A stretch of DNA of 64,000 nt from Saccoglossus kowalevskii (lineage: Eukaryota > Hemichordata > Enteropneusta > Harrimaniidae): positions 1,030,244 to 1,094,243 of the forward strand of contig NW_003119425.1 of NCBI RefSeq assembly GCF_000003605.2, written 5' to 3'. Shown here in pieces: positions 1 to 64,000 of this stretch. The translations under genes were made by a program, and so were the position numbers. The number at the start of each line of letters is the position of its first letter. Position 1 is the stretch's first letter. The notes below the pieces were generated by a model, which searched no databases, was not told the origin of the DNA, and saw only the letters and a program-made list of their open reading frames with translations.

Positions 1-3000
1 ACTAAGCAGGTCAGCCATAGAGCACTGCTGACAATAACAGTCTGAAAGCTAAAAAGTGTTGCAATTTACTTGGTGAGGATACAAATATTTGACAAGAGAA
101 ACAAACATGATCTCAAAAACATTTTTATTTCATATATTCTCTTAAATAAAGTATTAATTTGGCACGAGAAAAATGTACAATATTACAAGCTGTGCCAACA
201 ATTCTGTTATTTACATTATTTTAACAAAGAAAGCAAACTGAGAAAGTATTTACAAATTTGTAACAAGAAGCAATTAGAAAAAATAACAATGAAGTTTATT
301 GAAAACTAAAGCTGCTTACACCCCTTTGCATATAATGGAATAAACATTAACTGAATGCTCAATATAAGTCCCCACATATGAGTGACATGATGACGCAACT
401 GAGAAAGCTGTCCAGATGTCTAATTAAACTGTCGACATGTCAAATAAAACTGGCCCCATGTCAAATGAAACTGTCCACATGTCAAATAAAACTGTCGACA
501 TGTCAAATAAAAGCAACAACCTCTAGTTGAGGTGCACTAAACATCATCTTTGATTTCTATGATACATTCAAATCATCTAAGGAATTTTCTAGTGTTAAAC
601 CTTGGTAGCATGTAGATCAGCGTAATAATTAAATTCACTAGTACCGGTATGTATTTGTATGGAATTCATATCTCACTCATGCATGCATTAGTTCTAGATG
701 AGCAGAAGGACAATAAGAAAAATCAAAACTTTACACATATTTTATCACAAAAATACATCAAGATATATTATATTTCTACATGTAAAGTAGTGACATGTGG
801 CCAATCATATACACTGCAGTCTATTGGCCAATAAACAGTACACAGAATCTGCTTGGTTAATATGTTGTATGACTAATTAAGAATTCCATATCAGACTAGA
901 AAATTGTGGCAAGTGAAGGTAAGTAATACTTACCATCTTTGGACGGTTTTGTACATTTGACTATTACCATTTATTTTAATCTCACTTCATAAAATAATGG
1001 TGATGCAGTTCTATTAACCATACAGTTCCTGAGTACATTGTAACGCACCTCACAAAATACAAGTATTAAACCGTCCAGCAGCGTTTTGAGATTCTAGCTC
1101 TCTTTGATTATTAAAAAAAAGTTAATAAAATGATGTTAATATTTTTATTTTTAATATAATAATAACTGACTAATGACATAATTAAATGAGATGACATTTT
1201 TGCAATACTGGTAAATCACATGACCCAGGGATTTGTTTGTATCCTTGCAAAACAGTAATGATAAATCTAAAGACATCAAAACGTAAATTAACCGCGGTAA
1301 TATATGTAATTTTTATATGTAATTTAATTATTCATACATAAAATTAAAAATCATGCATGAGCACATACCATATTAAAATATTTCTCACAGTAGATAAATC
1401 AAGCATCTCAAGTTAGATTAATAATGTATGTCAAGTTTAATTAAGAATGTGTGTCAATGCTGATTATTGAAATTGTAAATTAAAATGACTGTGGGATTGA
1501 ATTACCCCCTCGCCAAGCCCTAGAAACCCAGTGAAAATGGAACAGTCTCATGAACTGATGATATACATACTTTTTTTTATCTATTTCCAAATGGTGAAGG
1601 TTTAATGTTCGGAGGAAATGATGAAAAAAATCTTCATTTCTATGAAAACAAGCCAAACAGGGTCTTCGTCAGTTAGAACAATCAAGCAGACTTCACCACA
1701 ACAATGCTTAAACCCCGTCCTGAACATTTGTGCAAACAAAAAAATTTCAAACTTCTTCTCCACAAAATCTTTTTTTATTTTTAAAATCATTCTCAAAAAA
1801 TTTTGATTAGATTTGAAATTTTTTTCATTTGTTTTTTTAATTTTTACAAAAATCTGTGACTCCTTGTTTATAACAAATACATGAATTTTTGTCATCGCCT
1901 TTCTCATCAATAGAGGTTTTAATCAAAGGCTATTGATGAATTGTTCATCTATTGCCCCAATTGTAGTTACTACTAGTATGTGATGCAAACCTGAACAAGG
2001 TCAAGGCACATGTCATTATCACATGTGATACAATCAGACACAATTTCATTTTCATGAGGGAAAGAAATTGAAAAAATGACCAATGATAGTGAATTTGTCT
2101 CTGCAGAAAGGCTGTGCAATCTTTATGCAAATTAAAACAAGATGGCAAAGAGGCTGCATGTGAAAACTGCCACAAATCCCAAATGCTGACGAAAAAATTC
2201 CCATTAAAGAATGGAGCAAAAAAGTTGCCTGTTTATAGACACTGATTGGTTAATAAGGTACAAATAATAATGCCTTTATAGATATAAATTGTTCAATTTT
2301 CTGTATGGAGATGTTGGGAATGTTCAATCTCATTATAAAATACTTAATTTAATTTAAACTCATCAGACTATATAGTCAAACTGAACCACTAATTTATCTT
2401 TAAGCAAGGAATATTGTTAGTACCGAAAACTGTCATAAGCATTTAATAAATTATTAACCTTATTAACCTAACCAGGTTCAAATGATTCAGTTAAAAACAT
2501 TATCTGAACAAGAAACTTAGCATTAACAGAGAAGATGGCTTCAGAGAACTGGCATAAGGTCGTGTAAACATGCAATACATATATATTGATGGGATTATTG
2601 ATTGGTTGATATGGAGGTTGGAACTGATAAACAGACCTGCACTTTAGTCATGTTTTCTCTGTACATAAAGCTAACTTGGAAACCAAATGAAAGATAACTA
2701 AGGACCCTGAACAAGATGGTGACATTGATTGATGTGTTTCTACTTGGTTTTCAGTCAAACTCCATTGTCAGCATGGCACGTGGTGAGTGAGTTCAGCGAA
2801 ACATCTGTCAGAGAGTCTAAAAAAAGTATAGCTGACCAAAGTACAATAAGTGTGTCATCGCTGTTTTAGAATCAGATTTGATAAAGCGCTCACACTCACA
2901 GATACTGCTTTGGCTTGACTGCTACGTAGTTTTTATAGATGGCAATATTGATAATTAAGTGATAGTTTAATTTGTGCGTTGAAGATAATGTAAAAATCAT

Positions 3001-3506
3001 TCCAGTATATAAGTTGTTCAATTAAAACAATAGATCATTCACAGGGGGAAAAAATAATTATTTGTTCAAAACATGATTTTTTTTTGTTTTTTGCTACAAA
3101 ATATGGGATTTATATACCAGAGTGATGTATCATGGTCGCTGAAAGGTAATGAAAAGTTCGCGAAAAACTTTGTAGCACATTTTCACTGGATATCTTTAAA
3201 ACAGTCAAAGTGACTTTGGCACAATGTTGGCCTCATGAACTGCTCTTAAACGACCATGTCAATTGACTGATATATGGATGTGCTCTAATACGAAATATTT
3301 TCTGCATTCACCTATTGTATTTTTTTTTTGACACTATCTTTACATTTACAAAGAATTATTTGTTATTTGTAAGTGAGAACCGTGATACAAATGTCATGTA
3401 CATTAGACAAGTATACACAATATACCATGCCAGGCACTACACGACTTAAGCATCGATAAATATACGTATAAAATAAAACATCATCAACAACATTAGTACT
3501 GTGAGC
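1..3506. other. Intergenic sequence downstream of CCDC154-like gene
   Basis: AT-rich, with one small 21-bp tandem repeat (409-513). The stretch around 1500-2230 is less AT-rich, but its short open frames match nothing I recognise. No exon with good splice sites and coding bias was found. Confidence 0.5.
409..513. repeat. 21-bp tandem repeat, about five units
   Basis: Units of the form CTGTCGACATGTCAAATAAA repeat head to tail with a few substitutions. Non-coding. Confidence 0.75.
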
Positions 3507-3512
3507 ATTTAA
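3507..3512 (-). terminator. Possible poly(A) signal ATTAAA after last exon C
   Basis: ATTAAA on the minus strand about 50 nt past the TAA of terminal exon C. It is a known variant poly(A) hexamer. Only position supports it. Confidence 0.3.
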
Positions 3513-3559
3513 TGCATTTCAAAACCATGCAGACACTGAATTTTCACTCTGGGACGCGA

Positions 3560-4015
3560 TTAACTTTTGGAAGTTGGTTTGTCAGTGTTCTCATTACTAC
3601 CTCCAGGACCTTCATCAGCTGGCACATCTCCGCCCTCAGACTTTCGATCATATTTAGTTTCTGGAGGCGGTGAATCATCTTTCGGTGGTGGCGAATCCTA
3701 TTTGGGTGCTGGCGAATCTGCTTTAGGTGGTGGTGAATCCTTTTTGGGTGGCGGAGAATCCTCTTTGGGTGGCGGTGTATCCTCTTTGGGTGGCGGTGTA
3801 TCCTTTTTGGGTGGCGGTGTATCCTCTTTGGGTGGCGGTGAATCATTTTTGGGTGGTGGCGAATCATCTTTGGGTGGCGGTGAATCCTCTTTGGGTGGTG
3901 GCGTTTCATCTCTGGGTTTTGGAGATGAAATCTTACTCCTTCCAGCATCCATGTCGTCAACCCTTTTCTTTAGACCTTCATGTAGAATTCTCAAATCGGC
4001 TATGTTCTTTCGAGT
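3560..4015 (-). CDS. CCDC154: CCDC154-like alternative last exon C (Pro-rich heptad tail, in-frame TAG)
   Basis: Acceptor TTTACATCTTCAG, phase 0. The head TRKNIADLRILHEGLKKRVD is followed by about 12 seven-residue repeats of the form D-[S/T]-P-P-P-K-x, coded by a 21-bp DNA repeat. A TAG at 3700-3698 interrupts the tenth repeat. The same frame then resumes the repeat and runs 45 more residues, ending in DKPTSKS before TAA at 3562-3560. A single base change from GAG would explain the TAG: polymorphism, sequencing error or a real shorter end. Confidence 0.66.
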
Positions 4016-7000
4016 CTGAAGATGTAAATAAAAAAAGAATATTAAAGTTCTGTACATAACGGTTTTGGTACGCGCAAAAAAAATACAGTTGCACCTGTTA
4101 CCATGGCGATAATTAAGACATAATGTATAGAAAGTTTTAACTAATTATATTTACATTCAGTAAACCTAGAACACAAGAAAGACCTGTATACAAAGTACAA
4201 GCTACAACAGACCATTTGCGAGTTTTTGGTGTGTACCACATTCATTCCATTCTGATTATATCACCAAATTGTAGTCGTTCAAAGCTGATTCGTCATGTGC
4301 ACGATCGGAGCATCATTGCATGCAAATGAGCCAAATAAATGCAATTTTTTTCTGGAATTTGCAGTGTTTCAAATCAAACATTTACCAGATAACATTGGAA
4401 AACGATTTTAGTAATTACATCTACAAACGAGAAAGTTGATTTTATGATATAGTCGGATAAAAATACCATGTGATACAACACCCGCGAGTTGTCCAATTAC
4501 AATATATACATTTTTGTACTGAAAATTAACATTATTAGGCAAAAGTACACTTTACACACATACAAGACGTAACAACTTTACAAATTCATCACAAAAACCA
4601 TGCAGATACAAGACATTAGGAACCACTTTAATACATATACATGCATTATTCCTACTAGTAATTAATTTACCAGTAATTCATTATTACTATATGTGGACTA
4701 GTACGTCACATTTACTAGTATCAACTAGTACGTCACATTTACTAGTGTGTGACATTCATCAATAATCTGTAATTACTGTGTTTACTAGTAAGTGTTAGTA
4801 GTTTGTTATTGCTATGTGTCAACTAGTACATGACATATTTTTTATATAAAAAAAAATTATTGTATTTTTTTTACAGAAGTATGATAGTTATTGATACTAT
4901 TAAATATTTTTGTTATATAGCAGTGAGTCAAAGTTTACATTACAAGCACTTTTATTATAGTTTAACAAGTCCACATTCAATTCTTTTAAGAACTATTCAA
5001 CCAGTTTTTGAATGTATAATCTATTATAATTATGTCTACTATTAAATCCAGTCTCTCTCAGACCAAAGCACCTTTATATTAGTCACAGAGGAACCCAACA
5101 AATTTTGGGATAATTAGAATTAGAGATGAAAGTACGTTGCCAGTGAGCTTATAATCATTGCTTGGTTGCTTAATAGTTGTTATACCATATTGGTGCAAAG
5201 TTTTTATGCGTTTTTTTGTTTTGTTTACTTTGTGTTAATTTTGGACAAAATAGACACAATTTTGTTGCCTCCGTTTGGGTGAGTTTACAAAATTTACATA
5301 GTTGGGAAAGACTTTCTATTGTCCTCCACTTTAAAACCCTAACCCAAACCCTAAACCTCCAGCCCGACCCCCCCCCCCCCCGGCGCCCCAATTCAATTGT
5401 ATACGCGTAATTGTATATAGATAACTACAGGTGTCTTTAAGAGAGGCATATACAATTAACTTGAGGGGTGATGGAAGATTGGGGTAGGTAGGGTTAGAGT
5501 AAAAATTTAAGGATGCAGGTTACAATGAAAGTCTTTCCTATAGTTGCAATGATTCCCAACTACGGAGAGTTAATGACATTAATTACTAAGATATATAGCG
5601 GTCATGGTAAGTAAACTTACAGAACGTCAAATTAGTCACTATTAACTCATTTATATGGACACACTTACAAAAAAGGACGCATGCATTAACATTAACACAT
5701 GGTACAGGGTCTACTATACATTGATTTGACATGAACTCTTACTGTTTCCATGGCCACAGATTCCATTTCCATAGCAACTGCAGTTTGATATTAGTTGTGA
5801 CTCCATCTTTGCAAAGCAGCAATTACAGCATGAGATAATGGGATGTTCCACTAAGGAGATCTTGTAGGGAGGGAGGGGTAGTATAGGGAGGGGTACAATA
5901 CCACAAAAAGGCTATATCTATTTTAAGCTTTTACCTGAGTGAATGAAAGTCTCAAAAACACATGTCATTTTTACAATAAATTACATTATTAATAAAATAT
6001 TCCTCTCCTCTAGTAAGATCGAAATATACCGTTGACCTGCATAGAATTTACATTGAGTGAAAAAGCACGACTCAATATCGTATTGTTTTTAATGCTATTG
6101 CTTTTTACAGTGAATTTCATGAAGGCTTGACTGTTTCTTCATACATAAAATATAAATGTTTTAAAAACTTCAAATGACAGTTGGAAACAACTTGAACAAT
6201 CACAATGCCTTGGCAAATGCGTACCATCTGCACATATAGTAAAAAATTGGCCAAAGATTGAAGAAAGCCCACAAATGACTTATTGGTAATGCGCATTATT
6301 AAATGACAGCCAAAGAAATTTGAAAATCTTTGAATTTGAATCAAGTATGAGGGTTTTCCAGGGTAAATGTTTTATAAATATTTGATATATTTCCATAAAA
6401 AAACATTCATGCCTTCCTGAAAATCACTGTACAATACTCAGAACTTGAGATAAAAAAAAAAACATTTTTTGGTATATTGAATCTTGATATTAGTGACTTG
6501 GTTATATTATTCATAGAGATTGTAAAAAGCAGTGGTCGCATGCTTTCGATTGAATTTAAATTTTGTGTAATTGTATCTGACCTACATTCAAATAAATTGC
6601 TACCGTATGTATAGTATGGGACCCACATTGAATGTACATGGCCAGTCACAATGTCCACTGCACTCAAATCAAATCACTGAGAAAACCAAACCTTTTCTAT
6701 TGATGCATCAAGACAAAATTGAAAGGTGCATTCCATTTTTTTTTAAATTCAGTATATCACAGAATTAGTTGTTTCAGAATCTCAAAAACTTTGCAAATTA
6801 CATTCAATGTGAAGTAGGAGTACCATCAAATAATGCAAGTTAGGCAACCCAGTCCAGCTGGGCAGAGTTAGACAGATCACCATGGTAGTCAGCTGTTTGG
6901 CACAAATACACGACTAGTAATAGAGTGTGGTATACTGGAGAAGCCAGAATTATTCACAGAAACTGTGGTTGTTTACACATTTTCAGTTCAATGTAGTCAT

Positions 7001-10000
7001 GTAATCTTTATACTGAAAAAGTATTCACTGTGCATACACTTGCAAAATGCAACAAAGGTGAACAGTCTATTCGATATCAATACTTTGCAAAAATTATTCT
7101 AAATCAGATTATTTTTTGCTGTCTGCTTTCTTTGAAGACTGTGTATCATCTTTCTTTTGATCATCATTGTCATCATTACTATCCCCATCATCATCATTAC
7201 TGTCATCGTCGTCATCATCATCATCATCATCATTTTCATCTGCATCATCATCATCATCATCATCGTTGTCCTTTTCAACATCCCCTTTCGCATCATCATT
7301 TTCATTGTCATCGTTTTTATCCTTTTTAACCTTCCCTTTCTCATCTTCATTTTTCTTTTCCTCCTCATCTTGACTTGCTGTAGTCTCACTTTCATCATTC
7401 TCGACTATATCTTCAAATTCTTTCATCTGATCACGAAGCTGCTTCAAGGATGTTTCAATTCCTGCAATGTCAGCATTACGCTGTACACACAAAGGGGAAA
7501 TGTTTATTTGCATATTACATGCAGAACATATGTTGATGAAAGAGGATGGAAGTATCCATGGCAACTGCCAAATCAGGACAGCCTGATAAATGGAATGCAC
7601 TTCACTTCTGTAAGTAATAGCCGGATTATGAATGAATACTCATGATGGTTTAGATTGCAGACAGTGAGCAATCTGTGGTCAGTGGCAAGGTAGTTGATGA
7701 TTTTCCAAAGTAGAAATGGGTCACTCCAACACATATTGTGGACAAGATGCAACAGGATCACTCCAAGATGCATTTGTGGTCAAGATGCAGTGTGGTCATT
7801 CCAAGATGTATTTGTGGTCAAGATGCAGTGTGGTCACTCCAAGACGTATTTGTGGTCAAGACGCAGTGTGGTCACTCCAAGATACAACATGGTCACTCCA
7901 AGATGCAGTGTGGTCACTCCAAGATGCAGTGTGGTCACTCCAAAATACAACATAGTCACTCCAAGATATAACATGGTCACTCCAAGATGCAGTGTAGTCA
8001 TTCCATGACATAATCGTGGTCAAGATGCAAATGTCACTCCAAGATGCAGTGTGGTAATTCAAAGACATATTCATGGTCAAGATGAAACATAGTCACTCAA
8101 AGTTGCAGTGTGGTCATTTCAAGAAGCATTGTTCAAGATAGTGTGTGGTCACTCAAAGACCCTTGAATGGTCAAGAAGCTGTGTGGTCATTCCATGGTGC
8201 AGTGCGATGGTCACTCAAAGATAAATTAAAAAACTACGATGTGCAATAGTAATATGTCTTCACATACATGCACCAAGTACAGAAAAATACTCCATATTTT
8301 GAAAATACACATGCTGAGACTCAATAACTTGATAATTATTGAATAGATATTTACATTCTGCTGCAGATCTAACGATCCAGTTATAAATATCAGATTATTT
8401 ATAATATCACATATTTACATTTTTTGTCAGAAATTTCTATGGAATGTATAAAATTTTGCATTTAAAAAAAAAAATTATTGCTTGTCATTTTTATCGGCAT
8501 TTTTATCATCATTTTGCTTTTTATTGCCGGATTTGCCACCGGGTACCCCATCCACTTTCTCCTGTAGTTCCTCAAACAATGTCTGCAAATCTTCAATTTC
8601 TTCTTTGCGCTGTTCATTGGAGGAAAGAAATAACATGCTATATTGAGGCAACATGTTTGTTACATAACAAAAGGTGATGCCATCAATTGGTCAAATTAAA
8701 ACGCATGTTTTAAAGTTGTGTTGTCCTCCATTATTTTATTGAAAGCAATTGACATGAAGAGTCATATATTGACAGTTTATAATGAATAACTATGAATGAG
8801 AGAGATTTCCATAGTTTTAATTGTGATTTAGATTTCAGAATCTTAGGGAGTTGTCAGGGCAACTGTGGTGATTGTAGAAATTTACTATTTGATGACTGAA
8901 GGGTGATACAAATTTGCATATGTTCCCCAAAAAAGATCGATGCTGCATACTAAATTATTTGCATCTTGTACAGACTTTGGGATTAAATTCTAAAACTCGG
9001 AGATGATGCATGAGCAAAATTTGAGGTTTTATAGCTGTGCCTTGTGAATAACCAGGCAGAAATGATCTTGAAGTTATGTGGCGAAACTAACTCACAAATT
9101 AATTCACATGCAAAGCCCTTTCAACGTATCTCATGAGACAATACAACTCTAATTCAACAGTTCATTGATTCCTAGACACACAGCTTGAGTATACTGCCAC
9201 ACATTTTGAATTTGCCAAGAATTTATAAATATTTTTTTTTCAATATTCCAGTCTATGATAAAAATATTTTGCATCTACACTGACATTAAATTTAATTCTG
9301 TGAAAAGTGGCAAAAGTTGTGAAGGAAAAAGTTAATACATCTTAGTTTTGAGAGCACGCACACAACAAATACATTTTAACTTGTAGAAAACTCCTACCAC
9401 TAGATGTAAAAAATAAAAGCTGAAAAGAAAGGGTTATCACAATATCTACAGGTGATTCAACTATTTCTATCCATGAATTAACATTAAAACAAAACAATTT
9501 AAAATAAATGTAAATCACATCTTCAAGTATGGAAACACACATGCATTTGCTCTCATCATGCCACACTTTCAATACTAAGCAAATCAAAAAAAAAGACACT
9601 GTTACACACCATGCTATGCACAAATTAAGTATTCTACCTCAAAAAATAGAATAAGATAGACCAAGGAAATCGGACAGAACACAGTTAAGTTATAGCAACA
9701 GAGGAGCGGAAAATGACGAATATCACAGAAATGGGATATGCGATATGGTACCAAGAGGGAAATATGATTTGAAACAAGCATGTTACAGTGCACAGTCCCC
9801 CCATTGTGTACTTAAATGTTAAAGACTATAAGCATATAGAATTCTGGTTATTATAAAGTGACTACCGGTAATAATAGTAGTTTTAGTGTGTGACATAGAA
9901 TATAACAGCAGAGTTAAAAACTTGCATCTCATAGTATTTTTCACAGGTTATACATGTGACAATAAATGATATCTCATTCATAGCAAAAAAACACATATGA

Positions 10001-13000
10001 ACAGCATAGCACAAATTATAAGTGTGAAGGTTTGTATTCCTAATTATTGTGACTCATAACATGACCAATTCACAGAGTTTATTTGTGTTCAATCTCAAAC
10101 TATACACATTTAAGGATAATTTAACTCCTAGTCTTGTGCATAGTAAACATTTTTCACATTTTCATAACTTTCAGAATTGCACATATGCAAAAGGTATATT
10201 TGAGGTTACAATACTTGAGTGAGCTGATAGGGGGGATTGAGTCAGCCATCTTGAATAGCTTTACAAATGTGCATCAACCTCCTAATGGTTACCCCTTTCA
10301 GCAAATTTGAAGAAAATCAAACATGTGCCAAAGGTCTGGTTCTGAACATGTCAAAATACCTGAGTTTAGTTTTGACTGTAAAACAGTCAGATGATAATAT
10401 TATTGTATGTGTGTATATGTGCCATACACCATCTAAATCCTTCCAAAGTAAATCAGTCAACACATGCACAAGATCTGCTTCTGGACATGTCAAAATACCT
10501 GATTTCAGTGTAATTTCACAACAAAAATGGCCACCAATTGGCCATCTGTGACCAACTCATGAAATGACTGCACGTACATATGTATAAGATAAGGCATTCA
10601 GTATGTGTGAGGTTTGGAGAGAATTGGTTTTGGAATGTCCAGAGAGACTTTGGACGCACATATGCATAAACAGACACTAAACCATAAGATACCCTATTCA
10701 TACTTAGTCTGAACAGGGACACAAAAAAAAAACGATGTTGGTAGCATGAGGCTGAAAGATTTGAGCAGATGAGAAAATTGTAGTTATAGAGGCTTAGAAA
10801 AAGAAATCGTAAAGATAGGGTGAGGGAAAGAGAAATCGTGAAGATAGGGGTGGGGGAAATAAAAATCACAAAGATAGGTGGTATATAGGAGGACATTATC
10901 AAGTAAGTTTCCACAATCATCACAAATATCCTGCATTGATACGTAGACTTGTATTTCATGCACATGTCAGATATACAACAACATGCCAAGCAAAAAAAGG
11001 GCAAAACGCTACCTGTTTCGTTTCATTCTGTATTTTCACATTAAGATGCGATCTTACAGTCTGTACACTTTCATTTGTCTTATCACTCTCCTCTTTCAAC
11101 TGAAAAGTGAACAGTATAAAATTATTAGTAGCCGAACATAAAACAAATTATATGAGCCATCTGAAAACATTCATGATAGAATAAAGATGTAGCCCACAGG
11201 GGTCATTCAATTCAAACAAACAAAAAGTATAAATGATGCAGTGCCGTTGAAATCGTTTTAGTAATATTATTTGAACGGTGAGAGCAAACTTGAAATGGGT
11301 GGTCAAAAAGATGTTTATAAACAAGCAGATTCTCTGTTGAGATAGCTCCGATGTTAGCAATGCACATTTCAATTAAAGAACTGAAGATATCATTAGAAAA
11401 TGAACAATATGTAAAGTATCAAACCAAAAATGACAAAAATATTCATCAAAATTAGAAACTGAAGATATCATCACAAATCTATATGTATAATATCAAAGCA
11501 ATCAGACTTGCGGTTTTCACCACGAAATCGAAAATATCACTTTTTACCAAAAATGACTTACAAAATTTCAGGATCATTCTTGTAAACTGTTTCAACACTT
11601 GTTATATAGTTATGCTTTTCGTTGTGAAGCAAACACGCTAATCATTAATGAACTACTTTTTAATTGTTCACAGCTAAATGTATACCAATCTACCTTTTCT
11701 CGCTTAATGGTATTAAAGGGAGAGATCAAATTTTGTAAATTCCAGTTGTGTACTTACATCATCTACCCTTTGGTTGATCTGTGAGGAAAAAACAAATAAT
11801 GCATTGTTAATGGTACAGCATTTTAACCTTTTCACTACCAGAATTTCTCGCCCAAATTTGTCTGCACTTAATTTCTTGTATTCTAAAATATTTCTGGAAA
11901 TTAACCCTAACTTTGGAGCCAACAGACACAATTTGGGTCAATTTTCATTTTTTTCTCAAAAGATTTGACTATTTTTGTCCCAATCTTCTGAAGGAAAGTG
12001 CAGACCATGAACAGGATTATTTTTGCATTTGTGATGAAAAGAGGAAACTGGTGGTGTAGGGGTTAACCAGGGTTTAACTGGTTCAATAGAGATAAACATA
12101 CTTCAAACTAAACTACCAAATTCCTGTAACCTAAGTAACATTAAAATAACTGTTTATACATATATACAGTGAGTACCGAATACTGTTTTTTCTTGACTTT
12201 GAACTTGCATGATATGAACATCAACAATTCATGCAACACTATTTTGCAAAGGTGTTGATGACCTATGGAGCTGTATCACTTAAAAACACCAAGCTCACCT
12301 TCTTAATATCTTCCTCCATTAGTTCCATTCTTTCCGCTGTCTCTTCATCTAGTTTTCCTTTCTTTCCTTGGGAAAGCTTTTCCTTCTGCGAGACAGGTAT
12401 AGGCGCTGCTGCGGTTCCACCACCATTGGTGATTTGTGTTTCTAGTTTGGCAATTTCCGCTCTCAGTTGCTTGTGTTTTGTGTCTAAATCATGTCTCACC
12501 ATCTGTACATCACGCGTTCTTGTAATTAAATGAAAAAATTAAGATGAAATGATTGGACTTTAAACATAAAGTCTCTGTTGTCTTTTTGGGAAGAACAATG
12601 TTCGTCAACCACTCTAGAAATCTATGCATTAAAGTGGGGGAGTCGTCACATGCGCATGCGTCAGATGGCCATAGCGTGTCATTGTTTACAAACAAGCGTC
12701 TACCCGTGAGCCGTTTTTAGCGTGTGTTGTTATTGGCGCTTGGGACTCAATTGCCACGTGTGCGCAAGTGACGACCCTCCCGCTTTAAGAGAGATGTTTC
12801 ATACCATAGTCACATATCATGGCTAACACATTTTTGACACAAGAGAATTTGTTGAATCTTTGCAAATTTATTCTTTATGATTGGTTGTTGAGGTGTCTAA
12901 ATTAGTTTGTACAAACAGAATGGCTGTCTATTAAAGTGGGGTACAGGTTGTATAATGCTACTATGGAAATCCTCACATTTTTATTCGCACTCAGCAAAAA

Positions 13001-16000
13001 TGCTTTTCAAAGTTGTTTTTTATGTCCATCCATAAAACTGACAGTGTACATACATTACATGTTTATGGTGAACAATTCAACCTTTGACCTTTAAACAACA
13101 AAGTCAACTTCTGTTATCTTTCGCAAAAATAAATCTGCATAATTTTTTCTAATTTTTAAAAAACAAAAAATTTGATCAAGACCTGTAGCAAATTGAAAAT
13201 CATGTTCATTTTGTCCATTATGACCATTTTGTCCAAAATCAACAAAGAAGTTATTAAAAAAATACTGTAGATTACTTTATTTTTGCTTGGAATTTATTTT
13301 TGCTGAAGGGATGATTCCCTGAAAATAAAATCCAGCGAATATACTTTTTTTTCCTATATTTCACATTAAACTCATCAAAAATCAGTGAAAATAAATTCCA
13401 CACAAAAACACCAAAAAAGCCTTTTCAGCGAAAATTAATTCCAGCGAAAATAAAGTATTCCACAGTACATCAAAATGAAACATCAAAATTTCAATGGGAA
13501 AAATTACAGTGATCAAGTTAATATCCAATATTGTTATGGACATGCAGCCAAATGCCATTGTCAATATAACAAACATGTAATCTACCATACATTGTACTTG
13601 GATTACCACATTTTTTGACACATGTAAATCATTGCACACTTTATTATTCTGAAACCTTTACGCATACCTTTCTTTGTTTTCTTGTTCCACCAGCCCCTTC
13701 ATATCTTCTTGTACTTTCTCGTTTGTTCTGTTCATATCAGAAATCTGTAAACACCAAAAACAATGTTATTTAATGATGACAAATGTTTCAAAATCCAGAA
13801 ATGTTTTTCTTAACTGATCTCTGCTTTGATTTTAAATTCATAGTTGTGTTTACTTCCGCATCCTGGGTACTGAATCATAACTTATCAATTTTTAAAACAA
13901 AAATAGCAGCCATAATGGATCAGATCAGAAAGGAAATCGTTCTAGTTTCAACAAAATTGGTCAATGCATATCCATAGGAATGTAGCAAACAAATACATGT
14001 ACAGCGAAGCTATATTCCCGTTTTAAAAACAGGACTATTTTTTTTAAATTAACTGTATAAAAATTTAGTGAGAACAGAGTTTTTTTTTGTAATTTTGGTG
14101 CCAGGCAACAGTTCTGGGCATTAACTGTTATCTCTCCTCAGATTTTTTTTTATCTGCAAATTACAAGTGTGAGTACTGACATTATATTACATTTTGTCGC
14201 AGAAACAACATTCTATGTTTGGGACTACATGACAGGGCTGTATCCACGGCCGTTCAAACGACTGCTCTTATTCAATGTCCATATGCTATATAAAGTACAT
14301 TTACTAGCAGCCAGTTGGCTGAGATAGCTCCACTCAATGCACATTTCAACAAGTAGGGGGGGGGGGGTGTCCTTGAAACTTGAGTTCCAAGTGGCGTATA
14401 CAACAGATTGTTTATTTACATCAAAACACGTGTTCCGTGTAGTGGTAATATGGCCAAAATAAAAACAGTCGTTATTTGGCCATCTTTGATCTGATTATGA
14501 AACACACTGATATGTATGATGTATGTGCCAAATACAAATGAAAATGGTACATAAATTGTGGAAATATAGTAGTAAGGCCAAAGACCAATCGGCCATCCTT
14601 GACCAGATTTTGAAACAAATTGTCATGGACATGCATCCTAACATGTATAAAGTACATGTATGTGCCAAATTTGAATGAAAACTTGCGGTTTTTAAGAAGA
14701 AGTCGAAAATATCATTTTTTACCAAAGATGACAAAAATATTCATGAAAATTAGAGAATTAAAGATATCATCACGAAATGAACAAACCTGAGAGAGGTCCA
14801 CATGTAGTACCTAGATATGTAATATCAAAGCAATTGGACTTGCGGTTTTTATAAGAAGTCGGAAATATCTCTTTTTACCAAAAATGACAAAAATATTTAT
14901 CAAAATTAGAGAATTAAAGATATCATCACAAAATGAACAAATCTGAGAGAGATCCACCCAAGGTACCGGTACCTACATACCAAGTATCAAAGCATTTGGG
15001 CTAGCGGTTTTCAAGAAGAAGTCGAAAATAGCATTTTTGACCAAAAATATTCGCTATAAATAAGACAATTGAACATATCCACAGGAAATGAAGAAATTTG
15101 AGAGAGAACCACACAAGGTACCTTCCTAGAAAGTTTCACAGCTATACAGTTTGTGGTTTTTAAGAAAAAGTCGAAAATGTAAAGTTGACGACGGACGCCG
15201 GATGCCGACGGACAATCAGTAATACTATAAGCTCCGCTTGACTTCGTCGACAGCTGAGCTAAAAATAAAACCATTGTTATAATGAACACTTACTTCAGGT
15301 CCAACATCATCCATTTTTTCTTTCAATTCTTTCAATATCTTATCGGTGCTATCTCTCCAATCGTTAATATCTTCAAGACTTTCTGACTGTGTGTCTGTTT
15401 GTCTCTTTACCCCCTGTGCATAATTACAAAATAACAATAATTATTATACATTTCTGAAAACTGAATTGACGAAGAAATGCATCTATGTAATAAAAATACT
15501 GTGATTGAAATATTAAATTTCATGGAAAACATTCGAGGGGTTCTCCACTTTCCACCCATGACAATTTGTTTCCTGCTCAAATCTTAAGCAACATGGTCAT
15601 CTGCTAAAAATTGACCTAAAACATTTTTATGTTTCCTTTGTTGATTTTGAACCAAATGGACAAAATGTGGCATTGTTTACAAGTCTTGATCAAAATGATC
15701 AAAACAATCACTGGTGAAGCCAAAAACTTTCAGGAAACAGTATTTTTGGCTACTTGCTGGGACTCTCTTGAACAGTGTAATAAAACTATCCCTACATGTG
15801 CAACATATATAAATGTGGTTCCTCAGGATTAGCTCAATGTTACATTTCTGCTGTTTTCTCAACTTCGACTGTTTTTATCGGCTCCTCGTCCGGAATTCCA
15901 CAGCAGCTCGTGCATAGTCCACAGAAATACATTGTACAGTGGTGCTTGTCCAAGCAACATAGAACGTTCTATGACGCAGCTCCGACCCCAAGATTAAGTG

Positions 16001-19000
16001 TTGTTACACAATATTAGATTCAGTGCCTTGGAATTATTGTAGGTGTATGTGTTAATTTTAAAGTGGAAAAAAACATGAAATATATGTGTTACCCTCTCAT
16101 CTTTAAGAGCTTCCATGGTCTGTAATGGACACGCATGAAAAAACAAGAAACATGTACAGAAATGAAAAGATGAACATGCAAAGAAATGTGACATGAGTGA
16201 ATTCAATGTATGACTGTATTTATGGTTTGATGTTTCTACCAATAGCAGAGGCCAGAAATATATTGCATTGAAAGCTCCAACAATTCTAATTTTCATCAAC
16301 AAAGTGTTTATCAAGCAACAGTTGCAGTTATTGTATACTTGATTATTGAAATATGACCATAGACACACCTCGGCCATTTACATAAGCACATGGGCTACTA
16401 ATAGAGTAAATACATGTACCATAAATATTACTGTAAAATACTTTTTCTTGAAATTTATTTTCGCTTACGAAATGATTCAGTGAAAATAAAATCCAGCGAA
16501 TATACCTTTTACCCTATATTTTACATTCAACTTGCCAGAAAACAGTGGAAACAGATTGCATACAAAACACTCCAAAAGTTTTTTCAGCGAAAATTTATCC
16601 CAGCTAAAATGAAGCATTTCACAGTAGTAGTGCAAATACTTACATGACCAGGGTGTGTCTATGATCAAACTAAATTATATTTAAATGATCCAGCATTATA
16701 TACGCACTTCTATGGAAGATTTGCTTCTAACAAATATGGGTATTATTAAAAGTATGAAGCATTTTTAGCGGTCTTGGTCTTGGTACACATACATGGTGAT
16801 TTCAGAACAGTGAATTTCAACATTGGTAGAAAATGTTCTATATTTTCAACTATATTTTCAATGCTAATTTTGAACCAAATTTCCCATTCAAAACCTTTAT
16901 GTGTTGACAAGTTGAATCAATCATGTGATAGTGAAATGATATAATTGGAGTTCAGCATGGATTTGTTGCCGAGGATCTGCCGGTTTTATACATATAACAG
17001 AAAAATTAATAACAAAAGTCAAAAGTCTCAAATACTATAGTGGTATTTGTGGAGCGAGGAAGAAGGAAAACCAAATTATAAATAACTTTTAATATTGGTA
17101 TACATAAGTTGTTAAAAAAAAAAAGAAAGCATAACAAAATAATTATGATTTTATTTATTAAAATTACATGTAAATAGCAACTTAGTATTACAGATGTTAA
17201 ATGTATTGCAGTTACACAAAAAGAAACGCAAGTTTCAAAGTACGCAAAAACATATACATTTCATGACATACTAGTAATACAAGGTGCTGTCAGGCTCAAA
17301 TTAAAATGACAGACTAGATGAACAGCAGTACCCATTATCGAAGATTCAAGTCATAGTTACAATAGACATTTTTGTTGAGTAAGTTAAGTCTTGAATATAT
17401 CCACCAAATTGGACCGCAAACCCACACATTCTTTTTATCTATATAGATATACCTGGCGTGTAACTGCAATGCATTGTGGGTATATTTAAAGGTTTAACCC
17501 TGTTTTGCTACGCATTATTACTTTTATAATTACACCCATTTGCTAAGATATTAAAAAGACAATATTGACAATATAAACTGTTTCATTTGGGATAATAATA
17601 GGAATAACATGTGCATGCGCACTTCAAATTACTGATATGAGTAAGTAAATTAGACGGCTATGGTCGTCACAATGTGTCAGTTGTGAGATGGGTCCCATTG
17701 CACTTATATAACATCTGTAAAATACAGATTTTATGTACATTGTTTGTTGACACACTGTTTAAACACCAATTGCAAATTGACCACTGCCCTTTACTGCTAT
17801 GATTGCCCCTAAAGATTTTTTTTTTATTTTATGACATAATTATTCATTCATATCAAGATAGAATATAAAGCAAATTTATTTTAAAATACACAAAGTAATC
17901 AATATTGTCTTTTTAATTAATTTAATAGTAATTTAATTAATATCTAAAGCTACAAGATTGAAATGAACAATGTATACCCGTAATGCCTGTATGACATAAG
18001 CGATGAAATGTACATAGAATATATCAATCATTCACCGATGATGCGTACCAGATGTAAAAGATGAACGGCAAACAAGATGACGGAGAAAGAGAAAAAAACA
18101 CACACAGAAATGAAACACATAGAACAATATACATGTAGGTGATATATACACAGTGTAATTCATGTCTCGTTACAATGTTAAGTATGTGTGCGAGTGCGTA
18201 CATGTATCTGTGAAATAAATGAGTGACAATTTAAATGATGTAATTGAATTCAAAGTATGTATTCATTTATCTTAAAAACGATTTACAGCGCAATTTTATA
18301 ACAGCTCGAAAATTAATCATACCAGCTGACAGATAAAGGTCAGATATGTGTAACTGACCATAATATTAAGTGGTTAATTATGATTACACATTTCCGTTCC
18401 TAGCTGTTCAACATAAATCTAGAATTTTTCAATAGATATTCTAGTTGGACATCGGGTGAAGAGCATTAATCATACCAGCTGACAGATAAAGGTCAGATAT
18501 GTGTAACTGACCATAATATTAAGTGGTTAATTATGATTACACATTTCCGTTCCTAGCTGTTCAACATAAATCTAGAATTTTTCAATAGATATTCTAGTTG
18601 GACATCGGGTGAAGAGCATCAACTATCTATTTGATTTCCAGATTAGGATTTAATTACTTGGCCTTTAAACGATTATGGTTTTTACATCGTGAATGATGGA
18701 AACAGATTCTATAAAACTGATATACTGTAAAATACTTTATTTTAGCTGGAAATAATTTTCGCTGAAAAGTCTTTTTAGGTGTTTTGCATGGAATTAATTT
18801 TCACTGATTTTTGACAAGTGGAATGTAAAATATAGGAAAAAAGGTATATTCGCTGGATTTTATTTTCACTGAATCTTTCCTTCAGCAAAAATAGCAAAAA
18901 TTAATTCCAAGCAAAAATAAAGTATTTTATAGTACATTGCGCATCAACATATATGCTGTGCAACTGCCGTATAAATCACGTTCTCTATCAACATAACTAT

Positions 19001-22000
19001 ACATAATTACACAGTAAAGAAGACAAGTTTTATTCACTCTGGTTCATTGTTAATCGGCCTAAAAATGAACTTGACATAGTGATATTGTGATTCACATCAA
19101 TGTATTTCTCACTCACCTCCGCTACTTTCATATCTAATAACTCTTCTTGTTTTTGTACTTTGGTATTAAGCGCCATCACCCTGGCATCCAAATCTGCTAA
19201 ACCACGAAGTCCACTCTGGTTCTGGTCATCTAACAGAGACTTCATTTTGTCTTGTGCCTGACAACATGCAAGAAGGGACAGCAGATTCAGTAATGACTGA
19301 ATTCCTCAGTTTCAATGCACAAAATATATACCATATATACTCGTCTGATTTAGTGCCCAGGGTACTCAAAAATAGCTTAGGTGATCACCCTCCCCTTTTT
19401 AAAATTATCCAAATGACAATTTTTGCTCACCATGTGCTAGATTAGAAAGAATATTAAGTCTTTTAGGGGAAAATAAAATGCAAAATGAGTTGCCTTGTCA
19501 TTGATTACCACAACACTTTCACAATGAAAAAAACAGGAACTCCCAATACTACCGTAAGCAATTTTCCGACATGATATTTTTATGTACAATTTTACCTGCA
19601 ACAACGCTTTCTGACCTGACAGGTCAAGTCTGTTATTAACCAATCAAAATGATGTGTTGTACTGACGCAATGTTCTGAGCATTTCTGAATATCGATGATG
19701 GCATTTTTCACCATGCAATGCGAAACTGAATTGTTGATGTTAAAATACGATCTAAAAAAGCTAAAAAATCAAAAAGCCATTCACTCACCGAATACGACAC
19801 CTCATTCACCTGTTCATTTATCCCACCAATTGCTTGCTGTAAAGTTGCTATGGCGACACCAAGTTTTTCTTGTACATCTTCTATTTTGTCTTCTATGTGT
19901 CTGTCTTGTAATTGTCTTTAAGACAAACAAATATTGATCAATTTAGATTAAATTTAAAAAAACACGATAAAACATTGGTTCTGAGGAAATGAAAGTCTTG
20001 TTCATTTTGGCACTATCCACAATATAAGTGAAGCTTGTGTAATAAAATCATCTCTGCCTCTCAAATAAACAGAAATAAAAGAGAATGAAGAAAAAACAAA
20101 ATTGACACCATTACCTTGATTTGATTTCTGCTTTCATTACTTGTTCAAGTTGCTTTTTCGTCTCAGATTGTTGTTTTTCTAACATTTCAATAGCGTCATT
20201 TACCTTAATGAGTCCGTCCGTCTGTTTGTGGCTTGTCAACTGTGGAGAAAAAATGAGCGAAACCAAACTAAATAGATTGTCAGCAAATTAAATTATGCAT
20301 ATGACAGAATCTTTTTTTTTTACTAAAGTCAACTTTTACAAAATAAATATTTTTTTCAAATAATTTGATCATTACCTGTAGCCATTATGAAATTAAGTCC
20401 ATTTGGTCCAAAATACATAAAAATACGCAAAATATTGCACCAAAATGAAATACAAAATGTTGGTGTTCAAAGATTAACACATTGCCTACTGAAAGCCTCG
20501 ACAGCCTCTATTTGAATAGTAAATAACAGTGTCGGCAGATGATGCAATACTTGAGAAATTTTCATCAATTCATTGTCCAGTCAAATTGCTCATTATTACT
20601 GCATCACAGGCAAAATTGTACAGCAGAAGTTTTCTTCCAAGCCAGAGATTGAGCTGATATTTTACTATCTGAAGTAATTGAGGCAAGATGTTTCTGAATT
20701 ATAAAATATTTTGTTTTATTGGTGAAACAATGGCTTCATAAAAGCTAGGGGCTTCAAAGCAGCATGGTAGATTTTGATGGTATAGGACGTACCAATACAT
20801 GATATGAAACACTGGCAATAAAACAAATACCAGTGTCTCATTATCGTTTACTCATTTCCACAGTATTTAGTCGTAATTAGTTTCAGTTGCAAAATCTTTT
20901 GAATTTATCTGTTGTTTTACTTATCTGATCCAATCAAATGTATGTATTATTACCTTGTGACCTTCCCGTACATTAAGGACTTCATCTTCTGTTAATTTTT
21001 GCAACGCAGACCATCGCTTCTCATTTTCTTCCCTCATAGCCTGCTCGTGGGTGATTCTGGCAGACTGCTCAGCGTGTAGCATCTGAATATGAAAGTTATG
21101 TCAAACAATAATTTTCAGATATATCAGTAAATTTTTCAGCTAAAAGGGAATAATGACAACTGTCTAAACATGTTACCAACTGAATTCATTCAGACAATAG
21201 ATACGCCACTCCCATTCTAACCAGCTTGTGCAATGTGTAATTTATGTATGTGCACCACAGCAGTATCAGAACTAGTTTGGGAAAATACAATTCTAGCTAA
21301 CAATTTGGATAGATATGATACCTTTTCTACATTGGCAAATTTTTGTTGCGCTTCTTCTCGAAGCTTTATTTCTTTCTGTAAAATTTTCTTGCTGACTTCT
21401 TCCGCGATTTCCGCAATTTTTCCTTGCATTTTAACTCGTTCGTTGTCTGTCGCATGTTCTCTTTCTCGCTGGATTTGATCCAGTGCGTGCATGGCCTCAT
21501 CTCGTTTCCGTGCCTGTTCGTGCACCTGGGCTTGCATGTCATTCATCCTGTTGAAAGAAGGAATATATGGTCACGGTTTAGATGGACCAACTGCTTTTCA
21601 GAGATGGTATAGCACCCTCAAGAGTGGTATGTGGAAAGTTTACTTTACCTACAGGGGGCGCTCTACAGATAAGACCATTATAGTTAGGTAGGGCTCATAG
21701 GAATACAATTTTTGTTTTATTCAATTCAGGACACATTTCAGCAATTGTAGATGAAATGCAAGACGTGGCTCTGAATTCGCCCATTGATGATGATCAACTT
21801 TCTTACCTCATATGGATTTGATTCTCGTTTTGCCTCCGCTCAGCTTCTTCTGATGTCATTCTATTCCGAACATCTAGTAAAGCATCTCGAACTTCTCCTA
21901 ACCTAGAATACAGATGAACCAGACAGATATATGTAAATACTACCTACACTTGTTTATATACAACACACGTAAATAAAATTGTAAATAAAAATGTCCTTTT

Positions 22001-25000
22001 GTGTGACCCTTTCCTTTTAATTATTATCACTGACGTAATTTTAATCTTTGATGTGCGATATTAAATACTCAATTCGCAAAATAATGACCAGCCCATGAAA
22101 TTAGACAAGTTTAATATTTTTGCTGGGTATCCAAACTGACATCAATAACATGAGAAATTACAAAATCAAATCTACGTCACACAGCTACCGAAACAAAGTA
22201 AACATGCTTTAATAAAAGCAGAGGATCTAGGATGCTTGTAAGTTGACCAATCATGAATCTTGTCTCATCTGTCATTGAAACACTCTTGTTTTGATGGCGT
22301 AGAAGTGAGGAGAAAGTTGTACTGCAGTGTTTTACCACCAAGGACACCAGGAATCAGTTATTTTTTACACACATTTGTATTTCTACTGAGTGGGCATACA
22401 AGCTTAAAAGTCACCAAGTCAGTGAATATTGCAGTTTTGTGTGTTTTTGATATGTATAATGTGTTGCACCCTACTGAAAGTACGGTGTACTGTCAGTACA
22501 TCATTTCCATCATGGACTAGTACAATACATGAACAATCTTATTTTTGTTGTTACAACTAATCTATCAGTAGTAGTGAAAGGTAATCATGCACTATTTCAG
22601 TGTATTTCAATTGAATATGCAGTTTTGCTAAGAACAAAAAAGAAACACTTGAACTCATTCAACGAACAATATTTTCAACTGAAAAATAATTATAAGTCAA
22701 CTCGGTCACTTTCTAAAAAAATACAACCAACAAAATTTTCCCCAAATCTTAGAAGAAACTTTGATCAATACCTGCAGCCAATGAAAAATTGGTTCCAAAT
22801 TTGTTCCAAAATAAACAAAGAAATTTTAGAAAAATACAGAAAAATGTGCAAAATGAACCAATTTTGGCGGGAAAGATGGTAGCATCCAAAGTGTTAAGCA
22901 TTTTATCTGACATGTAACTATTGTTGTTCATTACGCTTTAATACACTGGTAGCTCAAGACATTGTCTGCTGACAAATATTTTCCCATTCATTTTAGCTAT
23001 CTGCGGAGCATTAAAGTGACATTCTATTTCAGTATTTGAGACATAAACGAAGAAATATGTACATTTTCACAGACAAACACAAGTCATTGCAATGTAAGAG
23101 GCAGAGGTTGTTGCCGTCATGTGTGCATACGATTACATGCATTGTACATTACCCGGTACATGAAATCTGAACACATTCAAATGTACATGATTATGTACCT
23201 TAATAGTTTGGCATTGCTTAAAACATTCACTGAAATACTAGTATGCAGAATGATAAAATACGAAAAAAATAGCACAGATTTGAATCTATCACTAGACTAT
23301 CACTATATACCAAGACGTTTATCAAAAATTTACCAAAACTATAAGCCAATCGACTACAGGGATATTAGTTACACTATATTATACAGCATTGTCACATTAC
23401 GCTACCTGGCATCAATTTGTGTTCGTATCATGTTAGTAGATTGCTCAGTAGTTGACTGATTCTCGTGGTGTTTGCGTTGATAGTCCAGCTACATCAGAAT
23501 TAGTGCGAACAGGAAGTAAGCATGCATGCATGGGAGAAAGACGATGTGATGATTGTATGTACATGCATGACAGTGGTTGCATGCAGCTGGTTGTCGGGAT
23601 CACTTTCTAGTAGATCTCGCACAAGGCACTACAATCTTTTGAAAAGATTTCACTTTAAAGTATGTACTAAATTGTCAAGTTCAGGCACCATCCACAAAAT
23701 AGATCCATTTATAATTTGCTTTTTTCCTATTATGGTCAATTTTTTTTAAAAAAGTTTGAAGTAATTTTGTCTGTTTCATTCAAAATTATGACTGAATTCT
23801 GTGAAAATTACAGAAACTGTGAACAAAATTTACCCAAATTTGTGTGGAAAAGAAATTGGCGCTCAAGGGATTAATGCATGACCATGATGAAATTTAAAAT
23901 ATTACCAGAATGTCTGAACGAACGACAGGATTGAGATACATCTAGAAAGTGAACACAGATCACAATTTGCTGACAGATGGAAGCTCTACTGAACACAACA
24001 TATGTCAGCACAGTTTCTATGGTTAACTACAATGTATGGCATCCATAGGACAACACATTCTATAGGTTTCTATGGATTCCACACTATACATTCTATAGGA
24101 ATCTATGGTGCCCACGTAACTATTCTATAGTTATCCATGGATTCCATAAGAATACATGCTATAGTATTCTATGACATCCATGTGACAACATATTCTATAG
24201 TTATCCATGGATTCCATAAGAATACATGCTATAGTATTCTATGACATCCATGTGACAACATATTCTATAGTTATCCATGGATTCCATAAGAATACATGCT
24301 GTAGTATTCTATGACATCCATGTGACAACATATTCTATAGTTATCCATGGATTCCATAAGAATACATGCTATAGTATTCTATGACATCCATGTGACAACA
24401 TATTCTATAGTTATCTATGTATCCATGCGACAAAGCATTCCATAGTTATGTATTTCCCACCAATACCTTACCTACTACTCATAAGAAGTCGGAGTTGCGA
24501 GACTTCCTGCTCAGTGAAGTTGCGATCATCAACATGTTTTCTAGCCTCTACAATCTGTTGTTTATAAAAACAGTTACCACGGACACCAACATGAAAGCGA
24601 GAACACAAACATATAAAATACAAACATTACATGATAAACGACCAGAAAAACACAAAACATAAAATTATGTGCACTGTGCCAGTCATTGTTTTTTTTTTTG
24701 ACCGATAAAATGTTGTAGTGTTTTCTACGAATATCAAACTAAGAGAGTTGATACAGTTTTACAGAAATGTCGACCATAAGATTTTTATTTCAATTCAGTA
24801 TTTTTTATCAAATACACATACTGTTAAAGTTGTCCTCTTAAAAAAATTATTGGTGCTATTATGTAAAATATTTGATGGACTGCAGGAAAAAAAATTGTCA
24901 GGATTTTGATGTGTTTTGAATTATTATTAATACGACCCTGAGTAATTAGGAACAAAAGTGTTTTTTTGATGAAATCTACTAGTATATGCAAAGAAAATTC

Positions 25001-28000
25001 AAACACACAAATGGGAATCCAAAATGATCACCAGCATTATTATGTATTTCCCACAATTCATGCAAATTCAATTATAACATTTCACATGATTCAAATAAAA
25101 AGTTGTGATTCGCTATCAAGATGTCTTTTTTTGCAGCATCCTCTATGCGCGAAGTTACATCCAATCACAGTCCAGTCATTTGCGTAATGGTGACATCTAT
25201 TTGTACTTGCTGCAATTAGCCATTTTGAGTTTAAATGTGTTTTTTTTTATATTAAATTAACCGTAAACCACATTGATGGGTTAGCCTAAAACAATAGAAG
25301 GATATGATGTTATATATATATATATTATAATTAAAACCTGGTCAATATTAGCTGGTTAAGATATTGCGCATTGTGCCCTTCCTTAATGGCCTCTGTGCGG
25401 TCAGCCGGTACATTTATTAAATTAATCCATTATGGTCGACAAAACTGTAGCAAGTCAAATGAAGGTGAAATAATAATGTGCGGTAAATGTTTCTAAACCA
25501 TATTCAGTGATTTTCCACACTCAGAAAAAAGCAAACATACATATGACTGATGCACAGTGCTTCTCACCTACACACCCCTATTTCCCAGTGGTATGGTCAA
25601 ATTTTTATCATTTTTTTTTTTTTTATTTCTATCTCAACTCAACACTTGGAAATAGGAGGGCGAGAAAATTAAGAATTAACAATTAGGAAGCGAGGTTGAG
25701 AGCATGATAGTACCAGAACACACGATTCAGATTCTTACCCGCTAAATATTTCCAACAATAGATTGCATTGCACAGAAATTAAACCAGGAGGTAAGAGTTG
25801 AGTTAAAAATTGCATACAATAGCGCCCTCACAGTCCACAATGTGAACTGAATAGCGCCCCCATAGTCCATGTTGCTTTGTTGCTTGTTATTTTTGGCGAA
25901 TCAAATCATCATAAACTGCTTAAAGCTGAATGCTAGTAACACAATATTTTTCTAAAACAAATTTACATGACTGTCTCCATGACTATTATTTTTGCATGAA
26001 TTTTTATTTTCAACATTGCACCAAAATATCACCACCTCAATCATTTTTATGTTGGTATACAAAAGACATACGTGTAAAATAAAAGTGACGCAAAACTTAC
26101 AGCCTGCCTATTGTCTTCTTCAAGCCTTTTGGAGCGCTCTTTCAACTCGTGCATAATAGAATTAAACTCCATTTGTTGTGTATCTACTTTGCTTTTTAAA
26201 GTTCGTACTTCGTCAACCATCGTGGTCGTAGCACGTTCTAGTTGGTCGCGCATTCGGTTGGCTTCGTCTAAATCATTCCGAAGATCGGCAATTCTGTAAT
26301 ATAAAAGCGATTACTGAACTCAATACAATTCAAAATAGACTTCAGTTTGTTGTTTCAATTTTTTTTTCCAATATAGACTAGACCGGAAAAGTAAAAGTAA
26401 AAAAAAAATATTTTGACCTGAAAACTATTCTTTATAAAGCTTCATCTAATCAGAGGATATCAAACAATTTTGTTCAGAAATGAATAATAATACTGAATGA
26501 TGGTGATTCATGTCTTTTTATTTAATATGCAAATTGTGACCCTTTAACTCATAAGTTATGCACATTTGATGACCCCATAACTTATTAGTTATAGAAATTC
26601 CATTGATCAAAATATACTTATAATGGCAATGAGTAGTAATACTCAGTCAATACATCAAACATTACAAAATCCATACACATAATAATTGGCCAAAAGTGCC
26701 ATTCATTTACTTAATGTGTAGGATTTACGGCAAAGGTTACAATATATTTAAAGATTACACTATGTAATGTATTTTATTGTGTGTAATTTAATGAATCGCA
26801 TCAAAGGAGCATTTACTTCCACAATGTATTGAAAGCACAGTTTTATTGCACAATAACATGTTTGAGTCAATGAACTGTGAATCAACAGCTGATTCTCACG
26901 ATGCAGTGGCTGTGAGTTTGCATGCCGCGAATGTGAATTACCAATCAGCTGATTTTTGTCGTGCCCTGAATGTGAATTAACAATCAGCTGATTCTTGTCG
27001 TGCCCTGAATGTGAATTAACAGTCAGCTGATTCTTGTCGTGCCCTGAATGTGAATTAACAATCAGCTGATTCTTGTCATGCCCTGAATGTGAATTAACAA
27101 TCAGCTGATTCTTGTCGTGCCCTGAATGTGAATTAACAGTCAGCTGATTCTTGTCGTGCCCTGAATGTGAATTAACAGTCAGCTGATTCTTGTCATGCCC
27201 TGAATGTGATTTTACAATCAGTTGATTCTTATTGTGGGGAATGTGGATTAACAATCAAATTATTTTTGTTGTGCCCAAAATGTGAATTTACAATCTGCTG
27301 ATTTTTGTCGTGCCCAGAATGTGGATTAACAATCAGCTAATTCTTGTTGTGCCCTGAATGTGAATTAACAATCAGCTGATTCTTATTGTGCCCTGAATGT
27401 GAATTAACAATAAAATTATTTTTGTTGTGCCCAAAATGTGAATTTACAATCTGCTGATTTTTGTCGTGCTCAGAATGTGGATTAACAATCAGCTAATTCC
27501 TGTTGTGCCCTGAATGTGAATTAACAATCAGCTGATTCTTATTGTGCCCTGAATGTGAATTAACAATCAAATTATTTTTGTTGTGCCCAAAATGTGAATT
27601 TACAATCTGCTGATTTTTGTCGTGCTCAGAATGTGGATTAACAATCAGCTAATTCCTGTTGTGCCCTGAATGTGGATTAACAATCAAGCTGATTCTTGTC
27701 ATGCCCTGAATGTGAATTAACAATCAGCTGATTCTTATTGTGCCCTGAATGTGAATTTACAATCAGCTGATTTTTGTCATGCCCAAAATGTGAACTAGCA
27801 AATAAAACAACTTACTTTGCATACTGTTGGTCTCTCCTAGAGAGTATTTCTTGTTGACTGCCTAATACTGCTTGCTCTACTTGTTTCGTGTGATTAACTA
27901 ACGCTCCTACGGCCGCTCTCTCATCCTGCACTTTCTCCTCTGCTCGTTTAAGTCTTGCTCCCAACTGACCAATGAGGTCATTGCTGGAACGTAAATTTTC

Positions 28001-31000
28001 GGCAAGGTGTTGTCGCGCTTGTCGTTCAGCGGCTAAAGTTTCTTCTGTTTTTCGGTGGGATTGTTTTAATTCTCCTGTTGATAGAAACAAATATCAGTGA
28101 TATTGATACAAACATTTCCAAAGATTCATCAAAGTTGTACTCTTAAATCATTCCAAAAGTTGTATTTGGGTGAATATTGGATTGTCTATGTAAATTGCGG
28201 GAATTATGTATTTAATGTGCAAATTTTTAATGATTTTGAACATTTTCAAACAATTTGTTTGCCCATTCGATTGTTTGTGCAAAATTTTATTTACTAACGT
28301 TTTTAAATAGTGTTCTGACGTGCATGGATTCAACTCCATTCTGAAATTATTGCATTCGCAGAAATTCAGAACACTGACAAATCCAGAGAGTGCTAGTATT
28401 TATTTAACACTCACATTCAGAAAAAACAAAAACAACTATAAAAAAAAAGACTTTTACCGGTGATAAAATACAAGAAATAACTACACACTTCATGAAAGTG
28501 GTGAGAAATAACTGAACAAAGCCTTGCAAGTTGCTGTAAAGTAGAATTGGCAACAGTGGATAACAGTTAGATCGCACACACACACCATCACAACTCTCCC
28601 AAAAATATTACCTTGAAAGACACTATAAAAATACACTACCGGTAAATAACGTTAATCAGTAATAATTTTGTGCCAATCATACAGTACTAATTAAAAATTA
28701 CTAATTAACAAATACCTTGTAATCTAACAACTTCTTCTAAAAGAGCTCTATTTGATCGTTCTGAAATTGACAACCTCTGCTCCAATTGATTCATTCTAGT
28801 GCCTTCGCTGTAATCCTGTATACTGGAAAGCTGCGATTTGCGACCACTGAACGGCACCAGCTGATTGTCAAAGCCGGGTGGTGCCGGACTAGATGAACCA
28901 ATATTAGGTAGTGGAGCAGCTAGTCGATTTGAAAATGGCCTGAAACATAAGTATAACAAAAAAAAATGAATTGTAAATCAAAAAAATAAAATGGTTGGAA
29001 TATATTCACCTGCTTGTTAGTTGATATATGCAAACATCAACAATTATTGTTTTTATTTAACCTTTTCACCACCAGTTCCCTCTTTTCATCACAAATTCAC
29101 AAAATAGTCCTGTTTATATATAGTCTGCACGTTCCTTCAGAAGATTGGGACAAAAAACGCCAAACTGTTTGAGTAAAAACTGAAAATTGTGTCTGTTGGC
29201 TCCAAAATTAGGGTTCATTTCCAGAAATATTGGAGAATATAAGAAAAAAGTGAAGATAAATTTGGGCGAGAATGTCTGGTGGTGAAAAGGTTAACACAAA
29301 TATCATATCAGGCAATACATATGAATTAATGTTGATGAGGCTACAGTTCTCACATATCGCTTAGAAACAGACTGTCAAGTTGGAGACATGAATGCCTCTT
29401 GTTTCCATAGAAACTGAGGCTCTAGTTGTATCATATAGGTTATTGACACATGTTGAAAAAATCATTCACGTTTCAGAAATGGGTTATTGTTCTGCAAGTC
29501 ATGTACATGTAGAGATAGAGCAAAGTGTGAATCTGTTCATATTCACGTACAGTAAACTGCTTTTCTTACATGACACATTTTTGTGAACGCATCAAGATTG
29601 TAGTGAGAAATAATGATACTGTGTGATGAAACTCTGTGTTGTTGAAATCTAAATCTATAATACACATGTGAACAGTATTTCATTTTTAAATGTTCTACAA
29701 TCCCATGATGCAATGGACATATTGTTTCCAACTGAAATATTTGCAAATTATACTATGGTTAGTTACAAATACTTTTTAGAATAATTATTAACCATACTTG
29801 AATTGTGATTCAATTACCAAAAAATAAAAATTACCTACAGGTATATTTCTAAACACACAAATTTGTTTGCTTCGGCATCATTAAACATTGGCTTTCAAAA
29901 TTGAAGAAGATGTTTCCCACACTAGTACATGTATATATATATATATTATATTTTGTATCTATCAATACTACAATAATATCTGTATACTGGCATGGTTTTT
30001 TGTTTTTATTTCAAGAGTAGGAGAAATAGTATCAGAGGCATGGCAGAAAACATAAACTTCTCAATGAATTGACAATGTATATATTAACCACAGGCTGATT
30101 TAATATATGCCAGACATTCAGTCAAAATAGGCATATCATTAATAGACAAAAGATGACTTTTTTCTTTACATTATTCACTTTATAAGCGATTCAGTCCACA
30201 TGAATTAAAACGTGTATATACATATTCACTGAGTCGCTTTTAATACAGCAGTCATATCAGTCACCTTGCAGGCAATTAACACACCTCCAGTTTGTTTATA
30301 CATCACCATGGTTACCAAGGCTGTGTAATATTCAGCAACATGTCATATTGTTAAATTAGGAAAAAGAAAAAAATTGATGTCAAAGTCAAGTTTATTTGAA
30401 TCCACAACGTCATTTTGTTTTTAACAATGCCGACATTATTTCTTATTTGAGTGTATTTGTAATTGCCTCGTTAAAATACATGTGTAGTTCATTTCTCAAT
30501 TGCCTCATCACTATTCAAAGTTTTTCTGAGACTGACACCTTGAACTGAAGACGCAGTGATGGAAATTGATCATCTCCCTTTTTCATCTCTTTATACTAAT
30601 TTCCTGTCGAGAACGGTACATTCTATTGTTAGAACAAAATAAAATGGTAATTTTTAGTGAAATTCACATACTCAAACAAGAACAGCTAGGACGGAAAAAG
30701 GGGTATTTAAAGAAAAAAACACTGTGTGTGCTTACATATATGTTCGGGATTCAATGTACCTTTTTATAGAAAGCAAGATTTTTTGCTAAGTCAAAGTAAC
30801 TAGTTTATAAATATCTTTATATTTGACCAGGACAACAGTACAAAATACAAGGTGCACATGTGTACATAGATGGTCTTATTTTCTGGGGAGGGGTGTTCAA
30901 GGTAATAGGAGGGGCTGCTTAAATTTATCATAAAATGAAATAATTTTTATACATTACATCGAGGTGCATAATTTGTAATTAATAGTGAGTATGATTACAT

Positions 31001-34000
31001 TTTTGTGCTCATAATAAAATTCTTTGAGAGAAAAACAAATGGAATAGTCGTGAGCCGATAAGACCACCAACAGTAGCAAAATATATGGTGTCAACTTTAC
31101 TGTATGTGTACAATTACACAGAACAGTATTCGTGTCAGAGATGTAACCCGGCAACACAGGGTTGCAGAATTCTGGAAACAAATATTTTAACAATACATGT
31201 AATACTGTGAAACATTTTTAGCTAGCACGTTATTTTAGATAATTTAGTAAATCTGTAATTTAGCTAATTCAAGTGTATTGTCACAATGAGATTGTTGACA
31301 CTTTAAAATTAAAAATTCTGTTAATTTATGAAATGAGTCAAATTCGTTAAAATTCGTTATTTTAACATGTTTTACAGTACGTACACCAATTGAATAAAAA
31401 AAAAATAGCATCTATAAAAGTAAGCTTATGATATGCTTTTAATCTACCTGCCTAAGATTTTGAGAGAAGTCAGTTACAGTTGTTCACAAGTACCGGGGTA
31501 CTATTAGAAAAGATATTCAGACTTCCTTGATTTCTACACTATGGTTTTATTTTATGATAACGACGATGTTTGAACATTGAATTTAACATTAGTTTCTATG
31601 GGGAAAATATTGTTCGGTGACATATCGTGAAAATATAGTTTGTTGTTGTTATAAGATGGATAATTCTGATTCTCACGAATTGTTGGGAGATTCTGGGCAA
31701 CACTATTTATTTTCCATGACTGGATTTATATAGAAATTGTTCCAAAAAAGCCTGTTTTTGGCATTATTTCATGATTTTCTCAAAAACCATGATTTGTACT
31801 GGGTAAAAACACTCAAAAGGCTATAGCATATATATGAATCTATAATTAAGTAGCACTTTTAATTAAAACAAAATATTGTGATAAAATTTGAATTCCTATT
31901 CGAGGGTATTTCAATATGTTAATAATAAATTAAAATGCCTGTGAATGACCCTAAATGCCAAACCATGCCAAATTTTGTTAAAAACTATACATAATTTGCA
32001 TTTCGCATTCAACAGGCATGATATTATATTGGTTACTTTCGTATAGACATCTTGAAAAGTAGAAAAAATCAATACGTGGTCGTCTGCTAGTCAATGTGAC
32101 CTTTTCACCACCAGTTCTCTCTTTTCATCACACATTCACAAAATTCCCTTTTATAGTCTGCACTTTTCTTCAGAAGATTGAGACAAAAACAGCCAATTTG
32201 TTAGAGTAAAAAGTGAAAATTGACTGAAATTTGAAAATTAGGGTTCATATTCAGAAATATTGAAAAATATAAGAAAAAAGTGCAGAAAAATTTGGGCTAG
32301 AGAGTCTGGTGGTGAAAACGTTACAAACCATGACAGATTGTGAATTGAAATAAGACTGGCACTCAAACGTGCGGCAACAAGACTAACTTGACAAAACATC
32401 ATCAGAGTTTAGTGAAATATATTTAAATCAGTATTATTATCAGTAATATTAACTAAATGGACAATTATAAATTATTTCATTTGAGTAAATACGGTAATAT
32501 ATTCCAAAATGTTTGGCGAAAACAAGCATAACAGAACTACATAGTTAGCAATGGGTAACAAAAGTTAACAATGGGTAACAGAAGTTAACAATGGGTAACC
32601 AATGGTGGTGATAGACGAGTTCTACATTCTCTGTGAACTAGTTGTTACTGGTATGGAATAATGAACTAAGGCAGACACCTGTTGGGTTTAACCATGTTAC
32701 GGCAATATTGTATTTGTTCGATTCAACATCCATCTCCAATAAAACATATGAAAAAAGATTACAGTTGTTGTTTTGTAGGCCTATCAACCAAACACTGCTG
32801 TATATGTATGTCATATGCTATATTCTCGGGAGCAGACATCCGGGTATTTTCACCACCTGGCAACCATCACAGTGAAAAGAAAGGCTGAAAACTCTCGAAA
32901 AAAAAACGGTACTTTGGGATGGTTGTTGAGACTCCCCTGAATAGTGTAACAAGATTACCCCTGCGTATCCACCACATATAAATTTGTTTGCTCAGGGTTA
33001 CTACAAAGTTCAGTTTGTGCCGATTCTCAACTGTAGCTATTTTCACCGGCTCTTAAACCTGTGCGCCACAGCAGTTCATGCAGACCACATAGAAATACAA
33101 AAAAATGTACATGGTACAGTGGTGTGCATCTTAGCAACGTAGAACATTCTGTGACGTAGCTTCGCACCCAAGAATAGACTCTTTTGACAAGGGCTGAGAT
33201 ATTTCAGACGTAAGAAATATATTTATTACCGTGATCACCTCTGCAACCCTTTCCCTATAAATTACAGCAAGTTTAGAATACCTGTCATGTAGTAATATAT
33301 AAGGACTATGATGTGTCATAATATGTACTGGGATATAGTGTAACATGGCTAACATCAAAAATCAGCTGATGAAAGTTAGAAGACAACGATGACATTTAAT
33401 TTTAGTGCAAGCATGGACCTGTATCCCAATATGCATAATCCTGATACAAATGATTGAAATTGGTTTGGTTCATTTCTGAGAAACAATTCTAGACGCTTGA
33501 ATTATCAGAATTTAGCAAATTTGAGGACCAAAATGACCACCAGTCAGCCATATTTGATCAAATGAAATGAAAAATCAACATATCATACATATTTTCAGGT
33601 TAAGTTTGAACATAATCAGTCAAGGCATGTCAGAGATATGGTTCTGGAACAACATTTTATAACAAAATGGCAACCAGTTAGCCAATTTGAATATGATTTG
33701 AAAAACAAAATGACATGCATCAAGGTCTCAATATGTCCAATGTATGTACTAAGTTTGAACAAAATTTAACTATACACAACCAACATCTAGTTTTTGAATG
33801 GCATACATGCTTTATTTTTAATCACAAAAATATGGTCGCTATTCGACCATCTTGAATCCAATCATGAAACGAATGAACATGCATACGTCTCCCAAGAAGT
33901 ATGATGCATCTCCAAGATGAAGGTGGGAATGCAAGAAGGGACACAAGGAGGTCAATCCATAAGTTTCTGTTTCCAGAATTACCATAAAATCAATGACTTT

Positions 34001-37000
34001 GTGATTTCCCCATAGCATTAATTATTACTTTGGCAGCTGGATTTGACAATGGGCCATTCTGTATTTTTGACTGTTCCGACTGTTGACAGCATCCTTTTCT
34101 AACACTTTCATGCAAATAATCAGTGAATTTCACAGGACGTTTATAAAGTTGTAGGCTCGACAATCACATCTAATTTATCTGTCTTTGTTTTCTAGCTACA
34201 TACAACCACATAACTACACATATGCTACCGATTATCTGGTGGAGAAATTGGCTGTCAAGTAATCCCTTAGAAAAAAATTGGTACAACATATATACACTAC
34301 CGTATTCACCAACTAGTGTATCTAAGCTTTCAGATGATATATAGGTTGCTGTAGTAGCATGCTTAGTATTTTTTACAGAATGTCTGAAGCACAGCCACAT
34401 TTTAACACGTTTTACCCCTGTTGAAACATTAAATATGACAGATACAAAGTAAAGCAGTAATAATCTAAGAGATTTAAAGGGGAACCGGTACTATAAATAG
34501 GGGCAAGATGGCCACCGCAATTAGTATGCTAATCTGAACCAAGCCGCTCACATCGTGGCGGGAGCTCCGGGAAATGTGCCATTTACGATGTTTAGAGATC
34601 AAGCTGTGATTCCAAATACATTTCTACGGGGGGCATGAATATGTACACTAGCGATTACACTCATCTGGTTGGGCTTTTGATGTATAAATGTTGTTGTTTT
34701 CGGTCATGACGCGACAAGTAAAAATCCTGATTTTAAAATGGCGGCTAATGTATGCAAAATGCCTGTCAATTAAGCGCGAGCATAATAAGCATTCATTTAC
34801 TTAGTGGACAGAGCCGGAGTTAATTACCCATGAGCACATGATGCAATCCATGGGATTGAGCAGTTCCCCTTTAAATATCAGCTATTTCAAACAGAGACTG
34901 TTGAAACTTGAAAAAAAAACAGTTTTTNNNNNNNNNNNNNNNNNNNNNNNNNNNNNNNNNNNNNNNNNNNNNNNNNNNNNNNNNNNNNNNNNNNNNNNNN
35001 NNNNNNNNNNNNNNNNNNNNNNNNNNNNNNNNNNNNNNNNNNNNNNNNNNNNNNNNNNNNNNNNNNNNNNNNNNNNNNNNNNNNNNNNNNNNNNNNNNNN
35101 NNNNNNNNNNNNNNNNNNNNNNNNNNNNNNNNNNNNNNNNNNNNNNNNNNNNNNNNNNNNNNNNNNNNNNNNNNNNNNNNNNNNNNNNNNNNNNNNNNNN
35201 NNNNNNNNNNNNNNNNNNNNNNNNNNNNNNNNNNNNNNNNNNNNNNNNNNNNNNNNNNAGAGACTGTTGAAACTTGAAAAAAAAACAAGTTTTTCCACTC
35301 ACTTTTAACAAGGCAAAAAGTGCAGAATCTAGCCAAGTAAAAACCCAACAAAACAAGTGTGCACATATGACTCTAATGAAGTTTATTTAATTGATTAACT
35401 ATAAATTAATTACACATTTATAAATGCAAGGTAACATGAAAGATACATGTATAAGTGAGAATTTTAACAGGTGTTGTATGATGAATTTATTACAATACTC
35501 TTGTTAATTTAAATCATAAATTTGCGATATAACTATTTAATGAGAGGGAAATTATGAGGCTTCTTACGTTACCAAGGTGACATAACAGTAATTTCTCAGA
35601 CCAATTAATCCAATCAATTAAATAGGGAATGAGGTGGAAAATAATTAAATGCACCACATTTTATTACTGGTACTTTATAAATTAGAAAACCTGTACACAG
35701 GTCAAAATACATGCGACACATCAAAAATGTTCATTATACTTATTTGTCATTGCCGCCTATATCTGTACGAAGTGCTGCAGTTGTCACGCACAGAGTACTG
35801 TAAAATACTTTATGTTCGCTGAAGTAATGATTCAGCGAAAATAAAATCCAGCGAATATACTATTTTTCCTATATTTTACATTCAACTCGCCAAAAATCAG
35901 TGAAAATAAATTCAATACAAAACACCTCAAAATATTTTCAGCGAAAATTGATTCCAGCTAAAATTAAGTATTTCACAGTATTCAAATTTTCATAAACAAA
36001 CAATATATTTTACATGCAATGTATTCATCACGTGGGGGCCCTTTACCACACAGAATGTGGCATGACAATCACGGTTTTGAACAAACACCATACATACATA
36101 TAACTATAACTTCCAAAATTCAGTCCCTCAAAAAAGAACTCTGACCTCCCCATCCTTACAAATAGACTAGTCCATTTTTATTTGCAACTGTATCTACAAG
36201 AGAAGTCCTTATTACAAAGACATAATAATCTATAGCAAACAAAAGGAACATGTCTGTTCAGATCAATATGCTGTTTACTTGCATTCATTCAGTAAGAAAC
36301 TGTATATATGGCCTGAATGCCGATCGATGCCGTATAAAGACAGCGTTCTGTACCTGCCTGTTTACAATACCGTTTTGATGTTGTCCAAATACACAAACTA
36401 ATTATTATCCAGAACGGAGTTGCTGCTGAACACAAGTGACATGCATGGTGACAGACAGTTGCTATGGCAACATATACAAACTATCGTAATACTGGTATAC
36501 ATACAGTAGAATTTATGGTGAAACTAAAATTGAAAAATATAATATCCGTTCTGAGCACAATTTAACCGATTTCCCGACAAAACGACTTAAGTATACAGAT
36601 ACAGAGACAATGTCCTTATTGCAGGCTAGTCTTTAGAGCTGGGTGAAAAACGACAAGTTATATATATTAGTCTTTCAATATATTAACCCATTATGCAATC
36701 ACGGTTAGATCATTAAGTTTTGGATGTGTCAATAGAGACGAACTTCAAGTATTAAATTACCAGAATAATATCGACATCACGCAATATAATATAGCATATC
36801 GAGGTTATAACAACCTTGTCAGATTGGCGTGTATACAAAAGAGAAAAAATGTGAAGTAGAAAAAGAGAAAGCTGCATTACAATAACGCTTTAAGCGCTAA
36901 ACTTTTGTCATGCTAGCTAAATTTGCATAATTTTGTTTCCATAATCTTCACAATGATTTTGATCAAGCACTTTATCCAATAGAAAATTATCTCCATTTGT

Positions 37001-40000
37001 TCCAAAATTAACAAAAAATTATGTACAAATACATATAAATATGCAAATTTTTAAACTAAAATTTTGGTGGAAATAAATATGGTTCTTAAAGGGTCAAGGA
37101 CAAAGAGAGGTCGTTAACTCTTACGTAGAAATGCGTTACATACATGCACTGGCGCTTGTACATATACACACACCAACCTATATGCGCAGTACTGGATTAT
37201 CCTCTATGATCCTTACAAAGCTAACATCTATGAGTTCAATTAAATATGCAAATTACATAATTACCATGCGATAATTATATTTAAATTAGCTGCTACCAGT
37301 ATTCTAAAGAGGTTAGGAACAAAAACCATCACTAGGCAGATCACATGGGCGTCAGATATCACTTATTGAATCAACTTTGAAAAATTTGAAAATGTTGTGA
37401 GCTTCTATTCAAAATTGAATACACCGACAAACTTCTGCAATTTGAAGGGCAGTGGTCATCGCAACGTATTGTGTTTGATACAAGTCCCACACAACATATA
37501 TAATAAATGAAATGTACAATTTATATTACACACAACGACTGACAACGATTGACATCTAATAACTTGCTTTTTTTATTTCAATATTGCCTCGTGACCTCAC
37601 TTTAAACCTCAACGTTAAGTCCTGATAGGGTTAAGATAACTCAATTCAATCCAACCATCTTTACTAAAATCAATAATTTCCACATTTCCAATTCTCAGAA
37701 TAACATTGGCACACAATTTGGTGGTGAGTGTTGATTGGGTTGCAGGGTGTTCACAACCAAGGCCTTGTAAAACTGCAACCGCCTGCCGAAATATATCTAT
37801 ATATAAACATATAGATGTGGCAGCCATTACTTTAGTGTATGCGTTAAAAATACAAAAACTAAACCTATCCAACAAAGTAGAATTCAGTTATGACAAAAAA
37901 CAACATACTACATGTCAGATCGATCCAATTATAGATTTGTAACGACCTAGGTGATTAAACTTGATATGATTAGAATTCTACAATCGATGTATATAAAATA
38001 CATGTTCATTTTTTACCTATCAATGTTGTACATTACACCTGCCACAGCTTAATGTAGTGAAAGTACATAATTGTAGGCGCGTAAGTTGTGTCGATGAATT
38101 ATGAGTTCTCGACATATAAAGTAGAGTGTTTTCATGTTACATATATTTTTGTTTACTTACCATAGATAGATTGTCTAATTAATTATGTGTTTTTAATGCA
38201 AGGTTGATGAAAGTGACTTTAAGTATATAATTATTTAACATAGCCAAGTACTTGCAATCATCATGTACACTATCGTATTTTACAACTTGTTTTCAGTGAA
38301 TAAAACATATAAATCATAATTTTTAAATAATTTTTAAAGGTTGTATACTTTACTGCCTGACACAGAATTTAAAAAAAAAAAAGTGGAATTAATCACAAAT
38401 TCAAGATTCTTTCAAAATGTTCACGAAAAGCAAATTTTTATGCTCATGTAGGTTCAAAGATAGCGAAAAATAAAAAAAAAAATATAAGACAAGAACATAA
38501 GAACATAGAAAACAAAGTATGCGAATCAATGATTTATAAATGTACAACTTAATAATATTTAAAGTAGATAGATAGATCATGGAGATAAAAGACAGATGGA
38601 ATGACTCTTTCTCAGAATTGTTTTGAGGGAATTTACATTGGAAAAGCTAGGATAAAAAGAATGTGAACACACACATCACAATCAAGCCAGTCTATGAATG
38701 AATAACATAAAAAGAGAAACAAGCATACTACCAGAAATGGGTTAAAGTAAACTATTGAAAAATTATAAGATTAGAAGATATCATACAAAACAAGAAGTTT
38801 CGCACCCAAAACGACATAACATCGGCTAATAAACAACAATAAATGAGGAAGAAAAAAAACTCACTCTGAGTAGTAATCTCTAAATCGAGGGTCATCGTAA
38901 AAATTCCCGTACATGGTAATGGTCAGAAATCAAACTATTTGTCCATCATAGGAAATGAGAAAATGGAGTTACTCAGTGAACAAGTTTTATCCTTGTCACC
39001 GGGCGCCAAACTGAATCGTCTTTCACCGTGCAGTGAATTTAATACGTCATGAATAATTGATTACATAGATTAATGAGAACGGATCAAGCAATTATAAGAA
39101 AGGGGTGGTGTGTGTATGAATATGGAGGGAACTTGGTTTCAATGACTTTTTTTTGTGAATATCTGCTGAAGTTGATAACTACAACTACAAGGAGGGAGAA
39201 TATAGTGATGGAATGCTAAAAAAAAACATGTCATTGAAAAAGAGATTTTCTATATAAACAGCATCCATGCAACTGTGAGTAAATTAATTTGCTGCAATAC
39301 AGGGATAATCGATTATAATCAAGAACAAGCAGCCGCTCGGCTGAGATAGCTCTGCTGTTAGCAATGCACATTTCAATTAAAGAACTGAAGATATCATTAG
39401 AAAATGAACAATATGTATAGTATCAAAACAATCAGACTTGCGATTTTCAACAAGAAGTGGAAAATATCACTTTTTACCAAAAATTACAAAAATATTCATC
39501 AAAATTAGAGAATTGAAGATATCATCATGAAATGAACAAATCTGAGTTAGAACCACACGTAGTACCTGTATATGTACCGGTAATATTAAAGCAATTGGAC
39601 TTGCGGTTTTCAACAAGAAGTTGAAAATATCACTTTTTACCAAAAATGACAAAAATATTAACCAAAACTAGAGAATTGAAGATATCATTACAAAATGAAC
39701 AAATCTGAGAGAGGTCCACATGTAGTACCTATATATGTAATATCAAAGCAATTGGACTTGCGGTTTTCAACAAGAAGTCAAAAATATCACTTTTTACCAA
39801 AATGACAAAAATATTCACCAAAATTAGAAAATTGAAGATATCATTACAAAATGAACAAATCTGATAGAGGTCCACATGTAGTACCTATATATGTAATATC
39901 AAAGCAATTGGACTTGCGGTTTTCAACAAGAAGTCAAAAATATCACTTTTTACCAAAATGACAAAAATATTCACCAAAATTAGAAAATTGAAGATATCAT

Positions 40001-43000
40001 TACAAAATGAACAAATCTGATAGAGGTCCACATGTAGTACCTATATATGTAATACCAAAGCAATTGGACTTGCGGTTTTCAACAAGAAGTCGAAAATATC
40101 ACTTTTTACCAAAAATATTCATGAAAATTAGAGAATTAAATATATCATTACAAAATGAACAAATCTGAGAGAGGTCTACATGTAGTACTTATATATGTAA
40201 TATCAAAGCAATTGGACTTGCTTTTTTTTAACAAGAAGTTGAAAATATCACTTTTTACCAAAAATGATAAAAATATTCACCAAAATTGGAGAATTAAAGA
40301 TATCATTACAAAATGCACAAATCTGAGAGAGGTCCACATGTAGTACTTATATATGTAATATCAAAGCAATTGGACTTGCGGTTTTTAACAAGAAGTTGAA
40401 AATATCACTTTTATACCAAAAATGACAAAAAGATATCATCATGAAATGAACAAATCTAAGAGAGGTCTACCCAAGGTACATATACACCAAGTATCAAAGC
40501 ATTCAGGCTTGTAGTTTTCAAGAAGAAGTCGAAAAAGTAAAACATTGACACGGACGATGGACGACGACAGACGATGGACGCCGGACGACGCCGGACAATC
40601 ACTCATATGATAAGTTTCGCTTGACAAAGTCGACAGCGGAGCTAAAAAAGAAAATGTCACACAAGCAGCCTCACACAAGTGACAACAAAGCAGTTGGAAA
40701 TGAAGTTCATTATTAAAATGTAAGTGTGCTGAAGTAAAAGAACTTAGTGCAATTTTTATTAGAGAAATACCGGTATTAGTTTACAATGTAAAACCACTAT
40801 AAAAAGATGAATTATTTAATTTTGCACAAGTACAGGTGACAGTTTTGTTACTAACAGTGTAGCAAAGTTTGTTAATAAAATTTTATATAAAATAATAACA
40901 ATATACTGTAAAGGGGTTAATTATTCACTGGGTCTCAATTCAGCTTATTTCGCTGACTGGAAAATGCGCTAAATCAAAACCCAGTGAATATGTAAAATTT
41001 AGCATAAAACACATTATCTCAAGGATAAACCGTGAATTTAAAACCCATTGAATATGTCTGAAATGGTAAATCAGCGAAATTTAAACCCAGTGAAAATTAG
41101 TCATTTTACAGTAACTGACAAACCTTATTATGTTGCGTTGAAGTTATGTTGAACATTGTACTTTTTTTACCATAAATAATGTATAGCTATCTATTTGTGT
41201 TACTTGTATAACTAAACAAAAATTGTATTATTATAACTTATATAAAACCAGAATTTTTCCCGCCAACATTTTGGTTACCAACATTTTGCACATTTTCATG
41301 AATATTTATATCATTGTTAACTTTCGGCGAAATGGCTAGAAAAAAATTATAGTTTATTAAATGAAACTTAAAACGGGGGGGGTCGTCACCTGCGCATGTG
41401 TCAGGTGGTCATAGTATGTCATTGTTTACAAACAACCGTCTACCCATGATCCTTTGCGTTTTTAGCGCGTGTTGTTATCGTCGCTTGGGACTCAATTCCT
41501 GTACGTGTGCAGGTGACAACACTCCAGCTTTAATAACTAAACAACAATTTTAATATTATAAGATATAAACCTTTGAAAACCAGAATTTTTTCCGCCACCA
41601 ATTTAGTTTATGCATGTTATTTATTCTTGATAAAAATTTTACAAAAAAATGATAGTTTATTTAATGAAAGGTCAAAATTGTTGTCTACTTGACAATGCAT
41701 GAGCACTTTTCAATCAAATCCTACGCACAGAGGTATGCAGTGAAATGGCTTTTACTGTCACATTCAATTGTTCTTATATTCGCAAAAAAAAAAAATTAGC
41801 GGATATTTAATGACTCCCACGTAGTAAGCACCAAATAGGATTTAGAGGAAACAATGTTGATTTTGACGAGAAATGAGAGTGACAGGAAACTACACACACA
41901 TTTTTATTAAATGCAAATGAATACCTATAATTATGTTTTCTAAGCTTAACATAAAATCAAGCACGAGACGTTATTCACCGATGCAAAAATGGATGGATAT
42001 TAAAACGTAATCAGCAGAAAATTATTTCTTCACAAATAATGTTGTCTGCAATGTGATGCATGAAATCCCTTTGAATGCCATTTCCCACACAAATTCGTAA
42101 TTTTAAACAAAATGGTGATAAATTTCATAAAAAAAAGAAAATTGTGAAAAGTGATGAAAATTGACTCTATGACAATATCGGGTTTTTCAAGAAAAAAAAA
42201 ATACTTTAAGCTAAGAGTGAGTGGTGACTGGAGTTTCTGGTTATATTAAAGCAGCGGCTGACTGTCAGTGACATCAAACCAATGGGGTAAAAATAATTGT
42301 TGTGACACCACGGATACGATCACAGTTGAACATGACCCTGTCAAAAATATTTTATTGTCAGAAAATTACATTTCTCAACCGATAGAAAGCCATGAATGAA
42401 TTAAAACCATGAAATTGTTTATTGACACAATCTCAGTGTAGGTACTCAATTGATGCTTTGACCTTAAGGTAGAGATGCAGTTTACCTGACAGGTATTTTA
42501 ATTAGTTAATTAGGAAACCAAGATGACCTCCCTTGTCCACAAAACTATATATTTTCAGAAAGCTTATTGTATGAATTTTAAAATTTTGTTAGTATTTTTT
42601 TGTTATGGACACTGTAGTTTGAAATATGCACAAAAAATGTGCATTTGTGGTCAAAAGTGATTTAAAAAAAATAGCTTCTAAACCATGCTTCCTGTCAAAG
42701 TTGGTTTACGGGTACATCTGTTTATTATGAAGAAAGTGACGTCTTGAAAACTGTCTACCAGTTGTCAATTTTGCAGGGCAGCAGCTCAAATTTCACTACT
42801 TCAAGTTTATACATAAATTAACACCCAGGCTAGTTGTCTGTACGATTGTTGTAACACTGTTCAACCAAAAACAATGCCCTGCCCGCATTTTGAAGATAAA
42901 CACATTGTCAATCATTTGTGAAAATTTCAAAACAAAAGGTCAAGGCGTCTAGGAGCTATTTTTTTTTTTAAAGTTCTCCGATGTGCACTAAAAAGAAGCT

Positions 43001-46000
43001 GAGATAATTGCTAATTTGCACAACAATTCACTCAGTAAGAAGTTTGCTAATGCTCATAATTAAAATGGCTGTAACAATTCCAAATTTAAATGTATTATCA
43101 TTTTGTAAAAAGTTAAATATAGTGCATAATATGGAGATCCCGTCATTTCTTTTTTTCACCATGTTGCTTTCATATTATTTATGTACAGCCTTGCTAAATC
43201 TTGCTAAGCATTCAAAAAAAAGAATGTTTGCACCTGTTATCTATATTTTAAAATCGTCTTTTGAGTATGTTGCCCTATTCACAATTCTACAAAATTTGAA
43301 CAGTCTATAGCCAAGACTGGATAAAAATAAGAAAAAAAAAAATCACTCCCAAGTGTCCACGAACCTGCATCTCTACCTTAAGGGGAATTGGTGTTTTATG
43401 TAACTTTGACTAAATAATAGAACTTAAAAATCGAATACAGTGCAAGTCTAATCTTTCGGATTATATCCATTGAGACAGCCACATACAGTGAAGGTTTATA
43501 CAAGTATAAACTTTGAGATATTCGAAATTTGATATTATCTTCTTTTTTATTTTCTTTGAAAACCAGACACAAACTAGAAAATGAAAGAAATGCATCTTTG
43601 AGAATAAATCATTGGAAATTGAAGTCGCTGATAAATACAATATGCAATGGAATATCCAATTTTTGAATCACATAGACACAAAAATGTTATATTGTCAATT
43701 TGGTGCAGAAATTAAATGTTGTTTTCCTATTTACGAATCAAAATCATAAACACAAATAAACAATGAACAATGAACTGAGAATATTAGGAACCAACCATTT
43801 TATGTAGTTTGCCCTTGGCACTTTCTCCACTATTGTTAATTGTTGTAACCTTCCACAAAGTAGTGCTGTTTAAATAAATGCATAAGCTTGTTTCTGTCCA
43901 ACTTTTGATCAAAATATGCAAAAAATGATGATCAAAATGAATGACAAATTTGATGATTAGTCTGAAAAGATAATTTATAAAAAAAATGTGCAAAAAAAAA
44001 AAGAGTTCATTTATGTAGTTTACCTATATAACCTCATTAATGTACATGTATTTACTATTGATTTTTCAAAACCTTATTACATTTCACCCTGGAGAACTAC
44101 TTTAACAAAGACTTGAGCAGGCCTTACGGCAAGAACACTGAAAACAAAGCATTCATTATTAGACCCCCAGAGGTAGTTTCTCAACAAAAACAATTCATTG
44201 TAAAGTAAAACACTGCTACACATTTCTATACAGACTTTTTAACAGGCCCAGTGGCAAAAACTCAGAATACACAGTATTCAGCCTCATGCACTAGAATACA
44301 GTTTCTCAATAACAACAACCAACGTACCGGTATTAGGTTGTTGCCACTACAGAGCAGCAAGGCACATACAATGATACACAGTTGAAACTACATCTCTATA
44401 GTTCGCTTCAACAATAGCGCTTTAAATAACACCAACAATTGACAACCACAAAGCCTTCACTTTAATCTATAGTTGAAACACCATCTTCTTGGTCACTTTT
44501 TTAACAATAGTGATTTAGAGTAATACCAATGCACATTTGTGACTGAATACGTTGACAAGTTTCCCCTTACGAAACGAGTTATTGTAATCGGTTATGTATC
44601 GTTTACATGTATATTTACTTAACCAAAAGTTTAAAAGAAATACCTTGTCTGAAATTTAACACAGCAAAGAAACAAGCTAGTGATGAATTGCTTTAAATCA
44701 TACAAGTGGTAACAAACGATTTATAGAGCATATTTTTACAATATGAAGACATCTGTTAACATCAAATTAACATCTTTTTCAAATTAAGTTGGTAACAAAT
44801 ATTAAAAGTTATGTAAGAGCAAGTTTAAAATTTAATTTAAAACTAGATGCTTGATAAAGTACAGTATGGAACAGGTATTCGTACTAGTATCATTATTTTT
44901 GCTTCCATGTGTTTATTGCATGAGGGTGCATAGTGATTTCAATTAACGCTTTCCCGTCACTCAGTAATTCCACAAACATTTTCTCATTTAAAATGCATTG
45001 CTAGTCATACTATATGCATAATCTACACATCACTTTCTATTCTACCCACATTTTTTGTTTTACTTGCCATCTTGGTCATCCATCTATTGTCTTATAGTCA
45101 CTCTTGCATCAAATATTTGCATCACATTGAAAAACCATGACTTGAATGCAGTTATTTAAAATGTGCGATGCATGTGATAATTAAGTATATTTCTATGAGT
45201 ATGATATTAAATATGAGTAATCTTAATCAAAAGTTTTGAAAATAGTTGCAAAACAAATTATGTGGGTTTAATTTGTGAATCATGATAAAAAAATAGATTT
45301 GTTCCAATACGAGGATAGGAAAAACAGTTGAGCAAATGTTATACAGGCTATGAATTTAAAACCCTAATTCAATTTCCAAGTCAGCGATTTTACGATGATA
45401 CTACAGGTACTGTGAAACCATTTATTTTCAATGACATTTTATTTTAACATTTTGAGAAATCTCACATGACTTCTATTGTTATTTCACATGTTCATGTGGA
45501 TTTAATTTTAATAGCAGCTTTTACATATCAGCAAAATTAAAAACCAATATTTCACCGTATATAAATATACAGGTATGTCATCTTCATGCTTTCAGTAAAT
45601 GAGTTTAATGCAATCACTATACCGAAAATGAAAAACAATTGGGGTCGGCGAACAATTTTTCAAGAAACACGATTCCAAAATGTCATGGATAATGGGACAT
45701 TGGTTTCTATGGTGAAAATATTTTTTCATTTCTCAAAATTTTGCTTGGAGATATGAAATGAAAAGGTCATATAGTAATAATAATTTGAATGCTAATATTC
45801 TTCAAACAATTCAAAAAAATTGCAAGTTATTTCAGCGAGTTTCCAGTCTGATTACAGTTTTTTTAAATATACAGTGGGAATTAAGCATTCCTCCCATGAT
45901 GCATTGCATATATACGCTCAGTAGAATAAATTTAAAATTTTGCTCAAACTACCTTAAACATGGCACAGAACGAGCGCTTTATCTTACTCTTAGGAGACCC

Positions 46001-49000
46001 ACTTAGCGGTGTAATCTAAACTCCAGTCAGACAAGTTGGTGATAATGTTGGCAATGATTGTGAAATAGAAATAGTGTGAATCAATGCAACAATGTATTCT
46101 CGTTTAACACCCACTCAAATTGTGTTCAGTGACAGTGAGACAATGTCAAAATACTGATATCATGTCAAAACACAAAAGAGTATGATACGCTTTGCATTCC
46201 TATTGCAGCTACAACGGTGTACTGGTTAGTGTTTTATCAATATCTTTCACTTTTATAATTAGCAACAAGTACGGTTGTCATGCATATTTCCCCTTTGCTG
46301 CCATGGTAAAATTATCTGCATTTGTAATAAAATTGCATAAGTTTCGTAATTTATTTTTATTTTGTTTTATGTCCCCATTCTATTTGCAGAATTAGTTTCT
46401 AGCAAATTTATGAGAGTGAAAATAAAATCGTAGTATAGGAAAATGCATTTAGATACAAATAATTTTGTTTCAAGTCAAGAGGGCATGATAACAAAACAAA
46501 AGTACAGCCATTTTTGATTTTGATTAATATTTTTCTATTTATTTTAAATAGTGCCTAATGAATAAATTCTCATATATTTGCAGATTTTGTAATATAATAT
46601 ACAGCAATTTCCGCAAATCACAACGAAAACACATTCTGTCAATGCAACACACATTTTCATAATAAACAATAATGTCAATTTGTTGACACTACTCGACATC
46701 AAAGAGTGAGTACCTTGTAACACATTTTTAAAGTAATTTTTTCACCCAATGTCATCATACAAAATTTTGAAAAGTTGAGAATTTTATTTCTTGTCATGCT
46801 TTTTCACATTCTTTTTTAAAATTGATAACATTTTGTAACTTGGGATCAGAAAATATGCATAACGAAGAGGCAATAAAAGACTTCACTTACACTTAGTTCC
46901 TCGCAGTAGATTGAGATCATGCATCACGGTCACAAACGAAACAGAAACACCTGCTCTCCTTTGAACCTGATCTTACGGTACTTCCATATTTTAAGAGAAA
47001 CTGCAACCAAAAGCTGCAGTGACCTAATTCATGATATAATCATTCCACTTTCCAGTGATCTTTCTTGGTGACAAATTGACTTCCATAACGCAGTGGTCAA
47101 AACGTTCTTAGCCAATCAAACTCAGAACGCGATATTGAACACAGGTAAATTAGGAATACTTGAACACAAAGCGATAGAAACCATCAAAACATTTTTTTTT
47201 TTAACTGCTCAATCACAAAGGTTAGTGTTTAAAGAGATGCTTTAAATGGCCAACACCAATTCAAGTTACTAATGGTCCATTTTTGTAAACTGGCAATTGA
47301 TTATTTGAATAGGAAATTAAAAGATTGGATAAGGTCAAGGTTTATTTTTGGCAATCAGAAAGCGAATTCCGGAAACTTTCAAAATCAAATTATTTAAGAC
47401 ACCTACGAATGAAGGAATGAATATGTGATGATAGTAATGTGAATATTAAAGATATTGCTATTGTTCAGGGCAAATTTTGAAATATGTTGAAGGAAATATC
47501 CACATGATATATTCAGCAGTGATTTTTTATTTTATACCAACTTCATGTACACAGGGCTCTAAACTAACATATTTTGGGGGCTGGGCTACGAGTTTTAAGA
47601 GCTGGTAGTCTCATAATAATATTGGGTAGTACATCAGATTTTGTGGGTTCTTATAGCCATGCTAGAAAAATGTCAACAGAAATAAATAAATAAATATACA
47701 TGTATTGCAATAAACAAATGTAATGTGGCCCATTTGTTGTGAAACCCATGTCTGTGTGCCTTGGGCTAGTGTTAATTTGGAGGCTGCCCATACACATACC
47801 TAGTTTTATAAAAGCGATTATAATCAAACTTAGAAGTTTATTTCTGTTCTTTTTTCAACTTAGGCCACATTTTTACAGTAGACAAAATAATTAGGTTAAA
47901 GTTTTACTGATTTTGGATTATTTCATTATTCGTACGATTTACGATTGATTTATAAACATTTAAATAACGTTTAGAAACTCAAAATAGCAGTTGAAAATAA
48001 AAAAATAAAAAAATTTGACCAATCACAGTAACTTTAATTTTAACCTCAATGGTGTGGATAAATATAATTTTGAAATAATTTTAGCATTGTCCAATCAGCT
48101 ATCAGTCTCAATAAAAATCAGAAGATACAAAAAGGTACAAAAAACATTTCAATAGCGTATCACAATCTGTCATTTGAATTTAAATACACCCTGTATATAT
48201 AGTGAAAGCATCCATGGATAAATGAAATATAAGTGTGTATTATTACTCCTGTAACAGCTGAATTGTTTTCACTAGAAAAGTTATGATTTTATACCATTCA
48301 ATGCCAAGGTCAACTAATAAAACCTACATCGTTTTTCCCCCATATATTTTTGACAAGTTTTATTATGACCAATGGAAAATTGTGTACATCTGGTCAAAAA
48401 TCAACAAAGAAATTATAGAAAAATAAGTACGTTGCACCAAAAATGTTATTAAAACGGCATTTAATTAATGAGGACAATATCCCTGACAGTCTCTGTAATT
48501 ATCTGTCAAACCATGTTGAATGCCAGAGACACTTTTTTTTTAAAAACAATTTATGAAAGAAAATTTTAAAAATTTCATTAAAAATGTGAGAAAAAGTATG
48601 GTATTTTTAAGTGAAATATTCTGTACTACAGAAATATAGAAATTTATGATTTTCCAAAAGTTAGTCTCTTGTATTAAAGCAACTTACAGATTAATCTTTT
48701 TATGTCAGCAATTTTATTTGGAGTTTGTATAAGAATTTGGTAACCCAGTAAAACTTACATATATGCTTAGCAAAGCTATTTGATTGATTGCGTGGTTTCA
48801 AAAGCTGTTTCAAATTTGTAACACTGATAAAATTGTGAAAACAATACCTCATTTGTTCTACATTGTGGGAATACAGGACTGTTAAAGAGAGGTAGTTTTC
48901 GTGCAGCGCATGTTCGAATTTCACGTAAACAAACAATGCATTTTATGTGTTGTTTATGTCGATATTAGTGCCATACTGAACAAGATGTGACACCATGATC

Positions 49001-50648
49001 ATCAACCTTTAACGAAAACGTTGAATAAATTTGTTATTCCCAATCTAATTTAAAATCAGGCAAGTATGTATTTTAACATTTTAACACTGTGAATTGCTAA
49101 ATACAACTATTTCATGTTTTAAAGAAACTTTAAGGGGAGATGGCTAATTTACAGGGAATTTACAGTTGAGCAAGGCTAACCGAGTCGTGACCTCGATGTG
49201 GTTCGTAACCAGTCTTGTGATTGGTTGTTGACAAATGCTGAACAGGCTACGCCTCCAACTGTGCCGTGCGTTCGGGCAAACCGTTAGGAATTCCTAAATG
49301 GAGTAAATTTGTGTAGTTTTCTTGATTTATTCTGCAGATATCGGTAAAATTTAGGTAAGGCTGTGGCGAAATTTGAAGAAGCAACTAATATTCTTCAACC
49401 TGGTATTTTTTTTATATTTTATTTTTCATTCGTTTCGTTTGTTTTTTCGAGTTTAAAAAATGTGAGCTGGCTGGAGCCTTCATCCCTTGTCTATTTCTTA
49501 CACTAGATACCAGCCGATACCCCCCCCCCCCCGCTCATAGAGACTGCGTATTACAGTTGATTATAGTTCCTGGGCTCCCTGTGATATACCTAAAATTATA
49601 TTTATAAGCACCTACTAAACTTTAATCTAGGAGTGGGGTGTCGGTCGTTTTCTAAACGGATTAACTGGATTATGATGCAGTTTAGAGTCATATGGTACAT
49701 AATAAATAATGGATTAACTGATACATTCCACAAAATTCAATAAATTTCAATAACTGTGAACAAAAATATTTCAAATTTATTCGAAAAAAGTTGTTTTTTC
49801 TATTTGCCATATATCAATCTTTAAAAAAAAAACAGCTGAGACTAGCCAGTCAATCAGTTCATTGAGATCGTGACCTCCTATTTTACAGGTGGCTGAGACA
49901 AGTCGCGGTTACATGAAACTGTGTCTGTGTGTAAGGTTTTGAAACACGTAGCCGACAATCGCGTAAAACAACATGGATACCCACAAAGGTTGCACTCGTG
50001 TCGTGGGGGGTGGGGTAGGAATCGGGGGACCAGAATGCCAGACAGAACACGTTTCTGTGCTTAATAACAGAAGGCCCAACCATGGAGCTAAAATTATTTT
50101 AGCTCCATGGCCCAACACAATGAATAATCAATAACTCGAATAACCAAATCAATCCAGCTGTAATAAAGACTCTCGTTATTTAATATGAAACAACACTAGT
50201 TAACGCCCCTGATTGCTGCATTTGAAATCACCATAGGGACATAGATGACGCGATTACAATTTCAGATAGGCCATACCGCCAATATATAAAAAGTAAATAA
50301 ACTATATAGCAGCTGGACTAAGTTGACATTCCGCAGTAGCTTCGTGTGAACGTGTGTTATTATTTGTTTAGTGGACGTGTTATATACAAGACCGCGCGAC
50401 GATTTCACTTATATGGCTACATTACCTCAAATAATACCTCCGGTTCCCCCCAGTGGCGTCAGTATCGCCGGGAAGGCCGAGAAGAAGTTGAAAACAGTGG
50501 GTTCTTACCTGTAATCCATGTCTACTATCTTGATGTCATGGTCCATTCTGTGTATCTCGTATCGAGGTAACACACCGCGTGCTGATAGGTCAGGCGTATC
50601 ACGTGCCAAGAAACGACTCTTTTCATTGGTCGGCTTATTCGCAGACAT
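3560..50648 (-). CDS. CCDC154: CCDC154-like coiled-coil protein gene (multi-exon, alternative first, internal and last exons)
   Basis: Gene-level entry; exons are listed separately. Going down the minus strand, about 22 exons join with compatible phases into one protein of about 800-880 aa that is coiled coil almost throughout. The order of short anchors agrees with what I remember of vertebrate CCDC154: a segment around NQLEQRL..RALLEEV; LGEVRDAL followed by EEAERR; then REENEKRW..LQKL; then SLEDINDWR followed by KEKMDDV. The first three lie in the N-terminal half and middle, the last near residue 610. CCDC154 is poorly understood; mouse loss is linked to osteopetrosis, and no enzymatic domain is known or visible. 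No signal peptide or membrane segment is seen. Splice donors and acceptors are canonical. Two alternative first exons, a mutually exclusive exon pair and three last exons are inferred. The family assignment is from memory; the exon chain itself is seen in the sequence. Confidence 0.75.
3668..3916. repeat. 21-bp coding minisatellite in last exon C
   Basis: About 12 units with a TTTGGGTGGCGGTGAATC-like plus-strand core. Unit length is a multiple of three, so the repeat is open in several frames; only the minus frame giving D-S/T-P-P-P-K is joined to the gene. Confidence 0.85.
4016..7108. other. Intron / inter-exon sequence between last exons B and C
   Basis: No coding exon seen. 4690-4815 has loose repeats around ACTAGTA and CGTCACATTTACTAGT. 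5334-5356 has degenerate telomere-like AACCCTAA units followed by a poly-C run at 5368-5381. The rest is AT-rich without recognised features. Confidence 0.5.
7109..7480 (-). CDS. CCDC154: CCDC154-like alternative last exon B (poly-Asp tail)
   Basis: 123 codons then TAA at 7111-7109; acceptor TTTGTGTGTACAG. The head RNADIAGIETSLKQLRDQMK has hydrophobic residues at the same positions as exons A and C. The tail is very acidic with long Asp runs encoded by a (CAT)n-type trinucleotide repeat, then ends in Lys/Ser (SSKKADSKK). The Asp run is likely to vary in length between alleles. Confidence 0.68.
   Translation of the reverse strand, partial: RNADIAGIETSLKQLRDQMKEFEDIVENDESETTASQDEEEKKNEDEKGKVKKDKNDDNENDDAKGDVEKDNDDDDDDDADENDDDDDDDDDDSNDDDGDSNDDNDDQKKDDTQSSKKADSKK
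7195..7265. repeat. (ATC)n microsatellite encoding the poly-Asp tail
   Basis: Near-pure ATC/CAT trinucleotides on the plus strand, read as GAT (Asp) on the minus strand inside last exon B. Confidence 0.85.
7716..8225. repeat. 21-bp-based minisatellite between last exons A and B
   Basis: Head-to-tail variants of GTGGTCACTCCAAGATGCAG, with an interspersed longer form containing GTATTTGTGGTCAAGA. Open in several frames only because the unit is 21 bp. Located in the stretch separating two alternative terminal exons. Confidence 0.82.
8475..8609 (-). CDS. CCDC154: CCDC154-like alternative last exon A (short N/D/K-rich tail)
   Basis: 44 codons then TAA at 8477-8475; acceptor CAATGAACAG. Begins RKEEIEDLQTLFEELQEKVD, then GVPGGKSGNKK and an Asn/Asp/Lys-rich end. 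It is the nearest terminal exon to the common body. The TLFEEL stretch lines up with the end of the coiled coil as I recall it in vertebrates. Confidence 0.68.
   Translation of the reverse strand, partial: RKEEIEDLQTLFEELQEKVDGVPGGKSGNKKQNDDKNADKNDKQ
8610..11012. other. Intron before last exon A
   Basis: AT-rich. 10220-10700 contains a degenerate tandem-repeat element with GGCCACCAATTGGCCAT-type palindromes and repeated GACATGTCAAAATACCTGA phrases. Nothing else recognised. Confidence 0.45.
11013..11099 (-). CDS. CCDC154: CCDC154-like exon 16 (last common exon)
   Basis: 29 codons, phase 0 at both ends; acceptor TTCACTTTTCAG, donor CAG|GTAGCG, which is weak at +4. Encodes LKEESDKTNESVQTVRSHL ... 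NETKQ. Its phase-0 end fits all three downstream terminal exons. Confidence 0.74.
11340..11585. mobile_element. Fragment of TIR-bounded tandem-repeat element
   Basis: Shares GATAGCTC, GTTAGCAATGCACATTTCAA, GAACTGAAGATATCAT and CTTGCGGTTTTCA with the longer copy at 39331-40646. It lacks the far end. Confidence 0.55.
11758..11778 (-). CDS. CCDC154: CCDC154-like exon 15, 21-nt micro-exon
   Basis: Seven codons (INQRVDD) between acceptor TTTCCTCACAG and an ideal donor GTAAGTAC, phase 0 at both ends. The exon is exactly one coiled-coil heptad, so including or skipping it would leave both reading frame and heptad register unchanged. Confidence 0.6.
11823..12066 (-). mobile_element. TTAA-flanked MITE (piggyBac-like), family 1
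   Basis: Begins TTAACCTTTTCACTACCAG and ends CTGGTGGTGTAGGGGTTAA, an imperfect inverted repeat. The interior is the same sequence in reverse as the copy at 29057-29294 (for example AAATTTGGGCGAGAA). TTAA at both ends suggests piggyBac-type mobilisation. Confidence 0.7.
12299..12518 (-). CDS. CCDC154: CCDC154-like exon 14
   Basis: 1 nt + 73 codons, phase-0 end; acceptor TTTAATTACAAG, donor AAG|GTGAGC. Coiled coil (HKQLRAEIAKLETQI), then a Gly/Ala/Pro linker (NGGGTAAAPIPVSQ), then another charged helix (TAERMELMEEDIKK). The upstream acceptor at 12519 is chosen because it completes the Arg codon left by exon 13. Confidence 0.74.
12629..12788. mobile_element. TTAA-flanked MITE, family 2
   Basis: Starts TTAAAGTGGGGGAGTCGTCAC and ends GTGACGACCCTCCCGCTTTAA, terminal inverted repeats of about 20 bp with few mismatches. 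It is GC-richer than its surroundings. A second copy is at 41368-41533. No coding capacity. Confidence 0.72.
13262..13466. mobile_element. Fold-back MITE, CCAGCGAA family, copy 1
   Basis: Nearly the whole element is an inverted repeat, from TACTGTAGATTACTTTATTT to AAATAAAGTATTCCACAGTA, with internal AAAATCCAGCGAATATAC. Six copies are in the window. Confidence 0.75.
13668..13744 (-). CDS. CCDC154: CCDC154-like exon 13
   Basis: 25 codons + 2 nt; acceptor GTGTTTACAG, donor AG|GTATGC. Encodes ISDMNRTNEKVQEDMKGLVE plus QENKE; coiled coil. Confidence 0.75.
14312..15263. mobile_element. TIR-bounded element of ~155-bp tandem repeats, copy 1
   Basis: Left end CAGCCAGTTGGCTGAGATAG, right end CTTGACTTCGTCGACAGCTG then AGCT. 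The interior is repeats containing ACTTGCGGTTTT, AAGAAGTCGAAAATATC, ACCAAAAATGACAAAAATAT and AAATGAACAAATCTGAGAGA. The right end has GACGGACGCCGGATGCCGAC. It sits in the intron just beyond the donor of exon 12. Confidence 0.68.
15294..15413 (-). CDS. CCDC154: CCDC154-like exon 12
   Basis: 40 codons, phase 0 at both ends; acceptor TTATGCACAG, donor GTAAGT. Contains SLEDINDWRDSTDKILKELK then EKMDDVGPE, close to the SLEDLARW segment I recall from vertebrate CCDC154. A TIR-bounded tandem-repeat element ends about 35 bp beyond its donor. Confidence 0.77.
15700..15998 (-). mobile_element. MITE, CTCGGGG-ended family, partial copy
   Basis: Shares CACAGCAGCTCGTGCA, GTACAGTGGTGC, GAACGTTCTATGACG and TCTTGAACAGTGTAA with the copies at 32821-33176 and 61367-61690. 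One end is diverged. Confidence 0.6.
16093..16119 (-). CDS. CCDC154: CCDC154-like possible 27-nt cassette exon
   Basis: Nine codons (TMEALKDER) between acceptor TCCATTACAG and donor AGG|GTAACA, phase 0 at both ends. Joining exon 11 straight to the exon at 15294 gives spacing closer to what I recall of vertebrate CCDC154. If real, this is probably an optional cassette adding nine residues. It could also be chance splice sites. Confidence 0.38.
16429..16626. mobile_element. Fold-back MITE, CCAGCGAA family, copy 2
   Basis: TACTGTAAAATACTTTTTCT to ATTTCACAGTA with AAAATCCAGCGAATATACC inside. Confidence 0.72.
18312..18617. repeat. Exact 153-bp tandem duplication
   Basis: 18312-18464 is repeated base for base at 18465-18617. 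Each unit begins ATTAATCATACCAGCTGAC and ends CATCGGGTGAAGAGC. I see no difference between the units. Confidence 0.92.
18722..18934. mobile_element. Fold-back MITE, CCAGCGAA family, copy 3 (inverted)
   Basis: TACTGTAAAATACTTTATTT to AATAAAGTATTTTATAGTA with TATTCGCTGGATTTTATTTT inside, opposite in orientation to copies 1 and 2. Confidence 0.76.
19117..19257 (-). CDS. CCDC154: CCDC154-like exon 11
   Basis: 47 codons, phase 0 at both ends; acceptor CATGTTGTCAG, donor GTGAGT. Encodes AQDKMKSLLDDQ ... ADLDARVMALNTKVQKQEEL, a continuing coiled coil. Confidence 0.77.
19258..19788. other. Intron between exons 10 and 11
   Basis: No repeat or exon recognised. Ordinary AT-rich intron. Confidence 0.5.
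19789..19915 (-). CDS. CCDC154: CCDC154-like exon 10
   Basis: 1 nt + 42 codons, phase-0 end; acceptor TTGTCTTAAAG, donor GTGAGT. Begins QLQDRHIEDKIEDVQEKLG; the second half is less charged (ATLQQAIGGINEQ). Confidence 0.75.
20115..20239 (-). CDS. CCDC154: CCDC154-like exon 9
   Basis: 41 codons + 2 nt; acceptor TTCTCCACAG, donor AG|GTAATG. Coiled coil (LIKVNDAIEMLEKQQSETKK). The split Arg codon completes in the exon at 19789-19915. Confidence 0.76.
20240..20953. other. Intron between exons 8 and 9
   Basis: 20330-20470 belongs to the dispersed AT-rich family containing TCCATTTGGTCCAAAATAC. Nothing else recognised. Confidence 0.45.
20954..21082 (-). CDS. CCDC154: CCDC154-like exon 8
   Basis: 43 codons, phase 0 at both ends; acceptor CATATTCAG, donor GTAATA. 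Contains HEQAMREENEKRWSALQKL; the E-x-RW-x-x-L pattern is one of the better family anchors. Confidence 0.78.
21322..21547 (-). CDS. CCDC154: CCDC154-like exon 7
   Basis: 1 nt + 75 codons, phase-0 end at AAG before donor GTATCA; acceptor TCTTTCAACAG. Long Glu/Lys-rich coiled coil from MNDMQAQVHEQARKRD to AQQKFANVEK, with KIAEIAEEVSKKILQKE in the middle. Confidence 0.78.
21807..21902 (-). CDS. CCDC154: CCDC154-like exon 6
   Basis: 1 nt + 31 codons + 2 nt; acceptor GTATTCTAG, donor GTAAGA. Encodes LGEVRDALLDVRNRM followed by SEEAERRQNENQ, a segment that matches my memory of vertebrate CCDC154 well. Confidence 0.78.
21903..23405. other. Intron between exon 5b and exon 6
   Basis: 22640-22880 resembles the dispersed AT-rich repeat family (TTTGTTCCAAAATAAACAAAG). 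No further exon with splice sites and coding bias was found, although more 83-nt variants were looked for. Confidence 0.45.
23406..23488 (-). CDS. CCDC154: CCDC154-like exon 5b (mutually exclusive partner)
   Basis: 83 nt: 27 codons beginning LDYQRKHHEN, containing STTEQSTNMIR, plus 2 nt; acceptor TTCTGATGTAG, donor AG|GTAGCG. Same length and phases as exon 5a and clearly related to it, so the two look like a tandem exon duplication. Either one joins in frame to the exon at 21807-21902. Confidence 0.7.
24050..24445. repeat. 70-bp minisatellite between the two mutually exclusive exons
   Basis: The landmark TTATCCATGGATTCCATAAG recurs at 24131, 24201, 24271 and 24341, a period of exactly 70 bp, with diverged half-units on both sides. 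It ends within about 30 bp of the donor of exon 5a. Confidence 0.9.
24472..24554 (-). CDS. CCDC154: CCDC154-like exon 5a (mutually exclusive partner)
   Basis: 83 nt: 27 codons beginning IVEARKHVDD, containing FTEQEVSQLRLL, plus 2 nt; acceptor AACAACAG, donor AG|GTAAGG. It enters in phase 0 and leaves in phase 2, exactly as exon 5b does. It shares RKH at residues 5-7, TEQ at 14-16 and Arg at 22 with exon 5b without any gap. Using both in one transcript would shift the frame and meet a stop inside exon 5b. Confidence 0.72.
24555..26100. other. Intron between exon 4 and exon 5a
   Basis: AT-rich with a short (TA)n run at 25313-25330. No repeat family or exon recognised. Confidence 0.45.
26101..26293 (-). 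CDS. CCDC154: CCDC154-like exon 4
   Basis: 1 nt + 64 codons, ends in phase 0 at GCT before donor GTAAGT; acceptor TATATTACAG. Coiled coil running from IADLRNDLDEANRMRDQ to KRLEEDNRQA. Its phase-0 end can be joined to either of the two 83-nt exons that follow. Confidence 0.78.
26885..27795. repeat. 39-bp minisatellite with 156-bp higher-order repeat
   Basis: About 23 head-to-tail units such as GAATGTGAATTAACAATCAG plus CTGATTCTTGTCGTGCCCT. Between about 27250 and 27660 a block of four units repeats every 156 bp (landmark ATTATTTTTGTTGTGCCC at 27259, 27415 and 27571). The unit equals 13 codons and is open on the minus strand over roughly its first ten units. It lies in the intron beside exon 3. 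Confidence 0.9.
27816..28074 (-). CDS. CCDC154: CCDC154-like exon 3
   Basis: 2 nt + 85 codons + 2 nt. Acceptor TATCAACAG, donor GTAAGT. Strong coiled coil rich in Ala, Glu, Arg and Gln (ETLAAERQARQHLAENL). A 39-bp minisatellite begins about 10-20 bp beyond its donor, in the following intron. Confidence 0.78.
28075..28715. other. Intron between exons 2 and 3
   Basis: AT-rich, nothing recognised. Confidence 0.45.
28716..28939 (-). CDS. CCDC154: CCDC154-like exon 2 (first common exon)
   Basis: 1 nt + 74 codons + 1 nt. Acceptor TTATGTTTCAG, donor G|GTATTT. Begins with a Pro/Ser-rich linker (PFSNRLAAPLPNIGSSSP) and passes into the first coiled coil (NQLEQRLSISERSNRALLEE). Both alternative first exons fit its entry phase. 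Confidence 0.75.
29057..29294 (+). mobile_element. TTAA-flanked MITE (piggyBac-like), family 1, intact ends
   Basis: Left end TTAACCTTTTCACCACCAG and right end CTGGTGGTGAAAAGGTTAA are perfect 19-bp inverted repeats including the TTAA. Length 238 bp. The interior includes TCTGTTGGCTCCAAAATTAG and AAATTTGGGCGAGAATG. No protein coding. Confidence 0.82.
32100..32323 (+). mobile_element. TTAA-type MITE, family 1, third copy (ends decayed)
   Basis: CCTTTTCACCACCAG at the left and CTGGTGGTGAAAACG at the right, with the same interior as 29057-29294. The TTAA is lost on the left. Confidence 0.72.
32821..33176 (-). mobile_element. CTCGGGG-ended MITE, copy 2
   Basis: Runs from TATTCTCGGGAGCAGACATC to TTCGCACCCAAGAATA. 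In the reverse orientation it matches the 61367-61690 copy along its length (ACAGTGTAACAAGATTA, GCGCCACAGCAG, GTACAGTGGTG, GAACATTCTGTGACGTAGC). Confidence 0.68.
33400..33930. mobile_element. Degenerate tandem-repeat element with GGCCA-type palindromes
   Basis: Repeated motifs AAAATGACCACCAGTCAGCC, AAAATGGCAACCAGTTAGCC and ATATGGTCGCTATTCGACC at about 150-bp spacing. They resemble the intron-1 GRWD1 element but are more decayed. Confidence 0.45.
34474..34874. mobile_element. TTAA-flanked MITE, family 3
   Basis: Left end TTAAAGGGGAAC, right end GTTCCCCTTTAA, a perfect 12-bp inverted repeat including TTAA. Length 401 bp. The interior is GC-richer than its surroundings (GTGGCGGGAGCTCCGGG). Its right end is about 20 bp from the duplicated sequence next to the assembly gap. 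Confidence 0.68.
34928..35258. other. Assembly gap (331 N)
   Basis: Unknown bases. AGAGACTGTTGAAACTTG followed by a run of A and then GTTTTT occurs directly on both sides (34893-34927 and 35259-35295). Confidence 0.98.
35796..35980. mobile_element. Fold-back MITE, CCAGCGAA family, copy 4
   Basis: TACTGTAAAATACTTTATGT to AAGTATTTCACAGTA with AAAATCCAGCGAATATACT inside. Confidence 0.75.
38865..38914 (-). CDS. CCDC154: CCDC154-like alternative first coding exon 1b
   Basis: ATG at 38914 in a good context (ATTACCATG) encodes MYGNFYDDPRFRDYYS plus 2 nt (GA) before donor GTGAGT. GA joined to the G at 28939 makes GAG (Glu), so the frame continues into PFSNRLAAP. The encoded peptide is Tyr/Asp-rich and unlike exon 1a. 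A separate promoter is implied; a TTTGGCGCC (E2F-like) site lies about 90 bp upstream. Confidence 0.66.
39001..39010 (-). promoter_or_regulatory. E2F-like site upstream of first exon 1b
   Basis: TTTGGCGCCC on the minus strand, about 90 bp before the exon 1b ATG. It matches the TTTSGCGC consensus. Supports a promoter here only weakly. Confidence 0.25.
39331..40646. mobile_element. TIR-bounded element of ~156-bp tandem repeats, copy 2
   Basis: Left end CAGCCGCTCGGCTGAGATAG then CTCTGCTGT; right end CGCTTGACAAAGTCGACAGC then GGAGCT, so AGCTCTGCTGT and ACAGCGGAGCT are inverted. Between them TTGGACTTGCGG recurs near 39595, 39752, 39908, 40062, 40212 and 40370 (spacing 150-158). Next to the right end is a CGGACG-rich segment (GACGATGGACGCCGGACGAC). 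No protein coding. Confidence 0.72.
40904..41113. mobile_element. Fold-back MITE, CCCAGTGAA family
   Basis: TACTGTAAAGGGGTTAATTA to AATTAGTCATTTTACAGTA with AACCCAGTGAATATG inside. Same design as the CCAGCGAA family but different sequence. Confidence 0.65.
41368..41533. mobile_element. TTAA-flanked MITE, family 2, second copy
   Basis: Shares GTCGTCACCTGCGCATG, CATTGTTTACAAACAACCGT and GCTTGGGACTCAATTCC with 12629-12788, with TTAA at both ends. It lies between two similar stretches (ATAGTTTATTAAATGAAA near 41350, a near match near 41650), as if it had landed in one unit of a duplicated sequence. Confidence 0.7.
42464..43381. mobile_element. TTAA-flanked 0.9-kb non-autonomous DNA transposon
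   Basis: CCTTAAGGTAGAGATGCAG at 42462-42480 and CTGCATCTCTACCTTAAGG at 43365-43383 are perfect 19-bp inverted repeats containing TTAA. The interior is AT-rich; its longest open frame (about 100 codons, 43008-43310) lacks an ATG start and resembles no transposase I know. Confidence 0.75.
45408..45559. mobile_element. Possible small fold-back MITE
   Basis: TACTGTGAAACCATTTATTT at the left and AACCAATATTTCACCGTA at the right form an imperfect inverted repeat. One copy only. Confidence 0.4.
50080..50110. repeat. Perfect 31-bp palindrome
   Basis: Arms CCATGGAGCTAAAAT and ATTTTAGCTCCATGG around a single T. Confidence 0.9.
50509..50648 (-). CDS. CCDC154: CCDC154-like alternative first coding exon 1a
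   Basis: ATG at 50648-50646 opens 46 codons beginning MSANKPTNEK and ending DHDIKIVDMDY, then 2 nt (AG) before donor GTAAGA. The split codon becomes AGG (Arg) when joined to the exon ending at 28939. The frame is also open upstream of the ATG as far as 50693, but only with non-ATG codons, so the internal ATG is preferred. It is charged and Asp-rich, not coiled coil. Confidence 0.68.
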
Positions 50649-51752
50649 CAACGTATACTTCTTAGGTGAAAAACATATATGAACAGTGTCCACGGTAGTT
50701 GGCTACCTTTTAACATTGTGAAATTGTTTTGCTCTCTACATTATTTTGTTATTGCATGCTACTTTTCGCAGAAAACGCAATTCAGACATTTATGAAAATG
50801 GCGAGTCTAAGCATAGACCCTCCGTACTGGATTTAGTATTTCTATGTAAAAAAATCTCACCATATTTCACATTTCATTTTTTTGTTAATAGTTTGTATTG
50901 GGGGAAAACGTAAAGTTAATGACGTGGGTTAAAATCCATAATTATGTGACACTTGAGAACCCAAAAATTTGACAAATTTGTCGCCATATTTATTAGGTCA
51001 AATTTGTCTGCATACCTTTACTCTAATTAATGACCGACACATTGAAGTTGTGTATGCGTCGATTGTTGTTTCGAATTACAAGCAGAGAACAGCGTCACTT
51101 GAGATAAACAACAATAAATAGGCAATTTTAGATAGCTTTCGAATGAAATATATTATTATAGTAATTCACCACTGTTGATGACTTTTTCATAATACCCCGG
51201 TGCAATATTTGTATGGTTCATCTATGTAAGAATTTATTTTACTAAGTTATTCCAGCTCTTGGTCCGTAATTTGAATATTTGAAAACTCTTATTTAATACT
51301 AATATTAATTTGGAAAGATTTATATCGAAGTAAAACTCATTATGTAACAATATCATGATGCATTTTATAATGCCAGATCTATTTTGTTTTTCAAATAACT
51401 TTATGTGATATAATATATTAATTAATTTGTTTTGCTTTAATTTTAGTTCGTATACATAGAACAAAATAAAACAAATGCAAACTGAGCAGCTTAGAGAAAT
51501 GGTCATGATCTCACCTGACACCAAAGTTACACATTACAGCATACAAATAATTGTTGGAAAATTGGCATGATCACATAACCATATTAACACAGACACGGAG
51601 TTAGCGAGAAGTAAGTAACCAAGATAACAAAACATCAGGTATGTTTTATTTTATTGTGGCCAGGATTACCTGTTTATACGCATGCGTTATGCTTAATCCA
51701 GACATACTTATGTAACTTGGATTACGGACAATTTTCTAATTTTAATATCTCG

Positions 51753-51766
51753 TTACTATAGTAACG
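51753..51766. promoter_or_regulatory. RFX X-box-like palindrome
   Basis: GTTACTATAGTAAC fits the X-box pattern GTHNYYATRRNAAC at every position. It lies about 1.1 kb upstream of the exon 1a ATG. Confidence 0.3.
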
Positions 51767-52233
51767 GCTGTTGCTAGGGCTATTATATGACCCAACTCCC
51801 TGCGTTTCTCTGCTGTCTCAACGAAACGACATTGTGTTTGCACAGTTACTACTCAGTGATACGTAAGAGCATTACCATGGTTACCATCATCATTGTCTGA
51901 AGGTTAGCAAAGCCACGCAATAAGTTTAAGTTGTAAAACGTAACACCGTTCAGTTGTCCATGACAACGGTTGCAGGTCTTTGTTTTATTGTATATGGCAT
52001 ACGGCAGGTAGAGAATATTTTCTTCATGACAATTCTAATCCTACATGAGACATTTCTACTGTAGACGTTTAGCCTTTCATTTTAGCCTGTCAACAGTTAC
52101 GTTATTGCCATTTTCGACGCGGGGATGTATGTTAACATTTAGCTATGTGTCCGATTTCCTACTTTACCAATAAGTTCGTCATTTGTGAGGTTTTTTCTGC
52201 AAATTTCATCACTGTTTTCACGGTTCTTCATCT

Positions 52234-52315
52234 TCGCCAGAAGCTATGTTAAATAAAAGCTGATAAATACTATTTATACTATTTATCAGCTTTTATTTAA
52301 CATAGCTTCTGGCGA
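52234..52315. repeat. Perfect hairpin, 36-bp arms with a 10-nt loop
   Basis: The left arm starts TCGCCAGAAGCTATGTTAAA and the right arm is its exact reverse complement. The loop is CTATTTATAC at 52270-52279. Confidence 0.92.
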
Positions 52316-53399
52316 TTTTCATTTTTCCCCAAATTGTCTATGTATTATTATGGTACGTTTAAAAAGAATAGCGAGATTCAAAAATGCGTCTAAAATGTAA
52401 TACATATATATACATAGATTACATGTTTGGCACGTTTGAAATAATTTTTTCTGTGTCATGTTTTCAAAAATTATATACGCTTGAAAATTTACTAGTAAAT
52501 TGTTGACTTTTTGACACGTGCAAAAAATGCAACCCGTACAAGCGTTATTGCGTTAAACTAGGGTTTCAAAAAGCGGTATTACGGCAAAGTCGGGTTTCAA
52601 AAAGTCTAAGTAACAGTTCAACCGCGTGCCAAAAAATACCTAAATGTGAAACTAAAAGAAAAATGTAATGTAAATATGAATAATATGTAGTTATTAAGTG
52701 AAAAATGTGTTTGTTTCAAACATATATGTTATGCTGTGTCACGTGTAGGTGTGTATCATATAAATGTAACTACTGAAAATACACTAATTTTACTGTTAAT
52801 AAATGGCGGTCATTAAATAGTTAGTATTTGCAATGTTGTTGGTATTTGTATTCCGTATTGATTGCTCTTTGTTTGAAGCAATGAATACATCGATTTCCTT
52901 GACTAGTTTGTTGAAAGTTAATATAATTTATTTGTAACGTATAATAAAATACATTCTGCCTTTATTGTAACATCGTTTTCAATAACAAGATTACGAAATT
53001 TCTCTCGTTTTCTAATTGTAAAACTGATGTAATCTGTTTCTGATAACACAAGTACACAAGCACTTATCTTCATTTTTCGGTGGCCCTATAAGTAATGAAA
53101 TTCGGATTGTTCAAGACACGTCACCTAGCAAAATTTATAGATATGATAAAACAAGTTCGCCATAGATGTTTCGCAACTTTCAATAAAACTTCAGACTCAT
53201 TTCTCGAAAATATTTCTGGTGGCAATCGCGAATGCCAAAACCTAAAACAAAATGAGAGCCGATAAAAAATAACATAAAACATACGAAAGAATAATAATTA
53301 AGTTCATATTTAAAAAGATAATGAATCTTATTTCAATCAGACTAAACCTTCAGTAGCCGGGCGGCTAAACGTCTTAAACGCATAAAAACAAAATCAACA

Positions 53400-53453
53400 C
53401 ACGTGTTCAACTTAAGCGGGCGTACATCTTACCTACGACCTTGACCACACGTG
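53400..53453 (+). promoter_or_regulatory. Paired CACGTG E-boxes in the GRWD1 promoter / 5'UTR
   Basis: CACGTG at 53400-53405 and again at 53448-53453, the second six bases before the ATG. Both are perfect canonical E-boxes in AT-rich surroundings. Ribosome-biogenesis genes are often driven by MYC/MAX-type bHLH factors on this site. No TATA box is evident. Confidence 0.45.
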
Positions 53454-53458
53454 GGAAA

Positions 53459-53657
53459 ATGGCGGAGGTAGAAAGTGGGAACTCGTCGGGAGAAGAGATG
53501 GAGGTGATAGAAGCCGATGGTGACGATGAAGGCATCGATGATAGAACACATAAGACAGGAGAGACGAATGTGTATCTTCCGGGTGGAAACATGGATGAAG
53601 GGGAAGAACTTGTCAGGGACGAATCGGCATATGTTATGTACCATCAAGCTCAAACAG
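53459..53657 (+). CDS. GRWD1: GRWD1 exon 1
   Basis: 66 codons + 1 nt from ATG to donor CAG|GTGATG. Acidic start [20 protein letters not shown], then VYLPGG and [20 protein letters not shown], the conserved block ahead of the first splice. Confidence 0.93.
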
Positions 53658-56600
53658 GTGATGCATGTCCGACCTTTAAATCTTCAGCAAGTTCTAATTT
53701 GAATATTTTTCTAAATTTGTATTTATTATTTAAGCAGTCATAATAATAATAATAATACAGGTTTTCAATTCTTGTCAATTAAACCATGTAGAATCATGTT
53801 AAGTATGTTCGATTTTCTGCTGTTATCACGGCCACAAATTCATTTTCTTGATTTTTAGTCCCCGTTCGGACGCAGTCCGAAAACGGGGACTTATGTTTTG
53901 ACCTCCGTGTGTCCGTGCGTGCGTGCGTGCGTGCGTCTGTGCGTGCGTCCGGACCTGTATCTTAGAAATGCCTGGACCAATCACAATCAAACTTCACACA
54001 TACATCATACATGATATCATACATATGCACGTCAATTTGTTCCATGATCTGATTCAAGATAGCCGAATGGCGGCCATTTTTGTGCTAAAAATCATCAAAA
54101 TCGAGCATTTCCCGGCTGTGTACAGATGGATTTTGTTCAAACCTTGTATATACGTTGGACATTATAGGACCTTGATGCACATCATTTTGTTTTACGATCT
54201 GATTCAAGATGGCCGAATGGCGGCCATTTTTGTGCTAAAAAATCCTAAAAATCAAGCATTTCCCGGCTGTTTACAGATGGATTTTGTTCAAACTTGGTAT
54301 ATACATTAGACATTATGGGACCTTGATGCAAATAATTTTGTTTTTCAGATAACATTCAAAATGGCCGACTGGCGGCCATTTTACATTAATCAATGTGGTT
54401 CTCGTGCCATATCTCCGACTTGTTTTGACTGATTATGTTCAAATTTTAAATATTCATTATACATCATGTCATAGATAGACAGATATATTGGTTTGACGAT
54501 CCTATTCAAAATGGCCGAATGGTTGTCATTTTTGTACTAAAAAATCATCAAATATCAAGCATTTCTGGCATTTATGGATGGATTTCGTTCAAACTTGGTA
54601 CATACATTAGACATTACGGGTTCCTGATGCACGTCATTTTATTTTTCAGATCAGATTCAAAATGGCTGTCTGGCGACCATTTTGTTTTAATGAATGGGTT
54701 TCCAGACCCATATGTCTGACTTGTTTTGACTGATTATGTTCAAACTGTTAATATTCATTATACATCATGTCACAGATATACGGATATATTGGTTTGACGA
54801 TCCTTTTCAAAGTGTGCTATTTTGGTGCTAAAAAATCCTCGAATATCAAGCATTTCTTGCATTTATGGATGGATTTTGTTCAAACTTATAACACACATTA
54901 CATTACAGGTTCCTGATGCATGTCATTTTATTTTTCAGATTGCATTCAAAATGGCAGACTGGCGGCCATTTTGTTTTAATGATTGGGCTTCTAGAGCCAT
55001 ATCTCTTAAATGCATTGACTGATTATATTCAAATGTTATATATTCGTTGTACATCATGTTCTATATATATATATACCCGTACATATATTCAAAATGGCTG
55101 ATTTTGAATGCTGTTCCAGAGCAATATCTCTCAATATGGACAAGTACTTGTTTGACGATCAGATACAAATGTCAATCATTTTAATGTTAAAAAAATCATA
55201 TTCCTGACATGGTTATATTCCAGCTATATTACTATAAACATAACTATATATCTTAAATTTGATAACTAACTGGGACTGTGCCATGCATGGCTTGTTATAA
55301 ATATTTTTTGAATTTCTGTGGTAGTTGAATCTAACCATCTAACCATCCAACCAATGAGCCAGTGTAGTGTGCTATTTGGTGTGTTATTTTATCGGCCAAT
55401 ATAAAATTATACATGACATTAAATGTGTAGCTCCTCCCCCCTCCCGTGCAGTTATTGCTTGCTGTACAACTTGTGAGAATATAATTAATATACCATTGGC
55501 TGATTTAAATTGAATAAATTCAATATTTAATTAATAACAATATTTTTTTTCTTATTTTCATCTAGGCGCCCCATGTTTAAGTTTTGACATCTTGAGGGAC
55601 AATCTTGGCGACTCTCGCACGCAGTTCCCTTACACCTGCTTCATCGTGGCTGGGACGCAAGCCGAAAAGGCGCACCTCAACAACGTGATTGTTATGAAGA
55701 TGAGTAATTTGCATAAAACGTGTAAAGAAGATAAAGAGGAAGATGATGAAGACAGCGAGAGTAGTGATGATGAGGAGGAGGAAGAAGAGAAGCCGGAGTT
55801 GGAAACAACAACACTGCGACACATGGGAACAGTTAACAGAATTAGGGTAAGTAGTTCTGTAGTGGAATCAACTTTGAAATATGGACCTACATCTATTTAC
55901 AAAAAAAAATAAAACCTTGCAACCAAACTGTCATGTTTCTTCTAAATCAAAGTGGTCGCTGTTGCTATGTCAACAGTGGCATGATGAACTCCTAATTGGC
56001 GCAGCAAAAACTATTTGTGTGCTGTACCAAACGTCTTCATACTGTAGAGGAGGCAAGGGGGGATAGCTGGTAGAGGTTACAGAAAATGAAAAAGGCATTT
56101 TACGTTTTTACAGGAAATAAAATGAAAGTTCCATTTACAGTAAAAAATAGGTTTTTACACTTTACGGATAAAGTAAATTCCTAATTACATTTTTATAATA
56201 TATTTGATAATTTGTGTTTAAGAATCAAAATTGGAAATTGCACACAAATTTATTTAATGTGGAAAATGCTTTATATGCTTACAAAAAAGGGTCTTTGTAC
56301 AAATTGCGGACGAATAAATAGCTGATTACATTTTAAACCTGGCCCATGTCTACGAATTTACCTTTTTGATTTATTTACGAAAATAAAAACGATTGATTAC
56401 AGCTTACAAAAATGCCTCTTTAATTCAAATGAAATGAAACTTTTCATATTTTACGTTCCTGAGATATTTGTCATTATTTTTCAAAATATAAATATACTTT
56501 TTTATAAAAATATACATACATACATTGATTACATTGATTTGATTTAATTTTCTTATATATTCCATTTATTGTTTTGTGCAGAATACTGTTATTAATGACA

Positions 56601-59476
56601 TACCATTAGCAGCCACGTGGTCTGAAAAAGGGAGTGTCCATATCTGGGATCTAAAGCAACACGTTGATGCGTTGGAAGACAGCGCATTATTGGCTCGAAT
56701 CACTAAACATGATAATACAAAACCATTGTTTACATTCAGTGGCCACCAGACTGAAGGATTCGCTGTGGACTGGTCACCGACTGTTGTTGGTAGGTGTTTA
56801 TTAGATGTTGGTTCAGACCATAATCATGCGGGAACGAAATTTCAAGAATGGTTACCATGCCCTGTGTAGTTCAAATTCTTTCGATAAGCTTAATAACAAA
56901 TTGTGGCGTACCTGAAACTTGATATGCAATAATATACCCACAATGCCACAGAATTATACTGTAGGTGCATCATGGTAAAACATGTACCGGTAGGTGTTTT
57001 GTAATGCTGAGTCGCACATACTGTAATATACTTTATTTTAGCTGGCATTAATTTTGGGTGTTTTTTATGGAATTTGTTTTCACTGATTTTTTACCAGTTG
57101 AATGTGAAATAGGGTATATTCGCTGGATTTTATTTTCACTGAGTGGTTTCTTCAACGAAAATAGCGCAAATTAATTCCAAGTGAAAATTAAAGTATTTTA
57201 CAGTAATAGTGTTATCATGAAAATGACTTGAATTGATAGCCATTTTGGCAGACATGATACAATTCTTGCATGCAACTCATAGATGGTTCACAAAATCATT
57301 TCACTGGAAATGTAATATCCATTAACATTTTCCGCTACTTATTATTAAATTCATATCACAATTTGTCATAACATGTCATACACCACAGATAAAATCATTA
57401 CAATTAACATAAATTTGTTATCTTTATTAGGTAAACTTGCCACCGGTGATTGTAAAAAGAATATCCATATATGGAACCCGACTGACGACGGAAGCTGGCA
57501 TGTTGATCAACGACCATATATAGCGCATACTGACTCAGTGGAAGATATACAGTGGTCTCCCAATGAAAATACAGTAAGTATTTGTTGATTATTTTGTAGT
57601 AAATATAACTTTTGCATTGAACGTGGCTATTGTAGCTTTAATTAATTTGACATTTTTGACTCGTGTGTGTGTGTGCGTTTGATGCAAGTCATTCGTCATG
57701 TCTGTGTATTTGGATGTGTGTATCAAATCTTGAGAATCACTGGGTGGATTGGTGCATTCGTCATGTCTGTGTATTTGGATGTGTGTATCAAATCTTGAGA
57801 ATCACTGGGTGGATTGGTGCATTCGTCATGTCTGTGTATTTGGATGTGTGTATCAAATCTTGAGAATCACTGGGTGGATTGGTGCATTCGTCATGTCTGT
57901 GTATTTGGATGTGTGTATCAAATCTTGAGAATCACTGGGTGGATTGGTGCATTCGTCATGTCTGTGTATTTGGATGTGTGTATCAAATCTTGAGAATCAC
58001 TGGGTGGATTGGTGTTCAATTCAATACACAGATTCTTTATGATGAAATCCAGATTCCTTTTTGGTACAAAACAATGCATATTAATTAGGTAATTTGCATA
58101 CACAATTTTAGCATGTTCTTTGTATTTTTTTGCAACACTTTGCACAAATGCATTGAAACTTGAGCTCTGAGAGCATTCATGGAGCTTTAAAATCGATGCA
58201 TTGAGACTGTGATTTGTCATATTTGATATTCTGAATTTGCATACATTGCAGGCCTTGTCTTTTACAAATAGGTTCAGAATAAGAAAATAGCGCTCCAAAA
58301 AGCTCCGGGCGAGTCATGGGGGTGATTTCAATGTGTTGAGAATGAGAATGTGTAATACTACATAAAAAAATGAAGTGAATCGCTTTCCCTTGCCTTAAAA
58401 AGAAATTGTTATTGCTGGGAAAAATGGGGATTTTAAAATTGCTGTGTCACTCAGTAATTCAGCACAGAAGCGAATCCATCCACATTCAAACTCAAAAACA
58501 AATGTATTAGTGCGAAGCGAATACAAACAGTCAATCATCAAATAGACAGCTGAAATGATCACCAGCATTCAGACGCACAGAAAAACATTCTACGTTTCCT
58601 ACAATTTAAACTATAAAATATCTTGCATAATAAGACAACAATAAAGCTCAGCAATTGTTCTAAGAAGGCATCTTTAGAGTCAGTGTAAGATTGTGTTTGA
58701 TTGGCTACCCAAATCTGATACCCAACGTCCAATCATAAAGCAGCTTGTTTGTTGATGGGTTTATTCGTATCAAATTTTATCTTTATTTTTATTCACAGGT
58801 GTTTGCATCTTGCTCAGTGGATAAAACTATACGTGTGTGGGACTGCCGAGCGGCACCGAATAAAGCTTGTATGCTGACAACCACAGCCCATGATAGTGAT
58901 GTCAATGTCATCAGCTGGAATCGGAAAGAACCATTCATCCTGTCTGGCGGGGATGATGGCTTGATCAAAGTGTGGGACCTAAGACAATTCCAGGTTAGTA
59001 TATTGATAGTAGATATAGTTATCAACATCCATAGGAGTTTTGTCAGATTGCTGCTTTTAAATTATTTTAACAGTATTTCAAACCCAAAATCCTTTGCACA
59101 ACGGTCTGATTTTGTTATTCACTACTACATTGAGACTTTCATTTCTTACTTACAGAAAGGAAAACCGGTGGCCAAATTTAAACACCACACTGCACCAATC
59201 ACATCTGTTGAGTGGCACCATGCAGACAGCACAGTGTTTGCAGCATCGGGAGCTGACAACCAAATGACGCTGTGGGATTTGGCAGTCGAGAAGGACGAGG
59301 AAACCACAACATCGGGTGGAGGAAATTCCTCACAGGTGGATGTGCCACCGCAGTTATTGTTTATTCACCAGGGACAAATGGACATAAAGGAACTTCACTG
59401 GCACCAACAGTTACCGGGGGTGATTATAAGTACGGCTCAGGACGGTTTTAATATATTTCGGACTATCAGTGTGTAG
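53459..59476 (+). CDS. GRWD1: GRWD1, glutamate-rich WD repeat-containing protein 1 (six exons, complete)
   Basis: Coding exons 53459-53657, 55566-55846, 56582-56789, 57431-57573, 58799-58993 and 59156-59476 join in phase to 448 aa, close to the human length as I recall it (446). Order of parts: acidic N-terminus; [18 protein letters not shown]; an Asp/Glu-rich run; then WD40 repeats ([63 protein letters not shown]); and the family C-terminus [14 protein letters not shown]1 is a nuclear/nucleolar histone-binding protein (yeast Rrb1) that chaperones ribosomal protein L3 and helps MCM loading. The ATG in AAAATGGCGG is used; the upstream in-frame stretch has only a TTG. It is tail-to-tail with CIAO3 and head-to-head with CCDC154. 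Confidence 0.95.
53858..55280. mobile_element. Hairpin-headed tandem-repeat element in GRWD1 intron 1
   Basis: Starts with hairpin GTCCCCGTTCGGACGCAG / TCCGAAAACGGGGAC (53858-53890), followed by a (TGCG)n run. Then seven to eight units of about 150 bp follow, each carrying an AAGATGGCCGAATGGCGGCC-type palindrome (near 54071, 54221, 54373, 54523, 54674 and 54963). Later units alternate between two variants. The right side fades near CTGGGACTGTGCCATGCATG (55270-55290). No coding. Confidence 0.68.
55566..55846 (+). CDS. GRWD1: GRWD1 exon 2 (acidic stretch)
   Basis: 2 nt + 93 codons; acceptor TTTTCATCTAG, donor AGG|GTAAGT. Contains [15 protein letters not shown], the AGTQAE block and the Asp/Glu run that gives the family its name. 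Confidence 0.95.
55847..56581. other. GRWD1 intron 2
   Basis: AT-rich, no recognised repeat. Confidence 0.55.
56582..56789 (+). CDS. GRWD1: GRWD1 exon 3
   Basis: 69 codons + 1 nt; acceptor TTTTGTGCAG, donor G|GTAGGT. Contains [13 protein letters not shown] and [12 protein letters not shown], the first WD-like blades. Confidence 0.95.
57019..57205. mobile_element. Fold-back MITE, CCAGCGAA family, copy 5 (inverted), GRWD1 intron 3
   Basis: TACTGTAATATACTTTATTT to TAAAGTATTTTACAGTA with TATTCGCTGGATTTTATTTT inside. Confidence 0.75.
57431..57573 (+). CDS. GRWD1: GRWD1 exon 4
   Basis: 2 nt + 47 codons; acceptor TCTTTATTAG, donor ACA|GTAAGT. Contains [19 protein letters not shown] and [12 protein letters not shown]. 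Confidence 0.95.
57690..58014. repeat. 65-bp minisatellite in GRWD1 intron 4
   Basis: CATTCGTCATG recurs at 57690, 57755, 57820, 57885 and 57950. The five units are almost identical, so the expansion is recent or the copy number is unreliable in the assembly. A (GT)n tract precedes it. Confidence 0.92.
58015..58798. other. Rest of GRWD1 intron 4
   Basis: Nothing recognised. Confidence 0.5.
58799..58993 (+). CDS. GRWD1: GRWD1 exon 5
   Basis: 65 codons, phase 0 at both ends; acceptor TTATTCACAG, donor CAG|GTTAGT. Two WD repeats: [12 protein letters not shown] and [13 protein letters not shown]. Confidence 0.95.
59156..59476 (+). CDS. GRWD1: GRWD1 exon 6 (last)
   Basis: 106 codons + TAG; acceptor TTACTTACAG. 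Contains [26 protein letters not shown] and the end FRTISV. Confidence 0.95.
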
Positions 59477-59899
59477 TTAAATCGATAGTTGTGAATCGAT
59501 GGTACAATCTGTGTACACTACATGGAATGAATGTCAAATATTTTATTTGTAATATAACTATATGTTGTCTAGAAATTTTGATCCGAGCCATTGTCCACTC
59601 CAGGGACAGGTTAAAATGATTTAGTTGCCCTTAATACAAATTTAAATTGACCTCAGCACGTAAAATAACTCACTTTGAGGTTTATAATCAAAAAATTAAT
59701 TTTTTATTATTTCTGAATTTCAGATTTTTTTATTTATAAATTTATTAAATAGTATTTTGCTTTGCTTTGAGATGTAACACTGACATGATTCTAATTGCAT
59801 AGTTAATACAATCATGTGATTTTTAAAATCTCCCAATTGTTGTTCTGCAATACAAAATACACTTTATATTGCTGGAGTGTAGGGAAGATAATAGATCGT

Positions 59900-59905
59900 A
59901 ATAAA
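59900..59905 (+). terminator. Possible GRWD1 poly(A) signal AATAAA
   Basis: AATAAA about 425 nt after the GRWD1 stop. The region between is AT-rich with no other gene. Position-based call. Confidence 0.4.
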
Positions 59906-60567
59906 AGTTGAGTTACTGCACTATTCTGTGTATTAGCTGATGAAATATATATATGAATTACATGCATGACAAAATATCTTGCTGTCTTAGTTCATCAATT
60001 CCCATGATGCAAGGTGTTCTAATATTGTACAAAACTATGCCATATACGATGTACAATGCATCTGCGATACCAATGAAGCATCTCTGTATAGATGGATATT
60101 TTAAGTCAAAGTAAATAAATTTAGATAGATTGAAATGTAAGCTTGTCGCACACACTAAATACAATTTTTCGGGAAGACTTTATTATATTGATACAGAGAA
60201 GGTATATGTATTACATTCATTCTTGTACATATCTGTATACCTAGTACTAGGTATTGATAACGTAAAATGTGCGAAGTGAGATTGGTGCCAATACATGTTT
60301 ATTAAACTAATCATACCAGTGAATGGTTATGTGCACCACTACTAATGAATATCGGAAATAAATGCTGCTTGTTAGATTGTTACTTTTAGTTTGGCATAAA
60401 AATCACCTGTGTATGCCACTCCACTATAATATAGATGCAATCCTTGAAATACCTCACAACCAACAAGTTTCTTTAGAAATTAAACTCACTGTTAATTGGT
60501 CGGTTCAAATGTTGCATGCTGGGAATTCCTTATAATAAAGCAATCACCCGTGTTTTCATTGATGTTA

Positions 60568-60575
60568 TTTTTATT
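60568..60575 (-). terminator. Possible CIAO3 poly(A) signal
   Basis: AATAAA on the minus strand (TTTATT on plus) about 270 nt after the CIAO3 stop. With the GRWD1 signal near 59900, it leaves about 0.66 kb between the two convergent 3' ends. Confidence 0.35.
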
Positions 60576-60841
60576 TGATAAGATGCAACTGTAACAATGT
60601 TCCTAGGCATTGGTGGATTGTCATAGTATAAATACATGTATCTGCTGTCTGGAGATCTCTTGAACTTGATATATACCATACTGCAGTGAGGTGGTCTCGT
60701 TAAAATGACAATAACTTTCTACGTACATATTCCAATATATTTAGCAGATGATATTTAAATTGTCAGTCTGCTGACTTAAATAGATGTAATTTTTCAGCCA
60801 ATTAAATGACAAATCATGCTGCTAATTTGTCTCAATAAATA

Positions 60842-61083
60842 TCACCATTTCAGATTCAGTGCAGATGTATCTTTTTCTATTTCATGGTATTGAGTATGTA
60901 ACATAGTCCTCATTTTATCACTGTCCATGCCTCCTAGCCAATCAGCATAAAGCGTTTCCATCGCACCGTTTTCCTGTGGTGTCCTCGTTTGCGCAGAATG
61001 GTAGATTTCTTCCACCTTGGTGAGTAGATCATTTGCACCCTGCAAGTTCTCAGCTCTGATCTGACCACCACCATTTAGACATC
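60842..61083 (-). CDS. CIAO3: CIAO3 last exon
   Basis: 2 nt + 79 codons + stop; acceptor [22 protein letters not shown] ... [19 protein letters not shown], with the C-terminal Trp. Confidence 0.95.
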
Positions 61084-63275
61084 CTGGAAAACAAAAATTC
61101 AGCAAATATCAATGACAAAACCATTTAGCTCCCTCCCTACCCAAAACAAATAGTGGTGGCATAAATAACGAGAGAAAACCTCAGTTTGGTGTTTGAGGGC
61201 GCTGTTTCATAAATCACTTGTTGAAAGAAATTCAACATACAATACTTTTCTATAAAATATAAAAAATGAAGTTTATTATACAGGTTTATTGCCATCAAAT
61301 GAAAGAGTAATTTTATTAGTATATGTACCACCAAAACCATAGTCCTTAGAATTATATTTCTGAGGCTATCCTCGGGGTCGGAGCTACGTCACGGACGTTC
61401 TACATTGGTAAGACGCGCACCACTGTACCACGTATTTCTATGGGCTTTGTGCGCGCTGCTGTGGAACGACGGTAGAGCCGGTGAAAACTCGAGAAAACAA
61501 CACAAACTCAACTTAAAAGTAATCCTGAACAACCAAATTCATATATGTTACACACGTAGGGCTAATCTTGTTACACTGTTCAGAGGACTCTCAACAACCA
61601 TCGCAAAGTACCGTTTTCTGCTAGTTTTTTGGTCTTTGTTTTCACCGCGAGGGTTGCCAGGCGGTAGAAAATGCCCGCCCCCGAGGATATATCAAAATTA
61701 CAACAGGGTTTAGCTCATTTAATGTAGTTTGAGATAAACTTACCTGAAGGACATGCCATGACTTCTACAAAATGGTATGGGCTTTTACCTCTCTTGATCT
61801 TCTGTACCAAATTTTGAATATTGCGAAATCCGTTGGCGATTGCAAATTTCAATTCTACTTTTCCATTGACTTCAAGCGTTACTTCCTTAAAATCTTTATT
61901 TCTGTAATGACAAATACATGTAGTATACTATATACTGTAGAATACTTTATTTTTGCTTGGAATTTATTTTCGCTGAAGGGATGATTCCGTGAAAATAAAA
62001 TCCAGCGAATATACTTTTTTTCCTATATTTCACTAAACTCATCAAAAATCAGTGAAAATAAATTCCATACAAAACTCCCAAAAAGCCTTTTCTGCGAAAA
62101 TTAATTCCATCAAAAATAAAGTATTCCACCATTTGGGGTTCGGGTGTAGCATTTACCTCATTTAAAGTTGAATCTACATATCACCTTATTAACTTAGTAA
62201 AACTGTAATTCAATCATTTTATATAAAAAATTTGGTATGGCTGGACATATTTCAAAGATACATGTATGGATGAAATTATGACTTAAAAATTCCCCATTGG
62301 TTTAAAAAAGCAATACATACAGACAATGAAATTACATAAAAACTCAACTTAAATAAGAACACTTCAGTTCAATTTTAGATCCAACCATGAATATCTTTTT
62401 CTTACCAGGTATATTTTACAAGAATTAAAATTCCTCAAACCAAGAATGTATATGTTTACTAGTTTCTTTCAAGGTTGTGTACCCAAATACAACCATCATC
62501 ACAATTAGAACTTGATTATAAATTGTACTGATATACAGCTGACAAACCTGAGCATTTTATACTGTATACTATCTACTTGATGTCCGTAGAGTTCAAGGGC
62601 AGCATGCTTCAGTATGTACTCAAGATATCCTCCAGATCCACTGCCGCCATGGCCAATCACTTCGTTGTTTTCTGATCTGGTAAATCTAATGTATAGAAAA
62701 GAAAATTTGTATTAGGCCACTACAGTTGTGAACAGTAAGAGGGTGTTGTCATAGTTACCAATTGTATGTACCACTGAATTTCCACAAAACAGAGATATCA
62801 AGGGGGCCTTTTGATGGGTGTATTTTTTCAAAGCAACTTACATTGTATCTAGGTCATGTGACTCCACATCTGCCAATAGGACTCCTTCTTTTTCTAACAT
62901 AACTTCCACTTCACCTGAATCAAAATTAAAAGAAAACTTAAATAAAATGAAACACTCTTCAAAAACACTTGGTTTTATTTAGAGGAAATATGATATGTCA
63001 AAACATGAAAAAAAAAAGAGGTTTACCTGAAGTGATGACACAATCAACATCCCTCGTTCTGTAAATGTCATTGTAAAAATCTTGCCTCGATGCTTCCAGT
63101 TTCTTGTCAAAGCATGGCATCACGGTCACATGATAAATCTGATCGGCAGTTTTGTTGTGTTTTTTAGCGAAATAATCCTTTACAAGTGAGCCCATGATCT
63201 GTTGCGGTGACTTTGTCGTACTGATGTATGGTAGTATGTAGCTGCCATGTGTCTTCTCAGCGTAGCACACCCAGC
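60842..63275 (-). CDS. CIAO3: CIAO3 (NARFL/IOP1) cytosolic Fe-S assembly factor, 3' half; 5' end outside the window
   Basis: Five exons (63275-63027, 62914-62842, 62685-62548, 61901-61744, 61083-60842) join in phase to the C-terminal ~285 residues. The family is a [FeFe]-hydrogenase-like protein that works in the cytosolic iron-sulfur assembly (CIA) pathway, between the early scaffold and the targeting complex. Blocks seen: [75 protein letters not shown] and [16 protein letters not shown]. The Cys in VMPC and the two in MACPSGC are in the positions of the hydrogenase-type cluster ligands. The protein ends in Trp (ALNLKW), as is usual for the family. Upstream exons, including the CPG part of the split codon, are not within the last 725 bases. 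Confidence 0.95.
61367..61690 (+). mobile_element. CTCGGGG-ended MITE, copy with best ends, CIAO3 intron
   Basis: TATCCTCGGGGTCGG at the left and CCGCCCCCGAGGATA at the right are inverted repeats. Length 324 bp. GC-rich ends, no coding. Confidence 0.72.
61744..61901 (-). CDS. CIAO3: CIAO3 exon
   Basis: 1 nt + 52 codons + 1 nt; acceptor GTCATTACAG, donor [20 protein letters not shown], then [19 protein letters not shown] and the first MAC Cys. Confidence 0.95.
61933..62130. mobile_element. Fold-back MITE, CCAGCGAA family, copy 6, CIAO3 intron
   Basis: TACTGTAGAATACTTTATTT to AAAAATAAAGTATTCCACC with AAAATCCAGCGAATATAC inside. Closest in sequence to copy 1 at 13262. Confidence 0.75.
62548..62685 (-). 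CDS. CIAO3: CIAO3 exon
   Basis: 1 nt + 45 codons + 2 nt; acceptor TATACATTAG, donor AG|GTTTGT. Contains [20 protein letters not shown], a conserved glycine-rich block. Confidence 0.93.
62842..62914 (-). CDS. CIAO3: CIAO3 exon
   Basis: 2 nt + 23 codons + 2 nt ([20 protein letters not shown] and three more); acceptor TTTTGATTCAG, donor GTAAGT. This is a variable part of the family. Confidence 0.9.
63027..63275 (-). CDS. CIAO3: CIAO3 exon (first of five in window)
   Basis: 2 nt + 82 codons + 1 nt; acceptor TTCCCCGGCAG, donor TCAG|GTAAAC. Runs from [10 protein letters not shown] to RDVDCVITS and includes the VMPC cluster Cys. Confidence 0.95.
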
Positions 63276-64000
63276 CTGCCGGGGAAGATCAAAGTGAGAG
63301 AGAAAAGAGTGAGAGAGAAAAAAGTATGATGCTACAATGTGATTTTGTAAGTTACAAATAATTGAGGACAAAAGCCATGACGAAGATGTTTTCAAAACTT
63401 CCCTTTCCATCCCAATGTACAGGATTTCCTGAGTATTTTCAACCAATAAAATGAAGGTTTTATGTGATTTGCATGTTATTATTTCATGTAAATTACATAT
63501 TTTGTTGTAGCTTTACTTTATTGTAATGTAATCAAAATCCCAATGAGAATACAACATCAGTACGGATAACTGGTATTATTATGATGAATTTTAAAGTGAC
63601 ATATTAGATTGAAATTAAATTTTTAACAATAAGAACCATCACATCAAGGTTGAACAAATTTAATTTATTTTCAATATACCGGTATGTATAGAATAGATGT
63701 GAGGAGTAATCTCACAATAAGAACACAAAATGTTTTTAAAATTACATAGGTATGAATATCAGGTTAGGTGGGCAAGAGTTTAAATTCAGTTTCGGCATAG
63801 TTTAGGGTTTAAAACATTTTTTCAAATTATAATTATTTACCAGCAGTCTATCATTATTTTCAAAACTGCAAACATTTCTACCACCTACCAACATGCACAC
63901 GAATGGGAAATGCAATCTGAGCTAAAGTATGCTTTATGGAAATCAGGTAATTCACATAAATTCGATACAATTTTGTATCCATTTTCTGACATTTTTCAAA
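63276..64000. other. CIAO3 intron running off the window
   Basis: No upstream CIAO3 exon was found in these 725 bases. AT-rich, no repeat recognised. Confidence 0.55.

Follow-up and report, generated by a model that had tools for sequence, protein, structure and literature searches.

Candidate alternative last exons with coiled-coil heads and repeat-built tails in a CCDC154-like gene of Saccoglossus kowalevskii

The stretch of DNA analysed here (the window) comprises 64,000 nucleotides of the Saccoglossus kowalevskii contig NW_003119425.1, and its minus strand very probably carries one gene for a CCDC154-type coiled-coil protein, of which exons A, B and C would be the last exons (Table 1). 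This single CCDC154-like gene would extend from about 50.6 to 3.5 kb. Its predicted rod matches the CCDC154 profile PF15450 with 110.9 bits when exon e05 is used and 108.2 bits when e04 is used, above the curated cut-off of 28 bits; in the e05 form the match covers residues 149-618 of 714. It stops at profile position 465 of 530, and attaching tail A or tail C does not carry it further; the terminal exons fall outside the matched part. The rod gave no match to the tropomyosin family in Pfam and none among solved structures, each at E up to 0.01, while bacterial/archaeal and viral collections held no relatives, as expected for an animal gene. The window contains no RNA families at the curated threshold and no tRNAs.

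Table 1. Features of the CCDC154-like locus (window positions)
Feature	Positions	Strand	Description
e00	50509..50648	-	probable first coding exon with ATG at 50648; its phase fits that of e01 at 28939
e01-e15	12299..28939	-	putative coiled-coil body, CCDC154 family region
e04	24472..24554	-	one of two similar, apparently mutually exclusive exons; 83 nt, phase 0 in, 2 out
e05	23406..23488	-	partner of e04; 83 nt, phase 0 in, 2 out, weak acceptor
e16	11758..11778	-	microexon of 21 nt encoding a single complete heptad (INQRVDD), phase 0
e17	11013..11099	-	upstream exon common to A, B and C; 87 nt, phase 0 on both sides, donor CAG/GTAGCG
A	8475..8609	-	candidate alternative last exon: 22-residue coil head, 22-residue K/N/D-rich tail, TAA
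B	7109..7480	-	candidate alternative last exon: 22-residue coil head, 101-residue acidic tail, TAA
C	3698..4015	-	candidate alternative last exon as far as the TAG at 3700-3698, the first stop in frame: coil head followed by heptad repeats rich in proline
C beyond TAG	3560..3697	-	45 codons, first two more proline-rich units, to TAA 3562-3560
Other candidates	40016, 39860, 8360	-	at least 5/6 core positions, acceptor/ORF scan
Other candidate	45875	+	at least 5/6 core positions, acceptor/ORF scan

All 14 genome matches of the rod sit inside its own gene, which thus occupies one place in the genome, as does exon C. Exon B matches elsewhere through its GAT-rich part only (41 of the 41 other listed matches, query 329-497, with 40 of 61 candidates scored), and a search of the genome for second-haplotype or duplicate copies for comparison found none. 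Full-length frames are open for all six combinations of e04 or e05 with A, B or C, giving proteins of 805, 884 and 866 amino acids with ends A, B and C, respectively; the first 22 codons of e01 failed the coding score.

The acceptors preceding A, B and C score 7.81, 5.09 and 9.55 bits on a matrix built from 17 other, hand-chosen exons of the same gene, the leave-one-out acceptor scores of the gene's exons ranging from -12.0 (e05) to 12.3. Each of the three opens a phase-0 frame matching the donor of e17 and reaches a stop, after 44, 123 and 105 codons; a common entry phase from a single donor and a separate stop for each are features of tandem last exons of the tropomyosin type. The initial annotation, which had described three phase-0 exons behind good acceptors, each ending in a stop, is borne out in these respects but not in the limit that it gave for C. 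By extending C to 3560 it passed over an in-frame TAG and took the next stop. Both the repeat and the frame of C run on past this TAG, and the coding score is the same (0.298) for the frame that follows it and for the frame one base on.

All three heads hold the heptad register of the coiled coil. Heptad positions 5, 8, 12, 15, 19 and 22 are occupied by I, L, V, M or F in six of six cases in A and in B, and in five of six in C, which has His at position 12, in agreement with the core residues previously noted as common to the three (Ile 5, Leu/Ile 8, Leu 15, Val/Met 19). The heptad register common to the heads could be imposed by function alone. Coding potential sets the heads apart from chance: among 2,917 non-coding 22-codon windows free of stops, 0.07% score as high as A, 0.38% as high as B and 0.34% as high as C. 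For A and B the scores fall among those of the gene's accepted exons.

A scan of 160,598 strand-bases (the window, L009 and L010) for acceptors scoring 5 bits or more ahead of a phase-0 ORF 40 or more codons long returned seven candidates with at least five of the six core positions, namely A, B, C and four others. When absence of proline and at least seven charged residues were added, criteria chosen after A, B and C had been seen, only these three remained in the window and L002-L010. The phase-0 ORF at 8360, considered as a further last exon, passed the heptad test and was rejected for having too few charged residues. Among 68 acceptor/ORF candidates in three phases between e17 and C, the coding score selects nothing but B and A, the latter two times, one of them at an inner AG. 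Beyond C, 35 candidates over 3.5 kb include none that looks coding, and the search for further last exons or a downstream exon yielded nothing convincing. Phase, coding score, gene family, the single place in the genome and the absence of any apparently coding continuation in the 3.5 kb beyond C thus support, at the level of sequence, the proposal that A, B and C are alternative last exons of one gene.

Within the rod, exons e04 and e05 appear to provide a second choice. They are adjacent, similar and equal in length and phase, as mutually exclusive duplicates are, and the frame is open only with exactly one of them. Because both or neither breaks the frame, exactly one would have to be used, and the two as consecutive exons are ruled out. 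In keeping with this, the PF15450 fit is best with one copy, falling to 98.8 bits with neither and 105.5 with both. Of 188,805 background pairs, 4 equal or exceed their similarity score of 41; these background pairs, like the pairs used for the heads below, overlap one another and are not independent; likeness at the DNA level has a shuffle P of 0.07. e05 has a weak coding score (1.9% of non-coding windows score as high) and a poor acceptor, and four TGCATG motifs lie 38-97 nt upstream of it. This pair, absent from the initial annotation, appears to be a clearer case of duplication than the terminal exons.

The first 20 or so residues of the three heads had been said to align without gaps, and exon duplication had been proposed as the reason. 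This holds for A and C, which are identical at 8 of 22 positions, is weak for A and B (4/22) and hardly applies to B and C (3/22). The A-C score of 39 is reached by none of 994 overlapping register-matched pairs in the rod, and with core positions removed 0.6% of such pairs score as high. A-B similarity is borderline (1.6% of pairs reach it, 6.4% outside the core) and that of B-C is chance-like (23%). In tblastn over 84 kb, among listed matches covering A, B, C, e04 and part of e05, A and C are mutual best non-self matches (E 0.010 and 0.003), while B finds as its best such match a segment of the rod (12487, E 0.54), with A absent from its list and C at E 26. Likeness of the heads at the DNA level is weak (shuffle P 0.03 for A-C, 0.07 for A-B and 0.24 for B-C), and the intron flanks bear no clear trace of duplication by DNA similarity, P for the upstream flanks being 0.05 to 0.97. 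Exon duplication is therefore supported for A and C, and a common ancestry of all three heads is partly supported.

It could instead be that the three are alternative last exons recruited independently, their in-register similarity having been forced by the need to continue one coil from the same splice site and phase. Every position cited in the initial annotation is a heptad core position, and the chance-level B-C and marginal A-B scores, the lack of a convincing tblastn match of B to A or C and the unlike upstream flanks all fit such an origin. The standing of A-C above all 994 register-matched pairs, and above all but 0.6% without the core, argues against it, as does the presence of the clearer duplicate pair e04/e05 in the same gene, and we regard independent recruitment as somewhat unlikely.

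Beyond the heads the exons had been described as diverging completely, which is an overstatement, as D, N and K abound in both tail A and tail B. Tail B, earlier put at about 70 residues, has 101, of which 40 are Asp, with a net charge of -37; tail C has 83. A repeat scan of positions 1-30000 found a 21-bp array in exon C (3666-3898) and (GAT)n in exon B (7160-7264), the GAT-rich repeat that forms the bulk of tail B being common in the genome. Because of these arrays, and because the other genome matches of B all involve its GAT-rich part, the earlier suggestion that tails B and C arose by repeat growth is supported.

The poly(A) signals differ between the exons. ATTAAA lies at 3513, 46 nt past the TAA of C, whereas neither A nor B has AATAAA or ATTAAA within 900 nt of its stop (the nearest are at 966 and 1,015 nt); TATAAA occurs 71 and 96 nt from these stops. 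With the best-placed signal, close to its end, and the strongest of the three acceptors, C might be the one normal last exon, A and B being cryptic or dying, and the largely repetitive nature of tail B would suit this account. Against it, heads A and B score for coding as accepted exons do, and C is itself interrupted by the in-frame TAG, making a single functional end quite improbable.

It is very unlikely that the heads are internal cassette exons. Here the first 63 nt of A, exactly three heptads, would be joined from a donor at 8546 to B or C, and B and C would use phase-1 donors at 7389 and 3936. Donor-like sites do exist at these positions (3.98 bits in phase 0, and 6.64 and 5.72 bits in phase 1, respectively), with another past the TAG of C at 3600 (phase 1, 7.86). 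That at 8546 is nevertheless weaker than 16 of the 17 accepted donors, no phase-1 entry looks coding among 24 between e17 and C or 11 in the 3.5 kb after C, and the two weak entries in the 20 kb beyond are not coil-like. That A, B and C are separate short genes downstream of the coiled-coil gene is highly implausible since, although the open frames extend past the acceptors in the upstream direction, as far as 8690, 7639 and 4144, each begins at an acceptor, shares the phase of the e17 donor and continues the coil register, and alone none matches a Pfam family at E up to 1.

The account that we consider likely is of a single gene in which three terminal exons compete for splicing to e17, A and C being duplicates, tails B and C having grown from repeats and either e04 or e05 being chosen upstream. 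Each terminal exon would bring a separate stop and, presumably, a separate poly(A) site. By entering in phase 0 and adding about three heptads in register, any of them could complete the rod, which would then continue into a short K/N/D-rich end (A), a strongly acidic end with Asp runs (B) or a proline-rich end of heptad repeats (C). B may share the origin of A and C and have diverged, or have been recruited separately, and its tail and that of C would have expanded as micro- and minisatellites. The choice of e04 or e05 would exchange 28 residues within the rod. We infer actual splicing, the poly(A) sites, tissue use and an alteration of the rod's binding by the tails. More tentatively, the rod may be combinatorial, pairing two mid-rod with three terminal exons, with the one-heptad and nine-residue microexons perhaps also optional; a 'coil splint' of three heptads, common to the terminal exons and holding the register regardless of the tail, might have let micro- and minisatellites become functional tails of widely differing charge and stiffness.

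The initial annotation thought this arrangement undescribed. As a kind it is not, since swappable homologous last exons are known from tropomyosin: according to PMC9741552, homologous C-termini are encoded by three tandem 3' exons in each of TPM1, Tm1 and lev-11, and of 236 tandem-duplicated exon events in human, 77 are at the C-terminus. Like the gene predicted here, these genes (TPM1, Drosophila Tm1 and C. elegans lev-11) encode a coiled-coil rod with three tandem 3' exons and have mutually exclusive duplicate exons elsewhere, as described in PMC9741552 and PMC8419188. The present case differs from tropomyosin in that the likeness is confined to roughly three heptads, after which come dissimilar tails (22, 101 and 83 residues), two of them repeat-built, and in that the rod matches CCDC154. 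To our knowledge, the proteins encoded by Drosophila pip and PGRP-LC are not coiled-coil rods with repeat tails. Mutually exclusive terminal choice is nonetheless shared with the tandem terminal-exon clusters of pip and the 3' variable regions of PGRP-LC, according to PMC9013439. The gene and its repeat-built tails may therefore be new where the kind of arrangement is not. Swappable ends may be undescribed for this CCDC154-like gene: in the literature searched, CCDC154 did not occur together with 'alternative splicing' and 'isoform', and the word 'isoform' is absent from the main text of the paper on mouse CCDC154 (PMC7889813).

If transcripts confirm it, the gene would provide a coiled-coil rod other than tropomyosin in which the ends can be swapped and one of two internal exons is chosen. 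It would further illustrate how simple repeats can become protein tails, a short helix holding the register of the rod while the remainder is free to expand. CCDC154 is itself little studied. Since its mutation in the mouse causes bone and hearing defects, reported in PMC7889813 as osteopetrosis and hearing loss, the choice of isoform in a distant relative could hint at the role of its ends.

The minus-strand gene, assembled as a hand-curated exon set (e00 to e17), encodes a coiled-coil body, or rod, whose joined sequence scores 110.9 bits on the Pfam family CCDC154 (PF15450; cut-off 28), the match covering residues 149-618 of 714. SF-assemblin is the sole further family with an E-value up to 0.01, and falls under its own cut-off. 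Among the best 20 candidates scored across the 572-Mb genome, the rod has 14 matches, every one inside this same gene. With the likely first coding exon included, the frame is open in all six forms that combine e04 or e05 with terminal exon A, B or C (805, 884 and 866 aa). One microexon codes for exactly one heptad; it could be an optional exon whose skipping leaves the coil intact.

Features of the CCDC154-type gene and its neighbours
Feature	Position	Strand	Remarks
First coding exon (likely)	50648-50509	minus	ATG; phase-compatible junction to e01
Minisatellite	26929-27801		intronic; 22 copies of 39 bp
e04	24554-24472	minus	83 nt; phase 0 in, phase 2 out
TGCATG, four copies	23585-23526	minus	within about 60 nt; 38-97 nt upstream of e05
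e05	23488-23406	minus	83 nt; phase 0 in, phase 2 out
Microexon	16119-16093	minus	27 nt; phase 0
Microexon (one heptad)	11778-11758	minus	21 nt; phase 0
e17	11099-11013	minus	shared exon before A, B and C
Exon A	8609-8475	minus	acceptor 7.81 bits; stop after 44 codons
AATAAA	7508	minus	966 nt past stop of A; 28 nt before first base of B
Exon B	7480-7109	minus	acceptor 5.09 bits; stop after 123 codons
(GAT)n array	7160-7264		tail of B
Exon C	4015-3698	minus	acceptor 9.55 bits; stop after 105 codons
Tandem array	3666-3898		tail of C; 11 copies, 21-bp unit
TAG in frame	3700-3698	minus	within proline-rich repeat of C
TAA	3562-3560	minus	ATTAAA 46 nt beyond
WD40 protein gene	53.4-59.5 kb	plus	presumably GRWD1
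Iron-only-hydrogenase-like protein gene	60.8-63.3 kb	minus	PF02906, PF02256; presumably CIAO3/NARFL

The acceptors, phase 0 entries and stops that the initial annotation had described for the three terminal exons are all present. Their heads (the first 22 residues) fill 6/6, 6/6 and 5/6 of the hydrophobic heptad core in A, B and C, respectively, and look coding by codon use, their scores being equalled by 0.07%, 0.38% and 0.34% of 2,917 non-coding stop-free windows. Acceptor/ORF pairs were also scanned in three phases against a coding-score threshold. Of 68 candidates between e17 and C, those that passed were A, at its own acceptor and again at an inner AG, and B; in the 3.5 kb beyond C, none of 35 did. 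Over the following 20 kb, where runs of N were skipped, 130 candidates gave six weak entries, none with a coiled-coil look.

The same annotation had proposed that all three heads arose by exon duplication, naming residues that all lie at heptad core positions, so that register alone accounts for part of the likeness. Heads were therefore compared against 47 register-matched windows from the same protein (994 non-overlapping pairs). The A-C score of 39 exceeds all 994 pairs, and with the core removed only 0.6% of pairs score as high. The A-B score is reached by 1.6% of pairs (6.4% without the core) and that of B-C by 23% (40%). The summed score of all three is reached by 69 of 154,866 random triples, or 1,664 without the core; shuffling the non-core residues alone gave 0.012. 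In tblastn searches over 84 kb, A and C are reciprocal best non-self matches (E 0.010 and 0.003). The best such match of B falls within the rod (E 0.54); in the match list of B, C appears at E 26 and A does not appear. The second-best match of A is the end of e13 (E 0.48), indicating that the head motif recurs within the rod. At the DNA level, ungapped identity over 66 bases is 31 for A-C, 35 for A-B and 21 for B-C, with shuffle P values for local alignment of 0.03, 0.07 and 0.24; the flanks show no clear DNA likeness. Thus A and C are probably duplicates of one another; B could be a further duplicate or of separate origin.

A clearer exon choice is offered by e04 and e05. Their 28-residue products have 8 residues in common and a score of 41, equalled by 4 of 188,805 background pairs, and they are reciprocal best non-self tblastn matches (E 0.022). 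The frame breaks if both are included or both skipped; an open frame requires exactly one, and these similar exons are predicted to be mutually exclusive. PF15450 fits best when a single copy is present (110.9 or 108.2 bits); the score is 105.5 if both are included and 98.8 if both are left out. At the DNA level the two exons are only weakly alike (P 0.07 for heads, 0.97 for flanks), so that any duplication would be old. The e05 acceptor is poor (-12.0 bits) and is preceded by the TGCATG cluster. At least four such motifs occur in just 0.2% of 200-nt windows of the same sequence, this cluster itself counted in, and no 120-nt minus-strand stretch outside it holds more than two. RBFOX splicing factors bind TGCATG, and the weak acceptor and cluster together form a plausible, putative splicing switch.

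Net charge is +2 for tail A, -37 for tail B and -1 for tail C, in which 31 of the 83 residues are proline. The proposed growth of the tails by repeats is supported for B and C by the arrays; the 41 genome matches to exon B elsewhere, among those listed, are all confined to its GAT-rich part. At the position of the TAG in C, sibling repeat units carry an acidic or other sense codon, and past it array and frame continue for 45 codons up to the TAA. The TAG may genuinely end the tail early, or it may be polymorphic or erroneous.

The mitochondrial contig G000:C4830 (17,037 bp; L025, L026) contains COX1 by Pfam match, whereas most of the other genes, as identified by translation, lie on the opposite strand. 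AGR is a sense codon there, conserved lysines are encoded by AAA and conserved isoleucines apparently by ATA, a pattern suggestive of a hemichordate.

In the proposed mechanism, the 5' splice site of e17 would face three terminal exons, and the one chosen would add about three heptads to the coil and determine which tail follows. The AATAAA at 7508, with a GT-rich stretch next to it downstream, would sit in the 3' UTR of A. If A transcripts end there, cleavage of A and splicing of B might, speculatively, compete over the same stretch.

The arrangement had been thought undescribed. As a kind, swappable homologous C-terminal exons are already established: of 236 human events of tandem exon duplication, 77 affect the C-terminus, and three tandem 3' exons are present in each of TPM1, Tm1 and lev-11 (PMC9741552). 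The last exon of Tpm1 transcripts is 9b or 9d, and the gene has mutually exclusive exons at other points as well (PMC8419188). Of the 40 CCDC154 papers covered by the search, none combines 'alternative splicing' and 'isoform'. Within reach of these searches, what looks new is their occurrence in a CCDC154-type gene and the form they take, a coiled-coil splint joined to a repeat tail.
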